Source of the DNA: Halococcus agarilyticus | Lineage (GTDB): Archaea; Halobacteriota; Halobacteria; Halobacteriales; Halococcaceae | Direction of reading: 5' to 3' | Length of the DNA: 64,000 nt | Assembly (NCBI RefSeq): GCF_000334895.1 | Contig: NZ_BAFM01000008.1 | Span: 1-64,000, forward strand | In this document: in pieces, positions 1-64,000 of the stretch | How the letters are laid out: every line of letters starts with the position of its first letter | How positions within the stretch are numbered: position 1 is the stretch's first letter | The notes under the pieces: generated by a model | Database searches by the model: none | Told to the model about the DNA's origin: nothing | Seen by the model: only the letters and a program-made list of their open reading frames with translations | Position numbers and translations under genes: made by a program

Positions 1-1014
1 CTTTCTGTAGATCTTCCCAGAAGTGTTCTCTCCGACCTGTATTTTCCCGAAAGTCAAGATGATGAAATCGTCAACCAGATTTCTTCAGCACTCAACGCTG
101 GCAAACACATTATTCTTACTGGCCCACCGGGGACCGGAAAAACCGAAATCGCGAGGCTTGTCTGCAAACATCTTGCCGACAAATATGATTCATTGTATAC
201 TGGTTATCGGGTGACGACCGCAACCGCGGACTGGTCAACGTTTGAGACTATTGGTGGTTATATGCCGGAGAAAGGCGACGGGGATCTTGGGTTTGAACCC
301 GGTCAAGTACTCAGACGATTCAGGCAAAACGGCGTTCAACAGAATGAGCCGCTCATCGTTGACGAAATCAACCGTGCGGATATCGACAAATCGTTCGGTC
401 AACTGTTTACCCTCCTGTCTGGACAAGGCGTTCAATTGCCGTTCAAACACGACGGAAACGAGATCGAAATTCTCCCGGGAGAGAATTTCGATGAGGAGCC
501 CGAAGCACACCAATACGTGAAACCAGCATCATGGCGACTATTCGCAACCATGAACAGCTACGACAAAACCTCGCTGTATGAACTCTCATACGCATTCATG
601 CGACGATTCTCTTTCATACACGTTGACGCACCAGACGTTCCGGAAGCAAGTGATGAACAGCTTGCGCTAATGGAACAATACGCCGAAGTATGGGACAAAT
701 CGCTGAGTGATGATGCGCTCCGTACCGTAGGCGAGGTGTGGCACGCAGCCAACACGGCCATCCAGAACAGAAAAATCGGCCCAGCCATTATTGAGGATAT
801 CCTCACCACTCTTGAACAGGCCCCAGATGATTCTGCTGCCCGTAAACGGCTTCTCACACAAGCAATCGCGAACTATCTCTACCCACAGCTGGAAGGTGTT
901 CCGTATCGGAAACGGATGGTTGAACAAATCATCTCTACTGGAGCAGTAAACGGTCAAGTCCTACGGAGACTCGCAAACGACATACTTGATATCGATCTCG
1001 ATACGAATGAATAG
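1..1014 (+). CDS. mcrB: McrB-like AAA+ restriction NTPase, 5' end outside window
   Basis: This is the motor subunit of a modification-dependent (type IV) McrBC-like restriction system. Its reading frame is open from base 1, so the true start lies to the left and the methylated-DNA-recognition domain, if present, is not visible. A Walker A motif GPPGTGKT is encoded at 121-144, a Walker B-like LIVDEINRAD follows at about 352-381, and a sensor motif MNSYDKTS precedes an arginine-rich YAFMRRF. This Walker A / DEINR / MN-x-x-D order is typical of the McrB family. The ATG at 193 falls inside the AAA domain and is not the start. The stop overlaps the start of the McrC-like gene, so the two are translationally coupled. 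The region is much more AT-rich than the rest of the window (26 of the first 60 bases are G or C by hand count), which points to lateral acquisition. Confidence 0.85.
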   Translation, partial: LSVDLPRSVLSDLYFPESQDDEIVNQISSALNAGKHIILTGPPGTGKTEIARLVCKHLADKYDSLYTGYRVTTATADWSTFETIGGYMPEKGDGDLGFEPGQVLRRFRQNGVQQNEPLIVDEINRADIDKSFGQLFTLLSGQGVQLPFKHDGNEIEILPGENFDEEPEAHQYVKPASWRLFATMNSYDKTSLYELSYAFMRRFSFIHVDAPDVPEASDEQLALMEQYAEVWDKSLSDDALRTVGEVWHAANTAIQNRKIGPAIIEDILTTLEQAPDDSAARKRLLTQAIANYLYPQLEGVPYRKRMVEQIISTGAVNGQVLRRLANDILDIDLDTNE

Positions 1015-2353
1015 AGACGAACTTCTCGATGAACTCACGCAGGACGTACTCGCGTACGTGATGCACGGGTCGTATCCTGAAAGTCAACTGATCCAGGAGG
1101 TCCGACCAGTTGGTCTTGACGAACGGTTTGAAGATTTCGAGTCACTCGTACGTTTACACTTCGTACTCCGTCCAGAAGTCGTACAGTTCGTTGAGAAACT
1201 CCCTGATCGTCTTCGGAATGTCAAAACACAGACGGAAAACGTTTCGTCAAGACAACGAGGGCATGTGAGCGGGCGTATAGATTGGCCAGCGACACTTCGC
1301 GAGCGACACTCTCGCGCTCCGGGTGACTCCTCGCTGTTCGTTTGTAGAAATCGCTCGGAGAACTACGATATTCAGGAAAATCTCGTCTTGAAACGGCTCC
1401 TTTCGATTATCTACTGGACACTACGTGATTGCAGAGAGTATCTGCAGAGAGAGTATGAGTGGGTGACGGACCGATGGAAAGAGAACTTAGAGCTAGTAGA
1501 CGTGCTGATGGAGATATTTGAGCGCAATGTTCATATATCTCGTATTAGAGATCCGAAAGAATACGAACCGACAGAGCGAATGTTTCGTGCGGCCGAAAAG
1601 TCGCGAAGCGAGGTTTATCGACAGGCGGGCAGACTTCTCCGTGAATACAGCGAGGCAGCGGAGGGCGACGGAGAGTCGATCAGGGACCTGCTGAAGGAAA
1701 CAACGATTACACCTGATGACGACGAAACACTCCTTGAGTTGTTTGTCCTCTTCAAATTCATCAGAGTTATTGAGACCTTTCCTGGTGAAGACTTTCGGAT
1801 TCGAACTATTGTATCAGGGTCTCAGGAAGTAGCCCGAATGCAGAGTGATGATGCTGAGTTCGTACTCTACCACGATCAGTCGGGAAAAAATAGTGGGCTG
1901 AGTTTCGTCACAGCAGAGATGGACACACCACGGCCGGAGCTAAGTCGTGCAGAAATGGTCAAGAGAGAGGCTCAGGAGGTGACGACGCACTACTTTCAGA
2001 ACGAGGACTCCGTACGACGTACTAAACGGCCAGACGTGATTGTTCTAGAGATTCGGGAAAATGACCGACGTGAGTACTTGATCACAGAGGTAAAGAACTC
2101 CGTACGAAAAGAGACCATCCACCGAGGTGTCGAAGAAACTTTGGAATATATCGCATTTCTCCGACAGAATGGAGAGTTTGTTTTTGATCGTAGGACGGAT
2201 TTCTTCGGCTCGGGATGGAACGGCTTACTTGTGATCCAAGACATCAAAGACGAAGAAACGCGTGAGGTAGACGAACAACGCTCGATCCGTATTCTTCAAG
2301 CCTCAGAAGTCGAAGAGCGACTACAGGACGTTCTTGAAGCTATTGTCGACTGA
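1007..2353 (+). CDS. mcrC: McrC-like PD-(D/E)XK endonuclease subunit
   Basis: This is the probable nuclease partner of the preceding McrB-like motor, 448 residues long. Its C-terminal part holds a PD-(D/E)XK-type active site: RPD with Asp at residue 343, then E361-V-K363 in the strand LITEVKNS. McrC proteins cleave DNA when the McrB ring translocates. I chose ATG 1007 because it overlaps the mcrB stop by 8 bases (ATGAATAG) and gives the usual MNRDEL-like start. An upstream TTG at 986 is in frame but would overlap more. Base composition stays AT-rich to the end and switches to GC-rich within a few bases after the stop. The N-terminal half has no motif I can name, which is normal for this family, so McrC rests on the nuclease motif and partner gene. 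Confidence 0.8.
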   Translation: MNRDELLDELTQDVLAYVMHGSYPESQLIQEVRPVGLDERFEDFESLVRLHFVLRPEVVQFVEKLPDRLRNVKTQTENVSSRQRGHVSGRIDWPATLRERHSRAPGDSSLFVCRNRSENYDIQENLVLKRLLSIIYWTLRDCREYLQREYEWVTDRWKENLELVDVLMEIFERNVHISRIRDPKEYEPTERMFRAAEKSRSEVYRQAGRLLREYSEAAEGDGESIRDLLKETTITPDDDETLLELFVLFKFIRVIETFPGEDFRIRTIVSGSQEVARMQSDDAEFVLYHDQSGKNSGLSFVTAEMDTPRPELSRAEMVKREAQEVTTHYFQNEDSVRRTKRPDVIVLEIRENDRREYLITEVKNSVRKETIHRGVEETLEYIAFLRQNGEFVFDRRTDFFGSGWNGLLVIQDIKDEETREVDEQRSIRILQASEVEERLQDVLEAIVD

Positions 2354-2366
2354 ACACAGCGAATAA

Positions 2367-2864
2367 GCGGAGGCTCACCGGGTCGGGCGGGCGACGGTCG
2401 AGCGCGAGAGCGAGCACACCGTCACCGTTCGGCTGACCGCGCGGTACAAGCCCGCGGCCGACGCCGGCGGGGCCGCGGACGGCGAGGCGGTCGAAACGGA
2501 CCGCTGGGGGTACACCGAGACCGAGGCGCTTCCCGCGCTGCGGGTGACCGATCTCACCGCGGACCAGGCGGACCTGATCTGTGCGTTCGTGCCGAGAGCG
2601 GTCGACGAGGCCGGCGGGTTCGCGGGCTTTCGCGAGACCGCGACGAAGACGAACTCGCTCGTGGATCGGTTGCGGGGACTGACGCTGCCCGAGCCAGGCG
2701 ACGTCGCCGAGGGCGTGGCGAGCTATCGCCGGACGAAAGAGCGCGCGGCGGAGCTGGACGAGCAGATCGAGCGCACCGACGAGTTGATCGACGAGATCGT
2801 GTACGAGCTGTACGGACTGACCGACGAGGAAATCGAGATCGTGGAGGAGGCAGTCGGGGAGTAG
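2367..2864 (+). pseudogene. C-terminal stump of an Eco57I/PglX-type DNA methylase
   Basis: An open frame of about 165 codons has no plausible start; a stop at 2364-2366 closes it upstream. It encodes the tail of a large haloarchaeal restriction-modification methylase. Recognisable segments are WGYTETEALPALRVTDL, the stretch ending FRETATKTNSLVDRL, and the final IDEIVYELYGLTDEEIEIVEE, a typical C-terminus of Eco57I-type/BREX PglX-like enzymes. The methyltransferase motifs and most of the target-recognition region are absent, so no enzyme activity is expected. A short product could start at the internal GTG at 2544 (106 residues), but I doubt it is functional. The stump is GC-rich (44 of 60 bases in 2581-2640 by hand count) and abuts the AT-rich mcrBC genes. 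The island therefore seems to have replaced the front of this gene. Assignment rests on remembered family sequence. Confidence 0.65.
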
Positions 2865-2914
2865 CGTCCGCGAGTGACTGAGCGAAGCGAGGCAGCGAGC
2901 GGCTCACCGGGTCG
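2372..2914. repeat. 14-bp direct repeat flanking the methylase stump
   Basis: GGCTCACCGGGTCG occurs at 2372-2385, exactly where the AT-rich mcrBC region ends, and again at 2901-2914, just after the stump stop codon. The match is perfect over 14 bases and ends abruptly on both sides. It may mark a recombination scar or a short target duplication. Confidence 0.7.
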
Positions 2915-2952
2915 AACCCGAAGTTCCCGCGAGCCAGAGGCGAGCGGGAGCA

Positions 2953-3260
2953 CGGAAGAGCTTCGCTCTTCCGGAGGGTGAGACTCGGCCTTTTTGATCG
3001 ATGTTTTTGTGCCGAGCGGTGCGAGGCGTGAACGAAGTGAGCGCCTCGATGCGAACGGCGAGGTACGAGCCGTGAACGGAGCGAGCGCACCCGAGGTGGT
3101 TCGAGACGCCTTCGGCGTCTCGTCACTAAGCGGGACCGAAGGTCCCGCGAGGTCGTCGGGCGGCGAAGTCGCCCGACTGCAAGCGATTCCTTCGGAATCG
3201 CACTGTCCAAAAGAGCCGAAGACTCTTTTGAGGATCACGAAAGACGCTTCGCGTCTTTCG
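2953..3260. repeat. Array of seven short hairpins with TTC/GAA triloops
   Basis: The gap between the methylase stump and the antitoxin gene carries seven separate inverted repeats: 2953-2973, 3102-3122, 3130-3148, 3155-3177, 3183-3201, 3209-3229 and 3239-3260. Each has a 7-10 bp stem closing on TTC or GAA, for example GCGGGACC-GAA-GGTCCCGC. Stem sequences differ from one another, so this is not a direct-repeat or CRISPR array. A longer stem, GCGAGGCG...CGCCTCG, lies at about 3021-3048 and belongs to a motif also seen near 15270. No gene is supported in 2865-3319. Confidence 0.75.
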
Positions 3261-3319
3261 AACGACGGAAAAACGTCGGAGCCGATGAAGTAAAAAGGTG
3301 GAGGCCGTAGAAACACCAA

Positions 3320-3553
3320 ATGGCGCGTTCCGAGCCGGCCGATTCCGACGACGATCTCGCCCACGCGGTTGGCCTGTATGCCCTCGGGGAGGTCAACGAG
3401 GGGAAGGCCGCGGAGATAGCGGGCGTCACGCGATGGGAGATGCGCGACATCCTCGAAGACGCCGGTCTCGAACTCCGTCATGGCCCACGAACGGTCGCCG
3501 GAGCGCGCGACGACGCGGGCCTCGCTCTCGACGAGAACGGTAATGGCGAATGA
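3320..3553 (+). CDS. UPF0175-family antitoxin-like protein
   Basis: A 77-residue acidic protein of the UPF0175 type, a family of small DNA-binding antitoxins paired with PIN-domain toxins in archaea and cyanobacteria. The core is ALGEVNEGKAAEIAGVTRWE followed by MRDILEDAGLELRHGP, a short helix-turn-helix in which the second helix carries the characteristic R-W/x-E segment. Its last codons overlap the first 11 bases of the toxin gene at 3543, the usual antitoxin-first arrangement. It would neutralise the toxin and repress the pair. The toxin frame is broken, so the antitoxin may be an orphan. Confidence 0.75.
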   Translation: MARSEPADSDDDLAHAVGLYALGEVNEGKAAEIAGVTRWEMRDILEDAGLELRHGPRTVAGARDDAGLALDENGNGE

Positions 3554-4039
3554 GCTTCGCTCGCCGGTCGTTCTCGACGCGACAGTGCTCTCGAACCTCG
3601 CCATCACCGACGATGTCGACCGTCTCGATACGCTTCCGGCCCGTTTCGTGACCGTCGAAGCAGTCACGGACGAGCTTCGGACGGACTCGAAGCGGGGTAC
3701 GATCATCTCGATCGGGCGATCGGCGCGACGGACGTGATCGCCGTCGAAAGCGAACCGGGAAACGACGTACTCGATCACCTCGATCGCGGGGAGTCGTACG
3801 CACTTGCCGCCACACGGGAGCGTTCAGGAACGCTCGCAACGGACGATCGTCCAGCGCGCGAGCTCGCGGCCGAACGCGACGTCGAACTCACTGGCTCAGT
3901 CGGTATTCTCGTTCGGCTCGTTCTCCGCGACGAACTCTCGGTCAGAGAGGCGGATGGGATTCTCGAACGGTGGGTCGAAGCGGGCCGCTACCGCTCTCCC
4001 GTCGAAAGCGTTCGTGAGGTCCTCGAACGAAGCGAGTGA
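3543..4039 (+). pseudogene. PIN-domain (DUF3368/VapC-like) toxin, frameshifted
   Basis: The front half reads from ATG 3543 (VVLDATVLSNLAITDDVDRL, then the motif FVTVEAVTDELRT). After codon RG it runs into a premature stop near 3737. The rest continues in another frame from about 3700 to 4039: YDHLDRAIGATDVIAV, then GESYALAATRE, GTLATDDRPARELA and a C-terminal helix. The two halves join perfectly if one G is added to the G4 run at 3694-3697, giving KRG-YDHLDRAIGATD. PIN acidic residues are all present across the join: D in LLDAT-like LDAT, E in VTDE, E in GES, D in TDD. The product would be a PIN ribonuclease toxin of the DUF3368 type. It is either a true pseudogene or a homopolymer sequencing error; the intact second half favours recent loss or error. 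Confidence 0.75.
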
Positions 4040-4068
4040 ACCGAAGTCGGTGGATCGAACCACGCGCC

Positions 4069-4674
4069 TCACACTGGAAAGTCGGCGTCGGGATCGACCA
4101 CCCGATCCGGCTCGTCGGGCACGCGCCAGTCGGTCGTGAGTTCGAGAAGCTGGGCGAGGATGCGCCCGGTAGCCCCCCACACCACGTACTCGTCGACCCG
4201 GAAGAAGTGAAGCCGGATCTCGCCGTAGTATGGGTGATCGCGGCGTTCGGAGTCGTAGTTCGCCGGATCGGTGAGTGCCGCCACCGAGAGAACTGCAACC
4301 TCGGCGACCTCGCGCTCGTCGGGGACGTACTCGCGGTCGGGAACGCGGGCGACGAACGGCCGGACCGCGTACTCCGTCACGGTCCGGATGTCGTCGAGCC
4401 GGCCGACCACCTCGGCGGTCGCCGGATCGAGCCCGATCTCCTCGTTCGCCTCCCGGAGCGCGGTCGCGGTGAGGTCCTCGTCGCTCGGTTCGCGACCGCC
4501 GCCGGGAAAGCTCATCTGGCCCGGATGCTCGCCGAGGTGGTCGGCGCGCTTGGTAAAGAGGAGATGCGGCCCGTCCCCGCGGGTGATGACCGGCGCGAGC
4601 ACGGCCGCCTCCCGCTGCTCGTCGGTGACCGCCGTGGCCGCGTACCGAGCCACCCGCGCGAGGTCCATATCCAC
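4069..4674 (-). CDS. Nudix hydrolase, CoA pyrophosphatase type
   Basis: A 201-residue Nudix enzyme predicted to hydrolyse coenzyme A or its derivatives to 4'-phosphopantetheine and 3',5'-ADP. The Nudix box GX5EX7REUXEEXGU is complete (G60, E66, R74-E75, E78-E79, G81). The preceding LLFTKRADHLGEHPGQMSFP at residues 38-57 is the UPF0035 signature that separates NudL/Nudt7-type CoA pyrophosphatases from other Nudix enzymes. It ends just after the toxin remnant, convergent with it, and starts at ATG 4674, 18 bases downstream of the DUF7109-like gene, so the two are probably co-transcribed. Substrate is inferred from the signature only. Confidence 0.85.
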   Translation of the reverse strand: MDMDLARVARYAATAVTDEQREAAVLAPVITRGDGPHLLFTKRADHLGEHPGQMSFPGGGREPSDEDLTATALREANEEIGLDPATAEVVGRLDDIRTVTEYAVRPFVARVPDREYVPDEREVAEVAVLSVAALTDPANYDSERRDHPYYGEIRLHFFRVDEYVVWGATGRILAQLLELTTDWRVPDEPDRVVDPDADFPV

Positions 4675-4692
4675 CGGACGTACCGCCGGGGC

Positions 4693-5244
4693 TTAATTCG
4701 TCCGTTCGTCGATCTCGGCCGTGACGCTCTCGGCGCGCTCGTCGGCCGCATCCGTCTCCATCGTCGCGTCGTCGAGCCGGTCGCGAACGCCGCCGAGTTC
4801 GACCGGGGCCCACGCTTCGAGATCGTAGCTCACGTCCAACAGCTGGGAGATCCGCGCGTGGTCGTCGTCCGCGACCGCCCGCGCCGCGTCGGCACGAAAT
4901 CGCTCCTCGGCGACGGCCCCGAGCGCCGCACGGTCGACCTCGCGCGGCTCGATATCGAGGATGTGTGGGAGGTCCTCGGCCCGGTCGGGAAGTGTCGGAA
5001 ACGCCGTCGGACCGACGGCGAGCAGCGGTTCGTCCGCGGTCGGCTCCGACTGCGTCCCAGCGAGGTCCATGGGATCGATCGCGACGAGCCGGTAGGCCGT
5101 GATCGCGTCGTCGAACGCGCCCTCCGGTTCGAACTCGGTGCCACGCTTGAACGCGAGCTCGTCGCACGCCTGGAGTAGTTCGGGACGGGTGAGCGCCCCG
5201 AACAGGTCGACCACGCCCGCGAGCTCGTCGTGGCTGAACTCCAT
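4693..5244 (-). CDS. Haloarchaeal conserved protein, DUF7109-like
   Basis: An acidic 183-residue protein that I recognise as a family confined to haloarchaea (DUF7109 as I recall it). No catalytic motif is visible. The N-terminus MEFSHDELAGVVDLFGALTR and the segment ELAFKRGTEFEPEGAFDDAI look like helices of a small regulatory or scaffold protein. The C-terminal tail is very acidic. ATG 5244 was chosen because the family begins with this motif; the frame stays open further upstream but that part is arginine-rich and non-acidic, unlike a haloarchaeal protein. It lies between the glycosyltransferase and the Nudix gene on the same strand with short gaps. Function unknown. Confidence 0.7.
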   Translation of the reverse strand: MEFSHDELAGVVDLFGALTRPELLQACDELAFKRGTEFEPEGAFDDAITAYRLVAIDPMDLAGTQSEPTADEPLLAVGPTAFPTLPDRAEDLPHILDIEPREVDRAALGAVAEERFRADAARAVADDDHARISQLLDVSYDLEAWAPVELGGVRDRLDDATMETDAADERAESVTAEIDERTN

Positions 5245-5270
5245 CGCGAGGCGTTTCGACGGGGCGTCGT

Positions 5271-6392
5271 TTAGCCCTTGGCGTCCGGCGTCGGTCCACT
5301 GCCTGTGGCGGCCGCGAGATCCGCTCGCGCCGCCTCGCGAACTCGCTCGGGATCGAGAGCTGTGTCTGCCCACGCCGGGAGCCTGGTGTCTGCACCCGGT
5401 GGTTCGATCGCCGCGGCGTACCGCGAGACCTGGTCGCGCTCGGCCGCCCGGTCGTAGTCGAGCCCGTTGTGCGCGGCGTCGGCGGCGTACTGGTCGACGA
5501 GCGTCCCCGCGGCGCTCTCGTAGCGCGCGGGGAGCGTCTCGTATGCCGGTTCGACGCCGTGTTTCTCGATCGTGCGAAAGACCGCCGCGCCGACCGCGCG
5601 GCTCATCGCCGCCAGCCCCGCCGACCCGCCGACGTCGCGGTGATCGTGGACGTGGGTGCCGAGGTCTACTTGAGCAGTGCCCGCGAACCCCACGGCGTCG
5701 AACGCGGCCCCGAGCGTGTCGATTTCGAGCCCCCACTCCCGACTCACCCGGAGCCGGCGCGCGAGATCGGCCGTGAGCGCGACCTCGCCCGCGAGCGCGT
5801 ACCGGAACGAATCGAGATAGGAGAGGATCGCCGCGTCGTGGCGCTCGGCGAGCGCGCACACCAGGGGCGTGTAGAACAGCCGAAACAGCCGGCCGAACAG
5901 TCGATTGCGCTCGATGCGGGCGTAGTACCCCTTCACGAACCCGAACTCGTCCGCGAGCGGCGCGAGCAGCGTGGGAACGTCTCCCGCCGAGTACGAGGTC
6001 GCGTCGGCGTCGTGGATCACGACGTACTCGGTGTCGAGCGCGGCGACCCCGAGCGCCAGCCAGACGTCCCGCCCTTTGCCCTGTGCGCCGTCGAGACCGT
6101 GCTCGGCCAGGAGCGCCCGCACCCGCCGGCCGCCACACCAGAGCGTCTCGACCGGATCGAACGCCCCGAGCCACGCGTCGAACGCGCCGACGTTCTCGGG
6201 CTCGGTCCGGAGCGCGACGAGCACCCGTTCGGGGTCGACGTCCGCGAGCGTCGAAAGGACCCGCTCGGCCGCCGGCGTCCGGTACTCACGGTCGGTCATC
6301 GGCACGACGACGGTCGCCCGGTCGGTGGGCGCGTCCGGGACGGCGTCGCCGAAGTCGTGCAGCGTCGCGATCCGCTCCTGGACGTACTCCAC
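5271..6392 (-). CDS. Glucosyl-3-phosphoglycerate synthase-like glycosyltransferase
   Basis: A GT-A fold glycosyltransferase of about 373 residues, similar to the glucosyl-/mannosyl-3-phosphoglycerate synthases that begin synthesis of glycerate-based compatible solutes. The sugar-nucleotide region GKGRDVWLALG (residues 105-115), the metal-binding H127-D128-A-D130 and FGFVKGYYAR (about 150-159) match that group. GTG 6392 gives the start VEYVQERIATLHDFGD, which is how relatives begin; the open frame continues upstream to 6563 but is compositionally non-coding. It would act in the cytoplasm using an NDP-sugar donor. A phosphatase partner is not adjacent, so the exact donor and acceptor are inferred from the family. 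Confidence 0.75.
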   Translation of the reverse strand: MEYVQERIATLHDFGDAVPDAPTDRATVVVPMTDREYRTPAAERVLSTLADVDPERVLVALRTEPENVGAFDAWLGAFDPVETLWCGGRRVRALLAEHGLDGAQGKGRDVWLALGVAALDTEYVVIHDADATSYSAGDVPTLLAPLADEFGFVKGYYARIERNRLFGRLFRLFYTPLVCALAERHDAAILSYLDSFRYALAGEVALTADLARRLRVSREWGLEIDTLGAAFDAVGFAGTAQVDLGTHVHDHRDVGGSAGLAAMSRAVGAAVFRTIEKHGVEPAYETLPARYESAAGTLVDQYAADAAHNGLDYDRAAERDQVSRYAAAIEPPGADTRLPAWADTALDPERVREAARADLAAATGSGPTPDAKG

Positions 6393-6780
6393 GGCTACGC
6401 TCCCCGTCCGGCCGTCGTCACGATCGGCGACCGGTCGGCGCACAGCAGCGCGCGTCGTCCAGTCGCGACGATCGTTCGACCGGACATCCGATGCGGAACC
6501 GACGGACACAGCAGGCCGGACGGCGGGCTCCGTGACACGGTTGTCGGTACGCGGAGCGCACAATCAAGCCTTCCGGAACGCGTCGTGGTCGTCGACCCGT
6601 GGGGTCGGCGACACGGTCAGTTCTCGACGGTGGCGTCGTGAAAAGGCACGGGAGATGATGCCAGGGCAACGGACCGGATCCCGTGCGCACGGAACCAGAG
6701 GCGGTTCCACTCGAACGGACGATCCCCACCATTCAATACTTACTCCCTGCATCGTGTGTCACGTCGTGAAACATGTGTCA
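6393..6780. other. Intergenic stretch without a supported gene
   Basis: About 390 bases. Open frames here are extensions or shadows with non-haloarchaeal composition. I see no RNA gene. TTCAATACTTACT near 6733-6745 is the only AT-rich patch and could be a promoter element, but no gene starts downstream of it on the plus strand. Confidence 0.5.
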
Positions 6781-6799
6781 CCCTCCGAACAGCGGAGGG
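6781..6799 (-). terminator. Hairpin directly after the FilR1-type regulator gene
   Basis: CCCTCCG-AACAG-CGGAGGG forms a perfect 7-bp stem with a 5-base loop, one base beyond the stop codon of the leftward gene ending at 6801. Position suggests an mRNA 3'-end structure; there is no clear T-run, so termination is an inference. Confidence 0.4.
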
Positions 6800-6800
6800 G

Positions 6801-7610
6801 TCACTCCTGTGGAACCGGGGCGTCGGCGCGCGTGGCGGCGCTCCGGTGGTCGTCGTAGACGCCGCACGCCCACGTTCGGAGCGTCTCGTCGGTGCTGTCG
6901 AGACACTCGCGAAGGACGCCGCGCTCGTCGTGCGTGCTGATCAGCACGCGCTCGTCGAAGACCGCGAGACCGAACGCGAGGTCGTCGGGGTACAGGTACA
7001 GCGTGAAGTTGTCGAGCGAGTAGGCGTCGTCGAGTGCCTCCTCGTAGTCGGTCGAGGAGGTCTCGAACACCGACTCGTCGATGAGCATCTCCATCTCCGT
7101 GTCGGTGGCGATGAGTTCCTGGGCGGCCTCGTTGAACCGCGGGCTGACGACTCCCGAGATGGCGTAGAATTTCTCGGTCGTGGTCGTCGCGAGCCCGTCG
7201 GCGAAGTGGGCGGCCGCCGCGTGGGGGTTTTCGGGCGTGCTCGTCACGAGGGTCGCCTCCGAGAGCGCGGCGAGCGGGAGCGTAGTGGCGAGGTCGCCGA
7301 GCCGATTCAGGAACGGCCCCCACTCGTCCACCCGGTCGATCGCGGATTCGAGCGCCGCGTAGTGGCCGAGAACGAGGTCACCACCGACGGTGAGGCGGTA
7401 CTCGCCGTCGATCTGTTCCACCCAGCCTCGGTCGGTGAGCCCGTCGAGCGCGCGGTGGACGGTCGAGCGCGACAGGTCGCACGCCTCGGTGAGTTCGCAC
7501 TGGCGGTGGGGCTGCTCGCGGAGCGTTTCGAGGATCCGCACCCGGTTCGCCGAGCCGGCCAGAAACGCGACGTGCTCGCGCGGTCCCATTGGTTCGGACC
7601 TCTTGGACAT
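6801..7610 (-). CDS. Winged-helix regulator with FilR1-type C-terminal domain
   Basis: A 269-residue transcription regulator. The N-terminal 80 residues form an ArsR/IclR-like winged helix (FLAGSANRVRILETLREQP, then CELTEACDLSRSTVHRAL as recognition helix, then WVEQIDGEYRLT). The remainder resembles the methanogenesis-regulator FilR1 middle domain common in archaeal regulators, with FYAISGVVSPRFNEAA and a long acidic sensor region ending in CLDSTDETLRTWA. The start at ATG 7610 follows a haloarchaeal pattern (MSKRSEP); ATG 7589 is an alternative. It stands alone between an aldo/keto reductase on the same strand and a gap. Its ligand and targets cannot be deduced here. Confidence 0.75.
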   Translation of the reverse strand: MSKRSEPMGPREHVAFLAGSANRVRILETLREQPHRQCELTEACDLSRSTVHRALDGLTDRGWVEQIDGEYRLTVGGDLVLGHYAALESAIDRVDEWGPFLNRLGDLATTLPLAALSEATLVTSTPENPHAAAAHFADGLATTTTEKFYAISGVVSPRFNEAAQELIATDTEMEMLIDESVFETSSTDYEEALDDAYSLDNFTLYLYPDDLAFGLAVFDERVLISTHDERGVLRECLDSTDETLRTWACGVYDDHRSAATRADAPVPQE

Positions 7611-7675
7611 GACGGTATATGTCTTTTGGAGGCCTGGGAGGAAAGTCACATCCGACCCACGAGTCGAGGGCTCGC

Positions 7676-8764
7676 TCACTCGAACGTCGCGTCGAACGCG
7701 TCCGCCCCCATCGCGTCCGCCCGCCCCGAATCGACGTTCGCCACGACGTGTTCCGGACTGCGCATCCCGACGAGCGCGCACGTCACGCCAGGCCCCGAGC
7801 GCGCGAACGTGAGCGCCTTCGCGGCCGGCGTGTCGCCGTCGAGTCGGTCGGCGACGTCGGTCGGGATTTCGTCCGCGAGGCGACCCTGAGCGAGCGGGGC
7901 GCTCACGAACACGTCGAGTCCGGCCTCGCGTGCGAACCGGAGCGCACTTTGGGGGCCATCGGGCCCGTCGTGGGCCGCGACGGTGAACGCGTCGGCCATG
8001 ACGACGTTGAACGGGAGCTGAACGGCGCGAAAGTGAGTCGCGTCGTTGCCCGCGGTCCGGGCGGCGTCGCGGGCGCGCGAGACGACCTCCGGGAGCGAGA
8101 GGTGGTTCGGATCGTCGGGTGCGACACGGAACGCGTCCCACGTCGCGACGCCGTAGTGTCGGAGGTCCCCCACAGCGGCACGCTCCTCGAGCCTCGCGAA
8201 CGTCGCCTCCAGATCGTCGTAGACGGCCCCACGCGAGCGCTCGTCGAGCTGGAACTCGGGGTTGTGGACGTAGTAGCAGTCGACCGTCTCGATCCCGAGG
8301 TTCGCGAGCGAACGGTCGAGCTGATCGTCGACGAACGCGGGCGCGAGGCAGTGCATTCCGCGAACGAGGTCGTCGGGGTCGATGATCCCGCTCTCGACGT
8401 ACTCTTCGCGGACGAACTTTCCGGGGTCGTCGGGTCGCTCGCCGTCGAAGGGGACGAACCCGCCCTTGGTGGCGATCGCCACCGCGTCGCGATCGACCTC
8501 GGCGGCATCGAGCGCGCGCCCGACGACCCGCTCCGAACGCTGGTGACGGTAGTTGATCGCGGTGTCGAGCACGTTGATCCCGGATTCGAGCGCCCGCACG
8601 ACCGAGGCGTGGTACGAGTCGTCGACTTCGTCAGTTGGGTCGCCGAGGTAGGTGCCGAGGCCGATGCTGGAGACGATGCAGTCGCCGAAGCGCCGGAAGT
8701 ACGTCCGGCCGAATTCTTCAGTATGGCGGTCGCGGTACGCCCACGTCGCCTCGCTGGTTGCCAT
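7676..8764 (-). CDS. Aldo/keto reductase
   Basis: A 362-residue NAD(P)H-dependent oxidoreductase of the aldo/keto reductase superfamily with a TIM-barrel fold. The catalytic tetrad is visible: D67 in VLDTAINY, Y72, K100 in AIATKGG and His in CYYVHNPE. The N-terminus SSIGLGTYLGDPTDE and the C-terminal cofactor region (ALTFARSGPGVTCALVGM) fit the AKR11/12-like bacterial and archaeal group. In haloarchaea these are usually annotated generically; the substrate (aldehyde, sugar or ketone) cannot be read from the sequence. It ends 65 bases before the FilR1-type regulator start, so the two could share a transcript. Confidence 0.85.
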   Translation of the reverse strand: MATSEATWAYRDRHTEEFGRTYFRRFGDCIVSSIGLGTYLGDPTDEVDDSYHASVVRALESGINVLDTAINYRHQRSERVVGRALDAAEVDRDAVAIATKGGFVPFDGERPDDPGKFVREEYVESGIIDPDDLVRGMHCLAPAFVDDQLDRSLANLGIETVDCYYVHNPEFQLDERSRGAVYDDLEATFARLEERAAVGDLRHYGVATWDAFRVAPDDPNHLSLPEVVSRARDAARTAGNDATHFRAVQLPFNVVMADAFTVAAHDGPDGPQSALRFAREAGLDVFVSAPLAQGRLADEIPTDVADRLDGDTPAAKALTFARSGPGVTCALVGMRSPEHVVANVDSGRADAMGADAFDATFE

Positions 8765-8859
8765 GCGGGCGATTGGTGGCTCGTGGGGATATGCTGTCGG
8801 TCGGAGCGGCTACCGCGAGGTTCCGCGGGCCACTGTACTCGCGGGAGTTCGCCTGGACG

Positions 8860-9573
8860 TCACGGTGGGCGGTCGCCGACGACGAGCTCGGTTTCCACCA
8901 GCCGCTCGTGCGCACGCCGGAACCGCTCGGAGAGCGCCTGGTGGGAGATGTCGAGATCGTCGGCGAGATCGGCCGCCGTGATGTCGCGCGGGATCTCGTA
9001 GTATCCGGCCTCGAACGCAGTGAGAAGTGCCTCGCGCTGTTCGTCGGTCAGCTCCGACCGGGCCGACCCGCCACCGTCGAAAGTCGAAATCCTCCGGCAC
9101 TCGTCCCCACAATCGAGGTCGTCCATGGCGTCGTGCGCCCGTGCGATCCCGTCGCGGTCGGGAGCCAGCAGCCGGAGTTTCCATTCGCCGCCCGCCCCCC
9201 GCATGGACAGGAGCGTGACGTCCGCGGCGACGAGTCGTTGGATGAGCCGGCGGGGGCGACCGTCCCACGTCACCCGATACGTCCACCCGTCCGCGCGCTC
9301 GCCGAAGCGCTCGACCGCCGCGACCCCTGAATCGGATCGCAGTGCGGCGTCGACGGCGCGCTCGCGCTCCTCGGTCCGGACGACCAACAGCGCGTGGTCG
9401 TCGGGGTTGGCGATGGCGGCTTCGCACTCGACGCGCGCGTCGGGAACCCGCTCGAACAGGTCGGCGAGCGCGAACCCCTTCGCCGGAAGCACGAACTGTG
9501 CGGTGCTCGCGTCGGTGGATGTCGAGGGCGTCCGCGGCGTCGGGGCTCCCGCCGAATCGGTACGTTCGCTCAT
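8860..9573 (-). CDS. HTH-10 (bacterio-opsin activator-like) regulator
   Basis: A 237-residue regulator with the haloarchaeal HTH-10 domain at its C-terminus. From about residue 175 it reads LTDEQREALLTAFEAGYYEI, then PRDITAADLADDLDISHQAL and SERFRRAHERLV, the classical arrangement of this family. The N-terminal half is a variable sensor region resembling the Bat/BAT-like GAF-HTH proteins without a recognisable cofactor motif. The start ATG 9573 overlaps the stop of the upstream zinc micro-protein by 4 bases (ATGA), so they are translated as a coupled pair. A second HTH-10 gene lies at 9893-10543 on the same strand. Confidence 0.85.
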   Translation of the reverse strand: MSERTDSAGAPTPRTPSTSTDASTAQFVLPAKGFALADLFERVPDARVECEAAIANPDDHALLVVRTEERERAVDAALRSDSGVAAVERFGERADGWTYRVTWDGRPRRLIQRLVAADVTLLSMRGAGGEWKLRLLAPDRDGIARAHDAMDDLDCGDECRRISTFDGGGSARSELTDEQREALLTAFEAGYYEIPRDITAADLADDLDISHQALSERFRRAHERLVETELVVGDRPP

Positions 9574-9734
9574 TTGTTGGCATGCCGCGACGAATGTGCC
9601 TCACGGACTTCGGCCCCCGAGCGGAGTTTGTCCTCGCAGTTCGGACAGACGCGCACGTCGTCCATTCCCGTCGGGGCGAACACTCGCACGTACCGGTCGG
9701 TCACGAATCCCTTGCAGTTTTTGCAAGCGGGCAT
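9570..9734 (-). CDS. Zinc-ribbon micro-protein (DUF7563-like)
   Basis: A 54-residue protein with two CxxC pairs: CKNC near the N-terminus and CPNC at about residue 31, separated by a short basic/aromatic strand (VTDRYVRVFAPTGMDDVRV). This is a zinc-ribbon layout common among haloarchaeal micro-proteins (DUF7563 as I recall it). The tail is charged. Its stop overlaps the start of the HTH-10 gene downstream, so it may be an accessory to that regulator. The upstream region carries a TTACTAAAAC promoter-like element on this strand. Confidence 0.75.
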   Translation of the reverse strand: MPACKNCKGFVTDRYVRVFAPTGMDDVRVCPNCEDKLRSGAEVREAHSSRHANK

Positions 9735-9790
9735 GGTAAGCAAAGAGAACGGCCGACTATCGGATTGGGGTTGGCAGTACCCTTGTACCC

Positions 9791-9809
9791 GTTTTAGTAA
9801 GGGGGGGGG
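9791..9809 (-). promoter_or_regulatory. Promoter-like element next to a nine-base G tract
   Basis: On the minus strand CCCCCCCCC (9801-9809) is followed immediately by TTACTAAAAC (9791-9800), a TATA-like box about 60 bases before the micro-protein start at 9734. The C9 tract occupies the place of the BRE element, so length variation could alter promoter strength. Confidence 0.4.
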
Positions 9810-9892
9810 AATGAAACTCGAGTCGACCTCACGGTTCCGTGCTCGCTCAGGTCGGGACGTCGGCACAGTGGCTCGGCGTGGCGGCCGCGCGG

Positions 9893-10543
9893 TCAGCTGT
9901 CGAGCATGACCGTGTTGGCGAAGACGCGGTGGGTGCCGCGGTTGAGTCGACGGGCGAACGCCTGGCGGCTGATGTCGGTCGCCGTCCCGAGTTCGGTGAG
10001 CGAGGTGGTGCGGGGGACCTCGTAGTAGCCCGCCTCGAACGCGCGCGTGACCGCCTCGTGTTGTTTCGCCGAAAGCCCGAACTGAGGTTCGTCGGGCTCC
10101 TCGGGTTCGGGGTGGATCTCCTTCACTGTCACGGGAACGTCGTGGGTGAGGCAGTCGTCGTAGAACGACGAGAGCGCCTCGCGGTCGCCGGCACGAAGCG
10201 CGAAGGTCCATTCCTCGGCGGTGCCGGTGGCCCACTCGACGATGATCTCGTTGGTCGCGATCGCGGTGAGAAAGCCGTCGACGCCGTCGGCCCACTCGAT
10301 CTCGTAGAGGACCTTCCCGGCGAGACCGTTGAGCCTGGTGAGCGCGCCGACGATCGGGTCGTCGCGGACCGTCGCCTCGAACGATTCGATGTCGCCGTCG
10401 AAGTTCGTGACCCAGAAATGCGGCAGGGGATCGTCGGTGATGGCGACGAACTCGCTGAGTTCGATCTCGGCGGCCGTGCCCGTGAACACCTGCCCGAGTT
10501 CGAAGCCCCCGGCCGGCAGGCTGATGCGCGCGATGACGCTCAT
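9893..10543 (-). CDS. HTH-10 (bacterio-opsin activator-like) regulator
   Basis: A 216-residue regulator with a C-terminal HTH-10 domain: LSAKQHEAVTRAFEAGYYEV, then PRTTSLTELGTATDISRQAF and ARRLNRGTHRVF. The N-terminal part (MSVIARISLPAGGFELGQVF and following) is the haloarchaeal bacterio-opsin-activator N-terminal fold that often precedes HTH-10. ATG 10543 is the start because that motif begins most relatives; the open frame extends further but is non-coding in composition. It is related in layout to the HTH-10 gene at 8860-9573 but is not a close duplicate. Target genes are unknown. Confidence 0.85.
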   Translation of the reverse strand: MSVIARISLPAGGFELGQVFTGTAAEIELSEFVAITDDPLPHFWVTNFDGDIESFEATVRDDPIVGALTRLNGLAGKVLYEIEWADGVDGFLTAIATNEIIVEWATGTAEEWTFALRAGDREALSSFYDDCLTHDVPVTVKEIHPEPEEPDEPQFGLSAKQHEAVTRAFEAGYYEVPRTTSLTELGTATDISRQAFARRLNRGTHRVFANTVMLDS

Positions 10544-10811
10544 CGGTCTACCGCTCCCTCCCGTTCCGATCGGTGATACTGCGATTCGTGCGGGCGGCCG
10601 TCGTGTGTGGTGCGTGCATCGGTAGATCACCGTGCTGAGCTCGCTCTTGGAATGGAGAATTCCCCTGCCTGCCTCCCCACGGCCGGCCGGTTGTCCGCGC
10701 TGGGAACGCCCATCAGTGTGACTGCAAGTCCCGTACTGAATGGCAAGGGGTTGCATACGTAAAGGTGCTGTGACAACTGTGGGTTACAGCGTCGGTGAAA
10801 TCGGGGACGCA

Positions 10812-10985
10812 CTACTCGTCGCGGAGTTCGCTGTCGACGTGGTGGCCGGTTTCGGTGGCGTGCTCGATGGCGAGTGTGCCGAGTTCGTGACGATCGTGGT
10901 CCTCGATGCTGGCGGACCACTCGCAGTCGTGGCAGTAGTTGCACTCGACCCAGCGCACACGAGTCGCTACGCCGCCCTCCCTCAT
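10812..10985 (-). CDS. Small CxxCxxC zinc-binding protein
   Basis: A 57-residue acidic protein (65 if started at 11009). It contains CNYCHDCEW followed by a histidine-rich helix with H-x-LGTLAIEHATETGHH, a spacing suited to one zinc ion (C2-C2-C then H). Such short proteins are frequent in haloarchaea and are mostly uncharacterised. The ATG at 10985 gives MREGGVATRVRW; the upstream ATG at 11009 is also possible. It stands alone between a regulator and an SDR gene, all leftward. Confidence 0.6.
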   Translation of the reverse strand: MREGGVATRVRWVECNYCHDCEWSASIEDHDRHELGTLAIEHATETGHHVDSELRDE

Positions 10986-11065
10986 TGTAGTTCGTGTTGC
11001 ATATGTCACCGGTTCATACGCAGCACGTCGATCGGACCGGCGCGAGAGGGCTGTAAACTATCGCC

Positions 11066-11956
11066 TCATCCACCCCGGTACGCGTCGATCGCCGCCCGGT
11101 AGCCCTCGCGGTAGGTCGGGTACGTGAGTTCGTAGCCGAGATCGCGGAGCCTGTCGTTCGCACACCGTTTCGAGGTCTCGATACGCCGTCGTGCAGCGTC
11201 CGAGAGATCGCCGTCTTCGAGGCGCTCGGCTTTCGTTCGCTTCTCGGGGCGCGGAACGTCGCACTCGTCGGCGAGCCAGTCGGCGAAGGCGTGCTTCGAG
11301 ACGGGTTCGTCGTCGACCACGAGCACCGTGTCGTCGCGGGCGGCGTCGGCGTCGAGGAGGAACCGGATCGCGCCGGCGGCGTCGTCGCGGTGGATCATGT
11401 TGAGATAGCCCGCCGTCACGGGGCCATCGAGGTAGCGATCGAGCCGGTAGCGGTCGGGGCCGTACAGCCCCGCGAACCGCGCGACCGTTCCCGCAATACC
11501 GTGATCGCTGGTTTCCTCGCGGGCGATTCGCTCGGCTTCGGCGAGCACCTCTGTCTTCTCGGTCGTCGGCTCGATCGGGGTGTCCTCGTCGACCCAGCCG
11601 CCGTCGTGATCGCCGTAGACGCCGGTCGAGGAGGTGTAGACCAGGCGGTCGGGCGCGTGGTCGCGCGCGCCGAAGACCCCGATCGCGGTCCGGAGGCCGT
11701 CCACGTAAATCTCGCGCGCAGCGTCGGCCCCTCGCCCGCCCGAACTCGCCGCGAACACCACGGCGTCGACGTCTGGAACGCGCGCGAGGGCGTCGGGATC
11801 GGTGACGTCCGCTTGGATGGCCTCGAACCCGGCGTGTTCGATCCGTTCGACGCCGTCCGCCGAGCGGCGCACCCCGACGACGTCGTGATCGGGTGCGAGC
11901 TGGCGACCGAGTTCGAGGCCGACGTAGCCACACCCCAAAACGACGACGCGACTCAC
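11066..11956 (-). CDS. NAD-dependent epimerase/dehydratase-family (extended SDR) protein
   Basis: A 296-residue Rossmann-fold enzyme. The cofactor loop GCGYVGLELG (G8, G10, G13) starts almost at the N-terminus, and the middle has YTSSTGVYGDHDGG, where the Ser and Tyr correspond to the SDR active site although the Tyr-x-x-x-Lys is atypical. ADVTDPDAL and FAASSGGRG fit extended SDRs of the YeeZ/YbjT-like group acting on unknown nucleotide-sugar or related substrates. The start overlaps the stop of the DUF5791 gene by 4 bases, indicating a shared transcript. Substrate not deducible. Confidence 0.8.
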   Translation of the reverse strand: MSRVVVLGCGYVGLELGRQLAPDHDVVGVRRSADGVERIEHAGFEAIQADVTDPDALARVPDVDAVVFAASSGGRGADAAREIYVDGLRTAIGVFGARDHAPDRLVYTSSTGVYGDHDGGWVDEDTPIEPTTEKTEVLAEAERIAREETSDHGIAGTVARFAGLYGPDRYRLDRYLDGPVTAGYLNMIHRDDAAGAIRFLLDADAARDDTVLVVDDEPVSKHAFADWLADECDVPRPEKRTKAERLEDGDLSDAARRRIETSKRCANDRLRDLGYELTYPTYREGYRAAIDAYRGG

Positions 11957-12378
11957 GGTTTGCGCTCCTCGATGTAGCCGTGGATCGTGGCGAGTTCGTC
12001 GAGGTCCATCGGGAGCCGGCCCTCGATCTTCTGCTGGATCTCGCGGGCGTCGAGCGCGCCGTCGATCCCCGATTCGACCGCCTCGACGTCGAGCACGGCG
12101 GTGGTCATCCCCATCAGGAGGTGATCGCGGGTTTCGAGCACGATGGCCTCCGCGTCGGGTTCGTCCTCACTCACGGAGAGGATCGCCGCTGCCTCTTCGA
12201 GCGTGAGTTCGGGTGATTCGCCCTCGGCGAGCACGTCGACCGGTTCGCTCGCGACGCCAGCCTCGTCGGCGACGACCTCGACACCGTGTTCCTCGATCAC
12301 GGTCCGGAGGCGCTGGTCGTAGCGCGCGCGGAGTTCGTCGGGCGAGAGACTGCCCGCATCGTCGACGTCGTGGAGCAT
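11953..12378 (-). CDS. DUF5791-family protein
   Basis: A 141-residue acidic protein recognisable as haloarchaeal DUF5791: MLHDVDDAGSLSPDELRARY, a helical core with LTLEEAAAILSVSEDEPDAE, and DHLLMGMTTAVLDVEAVE followed by a short C-terminal helix. No enzymatic motif. ATG 12378 is preferred because the family begins here and because CACTTACG about 25 bases upstream could serve as its own TATA box. The frame stays open a further 163 codons upstream, where a different protein fragment is encoded (see 12379-12867). It overlaps the SDR gene by 4 bases. Function unknown. Confidence 0.7.
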   Translation of the reverse strand: MLHDVDDAGSLSPDELRARYDQRLRTVIEEHGVEVVADEAGVASEPVDVLAEGESPELTLEEAAAILSVSEDEPDAEAIVLETRDHLLMGMTTAVLDVEAVESGIDGALDAREIQQKIEGRLPMDLDELATIHGYIEERKP

Positions 12379-12867
12379 ATTCGGAGTACCGCTCGCCGAC
12401 GTAAGTGAATTGAGTTCGGTCGCGGAGCGGGCGGCGAACGCGTCGTCGTAGCTCGCGATGCGCCCCAATCCCTCGATCAGCCCCGTTGTGGCGGCGAACT
12501 CCGCAACGGGTCCGGTGCGGCCGGCCGCGACGCGGGCCGCACCGAGCGGGTCGCCGAGTGCGCGCGCCGCCAGCGCCTGATCGTGGCCTGCGGCGAGCGC
12601 GACGAACCGGTCGGCGGCGATCAGCAGCGCCGTTGCCCCGTCGTCGTAGACGTACTCCCCGGTCTCGATCCGGGTTCGCACGCTGGCGACGGACCGGCCG
12701 ACGAGTGCGCCGACGACACTCGCACGACAGGCAGGGCTCGCCGCCAGACGACCCTCCTCCGGGCAGTCGGTGGCGTCGACGACGAGTCGGTGACCCTCGA
12801 TGCGTGGCTCACAGCCGCAGTCGTCGACTCGTCTGCCCGCTATCGACTGGCCCGACGCATCCTGCAT
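12379..12867 (-). pseudogene. Possible N-terminal fragment of a secretion/pilus ATPase, fused in frame to DUF5791
   Basis: From ATG 12867 the frame runs without a stop into DUF5791. These 163 residues contain CGCEPRIEGHRLVVDATDCP and CRASVVGALVGR, then ALLIAADRFVALAAGHDQAL and DPLGAARVAAGRTGPVAEFA. I recall this pattern from the N-terminal domain of haloarchaeal GspE/PilB/TadA-type ATPases. No Walker A, Walker B or His box follows; the segment simply gives way to DUF5791. It may be a truncated gene remnant or a real lineage-specific fusion. The identification is from memory and only moderately secure; the in-frame continuity is certain. Confidence 0.4.
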
Positions 12868-13310
12868 GCCGCACGGTGGCTTCGGCTTCCGATTTGAACC
12901 TTCGCCGGCAGCGGTTGGGTGGTTGTAGTGCGGCCGCGGTCGCGGTGCGGTCCCTGGCGTCCCGACGAGCGTAGCGAGTCGGGGCTCAGGAGAGTTTGCT
13001 CTCCTGGTGGATGAAGGGCGAGCGAACGGAGTGAGCGAGGGCTTCGGCGGTGCTGTGCGGTGGCGGTTGCGGGGAGCGCCAGCAGTCGTACCCCGAGTGA
13101 GCGCGAAGTCGTCCGAAACGGCTTCGCCGTTTCGTGATGCCGAAAATCGCGGCGCGATTTTCGGACCACGCGAACGAGCGGGTGTTTTTAGTCGAGGTTT
13201 TTTGCAAGGTCGTACGGAACGGCGGAGCCGTTCCGTGATGCCAGAAATCTCTGATTTCTGAGCACCCCGAGGGAGCGAAGTGACCGAGTGGGGACGAAGT
13301 AAAAAAGTCG
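12868..13310. repeat. Second hairpin array in a gene-free gap
   Basis: About 440 bases without a gene. Perfect short inverted repeats lie at 12987-13006 (CAGGAGAG-TTTG-CTCTCCTG), 13114-13134 (CGAAACGGC-TTC-GCCGTTTCG), 13140-13164 (CCGAAAATCGC-GGC-GCGATTTTCGG), 13215-13235 (CGGAACGGC-GGA-GCCGTTCCG) and 13242-13260 (CAGAAATC-TCT-GATTTCTG). The pairs 13114-13164 and 13215-13260 form a repeated unit: hairpin, spacer with GTGATGCC, hairpin. The stems differ in sequence but the design is the same as at 2953-3260. Confidence 0.75.
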
Positions 13311-14657
13311 TCAGGCGAGACTCGACCCGTCGAACTCACTGCGGTCGTAGTCGATCTCCATCGCGTCGAGCAGCGTCGGAGCGATGTCGAACAGGTCGGT
13401 GTCGTCACCGACCCGAGCATTGGCGTCGTCGACGAACAGGCAGGCGTTGTCGAAGCTGTGCATCCCGTTGCGCGGCCCGGTGTCGAAGACGCTGCCGTGG
13501 CCAGAGAAGCCCGCCTTGAGGTCGAAGCCGTGGTTCGGGATCGCCACCAGATCGGGCGCGATGTCGTCGTGAGCGCCGCGGAAGGCGTCCTCCTTCTCGA
13601 CGACGCGCTCGCAGACCTTCCGGCCGTCGGGGCCTTCGAGCGTTTCGAGCGCCTTCTTCAGCTCGGTGCGTTTCTCCTCGTAGTCGTCCTCGGCGACGCC
13701 GCCGCGTGGCTCGCGGCCCTCGAGGTTGATGTAGAAGCGACCCGGAATGAACGCGTAGGCCTCGGTGTCATCGGAGATGTCCGCGAGGCTCTCGTGGTCG
13801 TCCTCGGCGAAGTCGAGCCAGCCCTCCTGTTCGAGCCACTCGTTGAAGTGGACCTCGTGGTCCTGGACGGTGAAGCCGTGATCGGAGGCGACCGCCATCG
13901 TGACGTCGTCGGGGAGCATCTCGCGCAGCCGGCCGAGGTACTCGTCGACCTTCTTGTAGAACTCGAAGAACTCCTGCTTGTACTCGCCGTCACGCTCGTA
14001 GTCCTCGAACAGGAAGTGGTTCACCCGGTCGGTGGTCATGAACACGCCGAAGAGGAGGTCCCAGTCGTCCTGCTCGACGTAGTGCGAGAAGGCCTCGAAG
14101 CGCGCGTCGAGCGTGGCGTGGGCGTCCTCGAGGAACTCGGTCTTGTCGTCGTCGTGACCGAGCTTCGCGTTGTTGTCGATCCGGTAGTCGAGCGCGTTGA
14201 GAGTATCCCGGAGTTCGTCGGGGTAGGCGGCTTCGTCGACGCCGGGCGAGAGAAAGCCCGAGACCATCCGCTGGACGTCGCGCTGGGGCGGGAACGTCAC
14301 GGGGACGTTCATCACGGTGGCGTCGCGGCCCTCGTCCTCGACGCGGTCCCAGACCCGGGTCGCCTGCACGTCCCGGCCCATCGGCACGTAGGTGTCGTAG
14401 GAGCCGACCTCCCGATCCTGGAAGCCGTAGACGCCGGTCTCGCCGGGGTTCACACCGGTCGTGAGCGAGGGCCAGCACGCGCTCGATTCGGGAGGCACGA
14501 TCGAGTCGATCGCGCCCGCGCTGCCGTCGCGGGCGAGCGCGGTGAGGTTCTCGAAGACGTCCGGGTTGTCCTCGATCAGGCTGTACGGAACGCCGTCGAT
14601 GCCGAAGAAGGCGACGCGCGGGGCGTCGTCGCCGCGGATGCGGTCGAACAGTCCCAT
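13311..14657 (-). CDS. Alkaline phosphatase-superfamily phosphodiesterase/nucleotide pyrophosphatase
   Basis: A 448-residue metal-dependent hydrolase of the alkaline-phosphatase superfamily, NPP/AP-core type. The metal site begins with FFGIDGVPY (D21). The nucleophile region is PPESSACWPSLTTGVNPG, and later metal ligands lie in MTTDRVNHF, VASDHGFTV and SGHGS. There is no signal peptide, so it is probably cytoplasmic. ATG 14657 was chosen because MGLFDRIRGDD is acidic and family-like, whereas the open extension to 14705 is not. Relatives act on phosphodiesters, nucleotides or phosphonates; the substrate cannot be stated. A CPxCG micro-protein gene lies just upstream on the same strand. Confidence 0.8.
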   Translation of the reverse strand: MGLFDRIRGDDAPRVAFFGIDGVPYSLIEDNPDVFENLTALARDGSAGAIDSIVPPESSACWPSLTTGVNPGETGVYGFQDREVGSYDTYVPMGRDVQATRVWDRVEDEGRDATVMNVPVTFPPQRDVQRMVSGFLSPGVDEAAYPDELRDTLNALDYRIDNNAKLGHDDDKTEFLEDAHATLDARFEAFSHYVEQDDWDLLFGVFMTTDRVNHFLFEDYERDGEYKQEFFEFYKKVDEYLGRLREMLPDDVTMAVASDHGFTVQDHEVHFNEWLEQEGWLDFAEDDHESLADISDDTEAYAFIPGRFYINLEGREPRGGVAEDDYEEKRTELKKALETLEGPDGRKVCERVVEKEDAFRGAHDDIAPDLVAIPNHGFDLKAGFSGHGSVFDTGPRNGMHSFDNACLFVDDANARVGDDTDLFDIAPTLLDAMEIDYDRSEFDGSSLA

Positions 14658-14744
14658 GGGGCGGCTACTCCCGAGGGGCACAAAGAACGTTCGTTTCGGC
14701 ATCACCCCTCACGGCGTCGGGACTGTCGGGGAGCCGTCGCGCGG

Positions 14745-14888
14745 TCAGTGCTCGCCGAGCGGCTGTCCACAGGCCGGACAGCGCGCTGTCCCGTCGTCCG
14801 CGTCGTCGGATTCGGGCGCGAGACTTTCGGGAACCACCGTCAGGTGATGCAAGCCAGCAGCGGGACGTTTTGCGGCCATCACGACCAT
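14745..14888 (-). CDS. CPxCG zinc-finger micro-protein
   Basis: A 47-residue reading frame (44 from the second ATG at 14879). It ends with a single RCPACGQPLGEH motif after an acidic stretch (PESDDADDGTAR). One CPxCG unit per chain is typical of haloarchaeal micro-proteins that bind zinc as dimers or share a site. A TTAGAATTAT-like element near 14921-14930 on the minus strand is at a promoter distance from ATG 14888. It is 88 bases upstream of the phosphatase gene and could be co-transcribed with it. Confidence 0.6.
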   Translation of the reverse strand: MVVMAAKRPAAGLHHLTVVPESLAPESDDADDGTARCPACGQPLGEH

Positions 14889-15001
14889 CGCTACGGCTCC
14901 CGTCCTCAAAAGACTACCCATAATTCTAACACATTCGCCCCGACACCTGCATAACCGTGAGGAATACGAGGGTTTTCCCCGGCGGAACTCGTCGGTCGAG
15001 T

Positions 15002-15214
15002 ATGTTCGAGCGAAACGTCGGTGGCTTCGATCGGATCGCTCGCGGCGTGGTAGGCACGTGCCTCGTCGCGGTCGCGTTCGGCGCGCTTCGCGCCGATCGG
15101 CGCTCGATGGCGGTCGTCGCGGCGCTCGGGAGCGCCGGCCTGCTGTTCAACTTCGCCACGGCGCGCTGTGGGTTGAACAAGCTGCTCGGTGTCGACACCT
15201 GTCCGCGGGAGTGA
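15002..15214 (+). CDS. DUF2892/YgaP-like small membrane protein
   Basis: A 70-residue protein with two predicted membrane helices: VVGTCLVAVAFGAL (about 16-29) and SMAVVAALGSAGLLFNFATA (about 35-54). Its pattern NVGGFDRIARGVVG, ending in CGLNKLLGVDTC, is the DUF2892 (YgaP membrane-domain-like) signature; the two cysteines are conserved in this family. ATG 15002 begins MFERNVGGFDR, the usual start. It is monocistronic, facing away from the micro-protein gene. Function of the family is not well defined; some members are joined to rhodanese domains. Confidence 0.8.
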   Translation: MFERNVGGFDRIARGVVGTCLVAVAFGALRADRRSMAVVAALGSAGLLFNFATARCGLNKLLGVDTCPRE

Positions 15215-15527
15215 CGGCTCGCGTGCTTGACTTTTGTGGTGGCGTGCGCTCACGCTCGTGTGTGAGCGGTGCGAGGCGCGAACGGAGTGAAGCGCCTCGA
15301 TGCGAGCGGGGAGCACAGCGACCCGTGAGCGACAGCGAGCACCGAGCGTGCAACACCGTGCGAGGGATGACTGAGTGAGGGCCATCGGCCCGAGCGAAGG
15401 AATCGGCTGGGGAGGGTGTGGCACTCATTTGTGTCGGATGTAGCATCCGAAACCGTTACTGAGCCGAGAACAGGCACTTCTCCGTCGAATCAGCATACCG
15501 ATCTTCCCACAAAAACGACTCGCGGAC
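15215..15527. repeat. Gene-free gap carrying a copy of a dispersed inverted-repeat motif
   Basis: No gene is supported. Bases 15264-15309 (GAGCGGTGCGAGGCG, then GAACGGAGTGAAGCGCCTCG, then ATGCGAGCGG) closely match 3014-3058. Both form a stem GAGGCG/CGCCTC around a GAACGNAGTGA loop. A further hairpin TCGGATG-TAG-CATCCGA lies at 15434-15450. Confidence 0.7.
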
Positions 15528-16061
15528 TCAGCCGAACTGTTCGGCGTAGAGGTCCTGGGCGTGTTCGATCGCGTCGTAGGCCGCCTGGCGATCCTCCCAG
15601 CCCTGGGTCTCGACTTCCTTCCCTTCCTCCAGGTTCTTGTACGTCTCGAAGAACTCGTCGATCTCGTCGAGCTGTTGCTGGGGGATGTCCTCCAGATCCT
15701 CGATGTGATCGTAGCGGGGATCCTCGCTCGGAACGGCGATCACCTTGTCGTCCTGCTCGCCGTCGTCGTCCATCCGCATCAGCGCCACGGGGCGGGCCTC
15801 GATGATGCAGCCGGGGAACGTCCGATCCTCGACGAGCACCAGGACGTCGAAGGGGTCCTCGTCGTCGTAGTAGCTCTGTGGGATGAACCCGTAGTCGGAG
15901 GGGTAGTGAACGTTCGAGTGGAGCACGCGATCGAGGACGACGCCGGGAACGTCCTTGTCGTACTCGTACTTGTTGCGCTCGCCCTTGAGACACTCCACGA
16001 CCGCGTAGATCTCTTCCGGCGGATCGGGGCCCGTTTCGAGGTCTTCCCAGAGGTTCGTCAT
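15528..16061 (-). CDS. ppa: Inorganic pyrophosphatase
   Basis: A 177-residue family I inorganic pyrophosphatase that hydrolyses PPi and drives biosynthetic reactions forward. The signature DEDPFDVLVL is complete, and the substrate-binding residues KYEYDKDVPGVVLDRVL, then YPSDYGFIPQSYYDDEDPFD, and the C-terminal K-rich/acidic segments match archaeal enzymes. Length is normal. ATG 16061 begins MTNLWEDLETGPDPPEEIY as in other haloarchaea. It is divergent from the PadR gene at 16247, with about 185 bases of shared control region. Confidence 0.93.
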   Translation of the reverse strand: MTNLWEDLETGPDPPEEIYAVVECLKGERNKYEYDKDVPGVVLDRVLHSNVHYPSDYGFIPQSYYDDEDPFDVLVLVEDRTFPGCIIEARPVALMRMDDDGEQDDKVIAVPSEDPRYDHIEDLEDIPQQQLDEIDEFFETYKNLEEGKEVETQGWEDRQAAYDAIEHAQDLYAEQFG

Positions 16062-16212
16062 CGACCGAACCTGCACGAGGCAGCCAAAAAGTATTTTCTG
16101 TTCGCCCTGCACCGGTGAGTATCGACCGCGATGACGGGGTACTCCCCAAGAATATTCCTCGGTTGTAGCAGTATTCGCCGCTGAAATCGGCAGTTCGCGA
16201 TTGCGGTTGCAA

Positions 16213-16222
16213 ACTATTAAAT
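16213..16222 (+). promoter_or_regulatory. TATA box of the PadR-type regulator gene
   Basis: CTATTAAATA lies about 30 bases before ATG 16247, the classical distance for a leaderless haloarchaeal transcript. This supports 16247 over the in-frame ATG at 16229. Confidence 0.65.
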
Positions 16223-16246
16223 AGACGGATGACATATCTTGCTTCG

Positions 16247-16603
16247 ATGTCAGAGGCACAGGCGGCACCGGACCGGAGCATCGCCCGAGACCTGACGGCT
16301 TTCCAACAAAACATCCTCGTCATCCTTTCGGACGAGCCGATGTACGGCCTGGCGATCAAGCGCCAGCTCGAGGAGTACTACGACTCGGAGGTCAACCACG
16401 GCCGACTCTACCCCAACCTCGACGACCTCGTGGAGCTCGACCTCGTCGCGAAGAGCGAACTCGACAAGCGCACCAACCAGTACGAGCTGACCGACGCGGG
16501 CTACGACGCCGTCGTCGACAAGCTCGACTGGACGTTCTCGAAGTTCGTGACCGACGGCGACCGCGCCGACACCGTGCGCGATCTCGTCGACGACAGCGCG
16601 TAA
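16247..16603 (+). CDS. PadR-family transcriptional regulator
   Basis: A 118-residue PadR-like winged-helix protein. FQQNILVILSDEPMYGLAIK followed by RQLEEYYDSEVNHGRLYPNL is the typical PadR helix-turn-helix, and KRTNQYELTDAGYDAVVD forms the wing. It lacks the longer C-terminal dimerisation domain of large PadR proteins, as is usual in haloarchaea. The start is set by the TATA box at 16213-16222. It is divergent from the pyrophosphatase gene and convergent with the next regulator. Ligand and targets unknown. Confidence 0.85.
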   Translation: MSEAQAAPDRSIARDLTAFQQNILVILSDEPMYGLAIKRQLEEYYDSEVNHGRLYPNLDDLVELDLVAKSELDKRTNQYELTDAGYDAVVDKLDWTFSKFVTDGDRADTVRDLVDDSA

Positions 16604-16656
16604 GACGGCGACCGACGGCGATTTTTGCGGTACGTGACGGCCCTCGCGAGTGCCGG

Positions 16657-17469
16657 CTACGGCTCCGTGGCGTCCACGACTTCGTAGCTCACGTTGCCGT
16701 CGCGGAGCTCGCCAGTGTGGGCCGACAGTCGATCCGCGACCGCGAGCAGACAGACGTCGAGCCCCTTCGTGGCGGCCTCTCGAACCGCGGTCGCCGTCCC
16801 GAACCGGATGTCGGGGTCGACGTCCGCCGTCCGCGCCGCGGCGAGGGCCTCGGTGCCCGCCGTCGCCACGAGGTCGTGGTCCGCAGCGGCGTCGGCGACC
16901 GTCTCGGAATCGAGCGCCGCGCTGCCGCCGTCCTGGACCTGTGGCACCGACAGCACCGTCACCGTCCCCAGCTCGTAGTCGAGCACACCCGTGAAATCCG
17001 TCACACCGACGTCCTCGCCGGCCGCGGCGTCGGTGACGGCGATCGCGGTTGCGCTCCCCGCACCGCCCGCCGTCGCGCGGAGCACGCCGTCGCCCATCGC
17101 GAGCGAGACCGTCGATCCCTCGTCGATCGCGGTCGTGGCGAGCGCGGTGTCCACCTCGACCTCCTCGATGACGTCCGCCGCGACGTGATCGACGAATGCG
17201 CGGAGCTCGTCGGTCCGAGTCATCAGCCAGTCGACGCCCTCCTTGGTCACCTCGTACCGCCCCCGGCCGTGTTTCTCGACGTACCCCTCCTCGATCAGGT
17301 CCTTCAGGTAGTCACTCACCGCCTGGGAGGTGACGCCGATCGCATCGGCGACCTCGCGCTGGCTGACCGCCGGCTGGCGCTCGGCGATCCCCGTGAGGAT
17401 CCGATACCGGGTGGCGTTGCGCTTGCTCCGGAGCACCCCTGCCTCCCTGGCGTCGTCCGCGTTCGTCAT
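16657..17469 (-). CDS. MarR/TrmB-like winged-helix regulator with DUF7839-type domain
   Basis: A 270-residue protein. Residues 12-75 form a winged helix (KRNATRYRILTGIAERQP, QREVADAIGVTSQAVSDYL, then YVEKHGRGRYEVTKEG). A ligand-like alpha/beta domain follows, with VSLAMGDGVLRATAG and GVTDFTGVLDYELGTVTVLS, which I associate with haloarchaeal DUF7839. The gene is read away from the cobalamin operon and shares a 390-base region with it. A palindrome at 17776-17791 sits at the operon promoter, so this protein is a candidate regulator of cobalamin synthesis; that link is positional only. Confidence 0.7.
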   Translation of the reverse strand: MTNADDAREAGVLRSKRNATRYRILTGIAERQPAVSQREVADAIGVTSQAVSDYLKDLIEEGYVEKHGRGRYEVTKEGVDWLMTRTDELRAFVDHVAADVIEEVEVDTALATTAIDEGSTVSLAMGDGVLRATAGGAGSATAIAVTDAAAGEDVGVTDFTGVLDYELGTVTVLSVPQVQDGGSAALDSETVADAAADHDLVATAGTEALAAARTADVDPDIRFGTATAVREAATKGLDVCLLAVADRLSAHTGELRDGNVSYEVVDATEP

Positions 17470-17862
17470 TGCCGGCGGTGCGCACCGCGAACGCAAGTAG
17501 TTTTGGCGTACTCCCGACGCAGTTGTGCTTCGGCGCCGTTCGTCGCTCGTTGACGCAACTCCAGTTGTATCGGTGCGACTGTCGTTGATTTTCGCTCTAC
17601 CGGAGTTGTTTCGGGTCGTTCGGGGCACGACGACCACGCTGCGATCGCACCCCGATCGCCGAGCACCGTTCGAGACGGCCGACGAGCAGTCGGTGCTCGT
17701 GTCGCCCACCGGGACGGCCGAAGAAGCGGGCCGAAACCAGCGATCCACGCGGAAGAGCAACTACTATTGTGCTACACCAACCACGGTTGGTAGTGACGGG
17801 GCTGCGAGTCGGGACGGGAGGACGACGCACCAACCAGCGATGGGGACGGAGCTGATCGCCCG
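17470..17862. other. Divergent control region between the regulator and the cobalamin operon
   Basis: About 390 bases without a convincing gene. It contains an AAAACTACT-like box for the leftward regulator near 17500, an ACTATT box at 17763-17768 for the rightward operon, the palindrome at 17776-17791, a second CACCAACCA half-site at 17828-17836 and a short leader frame at 17840-17866. Confidence 0.5.
17776..17791. promoter_or_regulatory. Palindromic operator candidate of the cobalamin operon
   Basis: ACCAACC-AC-GGTTGGT is a perfect 7-bp inverted repeat. It begins about 8 bases after an ACTATT TATA-like box (17763-17768), covering the expected transcription start, which is where an archaeal repressor would block initiation. 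CACCAACCA is repeated at 17828-17836. Confidence 0.55.
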
Positions 17863-17866
17863 GTGA
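17840..17866 (+). other. Eight-codon leader frame overlapping cobT start
   Basis: ATG-GGG-ACG-GAG-CTG-ATC-GCC-CGG-TGA encodes MGTELIAR, and its stop overlaps the GTG start of cobT (GTGA at 17863-17866). No Shine-Dalgarno site is seen for cobT, so translation of the leader might feed ribosomes into it. Position is the only evidence. Confidence 0.3.
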
Positions 17867-18870
17867 GGTTCGTCGTCGTCGCCGGAAGCACGGCAACCGC
17901 GAGGATCGAGGGGATCAGCGCCGCCGGCGCGGAGCCGGCCGCCACGGTGCACACACCGAGCGCCGACTGTGAGATGGTCGCGTACGGCCGGCCGGTACGC
18001 TCGCCGGTCGTTCCGATCAGTCCGTCGGGCTGTCCGACGCCGGCAGTCGTCACCCGCGCGGTCCACGAGCTGGCGGGGTTCGAGACCGTCACGATCGACG
18101 CGGGGCTCGCTCGATCGACCGCCGCGCCGACCGTCGAGGTGGGTGGCGAACCAGGCCAGGACGTCCGGACGGGGCAGGCGGTCCCCGGAGCCAGAGACGT
18201 CTTCGCGGCCGCCGAGGCGTACGCACGCGGGCTTCCGGACGACGACCTCGTGATCGGCGAGACGATCCCTGGCGGGACGACCACCGCACGCTGTGTTCTC
18301 GCCGCGCTGGGCGAGCGCGAGGCGACCTCGTCGTCGCTCGCCGAGAACCCGCTCGCGCTCAAGCGGCGGGTGGTCGACCAGGCGCTCGACGCGGCCGGAA
18401 TCGCGCGTGACGGGGCTGCCGGCGCACCGCTCGAAGCGGGGCGGGCGGTCGGCGATCCGGTGCTCGCCGCGGTCGCGGGGCTCGTCGCCGGGGCGACCGC
18501 GACCGACACCGCGGTCACGCTCGCTGGCGGAACCCAGCTCTGTGCCGCCGCCGCGCTCGCCCGCCACGCGGGCGTGGACGCACCGCTCTCGCTCGCCACG
18601 ACGTCGTTTCTCGCCGCGGATCGAACCGCGGACGTCGAGGGCCTGGCGAGCGATCTCGACCTCGATCTGACGATCACCGATCCGGGCTTCGATCGGCGGT
18701 CCCATCCCGCGCTCGACGCCTACGTCGCGGGCGAAGCCAAGGAGGGCGTCGGGATGGGGGGCGCGCTCGCGCTGGCCGAACGCCAAGGAATCCCGATGGC
18801 CGACGTCCGTGATCGCGTCGTCGCGATCCACGACCGACTGCTGGCGACCGAGCCCCGGGTCGAACCATGA
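17863..18870 (+). CDS. cobT: Nicotinate-nucleotide--dimethylbenzimidazole phosphoribosyltransferase-like protein
   Basis: A 335-residue protein of the archaeal CobT type, predicted to make alpha-ribazole phosphate (or another lower-ligand nucleotide) from nicotinate mononucleotide for the lower loop of cobamides. Recognisable parts are [53 protein letters not shown] and the C-terminal [20 protein letters not shown]. The start is GTG 17863, overlapping a short leader frame; the sequence [17 protein letters not shown] fits the family. It is the first gene of the cobalamin operon and overlaps cbiA by 4 bases (ATGA). Confidence 0.8.
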
Positions 18871-20195
18871 AGGGCGTCGTGATCGGCGGCACGCGATCCG
18901 GCGTCGGCAAGACCGTCGCCACGCTCGCGGTCGTCCGCGCGCTCGAAGCGGCGGGCCACACGGTCCAGCCCGCGAAGGCCGGCCCGGACTTCATCGATCC
19001 CAGCCACCACACCGCTATCCTCGGTTCCGACGGTTCTGGGAACCACGACAGAGAGCGCGCCTCGCGCACCCTCGACGTCTGGCTCGAAGGCACTGATGGG
19101 CTCAGACGGAACTACGCCCGCGGCGAGGGCGACGTCTGTGTCGTCGAGGGCGTGATGGGGCTGTACGACGGCGACCGATCGAGCACGGCGATGGTCGCCG
19201 AATCGCTCGACCTCCCGGTGATCCTGACTGTGGACGCGAGCGCCGGCATGGAGAGCGTCGCGGCGACCGCAGTCGGCTTTCGTGAGTACGCCGCTCACGC
19301 CGGACGCGACGTCGACGTCGTGGGGATCGTCGCCCAGCGCGCCCACGGCGGTCGCCACGAGCGTGGGATCAGGGAGGCGCTGCCCGACGATCTCGCGTAC
19401 TTCGGTCGGATACCGCCCGAACCCGATCTCGAAATCCCGGATCGTCACCTCGGCCTCCACATGGGTGACGAGGCACCGATCGACCCCGCAACGCTCGACG
19501 AGGTGGCGACACACGTACGAACTGACCGGCTACTCGATGTCGCTCGCGAACCGCCCGCAGTCGATTCCATCGATCCGGAGCCAACCCGCGGGAAGCGCGT
19601 CGCGGTCGCGCGCGACGCGGCGTTCCGGTTCGTCTACCCCGCGACGATGGAGCGCCTCCGGGTGCGCACCGAGGTCGTGACGTTCGCCCCGACTGCGGGC
19701 GACGACGTGCCTCAAGCCGACGGGATCTATCTTCCGGGGGGCTACCCGGAGCTTCACGCCGCCGCGCTTGCCGACGGACCGGCGCTCGCCACCCTCCGCG
19801 ATCGCGCCGGGGAGGGCGTCCCGATCCTCGGCGAGTGCGGCGGGATGATGGTGCTCGCCGAGTCGCTCACGACCGTCGACGGCGACACCCACGAGATGGC
19901 GGGCGTCCTCCCCGCCACGATCGAGATGCGCGATCGGTACCAGGCGCTCGATCACGTCGAACTCAGCGCACGCGCATCGACGCTGACCGCAAACGCGAAC
20001 GACTCCCTTCGCGGTCACGAGTTCCATTACTCGACGGCGACCGTCGACGCCGACGCGCGCTTCGCCTTCGACGTCGAGCGCGGTGAAGGGATCGACGGGG
20101 AGCACGACGGGCTCACGGAGTACCGCACGCTCGGGACCTACGCCCACGTCCACCCCGAGAGCACCGCGTTCGATGAGTTCGTGGACGCGCTATGA
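18867..20195 (+). CDS. cbiA: Cobyrinate a,c-diamide synthase
   Basis: A 442-residue amidotransferase that amidates the a and c side chains of cobyrinate using glutamine and ATP. The N-terminal dethiobiotin-synthetase-like domain begins with the P-loop [10 protein letters not shown] (7-16), followed by [12 protein letters not shown]. The C-terminal class-I glutaminase-like domain has C324 in GECGGMM and the His-containing GHEFHYS. Both domains are complete. It is coupled to cobT by an ATGA overlap and is followed by cbiB after about 37 bases that contain a small tandem repeat of ATGATCGCCGGAG. It acts in the cytoplasm, upstream of the adenosylation and cobyric acid steps encoded downstream. 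Confidence 0.92.
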
Positions 20196-20232
20196 TCGCC
20201 GGAGAGACGATGATCGCCGGAGGACGGGATCG

Positions 20233-21135
20233 ATGAGCCTCACAGCTGTCGGAGCGCTCGGCGTGGGCCTCGTGCTCGACACGGTCTTCGAGGAGTTCCC
20301 ACAGCGCGTCCATCCGGTCGCGTTGTTCGGGCGAGTCGTCGCACCGCTCGATCGATCGTGGTCGCATCCGCGGTTCGTCGGAGCGACGATCGCGCTCTGC
20401 CTCCCGATCGGTGCTGCCGTGGTCGCTGGGTTCGCCACCGCCCTCGTGGTCGCCGCGAACCCGGCCGTCGGCGGCGTGGTCGCCGGCCTCGTGGTGTTCG
20501 CCACGACGAGCCTGGCACGATTGGTGTCGGTCGCGGAGGACGTGATCGATCTGACCGCGACCGACCCAGCGGCTGCTCGGGGATCGATCCGGGCGCTCGT
20601 CGGACGGAAGACCGACGATCTCACCCCGGCACAGTTGCGGAGCGCGGCGGTCGAGAGCGCGGCCGAGAACCTCGCAGATGGGCTGGTCGCACCCCTGGTA
20701 GCGTTCGCGCTCGGCGCGCGCGTCTCGCTCGCAGTCGGCGTGGCGGGCGCGGTGTGGGTGAAGGCCGTCAACACGCTCGACTCGATGCTTGGCTACCGCT
20801 CGAAGCCCGTCGGCGGGGCGAGCGCGCGACTCGACGATCTCGTGATGTGGGTGCCGGCCCGTGCGAGCGCCGTGCTGCTCGCGGTCGCGGGTCGATCGCC
20901 GCGTGCGCTGCTCCAGGCTCAGAAGTGGAGCCACTCGCCCACCTCGCCGAACTCGGGTTGGCCGATGGCGACGCTCGCCACGGCGCTCGACGTTCGCCTC
21001 GAAAAGCGCGGCGCGTACGTTCTCAACCCCGATACCGACCTGCCGAGCGTCGAGCGGGCGCACGAGGGGGTTCGCGTCGTCGGAATCGCAGGACTGGGCG
21101 CGTTCGCCCTCGCGGGGATGATCGCGTGGTTCTGA
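20233..21135 (+). CDS. cbiB: Adenosylcobinamide-phosphate synthase (membrane)
   Basis: A 300-residue integral membrane protein that attaches aminopropanol phosphate to adenosylcobyric acid. The family marks DTVFEEFPQRVHPVALFGRV, AARGSIRALVGRKTDDLT, ESAAENLADGLVAPL, VKAVNTLDSMLGYRS and the tail VNPD-like LNPDTDLPS are all present, along with several hydrophobic helices. ATG 20233 is the start; the frame is open upstream but overlaps cbiA. It provides the substrate for CobY and CobS, encoded next. It overlaps cobS by 10 bases. Confidence 0.9.
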   Translation: MSLTAVGALGVGLVLDTVFEEFPQRVHPVALFGRVVAPLDRSWSHPRFVGATIALCLPIGAAVVAGFATALVVAANPAVGGVVAGLVVFATTSLARLVSVAEDVIDLTATDPAAARGSIRALVGRKTDDLTPAQLRSAAVESAAENLADGLVAPLVAFALGARVSLAVGVAGAVWVKAVNTLDSMLGYRSKPVGGASARLDDLVMWVPARASAVLLAVAGRSPRALLQAQKWSHSPTSPNSGWPMATLATALDVRLEKRGAYVLNPDTDLPSVERAHEGVRVVGIAGLGAFALAGMIAWF

Positions 21136-21872
21136 CCGCGCTCCGGGGCGCGCTCGGCTTTCTCTCCCGGCTCCCGATCGGGCGCGACGCCGACGCGTGG
21201 ACGGCGTTCGCCGAGCGGCCGATCGCCTTCCCGCTCGCCGGCTATCCGCTCGGCGCGCTCGTCGCCCTCCCGCTCCTCGTGCCAGGCCCGCCGGCGACCG
21301 TCGGGATCGTGTTCGCCGTCGGCGTCTACGCCGTGACTGGGATCAACCACGTCGACGGGGTGGCGGACCTCGGCGACGCGCTCGTAATCCACGGCGACGC
21401 AGCCGCGCGGCGCGAGATCATGAAGGACACCACGCTCGGCGTCGGTGGCGCGCTCGCGGTCGCGCTGGTCGTGGCCGGTCTCGTCGCCGCAGGGAGCGCG
21501 ATCGCGGCGCTGCCGGCGCGGGCCGTGCTCCTCGCCGTCGCCGCGGAGGTGGGCGCGAAGGCCGGGATGGCGACGTTGGTCTGTGTCGGCTCCTCTCCCC
21601 ACGACGGACTCGGCGCGGGGTTCACGACGAACGCCGGCCCGCGGGCGCTGACTCCGGTCTGGCTGCTCGTCCTGCCGGCAGCCCTCCTCGCGTGGCCCGC
21701 GATCGTCCCTGCCGCGGCAGCGCTCCTCGCTGCCGCGATCGCGACGCTCGTCGTACTCCGGTGGGCGCGAGCACATCTCGGTGGCGTCACTGGCGACGTT
21801 CTCGGCGCGACCAACGAGATCGCGCGCGTCACGGCGCTCCACGTGGGGGTGATCGCGTGGACGCACTGGTGA
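21126..21872 (+). CDS. cobS: Adenosylcobinamide-GDP ribazoletransferase (cobalamin synthase)
   Basis: A 248-residue membrane enzyme joining adenosylcobinamide-GDP with alpha-ribazole (or its phosphate) to complete the cobamide. FLSRLPIG near the N-terminus, then AGYPLGALVALPLL, INHVDGVADLGDAL with the conserved acidic D-x-x-D-x-x-D, and MKDTTLGVGGALAVAL match CobS. Five or six hydrophobic helices follow. Start GTG 21126 (VVLTALRGALGFLSRLP) overlaps the end of cbiB, consistent with translational coupling; the longer upstream frame is not acidic. Confidence 0.9.
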   Translation: MVLTALRGALGFLSRLPIGRDADAWTAFAERPIAFPLAGYPLGALVALPLLVPGPPATVGIVFAVGVYAVTGINHVDGVADLGDALVIHGDAAARREIMKDTTLGVGGALAVALVVAGLVAAGSAIAALPARAVLLAVAAEVGAKAGMATLVCVGSSPHDGLGAGFTTNAGPRALTPVWLLVLPAALLAWPAIVPAAAALLAAAIATLVVLRWARAHLGGVTGDVLGATNEIARVTALHVGVIAWTHW

Positions 21873-22462
21873 TGTGCGGCGGTCGCGGCACTCGTCTCGA
21901 CACCGACACCGAGAAACCGCTGTACGAGATCGGCGGCCGATCGATGGTCGATCGCGTGATCGGCGCGCTCCGCGCTAGCCGGATCGAGGCGATCCACGCG
22001 GTCGGGTCGCCGAACGCGCCGCGGACGCGTGAGCACCTTGATCCAGGCCGTTCCGACGCCTCCCGAGATGGCACTCGACGCCGCAATCCGCACGTCGAGT
22101 CGTTCGTCGAAGCCCCCGGCGAGGGCTACGTCGCCGATCTCACGGTCGCACTCGATTCGATCGATCCACCCGTGCTGACGGTTGCGGCGGACCTCCCGTT
22201 GCTCGCGGGCGAAAGCGTCGGTCGGGTTCTCGACGCCCACGAGAGCGCCTCGCTCGCGGTCTGCGTTCCCGTCACGCTCAAGCGGACGCTCGGCGTGAGC
22301 GTCGACACGACGATGGAACACGATGGACGAACGGTCGCACCGACCGGCATCAACGTCGTTGGAGCCGGCGACACCGAAACGACGCTCGTGAGCCACGACG
22401 AGCGCCTCGCGGTCAACGTCAACCGGCGCGCGGACGCCCGGATTGCGGAGGCGCTCGCGTGA
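21857..22462 (+). CDS. cobY: GTP:adenosylcobinamide-phosphate guanylyltransferase, archaeal type
   Basis: A 201-residue nucleotidyltransferase of the MobA-like fold that activates adenosylcobinamide phosphate with GMP. This is the archaeal, non-orthologous replacement for bacterial CobU. The nucleotide-binding loop VMCGGRGTRLDTDTEKPLYE at residues 5-24 and the acidic VAADLPLLAG are diagnostic. No kinase P-loop of CobU is present, as expected. The start is GTG 21857, overlapping cobS by 16 bases. The C-terminus (NVNRRADARIAEAL) overlaps the start of the aminotransferase gene by 4 bases. Confidence 0.88.
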   Translation: MDALVMCGGRGTRLDTDTEKPLYEIGGRSMVDRVIGALRASRIEAIHAVGSPNAPRTREHLDPGRSDASRDGTRRRNPHVESFVEAPGEGYVADLTVALDSIDPPVLTVAADLPLLAGESVGRVLDAHESASLAVCVPVTLKRTLGVSVDTTMEHDGRTVAPTGINVVGAGDTETTLVSHDERLAVNVNRRADARIAEALA

Positions 22463-23478
22463 ACCTCGACGACGCGCTCGGCGTCGGCAGAGCGCCACAC
22501 GGCAGCAGCGACGATCCAGAGGTGGTCGATTTCAGCGCCAACACCAACCCCCGAGTGCCCGAGGGAGTCGAGGCGGTCTACCGCGACGCGTTCGCCGAGT
22601 CTCGATCGTATCCATCCGAGCCGCCGGCTGACTACCGTGACGCCGCGGCAGAGTACGTCGACTGCCGGGCCGACCAGGTAGTGCCGACTCCTGGCGGCCT
22701 CGCGGCCATTCGCGCCGTCGTCGATCTCGCGGTCTCGCCCGGCGACTCGGCGCTGGTTCCGTTCCCGAGCTTCGGCGAGTACGCCCGCGAAGTCCGACTT
22801 CAGGGTGGTAAACCGTCGTTCGTTCCCCACGACGCGGTGCTCGATGTCGACAGGGATGACCTCGCTGAGAACGCCCTCGTGATCGTCTGCAACCCGAACA
22901 ACCCGACCGGCGACGCGTACGACCACGACGCCCTCGACGGGTTCGTAGCGCGGTGTCGCGACGCCGGCACGCCGCTGCTCGTCGACGAGGCGTTTCTGGG
23001 GTTCACCGATCGGCCGTCGCTCGCCGGGACGCCGGGCGTCGTGATCGCGCGATCGCTGACGAAGTTGTTCGGGCTGCCGGGACTCCGGGCCGGGTTCGCG
23101 GTCGCCACGGGCGAGTACGAAGAGGCGTTGACCGCCACACGCCGGCCGTGGGACGTGAGCGGGCCCGCGCTGTCGACCGGAGCGTACTGTATGCGTGAGA
23201 CGGAGTTCGTCGCGGAAACCCGGGAACGCGTCCGCTCGGAGCGCTCCCGGCTCCGTGACGCGCTCTCCGCGCAGTTCGACGTTCATTCCTCGGACGCGCC
23301 GTTCCTGCTGTGTGACGTCGGCGAACGTGACGTCGACAGGATTCTCGAACACGCCCGCAATCGCGGTCTCGCGCTTCGAGATGCCAGAACGTTCCGCGGA
23401 CTCGACTCCCACATCCGGGTCGCGGTACGGCTCCCCGCAGAGAACGACCGGCTGATCGAGGTGCTCGGGGATGTTTGA
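22459..23478 (+). CDS. cobD: Threonine-phosphate decarboxylase-like PLP aminotransferase
   Basis: A 339-residue fold-type-I PLP enzyme, probably converting L-threonine O-3-phosphate to aminopropanol phosphate, the linker of the nucleotide loop. Conserved parts: FSANTNP at the N-terminus, NPNNPTG at 145-151, D176 in LLVDEAF, the PLP lysine K202 in SLTKLFGLPGLRAGF, and a C-terminal Arg in SHIRVAVR. Histidinol-phosphate aminotransferase is the nearest paralogue, but the position between cobY and cbiZ argues for the cobalamin enzyme. Start GTG 22459. Confidence 0.85.
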   Translation: MNLDDALGVGRAPHGSSDDPEVVDFSANTNPRVPEGVEAVYRDAFAESRSYPSEPPADYRDAAAEYVDCRADQVVPTPGGLAAIRAVVDLAVSPGDSALVPFPSFGEYAREVRLQGGKPSFVPHDAVLDVDRDDLAENALVIVCNPNNPTGDAYDHDALDGFVARCRDAGTPLLVDEAFLGFTDRPSLAGTPGVVIARSLTKLFGLPGLRAGFAVATGEYEEALTATRRPWDVSGPALSTGAYCMRETEFVAETRERVRSERSRLRDALSAQFDVHSSDAPFLLCDVGERDVDRILEHARNRGLALRDARTFRGLDSHIRVAVRLPAENDRLIEVLGDV

Positions 23479-24187
23479 GGCGAGCGTCGAGGCTGGTGTC
23501 CTCCAGCTCGCGAAGCGGGACACCAACTGGCTCTCGACGGGCTGGGACGGCGGGTTCGAGCGCGCGGACGCCGCCTACAACGTCTCGGTTCCCGAGGGCT
23601 GGAGTCGGACGGATCTCGGGACCTACGTCACGGAACGGCGCGATCGGGCCGGGTTCGATCTTTCGGGGCCGGCGCTGCTCACCGGCGTCGACCTGCAACA
23701 CGCCCGCGGCGCACGGCTCGACTCGGTCGTGGCGTACGCCACCGCAGGCGTGTCGAACCCTGCCGCGCTCCCTCAGGAGCCCTCGTCGTCTCCCGTCCGG
23801 GATGCCGACGTCGACGACCGAGCCGACGAGCCGGACGGCGTCGGCACGGTCAACATCGTCGTTGGGACGACGCGAGCACTCGACGACGCCGGGATCGCGA
23901 ACCTGCTCGCGGTCGCCGTCGAGGCGAAGACCGCGACGCTGCTCGCGGCGACGGGCTTTCCGGGGACGACCACCGACGCGGTCGTCGTAGGCTGTGATCC
24001 CGACGGCGACCCCGCACAGTTCACCGGCAGCGCGACCCCGGTCGGGGCCGCGGCGCGCGCCTGCGTCCGCGAGGCGGTGCGTGCGAGCCTCGCGTCGCGG
24101 TACGAGCACCGCACAATCCCTTCGAGCGTGACCGACGCCGAGTACGGCGTCGTCACCGACCGACGAGCCGAGGTGTTCTCACCGTGA
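23471..24187 (+). CDS. cbiZ: Adenosylcobinamide amidohydrolase
   Basis: A 238-residue archaeal salvage enzyme that removes aminopropanol from adenosylcobinamide to give adenosylcobyric acid, so that exogenous incomplete corrinoids can re-enter the pathway. The family pattern is clear: NWLSTGWDGGFERADAAYN, TGVDLQHARG, AYATAGVSNPAA, NIVVGTTRALDDAGIANLLA and the C-terminal TGSATPVGAAAR. It overlaps the cobD gene by 8 bases. Together with CobY this indicates the typical archaeal cobinamide salvage route. Confidence 0.9.
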   Translation: MFEASVEAGVLQLAKRDTNWLSTGWDGGFERADAAYNVSVPEGWSRTDLGTYVTERRDRAGFDLSGPALLTGVDLQHARGARLDSVVAYATAGVSNPAALPQEPSSSPVRDADVDDRADEPDGVGTVNIVVGTTRALDDAGIANLLAVAVEAKTATLLAATGFPGTTTDAVVVGCDPDGDPAQFTGSATPVGAAARACVREAVRASLASRYEHRTIPSSVTDAEYGVVTDRRAEVFSP

Positions 24188-24244
24188 GCGCTCGCCGCGC
24201 GACGTCAACAGAATCGACCACCGCACGCGACCTGCTTTACAGCC

Positions 24245-24961
24245 ATGACTGACGACACCACCAACGACAGCTCCGACAGTTCCGACGCCGACCGCGACGC
24301 ACAGCACAGCCGAACCCCCGGTGAGGGGAAGACACCCGAATCGCAGCCGATCGAGCCGTCGGCTCCCGAGGAGTTCGGCCTGGTCTCGGCGTGGTGGGGC
24401 GACGGAAAAGGCAAGACCACCGCCGCGCTCGGGATGGGGTTTCGGGCAGCGGGCCACGGCTACCGCGTCCATCTCCTCCAGTTCATGAAGGGCGGCGCGG
24501 CGAGCGTCGAAGCGACCCGCGGCGAGTACAACGCGATCGACGTCGTACCTGGATTCACCTACGAGAACTCGGGTCACTACGGCTGGCACGGCCTGCTCGA
24601 CGGCTCGGCCGACGACGAGCACGCCGCCCGCGCTCAGGGCGCGCTCGAACGTGCCCGGGAACTCGTCGCCGCGGCAGGTGAGACCGACCTGACCGCGCCG
24701 CTCGCGCTCGATGGCGAGCCAGACGCGGGCGTTCACCTTCTGATCCTCGACGAGATCCTGTACGCCGCGAACCGCGATCTCGTCGATCCCGATGCGGTCG
24801 CCGATCTCGTCGACGACAAACCCGAAAACCTCGAACTCGTTCTGACAGGAGGTCACGAACGCCCGGCGATCGCCGATCGCGCTGATCTCGTCACGAACGT
24901 CCGGAAGGAAGCCCATCCGTTCGACGCGGGCCATCGCGCGCGGAAGGGGACGGAGTACTGA
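24245..24961 (+). CDS. cobO: Corrinoid adenosyltransferase (CobA/CobO/BtuR type)
   Basis: A 238-residue ATP:corrinoid adenosyltransferase that attaches the upper adenosyl ligand. The modified P-loop [19 protein letters not shown] lies at about residues 50-68, followed by [12 protein letters not shown], and [10 protein letters not shown] with [10 protein letters not shown] supplies the other conserved blocks. The first 45 residues are an acidic, low-complexity extension typical of haloarchaea. It is separated from cbiZ by 57 bases and followed by cbiP after 5 bases. Confidence 0.9.
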
Positions 24962-24966
24962 AACCG

Positions 24967-26490
24967 ATGACCTCGACCGTCCTCGTCGCGGGCACCGCGA
25001 GTCACGTCGGCAAGAGTACGGTGGTCACCGGCCTCTGTCGCCGCCTCGCGCGCGAGGGCGTCGCGGTCGCACCGTACAAAGCCCAGAACATGAGCAACAA
25101 CGCCCGCGCGGTCGTGACTGCCGACGGCGTCGATGGCACAAAGCGCCGGCCATCCAAGGACGACGAGGCATCCACCGACGGCTGGGGCGAGATCGGCGTC
25201 TCGCAGTACGTTCAGGCTCGCGCTGCGGGCGTCACGCCGACGACGGACATGAACCCCGTGCTCCTCAAGCCCCGCGGCGACGCCGAGAGTCAACTCGTGA
25301 TCGATGGACGGGCTGTCGGCCACTACGCCGCCGGAGCGTACTACGACGAGCACTGGGAGCGCGCCCGCGAGGCCGCGGAAGCGGCCCACGACCGCCTCGC
25401 AGCCGAGTACGAGGTGATCGTTGCGGAAGGGGCGGGCTCGATCGCGGAGATCAACCTCCACGACCGCGACCTCGCGAACGTCGCAACCGCGCGGTTCGCC
25501 GACGCGTCGATCCTGCTGCTCGCGGACATCGAGCGCGGCGGCGCGTTCGCGAGCGCCTACGGCACGCTCGAACTGATGCCCGACGACCTCCGCGAACGAG
25601 TGATGGGCGTCGTCTTCACCAAGTTCCGTGGCGATCGTTCGATCCTCGAATCGGGGATCGAAGAGCTGGAGCGAAAAACCGGAATTCCGGTGCTCGACAT
25701 CCTCCCGTACGACGATCCCGGACTGCCCGCCGAAGACAGCGTCTCGCTGCCGGCGGCTGACGAGCGTCGCGTGCTGGGCGACGACGACGGTGTGGCGGAC
25801 GAGGGCGCGGTGACTGTCGCGGTTCCCCGGCTGCCACGGATCTCGAACTTCACCGATCTCGAACCGCTGGCGCGCGAACCGGGCGTCAGAGTCAGCTACG
25901 TGCCACTCGATACCGATCTCGTGGCTGCGGATGCGGTCGTGATCCCTGGAACGAAAAACACCGTCGATGATCTGCTGGCGCTTCGAGAGACGGGGTTCGA
26001 CGAGGCGCTCGCCAGGGTGTCGGGCCCGATCGTCGGACTGTGTGGCGGCTACCAGATCCTCGGCGAACGGATCACGAACGCCGCCGTCGAGGGCACGGGC
26101 GATCGATCGGTGGTCGAGGGACTTCGACTGTTGCCCGTCGAAACCCGGTTTTCGCCCGAGAAACGCGTCGAGTGCGTCACGAGGGAGGTCGACGGATCCG
26201 GCCCGATCGCTGGCGCGAGCGGCCCCGTCTCGGGGTACGAGATCCACATGGGCGAGACTGCCGCCACCGCGGCCATCGATCGGCCCCTGGGTGAGGGCAG
26301 CGCCGCGATCGATCGCGTCCTCGGCACGTATCTCCACGGACTGTTCGAGAACGCGAACGTGCGCGATGCGTTCGTCGATAGCGTGTTTCACCGCGCCGGC
26401 AAACGGCGTCCCCGACCTGCGGATGTGGAGCGATCGCCGTACGCGAAGGCTGCGGAACTGGTCGACGGCCTCGCGCTCGGTCTGGAGTGA
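24967..26490 (+). CDS. cbiP: Cobyric acid synthase
   Basis: A 507-residue glutamine amidotransferase that amidates side chains b, d, e and g of adenosylcobyrinate diamide. The P-loop [10 protein letters not shown] at residues 9-18 and [12 protein letters not shown] define the synthetase domain. The glutaminase domain has C359 in [13 protein letters not shown] and the His block GYEIHMGET, with [10 protein letters not shown] at the end. A charged insertion of about 20 residues after [12 protein letters not shown] is unusual but within haloarchaeal variation. It is the last gene of the operon; phoU-like 26538 is convergent. Confidence 0.92.
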
Positions 26491-26537
26491 GCGTCGATCT
26501 CCGGGACCGATCACGGTTCGTTCGTCGACGAGAAGAT

Positions 26538-27548
26538 CTACACTTCGGGAAGTTCGTTCCGGCGGGCGGTCCGCTGGACCGCCATCTCGGCGACGTTGGC
26601 CCCGTATTCGGCGGTTCGTTCGATGCTGTCGAGCAGGAGGCTCACCCGATGGATCTCGCCCGGTTCGTCGCGGTCGTGGAGTTCGTGACCGAACGCGTCG
26701 AGCTCCTCGACGAGTTCGTCACGGTCGGCGGTCGCGTCGTACGCCATCTCGACGTGGGCGTTCGAGAGCGCGACGTCCGCGGCGTGATCGGCGATCGTCC
26801 GTGCGCGGTCCGCGTGCGAGGCGAGCGCATCGCCGAGGTCGTCGGATTGGTCCTCGCCGGCGAGTCGGGCGATCTTCTCGGCGTGGTCCGCGATCCGCTC
26901 GAACTGGCGGGCGACGTAGTAGTACTCGAAGAGTTCGTCGCGCGAGAGATCGAGCTCGTCGATCACCGCGAGGTTGGAGAGCGACCGCCGGAAGTACCGG
27001 GTGACCATCGCGAACAGCCTGTCGGCCTCGTCGTCGCGCTCGATCACCGCCTCGGCCAGCGATCGATCGCCGGAGACGAACGCCCTCACTGCGTCCCGGT
27101 GCATGCCGAGGGTGACGAGCTTCAATCGCAGCACGCTCTTGCGGATCGAGACGCTCCCCGCGTCGAGCAGGCTGCGGAGCGTAACCGCCGTGTCGCTGGC
27201 TTCGAGCACTTCGAGCCCGCTCAACCGCCCGGCCAGGCGCGTGATCGCGCTCCGCCGTTCGGTCGAGTGGGTCGTCTCGTCGACGAGCCGGATCCGATCG
27301 ACGCCGACGACGTAGAGTGCGTGGATCGTCCGTGCGAGTCCCTCCCCGTCGAGCCCGCTGCTGTCGACGCTCGCGGTGCGCTCGTCGCCCCCACCGTTGC
27401 CCATCGACTCGACGAGGAGCGAGCCGTTGCCCTTCGGATGGAGCCGGAGAGTCGACCCCGCGTCGATCCGGTGTTCGGTCGCCCACGACTTCGGCAGCGA
27501 GACGGTGTACGTGGTCCCACCCGAGAGCTGGACCTTCCTCGTCTCCAT
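26538..27548 (-). CDS. PhoU-type regulator with AbrB/SpoVT N-terminal domain
   Basis: A 336-residue protein combining an AbrB-like swapped-hairpin DNA-binding domain (METRKVQLSGGTTYTVSLPK, then SWATEHRIDAGSTLRLHP) with PhoU-like helical repeats (HRDAVRAFVSGDRSLAEAVI, RDDEADRLFAMVTRYF, YYYVARQFERIADHAEKIA). This architecture is common in haloarchaea and is thought to regulate phosphate uptake. ATG 27548 begins the AbrB motif. No pst genes are adjacent, so its role here is inferred from architecture only. Confidence 0.85.
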   Translation of the reverse strand: METRKVQLSGGTTYTVSLPKSWATEHRIDAGSTLRLHPKGNGSLLVESMGNGGGDERTASVDSSGLDGEGLARTIHALYVVGVDRIRLVDETTHSTERRSAITRLAGRLSGLEVLEASDTAVTLRSLLDAGSVSIRKSVLRLKLVTLGMHRDAVRAFVSGDRSLAEAVIERDDEADRLFAMVTRYFRRSLSNLAVIDELDLSRDELFEYYYVARQFERIADHAEKIARLAGEDQSDDLGDALASHADRARTIADHAADVALSNAHVEMAYDATADRDELVEELDAFGHELHDRDEPGEIHRVSLLLDSIERTAEYGANVAEMAVQRTARRNELPEV

Positions 27549-27977
27549 GGCAGGTCCGTCGGAGACGGTGGCCGTCAAGCTTGATATGTGGGGTGTTGTC
27601 GGCTATATATCGATCCGTACGACAGGAGAGATAGCGATGTCCCGACGAAACGGCCCGATCGAGAGCGTCGTCGGGGACACCAGCGAATCAGTATTCGAGT
27701 TCTTTGTTTTGATCTCACTCTGAGCGGCTGAGTATCGGCAAATGGATCTCATTGTCGGGATTGGAGGGAGTTTTAGCCCATTTGAGCGCCGATTTCACGT
27801 CTTGCGGCTCCGGGATGTCTCTCCCGGATGCCAAGATTCGAGATTCGGCTCGGTAGCTATCGAATGAACAGAAGCCACAATTCAGACCGATACGATCCGA
27901 TATCGGGATGCGACGCGTGTCTTTCGGAGAAAAGTAGAGCATTAGTCAGTTATATCTTTTCGCGGATCGAGGACGAT
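27549..27977. other. AT-richer gap without a recognised gene
   Basis: About 430 bases. It is visibly more AT-rich than its flanks. A 75-codon frame at 27715-27942 on the minus strand shows no family resemblance and has a basic, non-haloarchaeal composition. The region may contain a decayed insertion element or a regulatory RNA; I see neither terminal repeats nor a target duplication. Confidence 0.4.
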
Positions 27978-29411
27978 CTATTCGCGGCTCTGCATCGGAA
28001 CGCCGTTCTCGCCCCGCGGGAGATACTCGCGGTCGCCTGGCTCGGTCTGGAGTTCGTCGTTCTCGACGACGACTTCGCCGCCGACGATGGTGTGGGTCGG
28101 TAGGCCGGTGAGTTCGTCGCCGTGGAAGGTGGAGTAGCCAGGTTCCATCGTGTGGTAGAACTCGTCGTCGACCACGCGACTCTTTTCGAGATCGACGATC
28201 ACCATGTCGGCGTCCGCACCCTCAACGAGTGCGCCCTTGCGAGGATAGAGTCCCCATCGCTTGGCGTTGTTCTCGGCACAGACCTCGACCACTCGCTCCA
28301 TGCTGAGTCGGTTCTTGTTGACGCCCTCGCTCATCATCACCGGCAGGAAGTACTCGATCCCGTTGTTGTCGCCCGGGATCGCGTCCCACATGTCGCCGTA
28401 CTTCCCCTCGCCCTTCTCCTTGAACTCGATCTTGTGGGGGCAGTGGTCGGTCCCCAGATAATCGACCACGCCGGTCCGGAGTCCCTCCCAGAGCCGCGTC
28501 TTACTCCGCTCCTTACGGAGCGGTGGCGAGATCTTGCCCCAAACTCCGAGATCCTTGTCGTTGGTGTGGGCGAGAAAGGCCGGTAGGGTCTCGGCGTGGA
28601 GGTTGACGCCCCGATCTTGAAATCGCTCGCAGATGTCGACCCCTTCGGCGGTGCTCATGTGGACGATGTACGCCCGCGAGTCGGTGTACTCCGTGAGCCG
28701 CCCGATCTGCTCGATCTGCATCGCCTCGGCGACGTTCGGCGATGCCTCCGTCCACGCTTCGAGGTCGTTGCGCCCCTCGTCCTGAAGTTCCTGCCGGCGC
28801 TCGTAGGCGAGGTCCTCGTTCTCGGCGTGGAACATCACCACTCCCCCGTTGACGTCCGAAACCGTATCGAGCACCTGGTACACCCGGCCGGCGTCCGAGT
28901 GGTCGATCCCGAGCTCGGGACTCGCGTGCTTGTACCAGTTGAAGAATACTTTGAACGATCGAATGCCTTCGTCGACCAGCCCCTCAATCTCCTCGACATG
29001 GTGGTCCTGATGGACGATCGCGTGGTACGCGAAGTCGATGTAGGAGTTCTCGCGGCCGACCTCGCGGAAGAACTCCATGTCGGGGAGGTACGGCTCGCGC
29101 TGGAGCAGGAAGTTCACGACCGTGGTGACCCCACCGTGGACCGCGCCACGGGTCTCGGTCTCGAAGTCGTGTTCGAGACCTGCGTGGTAGTCCTCGAACT
29201 CGTAGCGCGAGAGCCCCCAGTGGACGTGCGGATCGATGAACCCCGGTATCAGGTAGTTGCCCCCAGCGTCGATCTCGCGGTCGGCGTCGGGGAGGTTCGC
29301 TTCGGTGCCGACCGCGACGATCCGGCCGTCGGCGGCCGCAACACCACCCAGGATCGCGCCGCCTGGTGTCACCACTCGTGCATCGACCACCCGCAGGTCT
29401 GCTCGTGTCAT
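27978..29411 (-). CDS. Dihydropyrimidinase/hydantoinase-type amidohydrolase
   Basis: A 477-residue cyclic amidohydrolase predicted to open a cyclic amide, imide, hydantoin or dihydropyrimidine ring. The binuclear metal site is complete: H62 and H64 in DPHVHW, K154 (the carbamylated lysine) in IRSFKVFFNW, H195 in MFHAENED, H251 in VHMSTAEG and D322 in GTDHCPH. The C-terminal strands (ADMVIVDLEKSRVV) complete the fold. It lies next to an NCS2-type permease and a small membrane protein, all leftward, suggesting uptake and ring opening of one compound. A second enzyme of the same family is at 54944-56344. Confidence 0.88.
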   Translation of the reverse strand: MTRADLRVVDARVVTPGGAILGGVAAADGRIVAVGTEANLPDADREIDAGGNYLIPGFIDPHVHWGLSRYEFEDYHAGLEHDFETETRGAVHGGVTTVVNFLLQREPYLPDMEFFREVGRENSYIDFAYHAIVHQDHHVEEIEGLVDEGIRSFKVFFNWYKHASPELGIDHSDAGRVYQVLDTVSDVNGGVVMFHAENEDLAYERRQELQDEGRNDLEAWTEASPNVAEAMQIEQIGRLTEYTDSRAYIVHMSTAEGVDICERFQDRGVNLHAETLPAFLAHTNDKDLGVWGKISPPLRKERSKTRLWEGLRTGVVDYLGTDHCPHKIEFKEKGEGKYGDMWDAIPGDNNGIEYFLPVMMSEGVNKNRLSMERVVEVCAENNAKRWGLYPRKGALVEGADADMVIVDLEKSRVVDDEFYHTMEPGYSTFHGDELTGLPTHTIVGGEVVVENDELQTEPGDREYLPRGENGVPMQSRE

Positions 29412-29493
29412 CGTCGTTCGCCACTCGACGCGCGAGAACTTAACTGTCGGGGGCAGAGCGATGTGAACTCGGTGCTGATGCAGTCAGGAGCGG

Positions 29494-29970
29494 TCAGTCC
29501 TCGGCACTCGTCCGGACTCGTTCGGCGAGCGTCTCGTGACACTCCGCAGGATGGGTGGGATAGACCGCGATCGGTTTCCGTTCGTTTTCGACGTGGATGA
29601 CGAGCTCGTGGCGCTTCCGATAGCTCCAGTAGAGACTCGCCAGCCCGACGGCAGCGAACCCGATCCCGACGAGGGGGTTCCGCGTCGTGCCGACGAAGAC
29701 GCCGACGCCGACGAGGACCACGCTCATGACCACGAGATCCCACTCGGCGCTCTTGAGACCGACCTGCGTGATGTTTCCGTGCTGGATCTTGATCCTCGTC
29801 TCGTCGTCCCGATCGACGTAGACGCCCGTCTCGTTGTAACCGATCCAGCCGCCGCGCCGGAGTCCCATTCGGGTGATCGTCGTACCGTCTGAATCGTCGC
29901 GGTCGTTCATGCGGATGCGTGGCGGCACGATCACTTTCGCGTTGTGGGACTCGGTCTCGGACATGGACAT
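29494..29970 (-). CDS. Small membrane protein with two hydrophobic helices
   Basis: A 158-residue protein (156 if the second ATG, 29964, is used). An N-terminal soluble region resembling a beta-rich patch (GWIGYNETGVYVDRDDETRI) precedes two membrane helices, DLVVMSVVLVGVGVFVGT and LVGIGFAAVGLASLYWSYR. A cytoplasmic-type tail follows, with IHVENERKPIAVYP. I know no family for it with certainty. It lies between the amidohydrolase and the permease and is probably translated with them. A role in transport or sensing is only a guess from position. Confidence 0.65.
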   Translation of the reverse strand: MSMSETESHNAKVIVPPRIRMNDRDDSDGTTITRMGLRRGGWIGYNETGVYVDRDDETRIKIQHGNITQVGLKSAEWDLVVMSVVLVGVGVFVGTTRNPLVGIGFAAVGLASLYWSYRKRHELVIHVENERKPIAVYPTHPAECHETLAERVRTSAED

Positions 29971-29994
29971 GAAAATGGAGCCCTGTACCGGCGA

Positions 29995-31539
29995 TCAGTC
30001 GTTGGCGACGTCGGGTTCCCTCGACTCCCCGCCGAGGAACCGTGCGTGATACGGTGTGAACGCGTCGTCGTCCTCGGTGATCTCCTCCCACGCGGTCAGG
30101 CCACGCTCGTCGGCGGTACCGGGGATCGTGTTGTCGAGCACGAACGCGGCGATACCGCCGACGGCGATCGGCGTGCCCAGAATGATCCCGATCGTCTGGG
30201 CGACCGTGGGGAGGCCGAGCACCACTCCTAATACTGGGACGCTCGCGAGACCCGCTTCGAGCGTGATGTCCGAAGCGTTCTGGACGTTGGTGACGTACTC
30301 CGGGATCGACAGCCCGGCGAACAGGCCGAACCCGAGCACGAACACGTTCCGGTTCTGGTTGAGATCGACGTACTGGAGCTGCGAGAGGCCGACCCCGACG
30401 ATCTGGGCGAACATCGCGAGGAACAACCCCCCGACGATCGCGCTCGGGATCGTCGTCACCAGCGCCCCGAAGTAGCCGACGAACCCGACGAGGATCATCA
30501 CGACCGCGCCGACCTGAACGACGTACCGCGAGGCCACCCCCGTGATGCCGATCGCACCGATGTTCTCGGTGTAGGAGGTCGAGCCGTTGCCGGTTCCCAT
30601 GATTCCGGCGAAGACGTTGCCGAGCCCCTCCATGCCGAGCCCGTGGTTGACCCGTCGCGCGTTGGGTGCGCCCTCACCGGCCATCCGGGCGACGGAGTGG
30701 TAGTCCCCGAAGCTCTCGATTGCCGAGGCGAGCATCCCGGCGATCATCCCCGCGATGAACGAGGTCGTAAAGAGCGGGAGACCCCACTGGAACGGGACGA
30801 TCACGCGGATCGGCGGTGCGTTCGCGACCGGACTCAAGTCCACGAGACCGGGAACGAGTCCGGTGACCGAGAGGACGAGAGCGAGCAGATACGCTCCGCC
30901 GAGGCCCAGCAGCACGGGAAACAGTTTGAAGATCCGGGAGTAGCCGTCGAGATACTGCGAGAACAGCACGATGAGTGCGAGCGTCAGCCCGACGAGATAC
31001 CAGTTGTTCGTCGGGCTGGTGATCTGGGGTACGGTGAGGAGTGCGAGCCCGATCAGCGCGATCACCACCGCGATGACGAGCGGGCCCACGTACCGCTTGA
31101 GCCGACCGAAGATCCCGAGGTAGCCGATCGCGACCTCGACGAGACCCGCGACGATGACCGCACCCTGGAGCTCGCGGATCATCGTCGTCGGAGCAGCGTC
31201 ACCCGCCGCGAGCACCGCGACGATCGCGAGCGCGGGCCCCAGCATCGAGAACGTCCCGCCCTGGACGATCGGATAGCGGTTCCCGACCGTCGCCTGGGCG
31301 AGCGTCGCGACTCCCGAGACCACGAAGAACGTCGCCACGAGCTGGGCGGTCTGGGCGGCGTCGAACCCGATCGCTCCCGCGAGAACGAGCGGGATCGCGA
31401 TCGTCGAGCCGATCATCGTCAGCCAGTGCTGAACGCCGAGCAGCGCCGACTGGCCGAGCGGCGGCTTGTCGTCGATCCCGTACTCGACCATGCTGCTCTC
31501 GTGCGCCTTCGTTTCCCCGCTACCCGTCTCGCTGCTCAT
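29995..31539 (-). CDS. NCS2-type nucleobase:cation symporter
   Basis: A 514-residue permease of the xanthine/uracil (NCS2) family with about fourteen membrane segments. Recognised motifs are QGGTFSMLGPALAIV, ESFGDYHSVARMAGEG (the Glu-containing substrate motif of NCS2), GNGSTSYTENIGAIGITGVA, and IVGGLFLAMFAQIVGVGLSQ. It should import a purine, pyrimidine or similar heterocycle with a cation. I chose ATG 31539 because MSSETGSGETKAHE is an acidic leader; the open extension to 31608 is not. The gene faces away from the CocE-type hydrolase gene at 31753. Confidence 0.88.
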   Translation of the reverse strand: MSSETGSGETKAHESSMVEYGIDDKPPLGQSALLGVQHWLTMIGSTIAIPLVLAGAIGFDAAQTAQLVATFFVVSGVATLAQATVGNRYPIVQGGTFSMLGPALAIVAVLAAGDAAPTTMIRELQGAVIVAGLVEVAIGYLGIFGRLKRYVGPLVIAVVIALIGLALLTVPQITSPTNNWYLVGLTLALIVLFSQYLDGYSRIFKLFPVLLGLGGAYLLALVLSVTGLVPGLVDLSPVANAPPIRVIVPFQWGLPLFTTSFIAGMIAGMLASAIESFGDYHSVARMAGEGAPNARRVNHGLGMEGLGNVFAGIMGTGNGSTSYTENIGAIGITGVASRYVVQVGAVVMILVGFVGYFGALVTTIPSAIVGGLFLAMFAQIVGVGLSQLQYVDLNQNRNVFVLGFGLFAGLSIPEYVTNVQNASDITLEAGLASVPVLGVVLGLPTVAQTIGIILGTPIAVGGIAAFVLDNTIPGTADERGLTAWEEITEDDDAFTPYHARFLGGESREPDVAND

Positions 31540-31752
31540 GATTGCCCCCGATCGGCGTCTCGACTGTGGTATGCCATCTCTTGTTCCCTTCTCGCGAAAG
31601 GATGTCAAACAGAGGTATAAAACTATGGGTTGTCGTCACGAGCGGCGAGCGGAACCGATCCCCTCACCGGCGAGTCGCCAATCGTTGTGGTCTCGAGCGG
31701 GCAGGTCGATCCGGACGCAAGTTACTTGTCGTCGTTGGGAGACGGTGTCGGT

Positions 31753-33642
31753 ATGGGCAGTCAACCGGAGTACGGGGTCCACGCCGAACTGAACGTCCCC
31801 GTCGAGACCCGCGACGGCATCGCGCTCGCGACCGATATCTACCGACCGGCCGACCCGGACACGAACGAACCGATCGACGATCCGAAACCGGCGCTGCTCG
31901 ACCGGACGCCCTATGGAAAACGGGGGCGGATGGAGCGTCACGGCGAGTGGTACGCCCAGCGCGGCTACGTCGTCGCGATCCAAGACTGTCGCGGTCGGTT
32001 CGACAGCGAGGGCGAGTACTACATCTTCGTGAACGAACCCGAGGACGGCTACGATACTGTGGAATGGCTCGCCGACCGTTCGTACTGTGACGGCCAGGTC
32101 GGGACGATCGGCACCTCCTACGGGGCGTGGGTCCAGAGCGCGCTCGCGACCCAGGACCCACCCCACCTCGAAGCGATGTTCGTGAACCAGGGGGCCGCCA
32201 ATGGGAGGGAAGCGACCTTCCGGCATAACGGCGCGTTCGAACTCCGATGGCTGTGCTGGGCGCTCACCCTCGGCGGCGGGTTCGCAAAGCGTGCGCTAGA
32301 GGACTCCGACGTTCAGGCGCGCCTCGCGAACGTCGATGTCCGGGACGTGCTCGCCGACGGACCGATCCATCGAGGACAGTCCCCACTCCGGCATATCTCG
32401 AACTACGAGGAGTGGGCGTTCGACATCATGACGCAGGGCGCGGCGAGCGACGAGCTCTGGCAATCCCCCGGAATCGACTTCGAGCGCCACTACGACGGGA
32501 TGGCCGACGTGCCCACCGTGTACGCGGGCGCGTGGTACGACTCCTACACGAAGGCGACCTGCGACAACTTCGCGGCGCTCGTCGAGCGGAAGGATTCGGA
32601 CCACTTTCTGTTGATGGGGCCGTGGACCCACGGCTGGAACGGCTATCCGCTGCCGTCGTGGAACAAGCCCTACTCCGGCGAACTCGCGTTCGGCGAGGCC
32701 GCGCTCCGCGATTATCAGGAGACCCGCCTGCGTTTCTTCGATCACTACCTCAAGGGCGAGAATTCGTGGAGTGACCAGGCCACGGTGGAGTTCTTCCGGA
32801 TGGGCACCGGCGACGGCGGCCGGACCACCGACGGTCGGCTGTTCCACGGTGGGGAGTGGTCGACGGCCGACGAGTGGCCCCCGAGCGACATCGAGCACAC
32901 CACCTACTACGCCCACGGCGACGGGACGCTCGCGATCGCTAAACCCGATTCCGAGGGCGGTGCGACGAGCTACGAGTTCGATCCTAAAGATCCGGTCCCG
33001 ACCCTCGGCGGCAACTGCTCGTCGTACATCACCTACGAACCCCGCGACGAGAACCTGATCGAGTACCCACTGGCCGAACGCAACCTCCACGACATCACCG
33101 GTCGGGGTGGGTTCGATCAGCGCACCCGCGGGGACACCTTCGGCGCGGAGCCGCCGTACGGCCCGCTGGAACACCGCGATGATGTCCTCGTCTTCCGCAC
33201 ACCGCCGCTCGACGAGGCGGTCGAGATCGTCGGCCCGATCCAGGTCCGGGTCCACGGGGAAACCGACGCCCCCGACACCGACTTCACCGCGAAGCTGATC
33301 GAGGAGTACCCGCCCAGTGAAGCCTTTCCGAACGGGTTCGCGCTCAACCTCGCGGACTCGATCTGCCGGGCGCGATACCGGGGCTACCGCGACGAACCGG
33401 ACTCCGTCGAACCTGGCGAGGTCTACGAGTTCGCCATGGAACCCTATCCGACGGCGAACGTCTTCGCGGCGGGCCACCGGATCCGGCTCGATGTCTCCTC
33501 GTCGAACTTCCCCCGGTTCGACGTGAACCACAACACCGGCGGTCCGCTCTACGGCGACCGCGAGTACCGGGTCGCGACGAACACCGTCCACCACAGCGTC
33601 GATCATCCGACCCGAATCGAGCTGCCGGTTCGACGGACCTGA
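31753..33642 (+). CDS. CocE/NonD-family (X-Pro dipeptidyl-peptidase-like) hydrolase
   Basis: A 629-residue alpha/beta hydrolase of the CocE/NonD (peptidase S15-like) family. The family covers cocaine esterase, glutaryl-7-ACA acylase and related acylases. The nucleophile is S122 in GTIGTSYGAW; the acid and base lie in the later segments around GAWYDSYTKATCDNF and GPWTHGWNGYPL. The C-terminal jelly-roll domain (IQVRVHGETDAPDTDF and ANVFAAGHRIRLDVSSSNFP) is complete. ATG 31753 starts MGSQPEYGVHAELNVPVETR. It may remove an acyl group from the island's substrate or an intermediate. Exact specificity is unknown. Confidence 0.85.
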   Translation: MGSQPEYGVHAELNVPVETRDGIALATDIYRPADPDTNEPIDDPKPALLDRTPYGKRGRMERHGEWYAQRGYVVAIQDCRGRFDSEGEYYIFVNEPEDGYDTVEWLADRSYCDGQVGTIGTSYGAWVQSALATQDPPHLEAMFVNQGAANGREATFRHNGAFELRWLCWALTLGGGFAKRALEDSDVQARLANVDVRDVLADGPIHRGQSPLRHISNYEEWAFDIMTQGAASDELWQSPGIDFERHYDGMADVPTVYAGAWYDSYTKATCDNFAALVERKDSDHFLLMGPWTHGWNGYPLPSWNKPYSGELAFGEAALRDYQETRLRFFDHYLKGENSWSDQATVEFFRMGTGDGGRTTDGRLFHGGEWSTADEWPPSDIEHTTYYAHGDGTLAIAKPDSEGGATSYEFDPKDPVPTLGGNCSSYITYEPRDENLIEYPLAERNLHDITGRGGFDQRTRGDTFGAEPPYGPLEHRDDVLVFRTPPLDEAVEIVGPIQVRVHGETDAPDTDFTAKLIEEYPPSEAFPNGFALNLADSICRARYRGYRDEPDSVEPGEVYEFAMEPYPTANVFAAGHRIRLDVSSSNFPRFDVNHNTGGPLYGDREYRVATNTVHHSVDHPTRIELPVRRT

Positions 33643-33680
33643 TCGGATCAGGGACGGACAGTTCGGGATTTCACGGCAAC

Positions 33681-33690
33681 ACTTATACTC
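33681..33690 (+). promoter_or_regulatory. TATA-like box upstream of the Mo-hydroxylase FAD subunit
   Basis: ACTTATACTC lies about 35 bases before a short leader frame (33721-33783) and about 95 bases before the FAD-subunit start. The distance to the leader ATG suits an archaeal promoter with a very short untranslated leader. Confidence 0.45.
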
Positions 33691-33720
33691 GCGGTGGGGC
33701 TACGGGAGAACCGTGTTCGT

Positions 33721-33783
33721 ATGAGTCACACGAACAACCGACGCGAAACGAATCGGTCGCCGACGGGCGGTGACGCCGGATGA
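33721..33783 (+). other. Twenty-codon leader frame overlapping the FAD-subunit start
   Basis: ATG 33721 encodes MSHTNNRRETNRSPTGGDAG and its TGA overlaps the ATG of the FAD subunit by 4 bases (ATGA at 33780-33783). It is polar and basic rather than acidic, so it is unlikely to be a functional protein; coupling of translation is the plausible role. Confidence 0.35.
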
Positions 33784-34700
33784 AACCGGCCGCGTTCCAG
33801 TACCACCAGCCGTCGTCGGTGGCGGAGGCGACCGACCTCCTCGCCGAGTACGAGCACGACGCCGAGCTGATGGCGGGCAACCAGTCGCTCGGCATCGTGA
33901 TGGCGAACCGCCTCGCGACGCCGGCACACATCGTCGACCTCAACGGTGTCGACGACCTCGATTACGTCGACGTTGCCGCCGAACGGGTCGCAATCGGCGC
34001 GCTGACGAGCCACCGGACCATCGAAACCTCGGGCGCGCTCGCCGACGCGCTCCCGATGTTCCCGGCGGCGGCCGAACAGATCGCCGGGCCGAGCGTCCGC
34101 AACCTCGGCACGATCGGCGGGAGCGTCGGCGAGGCCGATCCCGCGGGGAACTATCCTACTGTGCTCACCGCGCTCGACGGCGACCTTCACATCGCCTCGG
34201 CCGACGGGGAGCGCACCGTGGCGGCGTCGGAGTACTTCATCGCGTACATGTTCACCGATCTCGCCGAGGACGAGCTGATCACCGGCGTCTCGGTCGACCG
34301 GGGACCGTTCCCCGTCGACCGGACCGGGATGGCCTTCCTCGAACAGAAGCCCGCGGCTCAGACGTGGCCGACGATCAGCGCGGCCGCGGCCGTCCGGGTC
34401 GACGACCCCGACGCGTCCGCACCCGTCGTCGAAGAGGCACGGCTCGCGCTCGCGAACGCCGCCGACGTCCCGCTTCGCGTCGAGGACGCCGAGGCAGCCG
34501 TCGAGGGCGAATCGCTCGGCGAGGAACCCCTCACAGCGGCCGCCGAAGCCGCGAGTGAGGCCGCCGAACCGGGCGAGGAGATGCACGCCGACGCGGCGTA
34601 CAAAGAGGAGTTGGCCGGCGAGTACACCCGGCGCTCGCTCGAAACGGCGTACGAACGCGCAACCGACGCTGCGGATACCACGGAGACCACGACATCATGA
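33780..34700 (+). CDS. FAD-binding (medium) subunit of a molybdenum hydroxylase
   Basis: A 306-residue FAD subunit of the CoxM/CutM type that passes electrons from the Fe-S/molybdenum subunits to an acceptor. FAD-binding loops are visible: AGNQSLGIVMANR (32-44) and NLGTIGGSVGEADPAGNYP (108-126). The first differs from the usual AGGQSL by an Asn at the second Gly. The C-terminal CO-dehydrogenase flavoprotein domain (FLEQKPAAQTWPTISAAAAV) is present. It is followed by a CoxG-like gene overlapping by 4 bases. The other subunits are encoded on the opposite strand from 38357 leftward. Confidence 0.85.
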   Translation: MKPAAFQYHQPSSVAEATDLLAEYEHDAELMAGNQSLGIVMANRLATPAHIVDLNGVDDLDYVDVAAERVAIGALTSHRTIETSGALADALPMFPAAAEQIAGPSVRNLGTIGGSVGEADPAGNYPTVLTALDGDLHIASADGERTVAASEYFIAYMFTDLAEDELITGVSVDRGPFPVDRTGMAFLEQKPAAQTWPTISAAAAVRVDDPDASAPVVEEARLALANAADVPLRVEDAEAAVEGESLGEEPLTAAAEAASEAAEPGEEMHADAAYKEELAGEYTRRSLETAYERATDAADTTETTTS

Positions 34701-35197
34701 TGGAATTCGACGGCGAGTTCACGTCCGATCACCCACGCGACGAGCTCTGGAACTACTTCACCGACCCTGAGATCCTCGCCGACTGCGCACCGGGCTGTGA
34801 CGAGATCACGATGGAATCGCCCGGCGAGCTGTCGGCGACGATCACGGTCGGTGTCGGCAGCGTCAAGCCGACGTTCGACGTCGACATGACGGTCACACGG
34901 GCCGATGCGCCCGAGACCCTCGAAATGGAGGTCGGCGGCGACGCCAGCCGCAACTCCTTCGAGGCCGTCACCGAGATGAATCTCGTCGAGGACGGTGACG
35001 GCACGATCGCCACGTGGGAGGCCCACACGAACGTCGCCGGCCTCATCGCCAGCATGGGTCAGCGCGCGCTCGGCAGCGTCGCCGGCCGGATCGTGAACAA
35101 CTTCTTCGAGGATCTCGAAGCGAAGGCCGACGAGGGCGTTCCTGCCGAATCGAAGCTCGAAGCCAAACCCGAGGCCGAAGCCTCGCTCGAAAACTGA
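34697..35197 (+). CDS. CoxG-like SRPBCC-fold protein
   Basis: A 166-residue protein of the carbon-monoxide-dehydrogenase G (CoxG) family: MEFDGEFTSDHPRDELWNYF, DPEILADCAPGC, and GRIVNNFFEDLEAKADEG at the end. CoxG proteins have an SRPBCC ligand-binding fold and accompany many molybdenum hydroxylases, where they help recruit or mature the enzyme. They do not prove CO oxidation. The gene overlaps the FAD subunit by 4 bases and ends 35 bases from the convergent large-subunit gene. Confidence 0.85.
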   Translation: MMEFDGEFTSDHPRDELWNYFTDPEILADCAPGCDEITMESPGELSATITVGVGSVKPTFDVDMTVTRADAPETLEMEVGGDASRNSFEAVTEMNLVEDGDGTIATWEAHTNVAGLIASMGQRALGSVAGRIVNNFFEDLEAKADEGVPAESKLEAKPEAEASLEN

Positions 35198-35232
35198 CGT
35201 ACGGGGCCGCGAGTGCAGACGAACGCACCCCC

Positions 35233-37815
35233 TTAGCTGCCCCGTCTTTCCCTCGAAGCGTCGCCAACGCCGCCATCGGTCTCCGCGCTCGCTTCACCCT
35301 CAACGTCCTCCGTGGCCGTTGGCTCGTCGCTCGACCCCGCGTCGCGGACCCAGTCGTGGACCCGGTTCGGCGTCGCGGGGATTCGATCGGCGACGACGCC
35401 GAGCGGTTCGAGCGCTCGATTGATCGACGACGCGATGCTCGCGGGGGCGTCGATCATCCCGCCCTCCCCCGTGCCTTTCGCGCCGGTCGCGGTGAACGGT
35501 GACGGGGTTTCGGAGTGGTCCATGTCGATCTCCGGGACGTCCGCAATCGAGGGGAGGAGGTAATCGAAGAACGTCACAGCTTGCGGTTGGCCCGACTCGT
35601 CGTACCCGAACTCCTCCATCAGAGCAGCCCCGATGCCCTGGGCGATGCCGCCGTGGGCCTGGCCCTCGACGATGACGGGGTTGAGCTGGGTCCCACAGTC
35701 CCGGAGCGTGTAGAACTTCAGGATTTCGACCTCCCCCGTTCGCGTATCGACCTCGACGATCGGCGCGTTGACCGCGAACGCTGCGGTCGGATAGACTGGG
35801 AACTTGCCCGCGAGCGCCTCGTCAAACTCCGGGAGCACGGCGGCGGGATGCTCGTAGTCGTAGCTCGCCCGCGTCAGTCGGTCGCTACCGCGCCCGCCCG
35901 CCGCGTCGATCTCGGCAAGGGCCGCGAGATCGAGCGAGTCGTCGCCGTCGCGGCGCTCGACCGCCCCATCGCGGTACTGAACCCCGTCCTCGTCGACGCC
36001 CCACTCCTCGGCGGCGAGGGTTTCGAGGTTCGTTTTCAGCACCTCACCGAGTCCCTGGGTCGCTCCCGAGAGCATCACCGCCATCCGGGAGGCCGCGCTG
36101 CCGTACTCGGTCGGGGCGGCCACGCTGTCGAGATACTCGACCTCGATCGCGCTCGGGAGCACTTCGAGTTCGTCGGCGAGCAGTTGTGTGACGATGGTCT
36201 GGTGGCCCTGACCCGACGAGTCGGTCGCGAGAAAGGCTCGAACAGTGCCGTCGCGTGTGATCTCCCCTCGCAGGTGTTCGGGGAGTTCGGCGACGTCCTC
36301 GCGGTCGCGCTCCGCGAGCGCATCGCGGTCGGAACGCTGACGGTCGGTCCAGTCCGAGCCGCTCACGCCCGGCTCGATGTGGAGGGTGTAGCTCACCCCA
36401 CGATACAGGCCCTCCTCCCGGCGTTCCTCGATCGTGTCCGGATCGAGGAGGCCGCCGTCGACGGCCTCCTGTTCTTCCACGCGATCCCGGAGGTGATCGA
36501 GCGCCGCCGGGTAATCCCCCGAGTCGTAGATGTTGTGCGAGGGGATCTCGTAGGGCATCTGGTCGGGCGTGACGAAGTTGATTCGCCGGAGTTCGGCAGG
36601 ATCGAGGTCGAGTTCGCGGGCCGCCTCGTCGACGATCATCTCGATGGCGTAGAGGTGCGGCGGGACGCCGAATCCCCGATACGCGGTCTGTGAGGTCTTG
36701 TTCGTCAGCACGAGATCGTAGTCGTACCGCACATGGGAGATGTCGTAGGCGTCAGTCAGCACTGAGAGGGGTTTGAGCGCCTGGTTGACGGGATAGTGGG
36801 GCCACGCGCCGAAGTCGTCGACGAACCACGTGTCGAGCCCGCGGATCGTCCCATCGTTATCGACCGCGAGCCTGGCCTCGTACTCGCGCTGGGTCGAGTG
36901 CATGTCCCCGCCCTGGAGGTTCTCGACGCGGTCCTCGACGAATTTTACAGGAGTGCCGTCGAGCTGCTGGCTCGCCATCGCCGCGAGACAGCAGTACCGA
37001 TGGATGGCGATCTTCGTCCCGAAGCTCCCGCCGACGTCGGCCGGGACGTCGAGCGAGACTCGCTCTGGGGGATAGCCGAGCGTCTCGTACACCGTGTCGT
37101 CGACCAGCGTGTGGAGTTGGATGTTGCAGTCGATGGCGAAGGCGTCGTCCTCGGTGTCGTATTCGGCGACGACGCCGGCGGTTTCGAGCGGCACGCCCGA
37201 GATCCGGCCCCACGAGTACGACCCTTCGATCACACGGTCGGCGTCGGCGAACGCTCCGTCGACGTCGCCGAAGACGAACTCCTCGCCGTCGGGGACGTTG
37301 GTACCCGCGTCCTCGTGGATGATCGTCTCGTCGTCGAGCGCGTCGCGCGGATCGACCACGGGATCGAGCGTCTCGTACTCGACGTCGATCGCGTCCACGA
37401 CGTCCTCCGCGGCGTACCGGTCGGTGGCGACGACCGCCGCGACGGGTTCGCCGACGAAGCGGACGCGATCGACCGCGAGCGACCACTCCTCGAACCCGGG
37501 GAGACCGCAGGGCATCGGATAGTACTCTTCTTGAAGGTCCGTGCCGGTCAGCACGAGTTCGCAGTCCGGATGATCCTCGGCGGCGCTCGTGTCGATCGAC
37601 TCGATCTCGGCGTGGGGGTGGGTCGTCCGCAGCAACGCCATGTGGAGACAGCCCTCCGGCGCGATATCGTGGACGTACCGTGCGTCACCGGTGAGAATAC
37701 GGTGATCCTCGACGCGCTCGAGTCCCGAGCCGGTGAACGACTCCGCCCGCTCGTCCACGTTCGTGTCGCCACCCGGTTCCGGGGCGGACTCGGGGCCCGG
37801 CTCGGCTCCCGACAT
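35233..37815 (-). CDS. Molybdopterin-binding (large) subunit of a xanthine-dehydrogenase-family hydroxylase
   Basis: An 860-residue catalytic subunit holding the molybdopterin-cytosine-dinucleotide centre. The MoCo loops VGGSFGTK (261-268), TAYRGFG (377-383), DSSGQGHQTIVTQ and the C-terminal GTGEGGM with its catalytic Glu are present. The active-site loop AYRGFG resembles xanthine-dehydrogenase-like and N-heterocycle hydroxylases, not the AYRCSFR loop of form I CO dehydrogenase. The expected reaction is hydroxylation of a carbon beside a ring nitrogen, or of an aldehyde. It starts at ATG 37815 and overlaps the small subunit stop. The first 25 and the last 40 residues are acidic and low in complexity. 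Confidence 0.9.
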   Translation of the reverse strand: MSGAEPGPESAPEPGGDTNVDERAESFTGSGLERVEDHRILTGDARYVHDIAPEGCLHMALLRTTHPHAEIESIDTSAAEDHPDCELVLTGTDLQEEYYPMPCGLPGFEEWSLAVDRVRFVGEPVAAVVATDRYAAEDVVDAIDVEYETLDPVVDPRDALDDETIIHEDAGTNVPDGEEFVFGDVDGAFADADRVIEGSYSWGRISGVPLETAGVVAEYDTEDDAFAIDCNIQLHTLVDDTVYETLGYPPERVSLDVPADVGGSFGTKIAIHRYCCLAAMASQQLDGTPVKFVEDRVENLQGGDMHSTQREYEARLAVDNDGTIRGLDTWFVDDFGAWPHYPVNQALKPLSVLTDAYDISHVRYDYDLVLTNKTSQTAYRGFGVPPHLYAIEMIVDEAARELDLDPAELRRINFVTPDQMPYEIPSHNIYDSGDYPAALDHLRDRVEEQEAVDGGLLDPDTIEERREEGLYRGVSYTLHIEPGVSGSDWTDRQRSDRDALAERDREDVAELPEHLRGEITRDGTVRAFLATDSSGQGHQTIVTQLLADELEVLPSAIEVEYLDSVAAPTEYGSAASRMAVMLSGATQGLGEVLKTNLETLAAEEWGVDEDGVQYRDGAVERRDGDDSLDLAALAEIDAAGGRGSDRLTRASYDYEHPAAVLPEFDEALAGKFPVYPTAAFAVNAPIVEVDTRTGEVEILKFYTLRDCGTQLNPVIVEGQAHGGIAQGIGAALMEEFGYDESGQPQAVTFFDYLLPSIADVPEIDMDHSETPSPFTATGAKGTGEGGMIDAPASIASSINRALEPLGVVADRIPATPNRVHDWVRDAGSSDEPTATEDVEGEASAETDGGVGDASRERRGS

Positions 37816-38357
37816 CAGTCCGCCTCCGGGTCCGTCTCGTCGTCAGAAGCCGTCCCATCCATCTCGTTGGCGGCCCGATGGACGGCCTCGTAGATGTTCT
37901 GGTAGCCCGTACACCGACAGATGTTGTCCGCGAGCCCCTTCCTGATCTCCTCGTCGGACGGGTCGGGGTTCCGTTCGAGGAGGTCGCGGGTCGCCATCAC
38001 GAACCCGCTGGTGCAGAAGCCACACTGGAGCGCGTGTTCCTCGTGAAACGCCCGCTGCACGGGACCGAGTTCGCCGCCCTCGGCGAGTCCTTCGACGGTC
38101 CCGATCTCGCGACCGTCGGCCTGGACCGCGTAGACGAGGCAGCTCTTCACGATGTCGCCGTCGAGGCTCACCGTACACGCCCCGCAGACGCCGTGCTCGC
38201 AGCCGACCCGGACTCCGCGGAGGCCGCAGTGGTTCCGGAGGAAATCGGAGAGCTTCAGCCGGGGTTCGACATCGGCCTCGACCGTCTCGCCGTTCACCGC
38301 GAGCGAGACCTCGCGCGTCGGTCGACTCGCGGCGTCGCCAGGCGTATCAGCACTCAT
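37815..38357 (-). CDS. 2Fe-2S (small) subunit of the molybdenum hydroxylase
   Basis: A 180-residue iron-sulfur subunit with two [2Fe-2S] clusters. The plant-type cluster uses C53, C58, C61 and C73 (VGCEHGVCGACTVSLDG and SCLVY). The second uses C112, C115, C147 and C149 (QCGFCTSGF and NICRCTGYQNI). It transfers electrons from molybdenum to FAD. The gene begins at ATG 38357; a CTTTATCA box about 40 bases upstream could be its promoter. It overlaps the large-subunit start by one base, so the two are co-translated. Confidence 0.93.
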   Translation of the reverse strand: MSADTPGDAASRPTREVSLAVNGETVEADVEPRLKLSDFLRNHCGLRGVRVGCEHGVCGACTVSLDGDIVKSCLVYAVQADGREIGTVEGLAEGGELGPVQRAFHEEHALQCGFCTSGFVMATRDLLERNPDPSDEEIRKGLADNICRCTGYQNIYEAVHRAANEMDGTASDDETDPEAD

Positions 38358-38480
38358 GATCGATCACTACGGGAGTGTGGACCGTTGCCGTGATAAAGCT
38401 TTTCGCGGTGGCGGGTCCCTTCCGCTTCCGGCGGTTTGAACGTTCGGTTGGAGCGCCGGACGAACGGTCGGCGATGGCGC

Positions 38481-39698
38481 TCACTCTGCAGCGTCGGTCC
38501 CGCTGCCGACGACGCCGCGATCGAACAGCCGGTCGATGGTCGCTTCGTCGTAGCCGGCCTCACGGAGGACCTCGCGGGTGTGCTCGCCGAGACGCGGCGG
38601 GGGCGAGCGAAAGCCGCTCGTCGCGTGTTCGAAGTTGAGCGGATGTTCGACGACGGGCACTTCGCGTTCGCCGTCGTCTGAAAGCGTGCCCACGACGTCG
38701 CGTTCGGCGGTCTGTTCGTTGTAGAGCGCGTCCTCGACGCCCTGGACCGGTGCAGCCGGCACGCCCGACTCCAGAAACCGTTCCAGCCACTCGTCGGTCG
38801 GTCGATCAGATAGCGTTCGCTCGATCTCGGCTTCGAGTTCGTCCATCGAGTCGACCCGATCGGCGTTGGTCACGAACCGCTCGTCCTCGGCAAGCTCCTC
38901 GCGGTCGATCGCTCCACAGAACGCTCGCCAGAGTTTCTGGTTGAGGCAGGCGACGTTGACGTGACCGTCGGCGGTCCGGAAGGTCTGGTAGGGAGCCAGT
39001 ACTGGATCCTTGGTTCCCATCCGCTGGGGATCCTCGCCCGCAAACACCTTCCCGGCCTGTTTGGTGAGCCACGGCAGGGTCGCGTCGAGCATCCCGAGAT
39101 CGATGTACTCGCCCTCATTGGTGGCTGTGCGCCGGTAGAGCGCGGTGACGATCCCGAACGCGGCCCACATCCCGGTGATGAGGTCGGTCATGGGTAGTCC
39201 GACCTTGGCGGGCCGACCGTCGGAATCGCCGGTGACGTCCATGATCCCGCTCAGTCCCTGGACCAGCAGGTCGTAGCCCGGTCGCTGTCGCCACGGACCG
39301 GTCTGACCGAACGCGGAGATCGCACAGTAGACGATTGCGTCGTTTTCGGCCGCGATCCGATCGTAGTCGACGCCGAGCCGTTCGGCCGTTCCGGGCCGGT
39401 AGTTCTGGATGAACACGTCGGCTTCGCCAGCGAGATCGTACAGCGCCTCGCGGCCCGCGTCGCTCTTCAGGTCGAGTTCGACGCTCCGCTTGTCGTAGTT
39501 GACCGACCAGTAGTACGGCGACTCGCCGTCGATGAAGGGCGGTCCGGAGTGGCGAATGTCGTCGCCCGCGTCCGGCCGCTCGATCTTCACCACGTCCGCG
39601 CCCTGGTTCGCGAGCATCAGCGAACAGAACCCGCCGGTCACGAACGTCGAGAGGTCGAGGACGGACACACCGTCCAGTACGTACCCGGAAGCGTCCAT
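38481..39698 (-). CDS. CaiB/BaiF-family CoA-transferase
   Basis: A 405-residue family III CoA-transferase that exchanges CoA between a carboxylic acid and an acyl-CoA donor. The N-terminus GVSVLDLSTFVTGGFCSLML and GADVVKIERPDAGDDIR bind CoA; the catalytic Asp is D172 in PMTDLITGMWAAFGI, and GTAERLGVDYDRI and FGQTGPWRQRPGYDLL are family blocks. ATG 39698 starts MDASGYVLDG, the usual beginning. It lies between the Mo hydroxylase and the cyclase on the same strand; a paralogue is at 56418-57716. Confidence 0.9.
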   Translation of the reverse strand: MDASGYVLDGVSVLDLSTFVTGGFCSLMLANQGADVVKIERPDAGDDIRHSGPPFIDGESPYYWSVNYDKRSVELDLKSDAGREALYDLAGEADVFIQNYRPGTAERLGVDYDRIAAENDAIVYCAISAFGQTGPWRQRPGYDLLVQGLSGIMDVTGDSDGRPAKVGLPMTDLITGMWAAFGIVTALYRRTATNEGEYIDLGMLDATLPWLTKQAGKVFAGEDPQRMGTKDPVLAPYQTFRTADGHVNVACLNQKLWRAFCGAIDREELAEDERFVTNADRVDSMDELEAEIERTLSDRPTDEWLERFLESGVPAAPVQGVEDALYNEQTAERDVVGTLSDDGEREVPVVEHPLNFEHATSGFRSPPPRLGEHTREVLREAGYDEATIDRLFDRGVVGSGTDAAE

Positions 39699-39777
39699 GA
39701 TCGTATCCGGCGCACCGTGGTGTGAAAAGCGTTGCCCGCCAGCACCCGCCGCCCGCGGGCGAGATAGCGGGAACCGC

Positions 39778-40541
39778 TCAGGCCTCGGTGAACGCGACGC
39801 ACCGACAGACGCTCGATTCGCCGCCACGGAACCGCCACGGGAAGGTTCCGATCTGCACCCGTTCGTTCAGGAGCTCCTCGGGGACCTCGGCGTTCTCGAC
39901 GTGGACGATCCCCTCGGGGAACAGTTCGGTGTGCATCAGCTGGTAGCCCTCCGGCGGGAAGATCTCGTCGAGATCGTCGACGTCGAGGTGGTCCGCGGCC
40001 TCGTCGGCGAGTTCGGGGCGCACGTCCCGGACGACAGTGTTCATCGGGTGGTCGGCGCTCCCGCAGTCGAGGATCAGGTAGTTGAGCCCCTTCTCCTTGC
40101 ACCAGTCGGCGAACTCCGCGTTCGGGCCGGGATGCTTGCAGAAGAACTTGTGCGGGTCGGCGTCCTCGCGGTGCCAGCCGTGTTTCTGGTAGCCGGTATG
40201 GACGAAGAGGATGTCACCCTCGCGAACGTCGACGGCGTCCTCGATCATCTCGCTGGTGTAGACGTCGTAGTCCCCGACTTCGTCGGAGATGTCCGCGACG
40301 ACCGCCTCGCCGACGAGTTCGTCGAGCGGCATGCTCTCGATGTCCCGGCCGCTCGCGTCGAAGTGTTTCTCGCCGTCGAGATGAGTCCCGGTGTGGTTCA
40401 TGAACTCGATCTTCTGGCCGTTGACCTTCTCGGTGTCGAGGCTCTTCTCGTACCACACCTTCGGTTGTCGTAGGTCGGCCACGCCGGCGTGTGCTCACAC
40501 CACGGCTGGGTCAGGTCGTGCATCTCGTAGCCGTCTAGCAT
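39778..40541 (-). pseudogene. Cyclase-family (kynurenine-formamidase-like) hydrolase, one-base frameshift
   Basis: The N-terminus reads MLDGYEMHDLTQPWCEHTPA and WPTYDN from ATG 40541. The rest reads in another frame: PKVWYEKSLDTEKVNGQKIE, then the metal-binding MNHTGTHLDGEKHFD motif, HTGYQKHGW, LDCGSADHPMNT and a normal C-terminus. One base missing after the codons for TYDN, in the GG at 40463-40464 (plus strand), restores WPTYDNPKVWYEKSL. The motif HxGTHxD is that of manganese-dependent cyclases such as kynurenine formamidase and isatin hydrolase, which open cyclic amides. A truncated product could begin at GTG 40482 (MADLRQPK...) but would lack the N-terminal strand. Whether the break is real or a sequencing error cannot be told here. 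Confidence 0.8.
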
Positions 40542-40566
40542 ACGCTCTCTCCGTTCTCGCCCCTCG

Positions 40567-40575
40567 TATAAAAAA
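40567..40575 (-). promoter_or_regulatory. TATA box of the cyclase gene
   Basis: TTTTTTATA on the minus strand lies about 30 bases before ATG 40541, suiting a leaderless transcript. It supports the upstream start and so the reading of the cyclase as a frameshifted full-length gene. Confidence 0.65.
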
Positions 40576-40605
40576 CCGAGCCGTCCGTGAGGGAGTCCTG
40601 CTCGA

Positions 40606-41367
40606 CTACTGATACGCGATGTTGAGTTCGAGTTCGTTCGTCGCACCGAGCAGGAGCGAGGGGATCCGCTCGTCGAGTCGCTCGCCCTCCATCCGGTGGA
40701 TCGGGCCGGAGATGCTCAGCCCGCCGAGCACCCCGCCGTCGGGTCCCGTCACCGGCGCACCGATGGCGCGAAGCCCCTCGATGATCCCCTGATCGTTGAC
40801 GCTGTACCCCCGTTCACGGGTCGCTCGAAGCTCGCGTTCTAAGGCCTCGCGCGTCGAGAGCGTCTTCCCGGTGACGGACGGGAGACCGTGGCGATCGACG
40901 ATCCGATCGACGGCCTCGGGAGGCAGTTCGGCGAGGATCGCGAGCCCGGCCGCGCTCGCGTGGATCGGGACGCGCTTGCCGGGATGGGTGTCAGCCTCGA
41001 CCGCGTGGCGACCCGAGTGCTGGTGGACGTAGACGGCCCGTCCGTGTTCTTCGGCCATGAACTGGACCCGTTCGTCGACCTCGTCGGCGAGTTCGACCAC
41101 CTTCTCCTTCGCGAGGCGATACTCGGGCCGATACCGCCGGGTGAACTCCCCGAGGTCGAGGAATCGGAGCCCGAGGTGGAACCCGTCGTCGCGCTCGACC
41201 ACGTACTCCCGGTCCTCCAGCGTTCGGAGGTGGCGGTGGGCCGTGCTCTTGCTCACGTCGAGTTCGGTCGCGACAGTGGACGGCGTCGCCACCCCGTGCT
41301 CGCGCAGGAACTCCACTACGTCGAGCGTCCGCCCGACCGCGCCGATCGTTTTGCCATCCGTCGTCAT
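40606..41367 (-). CDS. IclR-family transcriptional regulator
   Basis: A 253-residue IclR regulator. The N-terminal winged helix has GRTLDVVEFLREHGVATPST and VATELDVSKSTAHRHLRTLE; the C-terminal effector domain has HSGRHAVEADTHPGKRVPIH, ASAAGLAILAELPPE and GAPVTGPDGGVLGGLSISGP, all typical. ATG 41367 follows a CCTAAAC (GTTTAGG on this strand) box at 29 bases. A 17-bp inverted repeat abuts the box upstream. It probably controls the adjacent cyclase, CoA-transferase and Mo-hydroxylase genes by sensing a pathway intermediate. A second IclR gene at 42121-42891 is related. Confidence 0.9.
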   Translation of the reverse strand: MTTDGKTIGAVGRTLDVVEFLREHGVATPSTVATELDVSKSTAHRHLRTLEDREYVVERDDGFHLGLRFLDLGEFTRRYRPEYRLAKEKVVELADEVDERVQFMAEEHGRAVYVHQHSGRHAVEADTHPGKRVPIHASAAGLAILAELPPEAVDRIVDRHGLPSVTGKTLSTREALERELRATRERGYSVNDQGIIEGLRAIGAPVTGPDGGVLGGLSISGPIHRMEGERLDERIPSLLLGATNELELNIAYQ

Positions 41368-41399
41368 GTGTGGGAGTGTGTCCCGGAACCCACCTAAAC

Positions 41400-41881
41400 G
41401 TTCCGCATCGTGGGACGAATATCGAACATGGCATACCCGTTCAAGACGCGCTTCTTCCAGCTTCGACGTGATATCGGGCACTAGAGGACGTTCCATGATA
41501 CGGAACAGAGTGTGAGCGAGATAGAACCCTCGTAGTCCCGTGATCTGTATCGAGATCGACGATCTCGTGGTTCCCGTCGATCGCCGGTGTAGCGTGGCAG
41601 AGGCACACGTTCGTCTACCAAACAGTTCGTGTGCTGCCACGGAGAACTATCAAAGTGTTCCGCCATGTGGAACAAGTCGTGATGAGTGTTTGCGCGTGAC
41701 ATGAGAATCACGACGACAGACGACACCTCGCGAAACCCGCACTGGAGAAACGGAACGAACGATAGCGAACCAGAAGCAGCCGCGCACCGTGCGTTCTCGT
41801 CGGTCGTGACTGGATCGACGAAGCCGGAGAACACCTTCCGATGGACGATCTCTGTAGAAAGTCCGTTCTACAGGACGGAAC
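41400..41881. promoter_or_regulatory. Cluster of four GTTCC-N7-GGAAC inverted repeats
   Basis: Sites: 41400-41416 (GTTCC-N7-GGGAC, one mismatch), 41490-41506 (perfect), 41657-41673 (perfect) and 41865-41881 (GTTCT-N7-GGAAC, one mismatch). All have the same 17-base length. The first abuts the putative TATA box (41393-41399) of the IclR gene starting at 41367. They are the likely binding sites of one or both IclR regulators. Confidence 0.65.
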
Positions 41882-42120
41882 CAGAACGAGCGGAAGAACC
41901 GGGATCGTGCCTGATCCGGGCCCTGCGACAGAGTCTACTTGTGTCACGACTGCTCCCACCTCATGAGATCGACTCATCGCATATCGTCACGATACGGAGA
42001 GCGTAACAACACTACTGCTGTTATCGAACCGTGATCCGGACGCTGAGCATCGGCTTCGGTTCGCCAGGCGGTAGCACTCCCTGGCTCGGTCCGATCGAGA
42101 CCGTCGTAGGGGGACGAGCG
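41417..42120. other. Long intergenic region between two IclR genes
   Basis: About 700 bases. Apart from the repeated operators I find no gene. A 101-codon frame from 41701 to 42006 follows a weak ACTATCAAA box and one operator, but its product is basic, of ordinary composition and resembles no family. The region may hold a regulatory RNA or a lost gene. Confidence 0.45.
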
Positions 42121-42891
42121 TCAGGGGTACGTCGCTCGGATCCCGATGATCCGCGCCGCCTGGGTCACGATCTCGGGAACCTCCTCGCGGTACCACTCGC
42201 CGTTCATGCGCGTCGTCGGCCCGGAGACGCTGACCGCCGCCAGCACCTCGTCGTCGCCGAGGACCGGCGCACCTACCGCCCGCATCCCGATCAGCCGTTC
42301 CTCGTCGTTGAACGCGTACCCCCGCTCACGGATCGTCTCGAACTCCGCTTCGAGCTCGTCCCAGTCGGTGAGCGTTCGATCCGTTCGCTCGCCGAGATCG
42401 AGTCGCTCGCGGAGATCGGCCAGTTCGTCCGTCGGGAGGTGGGCGAGGTAGGACTTGCCGACCGCGGTGGCGTGGAGATCGACGGTCGCACCGATGTGTG
42501 AGTCGGTTCGGACCCCACCTTCGGCCTTCGTCTGATAGATGTAGACCCCCTGCCCTTGCTCCTCGACCATCAGCTGGGCTCGCTCGCCGACCGCACTCAC
42601 GAGCTCGTCCATCTCGGGCTTGGCGATCTCGTAGAGGTTCCACCGCTTCCGTGCGGCGTTGCCGAGGTCGAGGAATCCCAGGCCGAGGTAGTAGGTGCCC
42701 TCGTCCTTCACGACGTATCCCGACTCCCGCAGCGTCTGGAGGTGATTGTGCACCGTGCTCTTCGATCGGCCGGTCTCCGCCGCCAGGGTCGTGATGGTCG
42801 CTCCGTCGTGATCCCGAAGCAGTTCGGCGATGGAGAACGACGTTTCGGTAGCGCCGATTCGCTTCTTCGTAGCGGCCGATTCCTCGGTCAT
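42121..42891 (-). CDS. IclR-family transcriptional regulator
   Basis: A 256-residue IclR protein. The winged helix reads FSIAELLRDHDGATITTLAA, then TGRSKSTVHNHLQTLRESGY. The effector domain contains GERAQLMVEEQGQGVYIYQT, HATAVGKSYLAHLP, RERGYAFNDEERL and GAPVLGDDEVLAAVSVSGP. The start ATG 42891 lies 26 bases from a CTATTAC box (42914-42920 on the plus strand), so the transcript is leaderless. A perfect GGTTC-CTCAT-GAACC dyad covers the start codon, which suggests autorepression. Downstream of it the gap leads to the first IclR gene; upstream are the MmgE/PrpD genes on the same strand. Confidence 0.9.
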   Translation of the reverse strand: MTEESAATKKRIGATETSFSIAELLRDHDGATITTLAAETGRSKSTVHNHLQTLRESGYVVKDEGTYYLGLGFLDLGNAARKRWNLYEIAKPEMDELVSAVGERAQLMVEEQGQGVYIYQTKAEGGVRTDSHIGATVDLHATAVGKSYLAHLPTDELADLRERLDLGERTDRTLTDWDELEAEFETIRERGYAFNDEERLIGMRAVGAPVLGDDEVLAAVSVSGPTTRMNGEWYREEVPEIVTQAARIIGIRATYP

Positions 42892-42950
42892 GGTTCCTCA
42901 TGAACCTACGGGCGTAATAGCTCTTGTCGTTTCGTTCCCCACGAGCGAAC
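42892..42950. promoter_or_regulatory. IclR promoter with two dyads
   Basis: GGTTC-CTCAT-GAACC at 42892-42906 overlaps the transcription/translation start of the IclR gene. GTTCC-N7-CGAAC at 42934-42950 has the 17-bp form found around the other IclR gene, one base off consensus, and lies just upstream of the TATA-like GTAATAG at 42914-42920. Confidence 0.55.
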
Positions 42951-42975
42951 CGTATTTCCCCTGGACCGAACCGAG

Positions 42976-44376
42976 CTACGTCGTCTCGATCCGAAGTGCG
43001 GTCGTCACCTCGCGCACGGGCCGCGAGTCGATGGTCGCGATCGCGTTCGTCGCCCGCTCGACGTCACTCTCGCCGAGTCCATGTGCGAGCAGCTCGCGCT
43101 GTCGCGCCCGCAGCGTCGACTCGTCGATCGGATCGCGATGATCGCCTCTGGGGAACGAACGTTCTCCAGAGAGCTCGGTGCCGTCCGCGAGTCCGATGGT
43201 CGCGGCCGCACCCCACGCTTCGGGGAACGCCTCGTCGAAGCGCTCCGCCCGCACGAGACGCACACGCTCGGCGAGTTTCTGTACCTCGGAATCCGCGATG
43301 GCGGTCGGCGAGAAATGCTCCAGCCGGAGGTCGCCGCTCGCGAGGTAGCGCGCGAGGACGTACGGCGTGGAGAACTTCGCGGCCGTGAAGCTCTCCGGGG
43401 CGGGGTTCGCCATGTCGGTCGCGTTGGCGAACGTCTCGATCTCGATCGACTCCACGGTTTCGGGATCGACTCTGTTCTCCGAGCTGTTCGCCTCGATGGC
43501 CTCGCGCAGCGCGTCGAGCGGCGGGTGGGTGTACCGACAGGACGGGTACGGCTTGAAGTAGTTCCGGGTGATCTCCCACCGTTCGCCGAGCGACGCGAAC
43601 CCCTCCGCGAACTCGCCTTCGGGGAGCAACGACTCGAACGGGTCGTACACGACACCGATCGCGCTCGCCGAGCCGGTCAGCCCGGCGAGGGCGGTCCGTG
43701 CGGCGCTCACACCGGCCTGAGCCGACAAGCCCGCGGTGAAGTTCCGGGCGGGCGGGCCCTCCTCGTAGGGGTCGTGCATCGAGACCACCGCGAGATTCGC
43801 CGCGATCCGGAACGTCTCGCGGAGTTCGTCCATACTTGCGCCGAAACACTGCGCGGCCGTCAGCGCCGGGCCGACTGTGGTCCACGCCGCGTGGGGATCG
43901 CGGAGCAGCCACGGCGTCGCGTCGTTGAGTCGGTCCTTCATCGCGAAGATCGCACGTTCGAGCCGAACACAGATCTCGTACGAGCGGGCACAGGCGTCGA
44001 CGAACGTCGCGCCACTCACGTCGGCCGCCTCCGCCGCGGCGAGGCCGCCAGCGACGATCCCGCTCCCGACGTGACCGCCCGTGTCGTGGCCCTCGTCGGT
44101 CTCCTGAGCGATCGCCGCCGCTCCGTTGCAAAGTGCGGCGGCCTCGGGCGTCGTGGTTTGGGCGGTCCCGAGGACGGACGCCTGGCCGTCGCCGAACTCG
44201 GCGTTCGCCCCGACCGCACTGACGCCGGGGGCCGTGGAGCCGGCCACGATCGCACAGAGCACGTCGCCGACGGTCGTCGCGGCGTGAGCGTGGACGTCGT
44301 CGGGGATCGGTTCGTCGAGGAACTCGTGGACGTGCGCTTCCCACTCGCGCACGGCGTGTTCGGTGTTGTCGGTCAT
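42976..44376 (-). CDS. MmgE/PrpD-family protein
   Basis: A 466-residue member of the MmgE/PrpD family, which contains 2-methylcitrate dehydratase, cis-aconitate decarboxylase and iminodisuccinate epimerase. It probably performs elimination, decarboxylation or isomerisation on a branched or substituted di- or tricarboxylic acid. Family segments: TTVGDVLCAIVAGS, CNGAAAIAQETDEGHDTGGH, GLSAQAGVSAARTALAGLTG and NYFKPYPSCRYTHPPLDAL. ATG 44376 begins an acidic MTDNTEHAVREWE. A paralogue lies directly upstream at 44492-45934; the two differ considerably, so they likely act on different intermediates. Confidence 0.85.
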   Translation of the reverse strand: MTDNTEHAVREWEAHVHEFLDEPIPDDVHAHAATTVGDVLCAIVAGSTAPGVSAVGANAEFGDGQASVLGTAQTTTPEAAALCNGAAAIAQETDEGHDTGGHVGSGIVAGGLAAAEAADVSGATFVDACARSYEICVRLERAIFAMKDRLNDATPWLLRDPHAAWTTVGPALTAAQCFGASMDELRETFRIAANLAVVSMHDPYEEGPPARNFTAGLSAQAGVSAARTALAGLTGSASAIGVVYDPFESLLPEGEFAEGFASLGERWEITRNYFKPYPSCRYTHPPLDALREAIEANSSENRVDPETVESIEIETFANATDMANPAPESFTAAKFSTPYVLARYLASGDLRLEHFSPTAIADSEVQKLAERVRLVRAERFDEAFPEAWGAAATIGLADGTELSGERSFPRGDHRDPIDESTLRARQRELLAHGLGESDVERATNAIATIDSRPVREVTTALRIETT

Positions 44377-44491
44377 GATGTCGGCAGTTTTCAGCGGTGG
44401 TTGGATACCGGTCGCGACGGACAGCGGCGTCCGGATCGGTTCCGCGAGCGAGCGCCCACGGATCCGCCGGCCGGTCGCGGACGGCGACAGC

Positions 44492-45934
44492 TCATCGCTC
44501 CGGATGCTCGCCGCCGCGGACCATCGCACAGAGCACCCGTGGCGGTGCGGGGTCGCGGGCCGCCGTCCAGAGCCGGTCGGTTCGCTCGCTGCCGATCGCT
44601 GGAGCGACCAGCGACGCGAACTTCGTGCGTAGCTCCGCCGGCTCGAACGGGTCGGCCTCGCCGCCGCGCGCGTGTCGTACCTCGGCGCTGGCCTCGGTGC
44701 CGTCGGCGAGCGTCACCGTCACGCGGGCCCCGCGCTCGTCGGGCGCTCGCGCGTCGATCTCCTCGTCGACCCGGACCGCCACGCGCTCGGCGAGCGCGAG
44801 CGTCTCCGGGGCGACGGCGTCGTTCGTGAACGTCTCGGCATCGGTCGAGCCGGTGCGGAGCGCGGTCGCGACCGCGAACGGCACCGAGAACTTCGCCGCG
44901 AGCGCGTTTCGGGGGTGAGGATCGTCGAGCTTCGCGGCCGCAGCGTACGTCTCGACGACCACCGCCTCTACCTCCTCGGCCGCCGGCTCCCCGTCGATCC
45001 CGTCGAGCGCGTCGAGCGGCGCGTGGGTGTACCGACAGGCGGCGTGGGTCTTGAAATACCCCTCCGAGAGCGTCCACCGATCGCCGAGGTCGGCGGCGAG
45101 GTGCTCGCGAGCGACGCCCGCCGCGCTAGCTGGCGCGAGGTGGGCGGCGATCCCGTCGTCGAGCCCCGAAAAGCCTGCCTGCGCCTGATCCGCCGCGATC
45201 AGCGAAGCGAGGTTGCTCATCCCTGCGTAGGAGTTCCTGACCGTGGCCCCCGCCGTCGCGGCCGCGAAGCGGGTGTGCTGGGCGTAGTTGGCGGCGATCG
45301 CGAGCGCCGTCCGGGTCGTCGCCGCGTCGTAATCCCGGAGCCGGGAAACGGCGGCAGCACCCCCGACCACCCCCCAGACGCCGTGTGGATGATACCCCTC
45401 GGCGAGCGGCTGGACCGCCTCGGCGACCCTGACGGCGGTCTCGTAGCCCGCCACGAAAGCAGTGAGAAACGCCTCGCGGTCGGCGTAGCGCGTTTCGGCC
45501 TCGGCGAGGAGCGCGGGGAGCACGTGGATCGCCGGGTGGCCCGCGGCGAACCGATGCCCCTCGTCGAGTTCCAGAACGGTGCCGCTCGTCGCGTTGAGGA
45601 AGGCCGCACGGTGTCGGCTCGCTCGTCCGGAATCGGCGGCGAGGACCGTCGCGTCACCGGTGTCGTCCGACCGCTCGCGCCAGGCCTCGCGGAGACCCGC
45701 TACTGCGTCGTCGCTCGCGCCGCCGATCATCACGCCGAGGGTGTCGGCGACCACGAGCCCGACGCGATCCTCGACCGACGGCGGGACGTCCTCGCTATCG
45801 AGCTCCGCGACCCACGCCGCGAGGCGGCGGGTATGGTCGTCGTCGGTCGTTCCGTCTTCGGCCGTTCCACCCCCCGTTGCCCCGTCGTTCGGCCGAGTGC
45901 GTTCGGCGTGCCGAGCGTCGTCGCTCACGATCAC
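44492..45934 (-). CDS. MmgE/PrpD-family protein (second copy)
   Basis: A 480-residue MmgE/PrpD protein with the same family blocks as its neighbour: VADTLGVMIGGASDDAV, LNATSGTVLELDEGHRFAAG, GMSNLASLIAADQAQAGFSG and GYFKTHAACRYTHAPLDAL. The His-containing loop (DEGHRFAAGHP) is the proposed active region. The start is GTG 45934, overlapping the stop of the ABC ATPase gene by 4 bases (GTGA), so this enzyme is translated together with the Liv-type transporter. That coupling suggests that the transported compound is, or gives rise to, its substrate. Confidence 0.85.
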   Translation of the reverse strand: MIVSDDARHAERTRPNDGATGGGTAEDGTTDDDHTRRLAAWVAELDSEDVPPSVEDRVGLVVADTLGVMIGGASDDAVAGLREAWRERSDDTGDATVLAADSGRASRHRAAFLNATSGTVLELDEGHRFAAGHPAIHVLPALLAEAETRYADREAFLTAFVAGYETAVRVAEAVQPLAEGYHPHGVWGVVGGAAAVSRLRDYDAATTRTALAIAANYAQHTRFAAATAGATVRNSYAGMSNLASLIAADQAQAGFSGLDDGIAAHLAPASAAGVAREHLAADLGDRWTLSEGYFKTHAACRYTHAPLDALDGIDGEPAAEEVEAVVVETYAAAAKLDDPHPRNALAAKFSVPFAVATALRTGSTDAETFTNDAVAPETLALAERVAVRVDEEIDARAPDERGARVTVTLADGTEASAEVRHARGGEADPFEPAELRTKFASLVAPAIGSERTDRLWTAARDPAPPRVLCAMVRGGEHPER

Positions 45935-46641
45935 ACCCCGAGGTACGCCTCGACGACGCCCTCGTCGTCGAGCAGCTCGTCGCCGGTGCCGTCGAGCGTG
46001 ATCCGGCCGTTCTCCATCACGTAGCCCCGGTCGGCGAGTTCGAGCGTCTGCTGGACGTTCTGTTCGATGATCAATACTGTGAGCCCCGAGTCGTGGATCT
46101 CGGCGATCGTCCCGAACATGTCCGCGACGAGCTGCGGGGCGAGGCCGGTCGAAGGTTCGTCGAGCACGAGGAGGTCCGGCGCACCGACCAGAGCGCGTGC
46201 GAGCGTCAGCATCTGCTGTTCGCCCCCGCTCATCGTCCCGGCGCGCTGATCGGCGCGCTCTTCGAGCCGCGGGAACAGGTCGAACGCCTCGTCGATCGCC
46301 GACTCCCGCTCGGCCTTCGCGTCGTCGGTCTGGGCCCCGAGGAGGAGGTTCTCCCGAACGCTCAGCCCCGTAAAGAGGTCGCGATCCTCGGGAACCTGGA
46401 CGATCCCGCGCTCGACGATCTCGTGTGGGTCCTCGCCGCCGATCTCGTCACCACGGTACCGGATCGAGCCGCCCATCGGCTCGACGATCCCCGCGATCGC
46501 GCGCGTCGTGGTCGTCTTGCCCGCGCCGTTCGAGCCGACGAGCGCGACGATCTCGCCCTCATCGACGGTCAAGTCGACGCCGTGGAGCACCTCGATCCCG
46601 TCGTAGCCCGCTCGGAGGTCGTCGATCTCAAGCATCGCCAT
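45931..46641 (-). CDS. livF: Branched-chain-amino-acid-type ABC transporter ATPase (LivF)
   Basis: A 236-residue ABC ATPase. Walker A GSNGAGKTTTT, the Q-loop region VPEDRDLF, signature MSGGEQQMLTLARAL, Walker B LLVLDEPSTGLAP and the H-loop-equivalent LIIEQNVQQTLELADRGYVM (typical of LivF, where the switch His is replaced) are complete. It partners with LivG, LivM, LivH and LivJ encoded directly upstream. ATG 46641 overlaps the end of livG. It energises import at the membrane. Confidence 0.9.
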   Translation of the reverse strand: MAMLEIDDLRAGYDGIEVLHGVDLTVDEGEIVALVGSNGAGKTTTTRAIAGIVEPMGGSIRYRGDEIGGEDPHEIVERGIVQVPEDRDLFTGLSVRENLLLGAQTDDAKAERESAIDEAFDLFPRLEERADQRAGTMSGGEQQMLTLARALVGAPDLLVLDEPSTGLAPQLVADMFGTIAEIHDSGLTVLIIEQNVQQTLELADRGYVMENGRITLDGTGDELLDDEGVVEAYLGV

Positions 46642-47494
46642 CGTTCTCACCTCCCGCCTGCTCCCCGTCGGTGGTCGTGGCATCGTCCGTCGCTCCGTCG
46701 TCGCCGTCGGCGTCGACGTCGCCGCCGATGTACGCCTCGATGACCCGTTCGTCGTTCGCGACCGTTTCGGGTGTGTCGAACGCGATCGCCTCGCCGTTGT
46801 CGAGCACCGCCACCCGGTCGCTGACGCCCATGATGGCCTCCATGTCGTGTTCGATGAGGAGGATGCTCGTCCCCGACTCCCGGATCTCGCGGAAGAGATC
46901 GAGCATCCGCTGGGTTTCGGTCGGCGTCAGCCCGGCCATGATCTCGTCGAGCAGCAGGATCGACGGCTCCGTGGCGAGCGTCCGCGCGAGTTCGAGGCGC
47001 TTCTGGTCGCCGACCGTGAGATCGCCCGCGCTCTCCGCGGCGCGGTCGTCGAGCCCGACGAACGCGAGCTGTTCGCGCGCGACCTCCTCCGCGGGCCCCC
47101 GGCGGCGCGTGTGGATGTGGGCCCCGACGAGCACGTTTTCGAGCACCGAGAGCTCCTCCAGCGGGCGGGTGATCTGGAACGTGCGGGAGAGCCCGCTCCG
47201 CGCGACCCGATGGGCGGCCTCGCCCGTGATCTCCTCCTCGCCGAGATGGATCGTCCCCTCGGTCGGCGAGAACACGCCGCTGATGCAGTTGAACAGCGTC
47301 GTTTTTCCCGCGCCGTTCGGCCCGATCAGCCCCACGATCTCCCCGCGGCGGACGTCGAGGGAGACGTCTCGAAGCGCGACCAGGCCGTCGAACGTCTTCG
47401 TGACGTCGGTCGCCTGGAGGAGGACGTCGTCCCCGTGATCGGTCGTCGTCGATGCGTCCGTGTCGGTCGTTTCGCTGGGTGTGTCGGTCGACAT
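46628..47494 (-). CDS. livG: Branched-chain-amino-acid-type ABC transporter ATPase (LivG)
   Basis: A 288-residue ABC ATPase with an acidic N-terminal extension of about 25 residues and an acidic tail. Walker A GPNGAGKTTLF, SRTFQITRPLEELSVLENVL (the LivG-type Q-loop region), LTVGDQKRLELARTLATEPS in place of the LSGGQ signature, and LLLDEIMAGLTPTE as Walker B. The C-motif LTVGDQ is a known variant in LivG-like proteins. It overlaps livM by one base and livF by 14. Confidence 0.9.
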   Translation of the reverse strand: MSTDTPSETTDTDASTTTDHGDDVLLQATDVTKTFDGLVALRDVSLDVRRGEIVGLIGPNGAGKTTLFNCISGVFSPTEGTIHLGEEEITGEAAHRVARSGLSRTFQITRPLEELSVLENVLVGAHIHTRRRGPAEEVAREQLAFVGLDDRAAESAGDLTVGDQKRLELARTLATEPSILLLDEIMAGLTPTETQRMLDLFREIRESGTSILLIEHDMEAIMGVSDRVAVLDNGEAIAFDTPETVANDERVIEAYIGGDVDADGDDGATDDATTTDGEQAGGENDGDA

Positions 47495-48666
47495 CAGTCG
47501 TCCTCCTGGGTGTCGGCGTCCGGATTCGTTTCGGGTGGCTCCGGCGTCTCGGTCGTTTCGGCGGCCGTTCCGGTCTCGGCGGTCGTTCCCGTCCCGTCGC
47601 GGCGCGATCGATCGCGGAAGGCGGCCACGCGCCGCCTCGCCATCGCCGGCCACTCCACGACGCCCTTCGGGCTGTAGATCACGATCACCACGAGGAAGAT
47701 CCCGTAGATGATCCGGTCGAGACCGCTGACGTCGCTGAACGTGGTCCGGGCGATCTCGCTGATCGGCGTGACGACGAACGAGCCGACGATCGGCCCGATG
47801 AGCGTTCCCGGACCCCCGACGACAGCGGGCAACAACAACTCGACGTTGAGGAAGAGCGCGAACACCGTCGAGGGGCGGATCGTGTTGAAGTACATGCTCC
47901 AGAACGCGCCGGCCCACGCAGTGAAGAAGGCGCTCACACAGACGCCGAGCATCTTGTAGCGGTAGGCGGGCACGCCGAGGCTCGCCGCCGCCCGCTCGTC
48001 CTCCCGGATCGAGAAGAAGTACAGCCCGATCCACGAGCGCTTGATCGCCCAGGACACGACGGTAACGATCACGAGGAAGGCGAGGATGACGTAGTAGTAC
48101 GGCAGGTCACTCTGGAACTGGAACGCCACGAGCCCGAACGTCTCGCCGTAGTCGCGCGGGAACGGCTTGAAGTAGCCGTTCGCGCCGTTGAGCTCCCCCG
48201 CGTTGACGACCAGAAATCGGAGGAGTTCGGCGAACGCGAGCGTCGCGAGGGCGAAGTAGTGGCCCTGGAGGTCGTACCGAAAGCAGAGGTGACCGACGCA
48301 CAGCCCGTAGATCCCGGCGAGGACGCTCCCGACCAGCATGCCGATCCACGGGTTGATCGCCATGTCGACGGCGAGTGCCTGGGTCGCGTACGCGCCGATC
48401 CCGAAGAAGGCGGCGTGACCGAAGGAGAACTGGCCGGTGTACCCCGACATGATGTTCCACGCCTGGGCCGAGAACGCGAACACGAGGGTGAGGACGAGCA
48501 CCTGGAGGCTGAGCGTCGCCGCGAGCTCCATCCCCATCACGTCGATCTCGATCACGTACGGAAGCACGGCGAGGAAGCCGAAGCCGACGATCGCCTTCAC
48601 CACGGGGGCGTACCGCCGCTCGGAGAACGACGCGTAGCGCTGCCGGAACGAGTCGAGCGCGCTCAC
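47494..48666 (-). CDS. livM: Branched-chain-amino-acid-type ABC permease (LivM)
   Basis: A 390-residue permease with about nine hydrophobic helices. NIMSGYTGQFSFGHAAFFGIGAYA near the N-terminal third is the LivM signature (quoted in part: GYTGQFSFGHAAFFGIGAY), and IREDERAAASLGVPAYRYKM is the cytoplasmic coupling loop. A Pro/Thr/Asp-rich tail follows the last helix. The start is GTG 48666 and overlaps the LivH stop by 4 bases. It forms the channel together with LivH. Confidence 0.9.
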   Translation of the reverse strand: MSALDSFRQRYASFSERRYAPVVKAIVGFGFLAVLPYVIEIDVMGMELAATLSLQVLVLTLVFAFSAQAWNIMSGYTGQFSFGHAAFFGIGAYATQALAVDMAINPWIGMLVGSVLAGIYGLCVGHLCFRYDLQGHYFALATLAFAELLRFLVVNAGELNGANGYFKPFPRDYGETFGLVAFQFQSDLPYYYVILAFLVIVTVVSWAIKRSWIGLYFFSIREDERAAASLGVPAYRYKMLGVCVSAFFTAWAGAFWSMYFNTIRPSTVFALFLNVELLLPAVVGGPGTLIGPIVGSFVVTPISEIARTTFSDVSGLDRIIYGIFLVVIVIYSPKGVVEWPAMARRRVAAFRDRSRRDGTGTTAETGTAAETTETPEPPETNPDADTQEDD

Positions 48667-49655
48667 GACGACGACCCCCCGAACAGCCCCTCGGGTTTCA
48701 GCAGGAGGGTCGCGATGAACAGCAGGAAGATCAGTACCTGAGCCGTGGTGCCGGGGAGATAGTACGAACCGAACACCTCGACGAGCCCGATGAACAGCCC
48801 GCCGACGAACGCCCCGGTGAACGATCCGAGTCCGCCGAGAACGACGATCACGAAGGCGTTGATGAGGTACGTCTCACCGGTGAAGGGATCGAACCGCTGA
48901 AACAGCGCGATCGACCCGCCGGCGATCCCGGCGAGCGCGGCCCCGATCCCGAACGTGAGGTAGTTGATCCGAGGGACGTCGATCCCGACGTATCGCGCGC
49001 CGTCGCGGTTGTCGGCGGTGCCCCGGATCGCCCGGCCGAGGTCGGTGTACTGGAGGAACGCCCGGACCGCGAGCATCGCGGCCACCGCGATCAGCAGGGC
49101 GTAGAACTGGCCGAGCGGGACGAACACGCCGCCGAAGGTGAGCGTGCCGACGTCGAGCGGGATGTCCTTCGGGTTCGGCGAGAAGACGATCTCGATCGCG
49201 GACTGGAGGATGAACAGCACGCCGAGCGTCGCGATGAGCTGGTTCTGCTGGGGGGCCTCGATGATCGGCTCGATGATCGCGACGTGGACGAGGACCCCGA
49301 GGACGAACAGCACGACGACGGCGATCGGGAGGGCGAGGAACGGGTTGATCCCGAACGTCTCCGTCGACCACCAGACGGCGTACATCCCGACGACGAGGAA
49401 GACGCCGTGAGCGAAGTTGATGACGTCCATCACGCCGAAGATCATCGTCAGGCCGAGGGCGGTCAGCGCGTAGACGCCGCCGAGCAGGAGGCCGAACACG
49501 AGCAGCTGGGCGAGGATCGGTTCGAGCGCGAGCAGATCCGCGACGAAGTTCGCGAACGGATCGACGAACCGATCGACGATCCCCGTCTGTGCGGGCGGTT
49601 GCGCCGAAGCGAGTCCAGACAGTAGGGTCGAAGCGAGTGTCGGTGTCGTGGGCAT
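48663..49655 (-). CDS. livH: Branched-chain-amino-acid-type ABC permease (LivH)
   Basis: A 330-residue permease. GVYALTALGLTMIFGVMDVI, followed by NFAHGVFLVVGMY, is the LivH signature, and YTDLGRAIRGTADNRDGARY the coupling loop; ALAGIAGGSIALFQ and GGLGSFTGAFVGGLFIGLVE are further conserved segments. The N-terminus has an extra 45 residues before the first helix. ATG 49655 is 90 bases from the binding-protein gene, the next gene upstream on this strand. Confidence 0.9.
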   Translation of the reverse strand: MPTTPTLASTLLSGLASAQPPAQTGIVDRFVDPFANFVADLLALEPILAQLLVFGLLLGGVYALTALGLTMIFGVMDVINFAHGVFLVVGMYAVWWSTETFGINPFLALPIAVVVLFVLGVLVHVAIIEPIIEAPQQNQLIATLGVLFILQSAIEIVFSPNPKDIPLDVGTLTFGGVFVPLGQFYALLIAVAAMLAVRAFLQYTDLGRAIRGTADNRDGARYVGIDVPRINYLTFGIGAALAGIAGGSIALFQRFDPFTGETYLINAFVIVVLGGLGSFTGAFVGGLFIGLVEVFGSYYLPGTTAQVLIFLLFIATLLLKPEGLFGGSSS

Positions 49656-49746
49656 GGAGTGTAATCGGGCTGTGAGGCGAGCACGACCGCGCGAGGGCGA
49701 GATCGCGTGAGTCGCGAGAGCCGTGCAGGTCGGTTCGCGGGTCGGT

Positions 49747-51177
49747 TCAGTTCGACGAGCTTTCGACGATCGGCTCCGCCCCCGCGAACTCCTCGGGGTA
49801 GACGACCTGGATCGTGCCGTCCTGGACCTGGTTGACCGCGGCGAGGGCGTTCTCGTTCTCGCCGTTGTCCTGGAACGTGATCGGGCCCATCGCGGCGATG
49901 TGGTCCTCGTAGGTGAGCGACTGGAGCGATTGGTTGATCGCCTCGCGCTCGGTGCTGCCGGCCTGCTCGATCGCCTCGATGATGACCTCGCCGGCGGTGT
50001 ACGCCATCCCGACGCTCGCACTGAACGACCCCTCGTACGTGCTGTTGAACTGCTCGCGCACCTCCTGGGTCTTGTCGACCGTCGGGTTCAGCGCGTAGTT
50101 GTTGTCGAGGACACCGTTCGCGAACTCGCCGACGTCGCTGACGGCCGCGTCGTCGGTGAACGTCGCGCTCGCACACGCCGTCAGGTGGGGCGGCCGGTAG
50201 CTCTGATTTCGCATCGCGTCCACCAGCGTCACGCCGCCGGGGACGTACGTGGTCGCGATCACCGTGTCGGGATCGGCCTGTTTGAGCTTCGAGACCTGCG
50301 TGTTCGCGCTGGAGGCCCCGAGCTCGAGCGCGGTCTCCGTGACCACCTCGACGCCGTTTTCGGGGAGGAAGCTCTTCAGGTTCTCCTGGATCGACTGGCC
50401 GTAGCTGTTGTTGACGTAGAACAGCCCGGCGGTGCCGATCTCCCCGCCGTTCTGGCGGATGACCTCGGGAACGAGGTCCGCGTAGTTCTTCGCCATCTCC
50501 CGCGCCGGGGGCTGTGGCCGGTAGACGTAGTTGAATCCACGTCCACGAAGGATGTCGGTGGCGGCTGCGACCGAGATCACGAACGGGGTCTGTCGGCGTT
50601 CGGCGACCTGCGTCGCCGCCGTCGTCACCGGCGAGGCGAAACAGCCCGAGACGACCTTCGCCCCTTCGTCGATGAGCTCCTGGGTCACCTGGCCGCCGAG
50701 CTCCTGTTGGCCCTGGTTGTCGCCCTCCAGCACGCGCACCTGTGCGCCGCCGAGCGATTCGATCCCGCCCGCCTCGTTCTTCCGTTTGGCGGCGAGTTTG
50801 ATCGCGTTGTGCATCCCGACGCCCGTCGACGCGAGCGATCCCGAGAGCGGGTGGTTCGAGCCGATGAGGACCTCCTCGGCGCTGCCGCCGGCGGAGCCGC
50901 TCGTCGTCCCACCTTCGCTTTCGTTCCCGCCACCACCGGTGGCCTCTTCACCACTCGCCGTCCCCTCGCTGCCGGTCGTTTCCTCGCCACCGTCGTCGCC
51001 GGTGGTCGCCTGTCCACCGCCGTCGCCGCCACCGCCGCTGCCGTTCTCCCCGCCGCCACCCGCGTCGTCGCTGGAGCAGCCGGCGAGGCCCGCCAACCCC
51101 GCGACGCCGGCCGCGCCAGCGTATTTGATGAACCGTCGTCTGTCCGCCGATGCCGGGGGCTTGTTACTTCTGCGCAT
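49747..51177 (-). CDS. livJ: Liv-type substrate-binding lipoprotein
   Basis: A 476-residue periplasmic-type binding protein of the Leu/Ile/Val receptor family. The N-terminus carries a Tat motif (DRRRFIKYA, residues 12-20) and a lipobox ending at C34 (LAGLAGC), so it is exported folded and lipid-anchored outside the cell. A glycine/glutamate-rich linker of about 70 residues follows. The receptor core shows EVLIGSNHPLSGSLASTGVG, GGAQVRVLEGDNQGQQELGG and YVNNSYGQSIQENLKSFLPE. It would capture the island substrate; amide or amino-acid analogues fit the family, but the ligand is unknown. It is the promoter-proximal gene of the transporter operon. Confidence 0.92.
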   Translation of the reverse strand: MRRSNKPPASADRRRFIKYAGAAGVAGLAGLAGCSSDDAGGGGENGSGGGGDGGGQATTGDDGGEETTGSEGTASGEEATGGGGNESEGGTTSGSAGGSAEEVLIGSNHPLSGSLASTGVGMHNAIKLAAKRKNEAGGIESLGGAQVRVLEGDNQGQQELGGQVTQELIDEGAKVVSGCFASPVTTAATQVAERRQTPFVISVAAATDILRGRGFNYVYRPQPPAREMAKNYADLVPEVIRQNGGEIGTAGLFYVNNSYGQSIQENLKSFLPENGVEVVTETALELGASSANTQVSKLKQADPDTVIATTYVPGGVTLVDAMRNQSYRPPHLTACASATFTDDAAVSDVGEFANGVLDNNYALNPTVDKTQEVREQFNSTYEGSFSASVGMAYTAGEVIIEAIEQAGSTEREAINQSLQSLTYEDHIAAMGPITFQDNGENENALAAVNQVQDGTIQVVYPEEFAGAEPIVESSSN

Positions 51178-51204
51178 GCTACACGCCCCTCTTTCGGGCC
51201 ATCA

Positions 51205-51211
51205 CATAAAA
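51205..51211 (-). promoter_or_regulatory. TATA box of the Liv transporter operon
   Basis: On the minus strand TTTTATG (51205-51211 as CATAAAA on plus) lies about 31 bases before ATG 51177. This fits the start of the operon livJ-H-M-G-F-mmgE. Confidence 0.6.
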
Positions 51212-51273
51212 CACTTACATTCGATCTTCGACCGATAGTGTCTCGAAAGAAGAAAGAACGCCGAGCCGATCGG

Positions 51274-52713
51274 TCAGTCCGCGTCGAGCGATCGGCGTGC
51301 GTGGAGCCCAGCGAGACGCCCGAGACCGAGCGCCGTGGTCAGTCCGTTCCCGCTGAGATACCCACCAGGCCCGTGGCCGCTGATCCCGACCGCACAGCCG
51401 CCGCCGGCGTACAGCCCCGCGACCGGCGAGCCGTCCTCGCGGAGCACTCTCCCATGTCCGTCCACGACGAGCCCGCCCTGGGTGTGGAACAGCGCGCCGG
51501 TGACCTCGGCTCCGTAAAAGGGTGGCGAGAGGGTGTGGACGCCGTCGGTTCGATCGGTTTCGTCGGGCTCGTCCGCCGCGACCGCCTCGTTGTACCGCTC
51601 GACCGTCGCCGCCGTGGCGTCGGGATCGCAACCGAGATGGTCGGCCAGGGCCTCGACCGACTCGGCTTCGTGGTACGCTCCCAGCGACACGGCCTCGTCG
51701 AAGTCGTCGAACTCGCCCTTTAGACGGTCGAAGATGCGCTCGTCGAAGACCTCGTAGGCGACGTTGTCGGGCTGGCGGAGCACGTCGACTGCGAACGCCG
51801 AGTAGCCCGCCGACTCGTCGCCGAACCGTTCGCCCGCCCTGTTCACCACGATCCCGCCGTTCATGACCACGGCGTACGTCGAGAGTGCTCCGGTCTGGTA
51901 GGCAACGGTCGCGTGACCCTGGTAGGCGTCCATACAGGCAAGATCGCCGCCGAGCTCGGCCCCCCACCGGATCCCGTCGCCCGTGTTGCCGTCGGCCCCG
52001 AAGTAGAGCGCCTCCTCGATCTCCGCACACCACTCGGTGACCATCCGCTTGTTGCCGGCGAACCCGTCGGTCGCGAGGATCACGCGCTCGGCCTCGATGG
52101 CCTCCTCGCGGCGCTCACCAGCCACGACGCCCGCGACGCCCGTGGCCCCATCGTCGGCGACGAGTTTCGTGACGGGTGCGTTCGTCAGGAGTTCGACGTT
52201 CTCGGTCGCCTCGATCCGGGCTTCGAGTTCCGCGACGAGGTTCTCACCGTTGCGGCCGGGCGGAGCGTGCATCCGGTACTCCGAGTGTTTGGGGTACTTG
52301 AAGTCGTCCACGAGCGAGAGCGAGACGTCCCACTCGTCGACGAGCCAGTGGACGAGGTCCGCGCTCTCGGCACAGAGGTGCGTCACCATCGACTCGTCGG
52401 CCTCGCCGTCGTTCTTCGCGAGGATGTCGGCGGCCATATCCTCTGGCGTGTCCTCGATCCCCACCTCGGTCTGGTGGCGCGTCCCCGCTGCGGGGATCAT
52501 CCCGGTCGAAAGCGACGTGTTCCCGCCGACCGCGTCGGTCTTTTCGAGGACCGTCACTTGGAGATCGGACTCGCAGGCCGCGAGCGCCGCGACCAGCCCC
52601 GTCCCGCCGCCGCCAGCGATCAGTACGTTGGTGCCCACGTCCCACTCGATATCGCTCGCGGGAACGGTTTCGGTACGGTCGTCTCGCAGCGTCGGCTGCC
52701 CCGACTCGCTCAT
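51274..52713 (-). CDS. FAD-dependent oxidoreductase, fumarate-reductase/ketosteroid-dehydrogenase type
   Basis: A 479-residue flavoprotein of the FAD_binding_2 family. The dinucleotide-binding loop VLIAGGGGTGLVAALAACES is near the N-terminus, followed by GGNTSLSTGMIPAAGTRHQ. The C-terminal GLYAGGGCAVGISGHGPGGY and LSGNGLTTALGLGRLAG close the FAD domain. A capping domain of the fumarate reductase/KstD type lies between. It would oxidise a saturated acid or ring to an alpha,beta-unsaturated product, or reduce the reverse. It is oriented away from the SnoaL-LLM operon, and its start is 56 bases after a CTTTAGG-like box. Confidence 0.85.
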   Translation of the reverse strand: MSESGQPTLRDDRTETVPASDIEWDVGTNVLIAGGGGTGLVAALAACESDLQVTVLEKTDAVGGNTSLSTGMIPAAGTRHQTEVGIEDTPEDMAADILAKNDGEADESMVTHLCAESADLVHWLVDEWDVSLSLVDDFKYPKHSEYRMHAPPGRNGENLVAELEARIEATENVELLTNAPVTKLVADDGATGVAGVVAGERREEAIEAERVILATDGFAGNKRMVTEWCAEIEEALYFGADGNTGDGIRWGAELGGDLACMDAYQGHATVAYQTGALSTYAVVMNGGIVVNRAGERFGDESAGYSAFAVDVLRQPDNVAYEVFDERIFDRLKGEFDDFDEAVSLGAYHEAESVEALADHLGCDPDATAATVERYNEAVAADEPDETDRTDGVHTLSPPFYGAEVTGALFHTQGGLVVDGHGRVLREDGSPVAGLYAGGGCAVGISGHGPGGYLSGNGLTTALGLGRLAGLHARRSLDAD

Positions 52714-52808
52714 ACCTCACGCTCGGAACGCACGTGCCTAAAGCTACCGCACGGCGAGACAGCACGGCCGAAGGAGATAGGTCGTTGCGGTGCGAACAGG
52801 CGGAAGTC

Positions 52809-53189
52809 ATGAGCGACACACCAGCCCCGCGTCCCGTCGTCGAGGCGTTCTTCGATCGAATGGCCGACGATCGCCGACGGACCGTCGCCGAGCTGTTCGT
52901 TCCCGACCCGACGATCACGCTGCCCGGCGTGACGTTCACCGGCGAGAACGCCGTCGAGGAGTTCCTCGATCACCTCGCCCCACGCTACGAGCGGGCGACC
53001 AGGACGTTCGACCGCTGGATCGAGTCGGGGTCCACAGTCGTGAGCATCGGGACGCTCTCGGGCGTCGACAACCGTAGCGAGGCGTTCGAAGGAGTTCGCT
53101 ACGTCGATGTCTACGAGGTCGTGGACGGCGGTATCGAGCGCCTCGACATCTGGAACGACCTCCTCGTGGCGGGGGTCGTCGATTCGTGA
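52809..53189 (+). CDS. SnoaL/NTF2-like small protein
   Basis: A 126-residue alpha+beta cone-fold protein. RPVVEAFFDRMADDRRRTVA and ELFVPDPTITLPGVTFTGEN are typical of NTF2/SnoaL proteins, which may be ring-opening, dehydratase or cyclase enzymes or just ligand binders. ATG 52809 was chosen over the upstream extension from 52734, which lies in the promoter region. It overlaps the LLM gene by 4 bases (GTGA) and is the first gene of the 7.7-kb rightward operon. Confidence 0.75.
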   Translation: MSDTPAPRPVVEAFFDRMADDRRRTVAELFVPDPTITLPGVTFTGENAVEEFLDHLAPRYERATRTFDRWIESGSTVVSIGTLSGVDNRSEAFEGVRYVDVYEVVDGGIERLDIWNDLLVAGVVDS

Positions 53190-54190
53190 GCGACCGTATC
53201 GGGGTGCTGCTCTCGCTCCGCGACGACCTCGATCTCGTCCGACGGGCCGAGCGGTTGGGCTACGAGAGCGTCTGGGCCGCCGAGGGCCAGGGTCGGACCG
53301 CCTTCGGCAAGCTCGAACGGTGGGCGACCGCGACCGATCGGATCGGCCTCGCGACCGGGATCGTGAACGTCTACTCGCGCACGCCTGCGGCGCTCGCCCA
53401 GGCGGCGGCGACGCTCGACGCCCATTCGGGGGGTCGGGCGATCCTCGGTCTCGGCGTCGCCCACCCCGGCGTCGTCGAGGGGTTTCACGGTACTGAGTTC
53501 GATCGCCCGCTCGCAAGAATGGCCGAATATGTGGAACTCGTCCGACGCTACCTCCGCGGCGACGCCGATGGCTTCGACGGCGAGTTCTACTCCCCGGACC
53601 GGACGCGGTTCTGGGACGCCTTCGAGCCGGCGCGCGCGGAGATTCCGATCTACAACGCGGCACTCGGCGAGGGCAACGTCACGCTCACCGGCGAGTACGC
53701 CGATGGCTGGCTCCCGAACCTCTACCCCCGACCGCGCTTCGAGACGGCGACCGAGTGGCTGGCGCGCGGTGCCGATCGGGCGGGACGGGACGTCGAGGGG
53801 ATCGACGTCGCGATGTACGTCCTCGCGAGCGTCGACGACGACCCCGCGAGAGCGCGCCGCGCCGCGGCCGAACACGTCGCCTACTACCTCCGGGAGATCC
53901 CGGGGTACTACGGCCGGGTCGCCGAAGAGGCCGGCTTCGCGGACGAGGTCGCGGCGATTCGAGCGGCGGACTCGGACGCGGCGGCCGCCGAGGCGGTGAG
54001 CGACGAGTTCCTCGATCTCGTCGCGGTGACGGGAACGCCCGACGAGGCGCGAGCGGGGCTGGCGACGATCCGCGAGATGGGTGTCGATCTGCCGATCGTG
54101 CGTGCGCCCGCCGGCGTCGAGGACGAGGCCGTCCGTCGGGTGCTCGAAACGTTCGCTCCCGATCGGTCGCCAGGGGAAAGCACGACGTGA
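53186..54190 (+). CDS. LLM-class flavin-dependent oxidoreductase
   Basis: A 334-residue TIM-barrel protein of the bacterial-luciferase-like (LLM) class that uses FMN or F420. Conserved are RLGYESVWAAEGQGRTAFGK, ATGIVNVYSRTPAALAQAAA, HSGGRAILGLGVAHPG and LTGEYADGWLPNLYPR. The length and GWLPN motif fit the F420-dependent subgroup, but FMN cannot be excluded. RutA, which opens uracil rings, is also in this class, and the next gene is an isochorismatase-type hydrolase as in rut operons. I treat a ring-opening or reductive role as inference. The start is GTG 53186. Confidence 0.82.
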   Translation: MSDRIGVLLSLRDDLDLVRRAERLGYESVWAAEGQGRTAFGKLERWATATDRIGLATGIVNVYSRTPAALAQAAATLDAHSGGRAILGLGVAHPGVVEGFHGTEFDRPLARMAEYVELVRRYLRGDADGFDGEFYSPDRTRFWDAFEPARAEIPIYNAALGEGNVTLTGEYADGWLPNLYPRPRFETATEWLARGADRAGRDVEGIDVAMYVLASVDDDPARARRAAAEHVAYYLREIPGYYGRVAEEAGFADEVAAIRAADSDAAAAEAVSDEFLDLVAVTGTPDEARAGLATIREMGVDLPIVRAPAGVEDEAVRRVLETFAPDRSPGESTT

Positions 54191-54237
54191 CGAAGGCTTA
54201 TGTCGATCGGCGAGAAAGCGACTCGTGATCCGTTCGC

Positions 54238-54903
54238 ATGACCGAGCACATCTGGGACGACCTGCTGACCGAACGGGATCGGCGGGTCATCGAGAAAGCC
54301 GGCTACGACGAGGCCGGCGCGTCGAGCTGGGACTCCCGCGGGCTGGGGACCGATCCGCTGGTTCTCGTCATCGACGTCCAGCGGCTCGTCGTCGGGGAGG
54401 ACGAACCCATCCTCGACGCGATCGAAGAGTATCGAACGGCGATGGGCGAGATCGCGTGGAACGCGATCGGGGAGATCGAACCGTTCCTCGATTTCGCCCG
54501 CGAAAACGACCTCCCGGTCGCGTACACCCGGGTCGTGCCGTCGAGCTACGACGACCCCGATCACGAGGACCTGGATATCGTCGAGCCGGTCGCCCCCGAA
54601 CCGGGCGAGACCGTGATCGACAAGACCTACGCGAGCGCCTTCTACGGCACGGACCTGCTCTCGCGGCTCGTCCGTGGCGGCCACGATTCTGTCATCATCG
54701 TCGGCAACTCCACGAGTGGGTGCGTGCGCGCGACGAGCATCGACGCCCAGCAGAACGGGTTCGACGTAATCTTGCCCCAGGAGTGTCTGTTCGACCGGAT
54801 CGAGGCCTCCCACAAGGTCGCGCTGCTCGACCTGTGGATGAAGTACGCCGAGGTGCTGGAGCGAGACGAAGTCGAGACGTACGTCGAGGAGATCGCCGAA
54901 TGA
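54238..54903 (+). CDS. Isochorismatase-family amidohydrolase
   Basis: A 221-residue cysteine hydrolase. The triad is D46 (VLVIDVQRL), K129 (VIDKTYAS) and C162 (GNSTSGCVRATSID), with the adjacent cis-peptide loop. The family contains nicotinamidase, N-carbamoylsarcosine amidase, maleamate amidase (NicF) and RutB; SGCVR is shared with N-carbamoyl- and half-amide hydrolases. It is expected to release ammonia, with or without CO2, from a linear amide made by the ring-opening enzyme encoded next. It sits 47 bases after the LLM gene and 40 bases before the amidohydrolase. Confidence 0.88.
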   Translation: MTEHIWDDLLTERDRRVIEKAGYDEAGASSWDSRGLGTDPLVLVIDVQRLVVGEDEPILDAIEEYRTAMGEIAWNAIGEIEPFLDFARENDLPVAYTRVVPSSYDDPDHEDLDIVEPVAPEPGETVIDKTYASAFYGTDLLSRLVRGGHDSVIIVGNSTSGCVRATSIDAQQNGFDVILPQECLFDRIEASHKVALLDLWMKYAEVLERDEVETYVEEIAE

Positions 54904-54943
54904 GCACGCAATCCGTCCCTCCAAAACCCACCCGACCACAGCC

Positions 54944-56344
54944 ATGACACACGACCTCGTCGTTTCGAACGGCACCGTCGTCTCGCCGGAACAGGGAACC
55001 TTCGACGCCGACGTCGCCGCCGATGGCGACGCGATCGCCGCGGTCGCCACTCCGGGATCGCTCTCCGGCGAGCGCGAGATCGACGCCAGCGGCAAGCACG
55101 TTCTGCCTGGGGCCATCGACCCCCACACCCACCACGGCATCTATCGCGGCCTCGAAGCCGACGCCGAGACCGAATCGCGCTCCGGCCTCGTCGGCGGCGT
55201 GACCACCATCGGGAACTACTTCCGTCGTCCCGACTCCTACCGCGAGATCATGGACGAGTACTTCGCGGCAGCGGAAGACAACTACTACCACGATTACTTC
55301 TTCTCGCTCGGCCTGCTTTCCTACGATCACATCGAGGAGATCCCCTACATCGTCGACGAGCTGGGGATCACCTCGTTCAAGTGGTACATGAACTACAAGT
55401 ACGTCGCGCCGGAGAAGTTCGGCGTCGACTGCGAGATGCGCGACGACTGGGGCGACGCGTTCATCCAGGCGCTCGCCGAGCAGGAGGTTTCGACGACGCT
55501 CGGCCACCACTCCGAGAACGTCGAGATCACCAGCGCGCGCGGCGACAACCCCTATCTCGACGTCGAGACCGACGAAGAGGGGGAGTACCGCGACTACGAC
55601 GCGCTCGTCGAGCAGTTCCCCGGCTACGCCGAGGCCCAGAGCATGACCGCGAGCGGGTCGCTGGCCCGCCAGCACGGCTACGACGACGACTTCTACGCGG
55701 TTCACATCTCCTCGGGTCAGACGGCCGACGAGCTGGCGATGTTGCACGACGCGGGCTGGAACATTACTGGTGAAACGTGTACGCACTACCTCGCGCTCAC
55801 GAGCGATGAATGCGACGAGCGCCACAACGTCAACCCGCCCGTACGCTCGAAGGAAGACCAGGAAACCCTCTGGGAGCGAGTCGCCGACGGCACCATCTCG
55901 TGTATCGGCACCGATCACTGTGCCAACCTCGCGGAAGACAAGATCGGCGAGGACGTCCCCGACAGTCTTCCGGGGTTTCCGTCGACCGCGACGATGCTCC
56001 CGCTCGTGCTCTCGGCAGGCGTCCACGAGGACCGCATCTCGCTGGAGCGAGCCGTCGAGGTCACGGCGACCGACACGGCGAAAGCGTTCGACCTTTACCC
56101 GAAGAAGGGCTCGATCAGAACAGGGACCGACGCCGACCTGACGATCGTCGACCTCGACGAGACGAAGACGGTGACGCCGGAGCTGCTCCAGAGCGCGGCG
56201 GATTACTCGCCGTACGAGGGTCGCGAGGTGACCGGCTGGCCGACCCACACGGTCGTCCGCGGCGAGGTCGCCTACGAGAACGGCGAGGTCGTCGGCGAAC
56301 AGGGTCGGGGAACACACATCGACCGACCGATCGCGGCGGACTGA
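54944..56344 (+). CDS. Dihydropyrimidinase/hydantoinase-type amidohydrolase (second copy)
   Basis: A 466-residue cyclic amidohydrolase. H61 and H63 (IDPHTHHG), K146 (ITSFKWYMNY), the His block LGHHSENVE at about 187-195, YAVHISSGQTADE and CIGTDHCAN form the metal site. It differs substantially from the copy at 27978-29411; its aromatic-rich YMNYKYVAPEK loop suggests a different ring substrate. Placed directly after the isochorismatase-type amidase, it probably opens a cyclic imide or amide whose product the amidase cleaves. It is followed by a CoA-transferase gene after 73 bases. Confidence 0.88.
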   Translation: MTHDLVVSNGTVVSPEQGTFDADVAADGDAIAAVATPGSLSGEREIDASGKHVLPGAIDPHTHHGIYRGLEADAETESRSGLVGGVTTIGNYFRRPDSYREIMDEYFAAAEDNYYHDYFFSLGLLSYDHIEEIPYIVDELGITSFKWYMNYKYVAPEKFGVDCEMRDDWGDAFIQALAEQEVSTTLGHHSENVEITSARGDNPYLDVETDEEGEYRDYDALVEQFPGYAEAQSMTASGSLARQHGYDDDFYAVHISSGQTADELAMLHDAGWNITGETCTHYLALTSDECDERHNVNPPVRSKEDQETLWERVADGTISCIGTDHCANLAEDKIGEDVPDSLPGFPSTATMLPLVLSAGVHEDRISLERAVEVTATDTAKAFDLYPKKGSIRTGTDADLTIVDLDETKTVTPELLQSAADYSPYEGREVTGWPTHTVVRGEVAYENGEVVGEQGRGTHIDRPIAAD

Positions 56345-56417
56345 TCACCGATCGGTGACGCCGATTCACAGTATCAGTCCGTTTCCCATCGAACAGCGCA
56401 ACTCATCGACACGACAC

Positions 56418-57716
56418 ATGGATGCGAACACGAACGACACCGACGACATGACGGGAACAGGTTCGGACACCGACACGGACGCTACGGGTTCCGGAGACAC
56501 CACGGACGGCACGCTCGCCGACGGACAGGGCCCGCTCGACGGGCTCGTGGTCGTCGAGGCGGGGTCGATGATCGCCGCCGGCCAGGTCGGGCGGCTGCTC
56601 GCCGACTTCGGCGCGACGGTCATCAAGATCGAACGCCCCGGGGCGGGCGACCACCTGCGTCGCTTCGGCCCACAGAAAGAGGGCACCGGCCTCTGGTGGA
56701 AGTACCTCGGGCGCAACAAACACTCCGTGACGCTCGACCTCTCGGCGGACGCGGGACGGGCCGTCTTCGAGGACCTCGTCGGCGAGGCTGACGTCCTCGT
56801 CGAGAACTTTCGGCCGGGGACGCTCGAAAAGTGGGGGCTCGCGCCGGATGGGTTGCTGGAGCGAAACCCCGATCTCGTGGCGCTGCGCATCTCGGGGTTC
56901 GGCCAGACCGGCCCGTACGCCGAGCGGCCCGGGTTCGGCACGCTCGCCGAGTCGATGAGCGGGTTCGCCTACCTCAACGGGTTCCCCGACCGACCGCCGT
57001 TGTTGCCCCCTACTGGGCTCGCCGACGGCGTCGCGGCGATGTTCTCGACGTTCTCGATCATGTTCGCGCTGTGGCACCGCGAGATGCACGACGGCGGCGG
57101 TCAGGTGATCGACACCAGCCTGATCGAACCCATCTTCTCGCTGCTCGGCCCACAGCCCCTGCGATACCAGCAGCGCGACGAGATCGAGGCGCGCTCGGGC
57201 AACCGCTCGACCTCCTCCGCGCCGCGGAACGTCTATCGGACTCGTGACGAGCGGTACGTCGCCATCTCGGCGTCGACCCAGCCGACCGCGATGCGGATCT
57301 TCGACGCGATCGGGCGGCCCGACCTCAAGGACGACCCCCGGTTCGAGACGAACGAACGCCGGCTCGCGAACGTCGACGAACTCGACGCGGTCATTCAGGA
57401 CTGGATGGCCGAGCACAGCCGCGAGGAGGTGCTCGCGACCTTCGACGAGACCGGTGCGACCGTCGCACCCGTGTTCAACGTCGCGGACATCGCCGACGAC
57501 GAGCACTACCGCGCGCGAGAGGCGCTCGTCGAGGTCGACGACGCGGAACTCGGCACAGGATTAGTCCAGAACGCGGTGCCGAAGTTCGGCGAGACGCCGG
57601 GCACCGTCGACCACCTCGGCCCCGAACTCGGGGCGCACAACGACGCCGTGTACGGCGAACTCCTCGATTACGACGCGTCGCTCCGCGAGAAGCTCGCCGA
57701 GGAGGGGGTGATCTGA
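56418..57716 (+). CDS. CaiB/BaiF-family CoA-transferase (second copy)
   Basis: A 432-residue family III CoA-transferase with an acidic 35-residue N-terminal extension. The core starts at LDGLVVVEAGSMIAAGQVGR; GATVIKIERPGAGDHLRRF and NFRPGTLEKWGL are family blocks and the catalytic Asp is D203 in TGLADGVAAMFS. It lies one base before the HMG-CoA-lyase-like gene, an arrangement seen when a 3-hydroxy-3-methyl acid is activated and then cleaved. ATG 56418 was chosen; the frame extends upstream to 56355 without support. Confidence 0.9.
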   Translation: MDANTNDTDDMTGTGSDTDTDATGSGDTTDGTLADGQGPLDGLVVVEAGSMIAAGQVGRLLADFGATVIKIERPGAGDHLRRFGPQKEGTGLWWKYLGRNKHSVTLDLSADAGRAVFEDLVGEADVLVENFRPGTLEKWGLAPDGLLERNPDLVALRISGFGQTGPYAERPGFGTLAESMSGFAYLNGFPDRPPLLPPTGLADGVAAMFSTFSIMFALWHREMHDGGGQVIDTSLIEPIFSLLGPQPLRYQQRDEIEARSGNRSTSSAPRNVYRTRDERYVAISASTQPTAMRIFDAIGRPDLKDDPRFETNERRLANVDELDAVIQDWMAEHSREEVLATFDETGATVAPVFNVADIADDEHYRAREALVEVDDAELGTGLVQNAVPKFGETPGTVDHLGPELGAHNDAVYGELLDYDASLREKLAEEGVI

Positions 57717-58678
57717 TGGATCGCGGGCCGCTCTCGGTGCCCAACGAGGTGTCGGTGGTCGAGATGCTCCCCCGCGACGGGTTCCAGCGGCTCGACGAGT
57801 TCGTCCCCACCGATCGGAAAGTCGAGATCGTCGATCGGCTGAGTTCGACTGGTGTCGACGAAATCGAGGTCACGTCGTTCACCCATCCGAAGGCGGTGCC
57901 GACGCTACGGGACGCCGACGAGGTGGCTGCACGGATCGACCGCCGCGAGGACGTGACCTACCGCGCGCTCGTGCCAAACACGGTGGGGATGGAGCGCGCG
58001 GTCGACGCCGGGATGGACAAGGTGAACGCCCTGGTGACGGTGAGCGAGAGCTACAGCCGGAAGAACCAGAACATGACCGTCGAGGAGAGCCTCGCCGGGG
58101 TCGAGTCGATCGTCGAGATCGCCCACGACGCCGACATTGAGGTCGAGGCCGGGATCGGGACGAGCTTCTACTGCCCTTACGAGGGCCGGATTCCAATGGA
58201 GCGCACCCTCGCGGTCGTCGAGCGGGTCGTCGAGGCCGGCGTCGACGAGGTGACGCTCGCGACGACGATGGGGCTCGCGGACCCCGCCCAGATCGCCGCG
58301 ACGTTCAGGGCGGTGTTCGAGCGCTGGCCCGATCTCGACTGCGGGCTCCACCTCCACGACACCAACGGGATGAGCCTCGCGAACACGCTCGTCGCGATGC
58401 AGTGCGGCGTCGACCGCTTCGACGCGTCGGTCTGCGGCCTCGGCGGCGGCGTCGTGCTCCCCGAGGGAATGGCGGGGGTCGGCAACACGCCGACCGAGGA
58501 CCTCCTTCACATGCTCACCAGAATGGACGTCGACGTGGCTGCCGATTTCGAGGACGTGGCCGAGGCGGCCGGAACCGTCGCCGAACAGCTCGATCTCGGC
58601 GCGACGAGCCACGTCCTGATGGGTGGGACGGAGGAACAGGTGTTGGCGACCGTCGCCGACGACCGACCGCAGGACTGA
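57716..58678 (+). CDS. HMG-CoA-lyase-like DRE-TIM aldolase
   Basis: A 320-residue TIM-barrel enzyme of the HMG-CoA lyase group, which splits 3-hydroxy-3-methylacyl-CoA esters in a retro-Claisen/aldol reaction. The metal-binding PRDGFQ (R20, D21) near the start and the metal His pair in GLHLHDTNG are present. However, the loop that normally reads GGCPYA-x-GxxGN, with the catalytic Cys, reads GGGVVLPEGMAGVGN here. The Cys is missing, so a substrate or mechanism different from HMG-CoA is likely. In this operon a dicarboxylate such as citramalyl-CoA, or a longer homologue, is a sensible candidate. It shares the ATGA-type junction with the CoA-transferase gene. Confidence 0.8.
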   Translation: MDRGPLSVPNEVSVVEMLPRDGFQRLDEFVPTDRKVEIVDRLSSTGVDEIEVTSFTHPKAVPTLRDADEVAARIDRREDVTYRALVPNTVGMERAVDAGMDKVNALVTVSESYSRKNQNMTVEESLAGVESIVEIAHDADIEVEAGIGTSFYCPYEGRIPMERTLAVVERVVEAGVDEVTLATTMGLADPAQIAATFRAVFERWPDLDCGLHLHDTNGMSLANTLVAMQCGVDRFDASVCGLGGGVVLPEGMAGVGNTPTEDLLHMLTRMDVDVAADFEDVAEAAGTVAEQLDLGATSHVLMGGTEEQVLATVADDRPQD

Positions 58679-58731
58679 CAACCGCGCGTGACCAACCACG
58701 AAACGAGACCGACGCAGCACGATACACTATC

Positions 58732-60048
58732 ATGACCGGCAAGACAATCGCCGAGAAGATCCTCTCGGAGAAGGCCGACACGGACGTTCGAGCGGGCGAG
58801 TACGTCGAGGCGGAGATCGACGTGGCGATGGCCCACGACATCACCGGGCCGCTCGCGTTCGAGACGTTCGACGACGTCACTCCCGACGACGCCGAGCTGT
58901 TCGCACCAGAGCGGACGGTGTTCACCATCGACCATCACGCCCCCGCCGACGGCGTCGAGGCGGCGAACAACCACAACGCAGTCCGGGAGTTCGCCGCCGA
59001 GCACGGCGCACACCAGTTCGACGTCGGCGACGGCATCTGTCACGCCGTCCTCGTCGAGGAGGGGTTCGTCCGTCCCGGCGATCTCGTCATCGGAGCTGAC
59101 TCCCACTCGACGACCTACGGCGGAGTCGGCGCGTTCGGCACCGGCGTGGGGTCGACCGATCTCGGCACCGCGCTCGCGACGGGCGACCTCTGGTTTCGCG
59201 TTCCGGAGACGAAGCGCTTCGAGGTGCACGGTGATCTTCCAACTGGTGTCTACGCCAAAGACCTCATCCTGAAGTTCATCGGCGACGTCGGCTTCGACGG
59301 CTGCACGTACCAGGCCGCCGAGTACGGCGGCGGCGCGATCGAGTCGCTCCCGATCCACGAGCGGCTGGTCCTCACGAACATGGCGATCGAGATGGGCGGC
59401 AAGACCGGGTTCGTCGAACCCGACGAGCGGACCGCCGCGTACCTCGAACGCCAGGCGGATATCGAATACGATCCCGACGGAACAACGTCGCCCGACGAGG
59501 ATGCGGCGTACGAGTCCGTCCACACCTACCGGGCGACCGACCTCGCACCCCAGGTGTCGAAACCTGCGAACCCCGAGAACGCGGTCGACGTCGGCGCAGT
59601 CGAGGGAACGACAGTAGATCAACTGTTCGTCGGGACCTGCACGAACGGGCGCTACGAGGACATCAAGCTGGTCGCCGACGTTCTGGAGGGGGAGGAACTC
59701 GCGCCGAACGTCCGAATGGTGGTCGTCCCCGCCTCGGGCTCGGTGTACCGACGGATGCTGGAGACGGGTGTCTTCGAGACGCTCGTCGACGCCGGCGCGA
59801 TCGTCCAGAACGCCGGCTGTGGGCCGTGTGCGGGCTACCACCAGGGCGTCCTCGGCGACGGCGACGTCTGCCTTGCAACCGCGAACCGGAACTTCCCCGG
59901 CCGCGAGGGATCGATGGATAGCGACGTCTACCTCGCGTCGCCAGCCACCGTCGGCGTCTCGGCGCTGTACGGCGAGATCACCGACCCCCGCCGTGGCGAT
60001 CCCCAGCGATACGACGACGTGATTCTGGCCGAGGAGGCATCCTCATGA
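58732..60048 (+). CDS. Aconitase-family hydratase, large subunit (LeuC-like)
   Basis: A 438-residue iron-sulfur hydratase of the isopropylmalate-isomerase/DmdA group. The [4Fe-4S] ligands are C303 (GTCTNGR), C363 and C366 (GCGPCAGYH). Further motifs are FTIDHHAPADGVEAANNHN, GADSHSTTYGGVGAFGTGVG and GREGSMDSDVYLASPATVG. It adds or removes water across a cis-alkene dicarboxylate. Leucine synthesis is unlikely, because no leuA or leuB is nearby and the enzyme follows a CoA-transferase and a lyase. Citraconate, maleate or dimethylmaleate are plausible substrates. It overlaps the small-subunit gene by 4 bases. Confidence 0.85.
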   Translation: MTGKTIAEKILSEKADTDVRAGEYVEAEIDVAMAHDITGPLAFETFDDVTPDDAELFAPERTVFTIDHHAPADGVEAANNHNAVREFAAEHGAHQFDVGDGICHAVLVEEGFVRPGDLVIGADSHSTTYGGVGAFGTGVGSTDLGTALATGDLWFRVPETKRFEVHGDLPTGVYAKDLILKFIGDVGFDGCTYQAAEYGGGAIESLPIHERLVLTNMAIEMGGKTGFVEPDERTAAYLERQADIEYDPDGTTSPDEDAAYESVHTYRATDLAPQVSKPANPENAVDVGAVEGTTVDQLFVGTCTNGRYEDIKLVADVLEGEELAPNVRMVVVPASGSVYRRMLETGVFETLVDAGAIVQNAGCGPCAGYHQGVLGDGDVCLATANRNFPGREGSMDSDVYLASPATVGVSALYGEITDPRRGDPQRYDDVILAEEASS

Positions 60049-60548
60049 CGACCGACCGCGATCGGGGCCGAGCGTGGACGTTCGGCGACGACATCGACAC
60101 CGATCAGATCACGCCCTCGCGGTTCATCGTCTCCAGTGATCCGGACGAACTCGCCGAGCACGCGTTCGAGGACCTCCGCCCGGCGTTCGCGGCGGAGGTC
60201 TCGGCGGGCGATTACGTCGTCGCGGGCCACAACTTCGGCTCCGGTTCGTCGCGCGAACACGCCCCGCTCTCGCTCGTCGGCGCGGGCGTCGCGGGGATCG
60301 TCGCGCAGTCGTTCGCACGGATCTTCTTCCGGAACGCGCTCAACCTCGGGCTCCCGGTCGTGATCTGCCCGGCCGCCGACCGGATCGACGACGGCGACGA
60401 CGTCAGCATCGACCTCGACGAGGGCTCCGTTCGCAACCACACGACCGACGAAACCTACGACGCCGAGTCGCTCCCCGAGTTCCTCCAGTCCCTGGTCGAC
60501 GAGGGTGGGCTGAAACCGTACACGAAGACGAAACTCGGCACGGAGTAG
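60045..60548 (+). CDS. Aconitase-family hydratase, small subunit (LeuD-like)
   Basis: A 167-residue swivelling-domain subunit. Substrate loop GHNFGSGSSREHAPLSLVGA and the N-terminal TFGDDIDTDQITPSRFI are the LeuD/DmdB hallmarks; FFRNALNLGLPVVICP and the acidic C-terminus complete it. It forms the heterodimer with the large subunit and contributes to substrate recognition. The loop sequence does not reveal whether the substrate has a large side chain. It is the last gene of the operon and is followed by a gap containing CGAACG-ATCGTC-CGTTCG, which may be a 3'-end hairpin. Confidence 0.85.
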   Translation: MTTDRDRGRAWTFGDDIDTDQITPSRFIVSSDPDELAEHAFEDLRPAFAAEVSAGDYVVAGHNFGSGSSREHAPLSLVGAGVAGIVAQSFARIFFRNALNLGLPVVICPAADRIDDGDDVSIDLDEGSVRNHTTDETYDAESLPEFLQSLVDEGGLKPYTKTKLGTE

Positions 60549-60699
60549 TGCGTCGCAAAGCAACGAACGATCGTCCGTTCGTAGCCGCGAGATTACAACT
60601 AACTGCACGAATTGATTCAGTGCGATCGGTGATGACGTTTCACGCTCGTCCAGGTGCGTCGGCGGTCGATGCGTCGGTTGCTGCCGGTGACGTCGGTTG

Positions 60700-62604
60700 C
60701 TACGGATCGCTTGGCTCGTCCATCTCGGTCTCGGACAGCCGGATGCCCTTGCCGGCGAGGTGGCGGAGCTGCTGGCGGACGAAGTCCTCCTCGCGCGTGC
60801 CCCGGGTCGCGAGGACGTACATCCGGGAGTTGCCCGCCGGGCGCATCGTCCGGCCGGCGCGCTGGGACGCCTGACGGCGCGACCCACCCAGTCCGGAGGC
60901 CACGATGGCGACCTCGGCGTTCGGCAGGTCGATCCCCTCGTCGCCGACCCGCGAGACGATCAGGCGAGTCCGTTCGCCACGCCGGAACTCGTCGAACAGC
61001 CGCTCGCGCTCGGCGTGGCGGGTTTCGCCACTGATGAACGGCACGTCGAGCGCTTCGGCGTACTCACTTCCCTGATCGAGCCAGTCGACGAACACGAGTG
61101 CCTTCGCGTCGGGATGGTCGTCGAGCAAGGAGCGGACGGCGTCGAGCTTTGCTGAGTTCGTCCCGGCGACCTGCCGACGTTCGTGACCTTCGGCGCTCGC
61201 GTACGCCTCGCGGTCGATCTCGCTCCCCCACGGTACGTACCGGAGTTCGACCTCGGGCTCGGCGACGAACCCCGCCTCGAACAGCTTCGCCCAGTCGGTC
61301 CCGATCGGCGGACCGATGAGGGTGAATATTTCTGATTCTTTGTCGTCCTCTCGGACGGGTGTTGCCGACAATCCGAGTCGTCGCTTGGCCTGGAGATCCG
61401 CGCTCCGGCGGAAGATCCGGCTAGGAATGTGATGAACTTCGTCGTAGACGATCAGTCCCCACCGGCGCTCGTCGAAGAGTTTGCGATGGCGATCCATCCC
61501 GGCCGTTCGGTAGGTGGCGATCGTCACCGGACGGATCGACTTCTCGCCGCCGTGGTACTCGCCGACCTGGTCCGGGTCGAGATCGGTGTGGGTGAGCAGT
61601 TGGTCGCGCCACTGGCCCGCGAGTTCGCGGCTCGGTGCGAGCACGAGAGTCTCGCCGCCGACGTCAGCGAGTGCGGCGATCGCGGCGATCGTCTTTCCGC
61701 TGCCCGGTGGCCCGACCAGCACGCCCGCACCCGAGTCGAGGAACTGCTCGACCCACTCGCGCTGATACTCTCGAAGATCGAGTCCGAGATCGACGTCGAG
61801 TGCCGCACCGCGTTCGAGATCGCGCTGGTCCTGGACCGGGTAGCCCGCGTCGTAGAGCGTCCGCTTGATCTCGCTCTCGCTTCCTTCGACCACCCAGCTC
61901 TCGGTGTCGGTGATCGGCGCGTGGAGGTGATCGTCGTCGAGATGCTGACGGGCGACGTTGCCCATCAGCGACGGGTTTGCGGCTTCGAGCACGGTGTACC
62001 CGTCGGGATGGGTTGTCAGCGCGAACTGTCGGGCGCGATCCCACTGGCTCGTGATCCACTCCTCCAAGTCGGGCGCGCGCTCCGGAAGCACGTCGCGGAT
62101 CGTGCCGATGAACTCGTCGAGATGGTCCTGTGGCGACCACCAGACGTCCTCCTCGCGGATCTCGTAGATGTACGCCCCCTCACCCGACGAGTCGACGAGG
62201 TGGGCGAACTGGGTGAGCTGGGCGCGGGTGAACTGCTCCGGATGTTCGACCACGATCTCCCGACGCTCCGGGAAGACGACGACGTGCTCGCGGTCGACGA
62301 ACGCGGCGAACTCGGCCGGATACCAGATCACGGGGTCGCCCTCCACGTCAGCACGCTCGATCCCGCCGGTTGCGGCCAGTTCGTCGAGCGCGTCGCTCGC
62401 CTCGGCGTGCGACCAGTCGCGTTCGCGGGCGATCTGCCCCGCCGTCGCGACGGGTCGACCGAGGTCTTCGAGCGCCGCCCGGAACTCCGCCGCCGTCATC
62501 GCCGGATCAGGATGGTCCTCCGTCGGTTCGGCGTCGATGTCCCGTATCGCCGGTTCGGTCTCCCCCTCGTTCTCTTCTGGCGAGCCGTCGTTCGCGTCGG
62601 TCAC
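60700..62604 (-). CDS. XPB/Rad25-like DEAH-box helicase
   Basis: A 634-residue superfamily 2 helicase of the XPB-like archaeal type. Walker A GPPGSGKTIAAIAALA, the Walker B YDEVHHIPSR, LSATPVREDDKE and the arginine-finger region QRAGRTMRPAGN are present. The N-terminal 230 residues contain a winged-helix-like part (GQIARERDWSHAEASDALDE) and a damage-recognition-like segment. It probably acts in DNA repair or transcription-related remodelling. It is convergent with the catabolic operon and downstream of the DAACS-type symporter gene. Confidence 0.85.
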   Translation of the reverse strand: MTDANDGSPEENEGETEPAIRDIDAEPTEDHPDPAMTAAEFRAALEDLGRPVATAGQIARERDWSHAEASDALDELAATGGIERADVEGDPVIWYPAEFAAFVDREHVVVFPERREIVVEHPEQFTRAQLTQFAHLVDSSGEGAYIYEIREEDVWWSPQDHLDEFIGTIRDVLPERAPDLEEWITSQWDRARQFALTTHPDGYTVLEAANPSLMGNVARQHLDDDHLHAPITDTESWVVEGSESEIKRTLYDAGYPVQDQRDLERGAALDVDLGLDLREYQREWVEQFLDSGAGVLVGPPGSGKTIAAIAALADVGGETLVLAPSRELAGQWRDQLLTHTDLDPDQVGEYHGGEKSIRPVTIATYRTAGMDRHRKLFDERRWGLIVYDEVHHIPSRIFRRSADLQAKRRLGLSATPVREDDKESEIFTLIGPPIGTDWAKLFEAGFVAEPEVELRYVPWGSEIDREAYASAEGHERRQVAGTNSAKLDAVRSLLDDHPDAKALVFVDWLDQGSEYAEALDVPFISGETRHAERERLFDEFRRGERTRLIVSRVGDEGIDLPNAEVAIVASGLGGSRRQASQRAGRTMRPAGNSRMYVLATRGTREEDFVRQQLRHLAGKGIRLSETEMDEPSDP

Positions 62605-62685
62605 TGCTCGGAGGGAGGGCCACTGCGGACAAACGGTTTGCGTCTCGATCGCGCTCGTGATCGGCCATCGGTCGCCGGAACGGTC

Positions 62686-64000
62686 TCAGTCGTTCGCGCT
62701 GGAGGCGGCTGCATCCGGCGACGACCGGCTGCCGACCCACACACCCTTGGAGAAGTCGATGGCGTCGTTGTACTTCGCCGCGAGCGCCGTCACCGCGAGA
62801 TCGCCGGTCACGTTGTTCGTCGTGGCGATCCGACCGAGGATCGGGTCGACGGCGGCGACGAAGCCCACGACGGTCAGGGGGAGCCCGAGCGCATTGAGGA
62901 TGATCGTGAGCATGATGAGCCCGGCACCGGGGACGCCCGCGGTGCCGATACTGACGAGCACGACCGTCGCGAGCACCGTCACCTGCTCGCCGATCCCGAG
63001 CGAAACGCCGACGACGTTGGCCGCGAAGACTGCCGTGACGGCCTGGCGGATCGCCGCGCCGTCCATGTTGATCGTCGCGCCCAGCGGGAGGGAGAACCCG
63101 TACACCGACTCGTCGACCGCGAGATTGTCGCGGGCGTCGGCAATCGTCACCGGGAGCGTGCCGCTCGACGACCGGATCGAGAACGCGGTCACCATCGCGT
63201 CCTTCGCGCCCGAGAGGAAGGCGATCGGCGACTGGCCGAGCAGCCCCGCGGTGATGAGTCCGAGGTAGGTCACGCCGATGTGGATCGCGATCCCGAGCGC
63301 GACCACGCCGACCAGCGACGCGAGCGAGACGATCCCCGCGATCCCGTTGGTCGCAAGCGACGCCGCCGTCAGCGCGAACACGCCGAGGACGCCGTACTCC
63401 ATCACGCCCCAGACGATCGCGAACAGCGCCTCCGTGCCGGCGTCGACGAACTCGAAGAACGTCTCGCTCCCCGCCCGCACCCGCTCGTCGTCGGTCCGAT
63501 CCCGGACCCACGCGAGGCCGAGCCCGAACACCACGACGAAGAAGATGATCGAGAGGAGATCGCCCTCCGCCATCGCCCCGATCGGGTTGTCTGGCACGAT
63601 CCCGAGCACGACCTCGGCGATCGAGGGTGCGCTCGCCGACTCGGCCTCGCCGGGGACGAACTCCTGGCCGGCTCCCGGCTGGAGCAGGTTCGCGACCGCG
63701 AGGCCGATGGTCGCCGCGATCGCGGTCGTCACCACGTACAGTCCGACGACCGTGCCACCGACGCGACCGAGCCGCGCGGGCGAGAGGCGCTCCATGCCGG
63801 CGAGCAGCGTGAACACGACCAGCGGGACGACGAGCATGTTGAGCAGCGAGAGGAAGAGATCCCCGAGCGGCTGGAGCCGGGTCGCCGGTTCGCCGACGAC
63901 CAGCCCGACGATCGCGCCGAGAACGAACCCGGCGGCGATGCGGTAGACGATGGGGACCGAGCGGTACGCGCTTGCTGCACGACGGACGGGTGCCGAATTC
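62686..64000 (-). CDS. DAACS-family dicarboxylate/amino-acid:cation symporter, N-terminus outside window
   Basis: A sodium- or proton-coupled symporter of the glutamate/C4-dicarboxylate family; about 437 residues are visible. The serine-rich re-entrant loop IRSSSGTLPVTI, the motif INMDGAAIRQAV and the C-terminal TTNNVTGDLAVTALAAKYND are characteristic. The frame remains open to the right edge (SAYRSVPIVYRIAAGFVLG in the first helix), so I take the start to lie just beyond; a shorter start at ATG 63837 would lose helix 1. It could bring in C4 acids or glutamate. It is encoded upstream of and on the same strand as the helicase gene. Confidence 0.88.
   Translation of the reverse strand, partial: NSAPVRRAASAYRSVPIVYRIAAGFVLGAIVGLVVGEPATRLQPLGDLFLSLLNMLVVPLVVFTLLAGMERLSPARLGRVGGTVVGLYVVTTAIAATIGLAVANLLQPGAGQEFVPGEAESASAPSIAEVVLGIVPDNPIGAMAEGDLLSIIFFVVVFGLGLAWVRDRTDDERVRAGSETFFEFVDAGTEALFAIVWGVMEYGVLGVFALTAASLATNGIAGIVSLASLVGVVALGIAIHIGVTYLGLITAGLLGQSPIAFLSGAKDAMVTAFSIRSSSGTLPVTIADARDNLAVDESVYGFSLPLGATINMDGAAIRQAVTAVFAANVVGVSLGIGEQVTVLATVVLVSIGTAGVPGAGLIMLTIILNALGLPLTVVGFVAAVDPILGRIATTNNVTGDLAVTALAAKYNDAIDFSKGVWVGSRSSPDAAASSAND

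Follow-up and report, generated by a model that had tools for sequence, protein, structure and literature searches.

The closest described relatives of the element studied here are the REP/BIME and other repetitive extragenic palindromes of bacteria (PMC3733652, PMC2817692, PMC12306157), which are short, intergenic, present in high copy number and often clustered into mosaic arrays. GTAG-type REPs are expected to carry GTAG at one end of the palindrome, and CGTC-type REPs combine a terminal CGTC with loops of 4-5 bp. The text of the RepRanger survey names no "Halo..." species. A related process is template-switch mutation, or quasipalindrome correction, which homogenises the two arms of a palindrome, changes its stem in matched pairs and inverts the loop or spacer (PMC8794818, PMC7202029, PMC8604942). 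Matched changes and inverted loops are both among its footprints, but in rRNA data loop inversions are very rare and mostly affect near-self-complementary tetraloops, with the loop being functionally constrained there (PMC8794818). Relevant to the loop itself are the d(GCGAAGC)/GNA DNA minihairpins, whose C-G-closed GNA triloops are described as extraordinarily stable (Yoshizawa 1997, cited in PMC6479982). According to the citing paper, GAA triloops surpass GTA triloops in stability (PMC6479982). The motif is known mainly from biophysical and aptamer work. Our literature search, which was confined to open-licence papers, found no published description of haloarchaeal hairpin arrays, and an earlier report is possible.

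The array described here lies in a 64,000-nucleotide stretch of DNA from Halococcus agarilyticus, hereafter the window. Over several kilobases, this genome is 81-83% identical to an 8-kb piece of Halococcus morrhuae. A sequence-only reading of the window had noted seven near-perfect hairpins with TTC or GAA loops at 2953-3260, and all seven were located at those coordinates (Table 1), with stems of 8-10 bp, five of them perfect and two near-perfect. The centre of every one is 5'-CTTCG or 5'-CGAAG, that is, a TTC or GAA triloop whose closing pair is always C-G. Two additional hairpins have the same centre but contain tandem G.A mismatches, and one of these, the eighth hairpin, sits in the ~128-bp gap between hairpin 1 and the remaining six. 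The array is bordered by a predicted ORF ending at 2864 on one side and a UPF0175-family gene (3320-3553) on the other, and no tRNA genes were found in positions 1-20000 of the window.

Table 1. Positions and make-up of the hairpins and dispersed modules in the window
Feature	Positions	Strand	Make-up and copies
G.A-type imperfect hairpin	2868-2902	+	core CTGAGC-GAA-GCGAGG; pairs outward C-G, G-C, A.G, G.A, T.G, C-G; contains GAGCGAAGCGAG
Dispersed ~60-bp module with perfect hairpin 1 at its end	2918-2978		copies 82-93% identical in several intergenic regions
Hairpin 1	2953-2973		CGGAAGAGC-TTC-GCTCTTCCG; 9 bp, perfect
Dispersed many-copy module	3013-3094		copies 72-89% identical; includes GTGAACGAAGTGAGCGC
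Eighth hairpin	3022-3048	+	CGAGGCGTGAAC-GAA-GTGAGCGCCTCG; tandem G.A pairs on GAA strand; outer symmetry 3011-3059
Homologous hairpin module	3096-3267		copies: 87% identical on contig 11 (L033 4095-4266), 83% in another Halococcus (G002)
Hairpin 2	3102-3122		CGAGACGCC-TTC; 9 bp, perfect; homologous position elsewhere CGAGAGAGC, CGAAAGACGCC, CGAAAGGCGC and others
Hairpin 3	3130-3148		GCGGGACC-GAA; 8 bp, perfect
Hairpin 4	3155-3177		GTCGGGCGGC-GAA-GTCGCCCGAC; 10 bp, one G.T; loop of contig-11 copy TTC
Hairpin 5	3183-3201		GCGATTCC-TTC; 8 bp, perfect; copies: GAA (inverted) in two, TGC in one
Hairpin 6	3208-3230		CAAAAGAGCC-GAA-GACTCTTTTG; 10 bp, one C.A; contig-11 copy with TTC loop and perfect stem
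Hairpin 7	3238-3260		CGAAAGACGC-TTC; 10 bp, perfect; contig-11 copy CGAAAGGCGC-GAA (two-arm change and loop inversion)
Second cluster	13114-13236		CGAAACGGC-TTC (13114-13134); ACGGAACGGC-GGA (13214-13236)
Further copy of the 3013-3094 module	15264-15340		82% identical

The surroundings of the array offered several separate observations. To its left, at 2354-2864, the ORF piece 2544-2864 matched nothing in Pfam and may be what is left of a gene. Further downstream, past the UPF0175 gene, the overlapping ORFs 3546-3737 and 3734-4039 look like a single frameshift-broken toxin-like gene, neither half of which had a Pfam match at E<=0.001. Several arrays (window 3287-3303; L021 17435, L024 17130, L029 11375, L022 14090) end, beside the neighbouring gene, in a short motif resembling AGTAAAAAAGTGGGT, which perhaps terminates transcription where the array stops.

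Abundance was measured in 864 kb of the same genome (66.8% G+C, about a quarter of the total), made up of forty 20-kb stretches and the window. This sample was partly picked around BLAST matches, with contig 1 (320 kb) as its unselected part. The assembly is a draft of 3.48 Mb in 58 contigs that is 97.9% complete, and coding and intergenic DNA were separated with a simple hexamer gene finder (84% coding). The sequence-only reading had staked its case on an excess over shuffled and coding sequence, and the excess over both was large. Intergenic DNA held 157 perfect triloop hairpins with stems of at least 7 bp, compared to 17.6 in Markov-3 shuffles, and 106 of the 157 had a C(GNA)G loop, where 0.8 were expected. 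By loop, the observed and expected intergenic counts were 71 and 0.4 for C(GAA)G, 23 and 0.3 for C(GGA)G, and 6 and 0.05 for each of C(GCA)G and C(GTA)G. No intergenic GNA loop in this sample was closed by G-C instead of C-G. Strong hairpins occurred at 94 of 764 intergenic CGAAG/CTTCG sites vs. 11 of 2931 coding sites. With longer stems, there were 92 perfect C(GNA)G hairpins of at least 8 bp in the sample (27 in the unselected contig 1) and 52 perfect GAA/TTC triloop hairpins of at least 9 bp, a stem length at which the order-3 Markov shuffle lists no GAA loop. Other loop sizes showed little intergenic excess (tetraloops 19 vs. 11.8, hexaloops 17 vs. 11.9), and 100 kb of Escherichia coli had no excess of triloop hairpins (8 vs. 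6.6).

The statement that the loops are always TTC or GAA thus holds for the seven hairpins of the array and is too narrow for the genome, where the rule is C(GNA)G on either strand. This is the C-G-closed GNA loop of the DNA minihairpins, with GAA the most frequent form; a motif known mainly from biophysics and aptamers appears here as a natural sequence signature across a genome. The energy parameter sets used score all triloops equally, with no GNA bonus, and the claim of stability rests on the literature. We also considered reading CTTCGG as a UUCG tetraloop and rejected this because the arms are symmetric about a three-base loop and tetraloops show no enrichment.

The hairpins belong to larger units that are scattered through the genome. 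A BLAST search with 2900-3320 returned 51 matches in the genome of origin and matches in 18 of the 21 genomes searched, including all ten from Halococcus. The matches are mosaic: the segments 2918-2978, 3013-3094, 3096-3267, 3118-3176, 3159-3235 and 3234-3266 each recur in differing company. Every hairpin of the array falls into a class that recurs elsewhere in the genome inside mosaic modules of 60-175 bp, and neighbouring hairpins are most often spaced 5-7 nt apart. Within the array the stems are indeed unrelated, as described in the sequence-only reading, but every one of them has its class elsewhere. Similarly, ordinary duplication, which that reading had dismissed, did occur, as modules are duplicated throughout the genome; what duplication alone cannot explain are the inversions and matched stem changes described below.

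As a type, the modules extend across the haloarchaea. The sequence GAACGAAGTGAGC from the 3013-3094 module was present in 46 of 59 genomes of the order, while its backward-read control was almost absent. For GAGCGAAGCGAG we counted 89 copies in the genome of origin. Four other haloarchaea had 7-24 copies each, and a further 36 genomes of the phylum had 0-4; these counts have no reversed control as this sequence reads identically backward. When 84,980 species genomes were searched for exact matches to CGRRAGAGC-TTC-GCTCTYYCG, 78 titles among the 80 matches listed name haloarchaea, and the loci taken from the matches listed contained 160 other C(GNA)G hairpins vs. 0 in shuffles. The C(GNA)G hairpin pattern recurs in many other haloarchaeal genomes, one of them a single contig.

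Individual arrays differ between relatives. The presence of an array at orthologous loci varies among Halococcus species, and most orthologous intergenic regions carry different arrays, as at the 14.4-kb array locus of L019, where relatives have different ones. An array adjoining a tRNA-Gln-like gene has four hairpins in genome G000 and two in G008, and is absent in G002. At L019 16340-16830 (with L061 and L071), a hairpin array lacking in G002 lies between the two copies of a 12-bp direct repeat, CACCACGGGACT. This repeat could mark the insertion or deletion of the array, and its sequence also coincides with the end of the tRNA-Gln-like gene next to it (tRNA identity read from sequence).

Homologous copies of the modules differ most visibly in the direction of their loops. 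In the copies of the 3096-3267 module on contig 11 and in G002, the order of the hairpins is unchanged and several loops are inverted. Hairpins 4 and 6 (GTCGGGCGGC-GAA and CAAAAGAGCC-GAA) both have TTC loops in the contig-11 copy, hairpin 7 (CGAAAGACGC-TTC) reads CGAAAGGCGC-GAA there, and hairpin 2 has the same TTC loop on a CGAGAGAGC stem in place of CGAGACGCC. To extend this comparison, every perfect C(GNA)G hairpin was paired with every other through its 20-bp flanks. The loop was inverted in 48 of 122 flank-matched pairs in Halococcus, 33 of these with an identical stem, and in 23 of 35 independent groups; in other haloarchaea the figures were 148 of 362 pairs and 23 of 35 groups. The inverted share changed little with flank identity, at 12 of 27 pairs with 39-40 of 40 flanking positions identical, 29 of 83 at 36-38, 35-40% at 32-35 and 39-45% at 28-31, bearing in mind that these pairs are not independent and that the top bin is small for Halococcus (1 of 5 inverted). 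Stem differences, by contrast, climbed with flank divergence, from 2 of 27 pairs with 39-40/40 flanks to about three quarters. Because the inverted fraction is flat across flank divergence and near saturation early, inversion appears to be fast relative to substitution, and loops would turn over faster than their flanks, as judged by comparing homologous copies. With ~40% of comparable pairs inverted, and this within a single loop class, the picture differs sharply from the rarity of inversions in rRNA and fits little constraint on orientation. Relative to genes, tandem intergenic regions had 28 GAA and 25 TTC loops, with no bias.

The stems change as well, and they do so on both arms together. 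A class of the form GGTT-hairpin-TCA has 32 copies, collected less strictly than the flank-matched pairs, in which the requirement for perfect stems inflates stem perfection. These copies have 14 different 5' arms, a GNA loop in 16 and a TNC loop in 16, and only 3 imperfect stems. Among its twelve distinct 9-bp members, 5 of the 9 pairs had changed on both sides and 0 on one side, and the covariation score was 0.438 compared to 0.169 in shuffled and at most 0.123 in slid controls. Copies of hairpin 3 include one with a GGA loop and one reading GCGGGAAC-GAA-GTTCCCGC, which is a two-arm change. An orthologous hairpin beside the tRNA-Gln-like gene reads GAAAACCC-TTC in G000, GCAAATCC-TCC in G002 and GCAAATCC-TAC in G008.

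A separate repeat, in which GGCGCGCGGGA and GACTCGTGCGAGGGATGA enclose a 7-bp stem with a GAA or GGA loop, kept a constant loop orientation in the copies seen, and its stems show matched changes (GTGCGCC, GCACGCC, GGGCGTC, GTGCGTC). It occurs in the genome of origin at L024 15692, L026 16071, L030 7508, L040 14330, L051 16137 and L052 10453, and also in L062, L070, L110 and L111, and is a candidate structured RNA or bound DNA site. The existence of a family with loops of fixed direction counts against the DNA-level explanation given below.

Taken together, we consider it reasonably probable that the array is one copy of a family that is organised like REP/BIME elements, and that DNA-level reactions create its palindromes, maintain their perfection and turn them round. 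The modules of this family are mosaic, lie between genes and code for nothing; they occur in Halococcus and, at the level of type, throughout the haloarchaea. When such a region became single-stranded during replication or repair, C-GNA-G would fold abruptly into a DNA minihairpin of great stability. Template switching by a host polymerase across the two arms may follow, or the cruciform may be cut and rejoined. A single switch would copy one arm onto the other and restore a perfect palindrome, and the loop would be turned whenever the switch spanned it. The module backbone may have spread by recombination or by some other route. A templated process, one of the suggestions of the sequence-only reading, is therefore the best fit to the matched two-arm stem changes and the frequent loop inversion in homologous copies. 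Its suggestion of a recombination-prone element was right in part, in that the modules form dispersed mosaics whose presence varies from one Halococcus species to another. We found no reverse transcriptase (PF00078) in this draft genome, and a search for a Y1 transposase (PF01797) gave no match there while being positive in Haloferax volcanii; the chemistry is therefore likely the host's own. Copying at the DNA level does not need a functional role for the hairpins.

One observation is left largely unexplained by template switching. A second type of hairpin has the form 5'-Py-GA-N-C-GNA-G-N'-GA-Pu-3', with tandem G.A pairs on the GNA strand. The GA...GA arrangement around C(GNA)G occurred 201 times in Halococcus where 59 were expected, and 222 times in other haloarchaea where 82.5 were expected. 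The inner N-N' pair was Watson-Crick in 75% of the Halococcus cases (G-C 77, A-T 48, C-G 24) and 71% of those in other haloarchaea, but in only 24% for the other-strand equivalent, TC...TC around C(GNA)G. The outer bases were Py..Pu in 89-90% in Halococcus and 72% elsewhere. PyGAPu is the sequence context of sheared tandem G.A pairs in DNA, and the haloarchaeal hairpins appear to share both its flanking Py/Pu bases and its GA/GA arrangement. To judge by these base preferences, hairpins of this type should fold well only as the GNA strand. They retain mismatches that arm-to-arm copying should erase, and therefore the structure itself may be under selection. Among the observations that fall outside the template-switch model this type is the chief one, and it makes the strongest case for selection acting on the folded strand.

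It is accordingly conceivable, though we think it improbable, that the hairpins are selected DNA-structure sites, in which a host protein acting in nucleoid structure, topology, replication or recombination recognises hairpins or cruciforms, so that the fold is selected and the stem sequence drifts. Inversion would be tolerated because a palindrome looks alike from both strands. The G.A type, keeping its structure on one strand, and the preference for 5-7-nt linkers between neighbouring hairpins both favour such sites, and the restriction to GNA could likewise reflect selection rather than mutational bias. Still, the corresponding locus of a related species often lacks the array or has another in its place, which makes no single array look indispensable; no hairpin-binding protein is known; and selection alone leaves loop inversion between pairs with near-identical flanks unexplained. 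A stronger proposal, which we hold to be rather unlikely, is that of an active haloarchaeal DNA-hairpin system, in which C(GNA)G minihairpins would form in vivo and a dedicated or recruited enzyme would recognise and process them, inverting loops and rewriting stems genome-wide. The arrays would then be DNA elements maintained by structure and not by sequence.

The hairpins could also be non-autonomous mobile palindromes moved by a hairpin-acting transposase, as REPs are thought to be moved by the RAYT (Y1) transposases. Their high copy number, dispersal and differing presence at orthologous loci would be in line with mobility, as would the 12-bp repeat flanking the array absent in G002, even though the adjacent tRNA gene likewise ends in a match to the repeat. 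However, the missing Y1 match, in a draft that is 97.9% complete and with Haloferax volcanii scoring positive, sets these hairpins apart from REP/BIME elements, and they have no general GTAG/CGTC tag: GTAG abuts only 7 of 113 hairpins, CGTC is near 11 of 113 with 9.1 expected, which is background, and the loops are 3 nt long. Instead of a conserved stem, they combine many unrelated stems with one conserved loop class and frequent loop inversion. Given also that the mosaic units have no fixed ends, we regard a transposase-driven origin as quite improbable.

Matched stem changes would ordinarily suggest RNA elements, such as 3' UTR stem-loops, terminators or small RNAs selected for RNA structure, and a family of RNA structures was another proposal of the sequence-only reading. 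Hairpins do lie near some haloarchaeal RNA 3' ends (PMC7237163), and convergent gene pairs have a modestly raised density of them (42 in 23 kb) compared to tandem (71 in 66 kb) or divergent regions (37 in 43 kb), an excess that may reflect promoter avoidance. Yet GAA and TTC are equally frequent on the sense strand, loops invert between homologues, UUCG and GNRA tetraloops are not enriched, and the aligned GGTT-hairpin-TCA class lacks one-sided changes of the G-U type. A search for intrinsic terminators (a GC-rich stem followed by a T run) found 0 sites in 2300-3600, and Rfam covariance models gave 0 matches with E up to 1. With orientation random and inverting, RNA-type loops absent, and neither terminator-like sites nor Rfam matches, an RNA role is disfavoured and, in our view, very improbable.

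Haloarchaeal DNA has a high GC content and abounds in CGA words, and this genome is a draft in 58 contigs, but order-3 shuffles and coding DNA yield almost no such hairpins and the same pattern is found in many other haloarchaeal genomes, one of them single-contig, which leaves an artefact of chance, composition or assembly barely credible.

Perfect stems and matched, or compensatory, changes are commonly attributed to selection acting on RNA. Here, matched stem changes and loop inversion occur in hundreds of natural palindromes from many lineages with no sign of RNA function, and the mutational share of stem evolution is therefore something that can be counted, and tested in genetically tractable haloarchaea. 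A further caution is that covariation in haloarchaeal intergenic regions does not, taken alone, indicate a structured RNA. The loop rule (GNA, closed by C-G, with no such role for tetraloops) links the process to DNA hairpins. In comparative terms, it would attest to the formation of a particular single-stranded DNA structure inside living cells at high salt.
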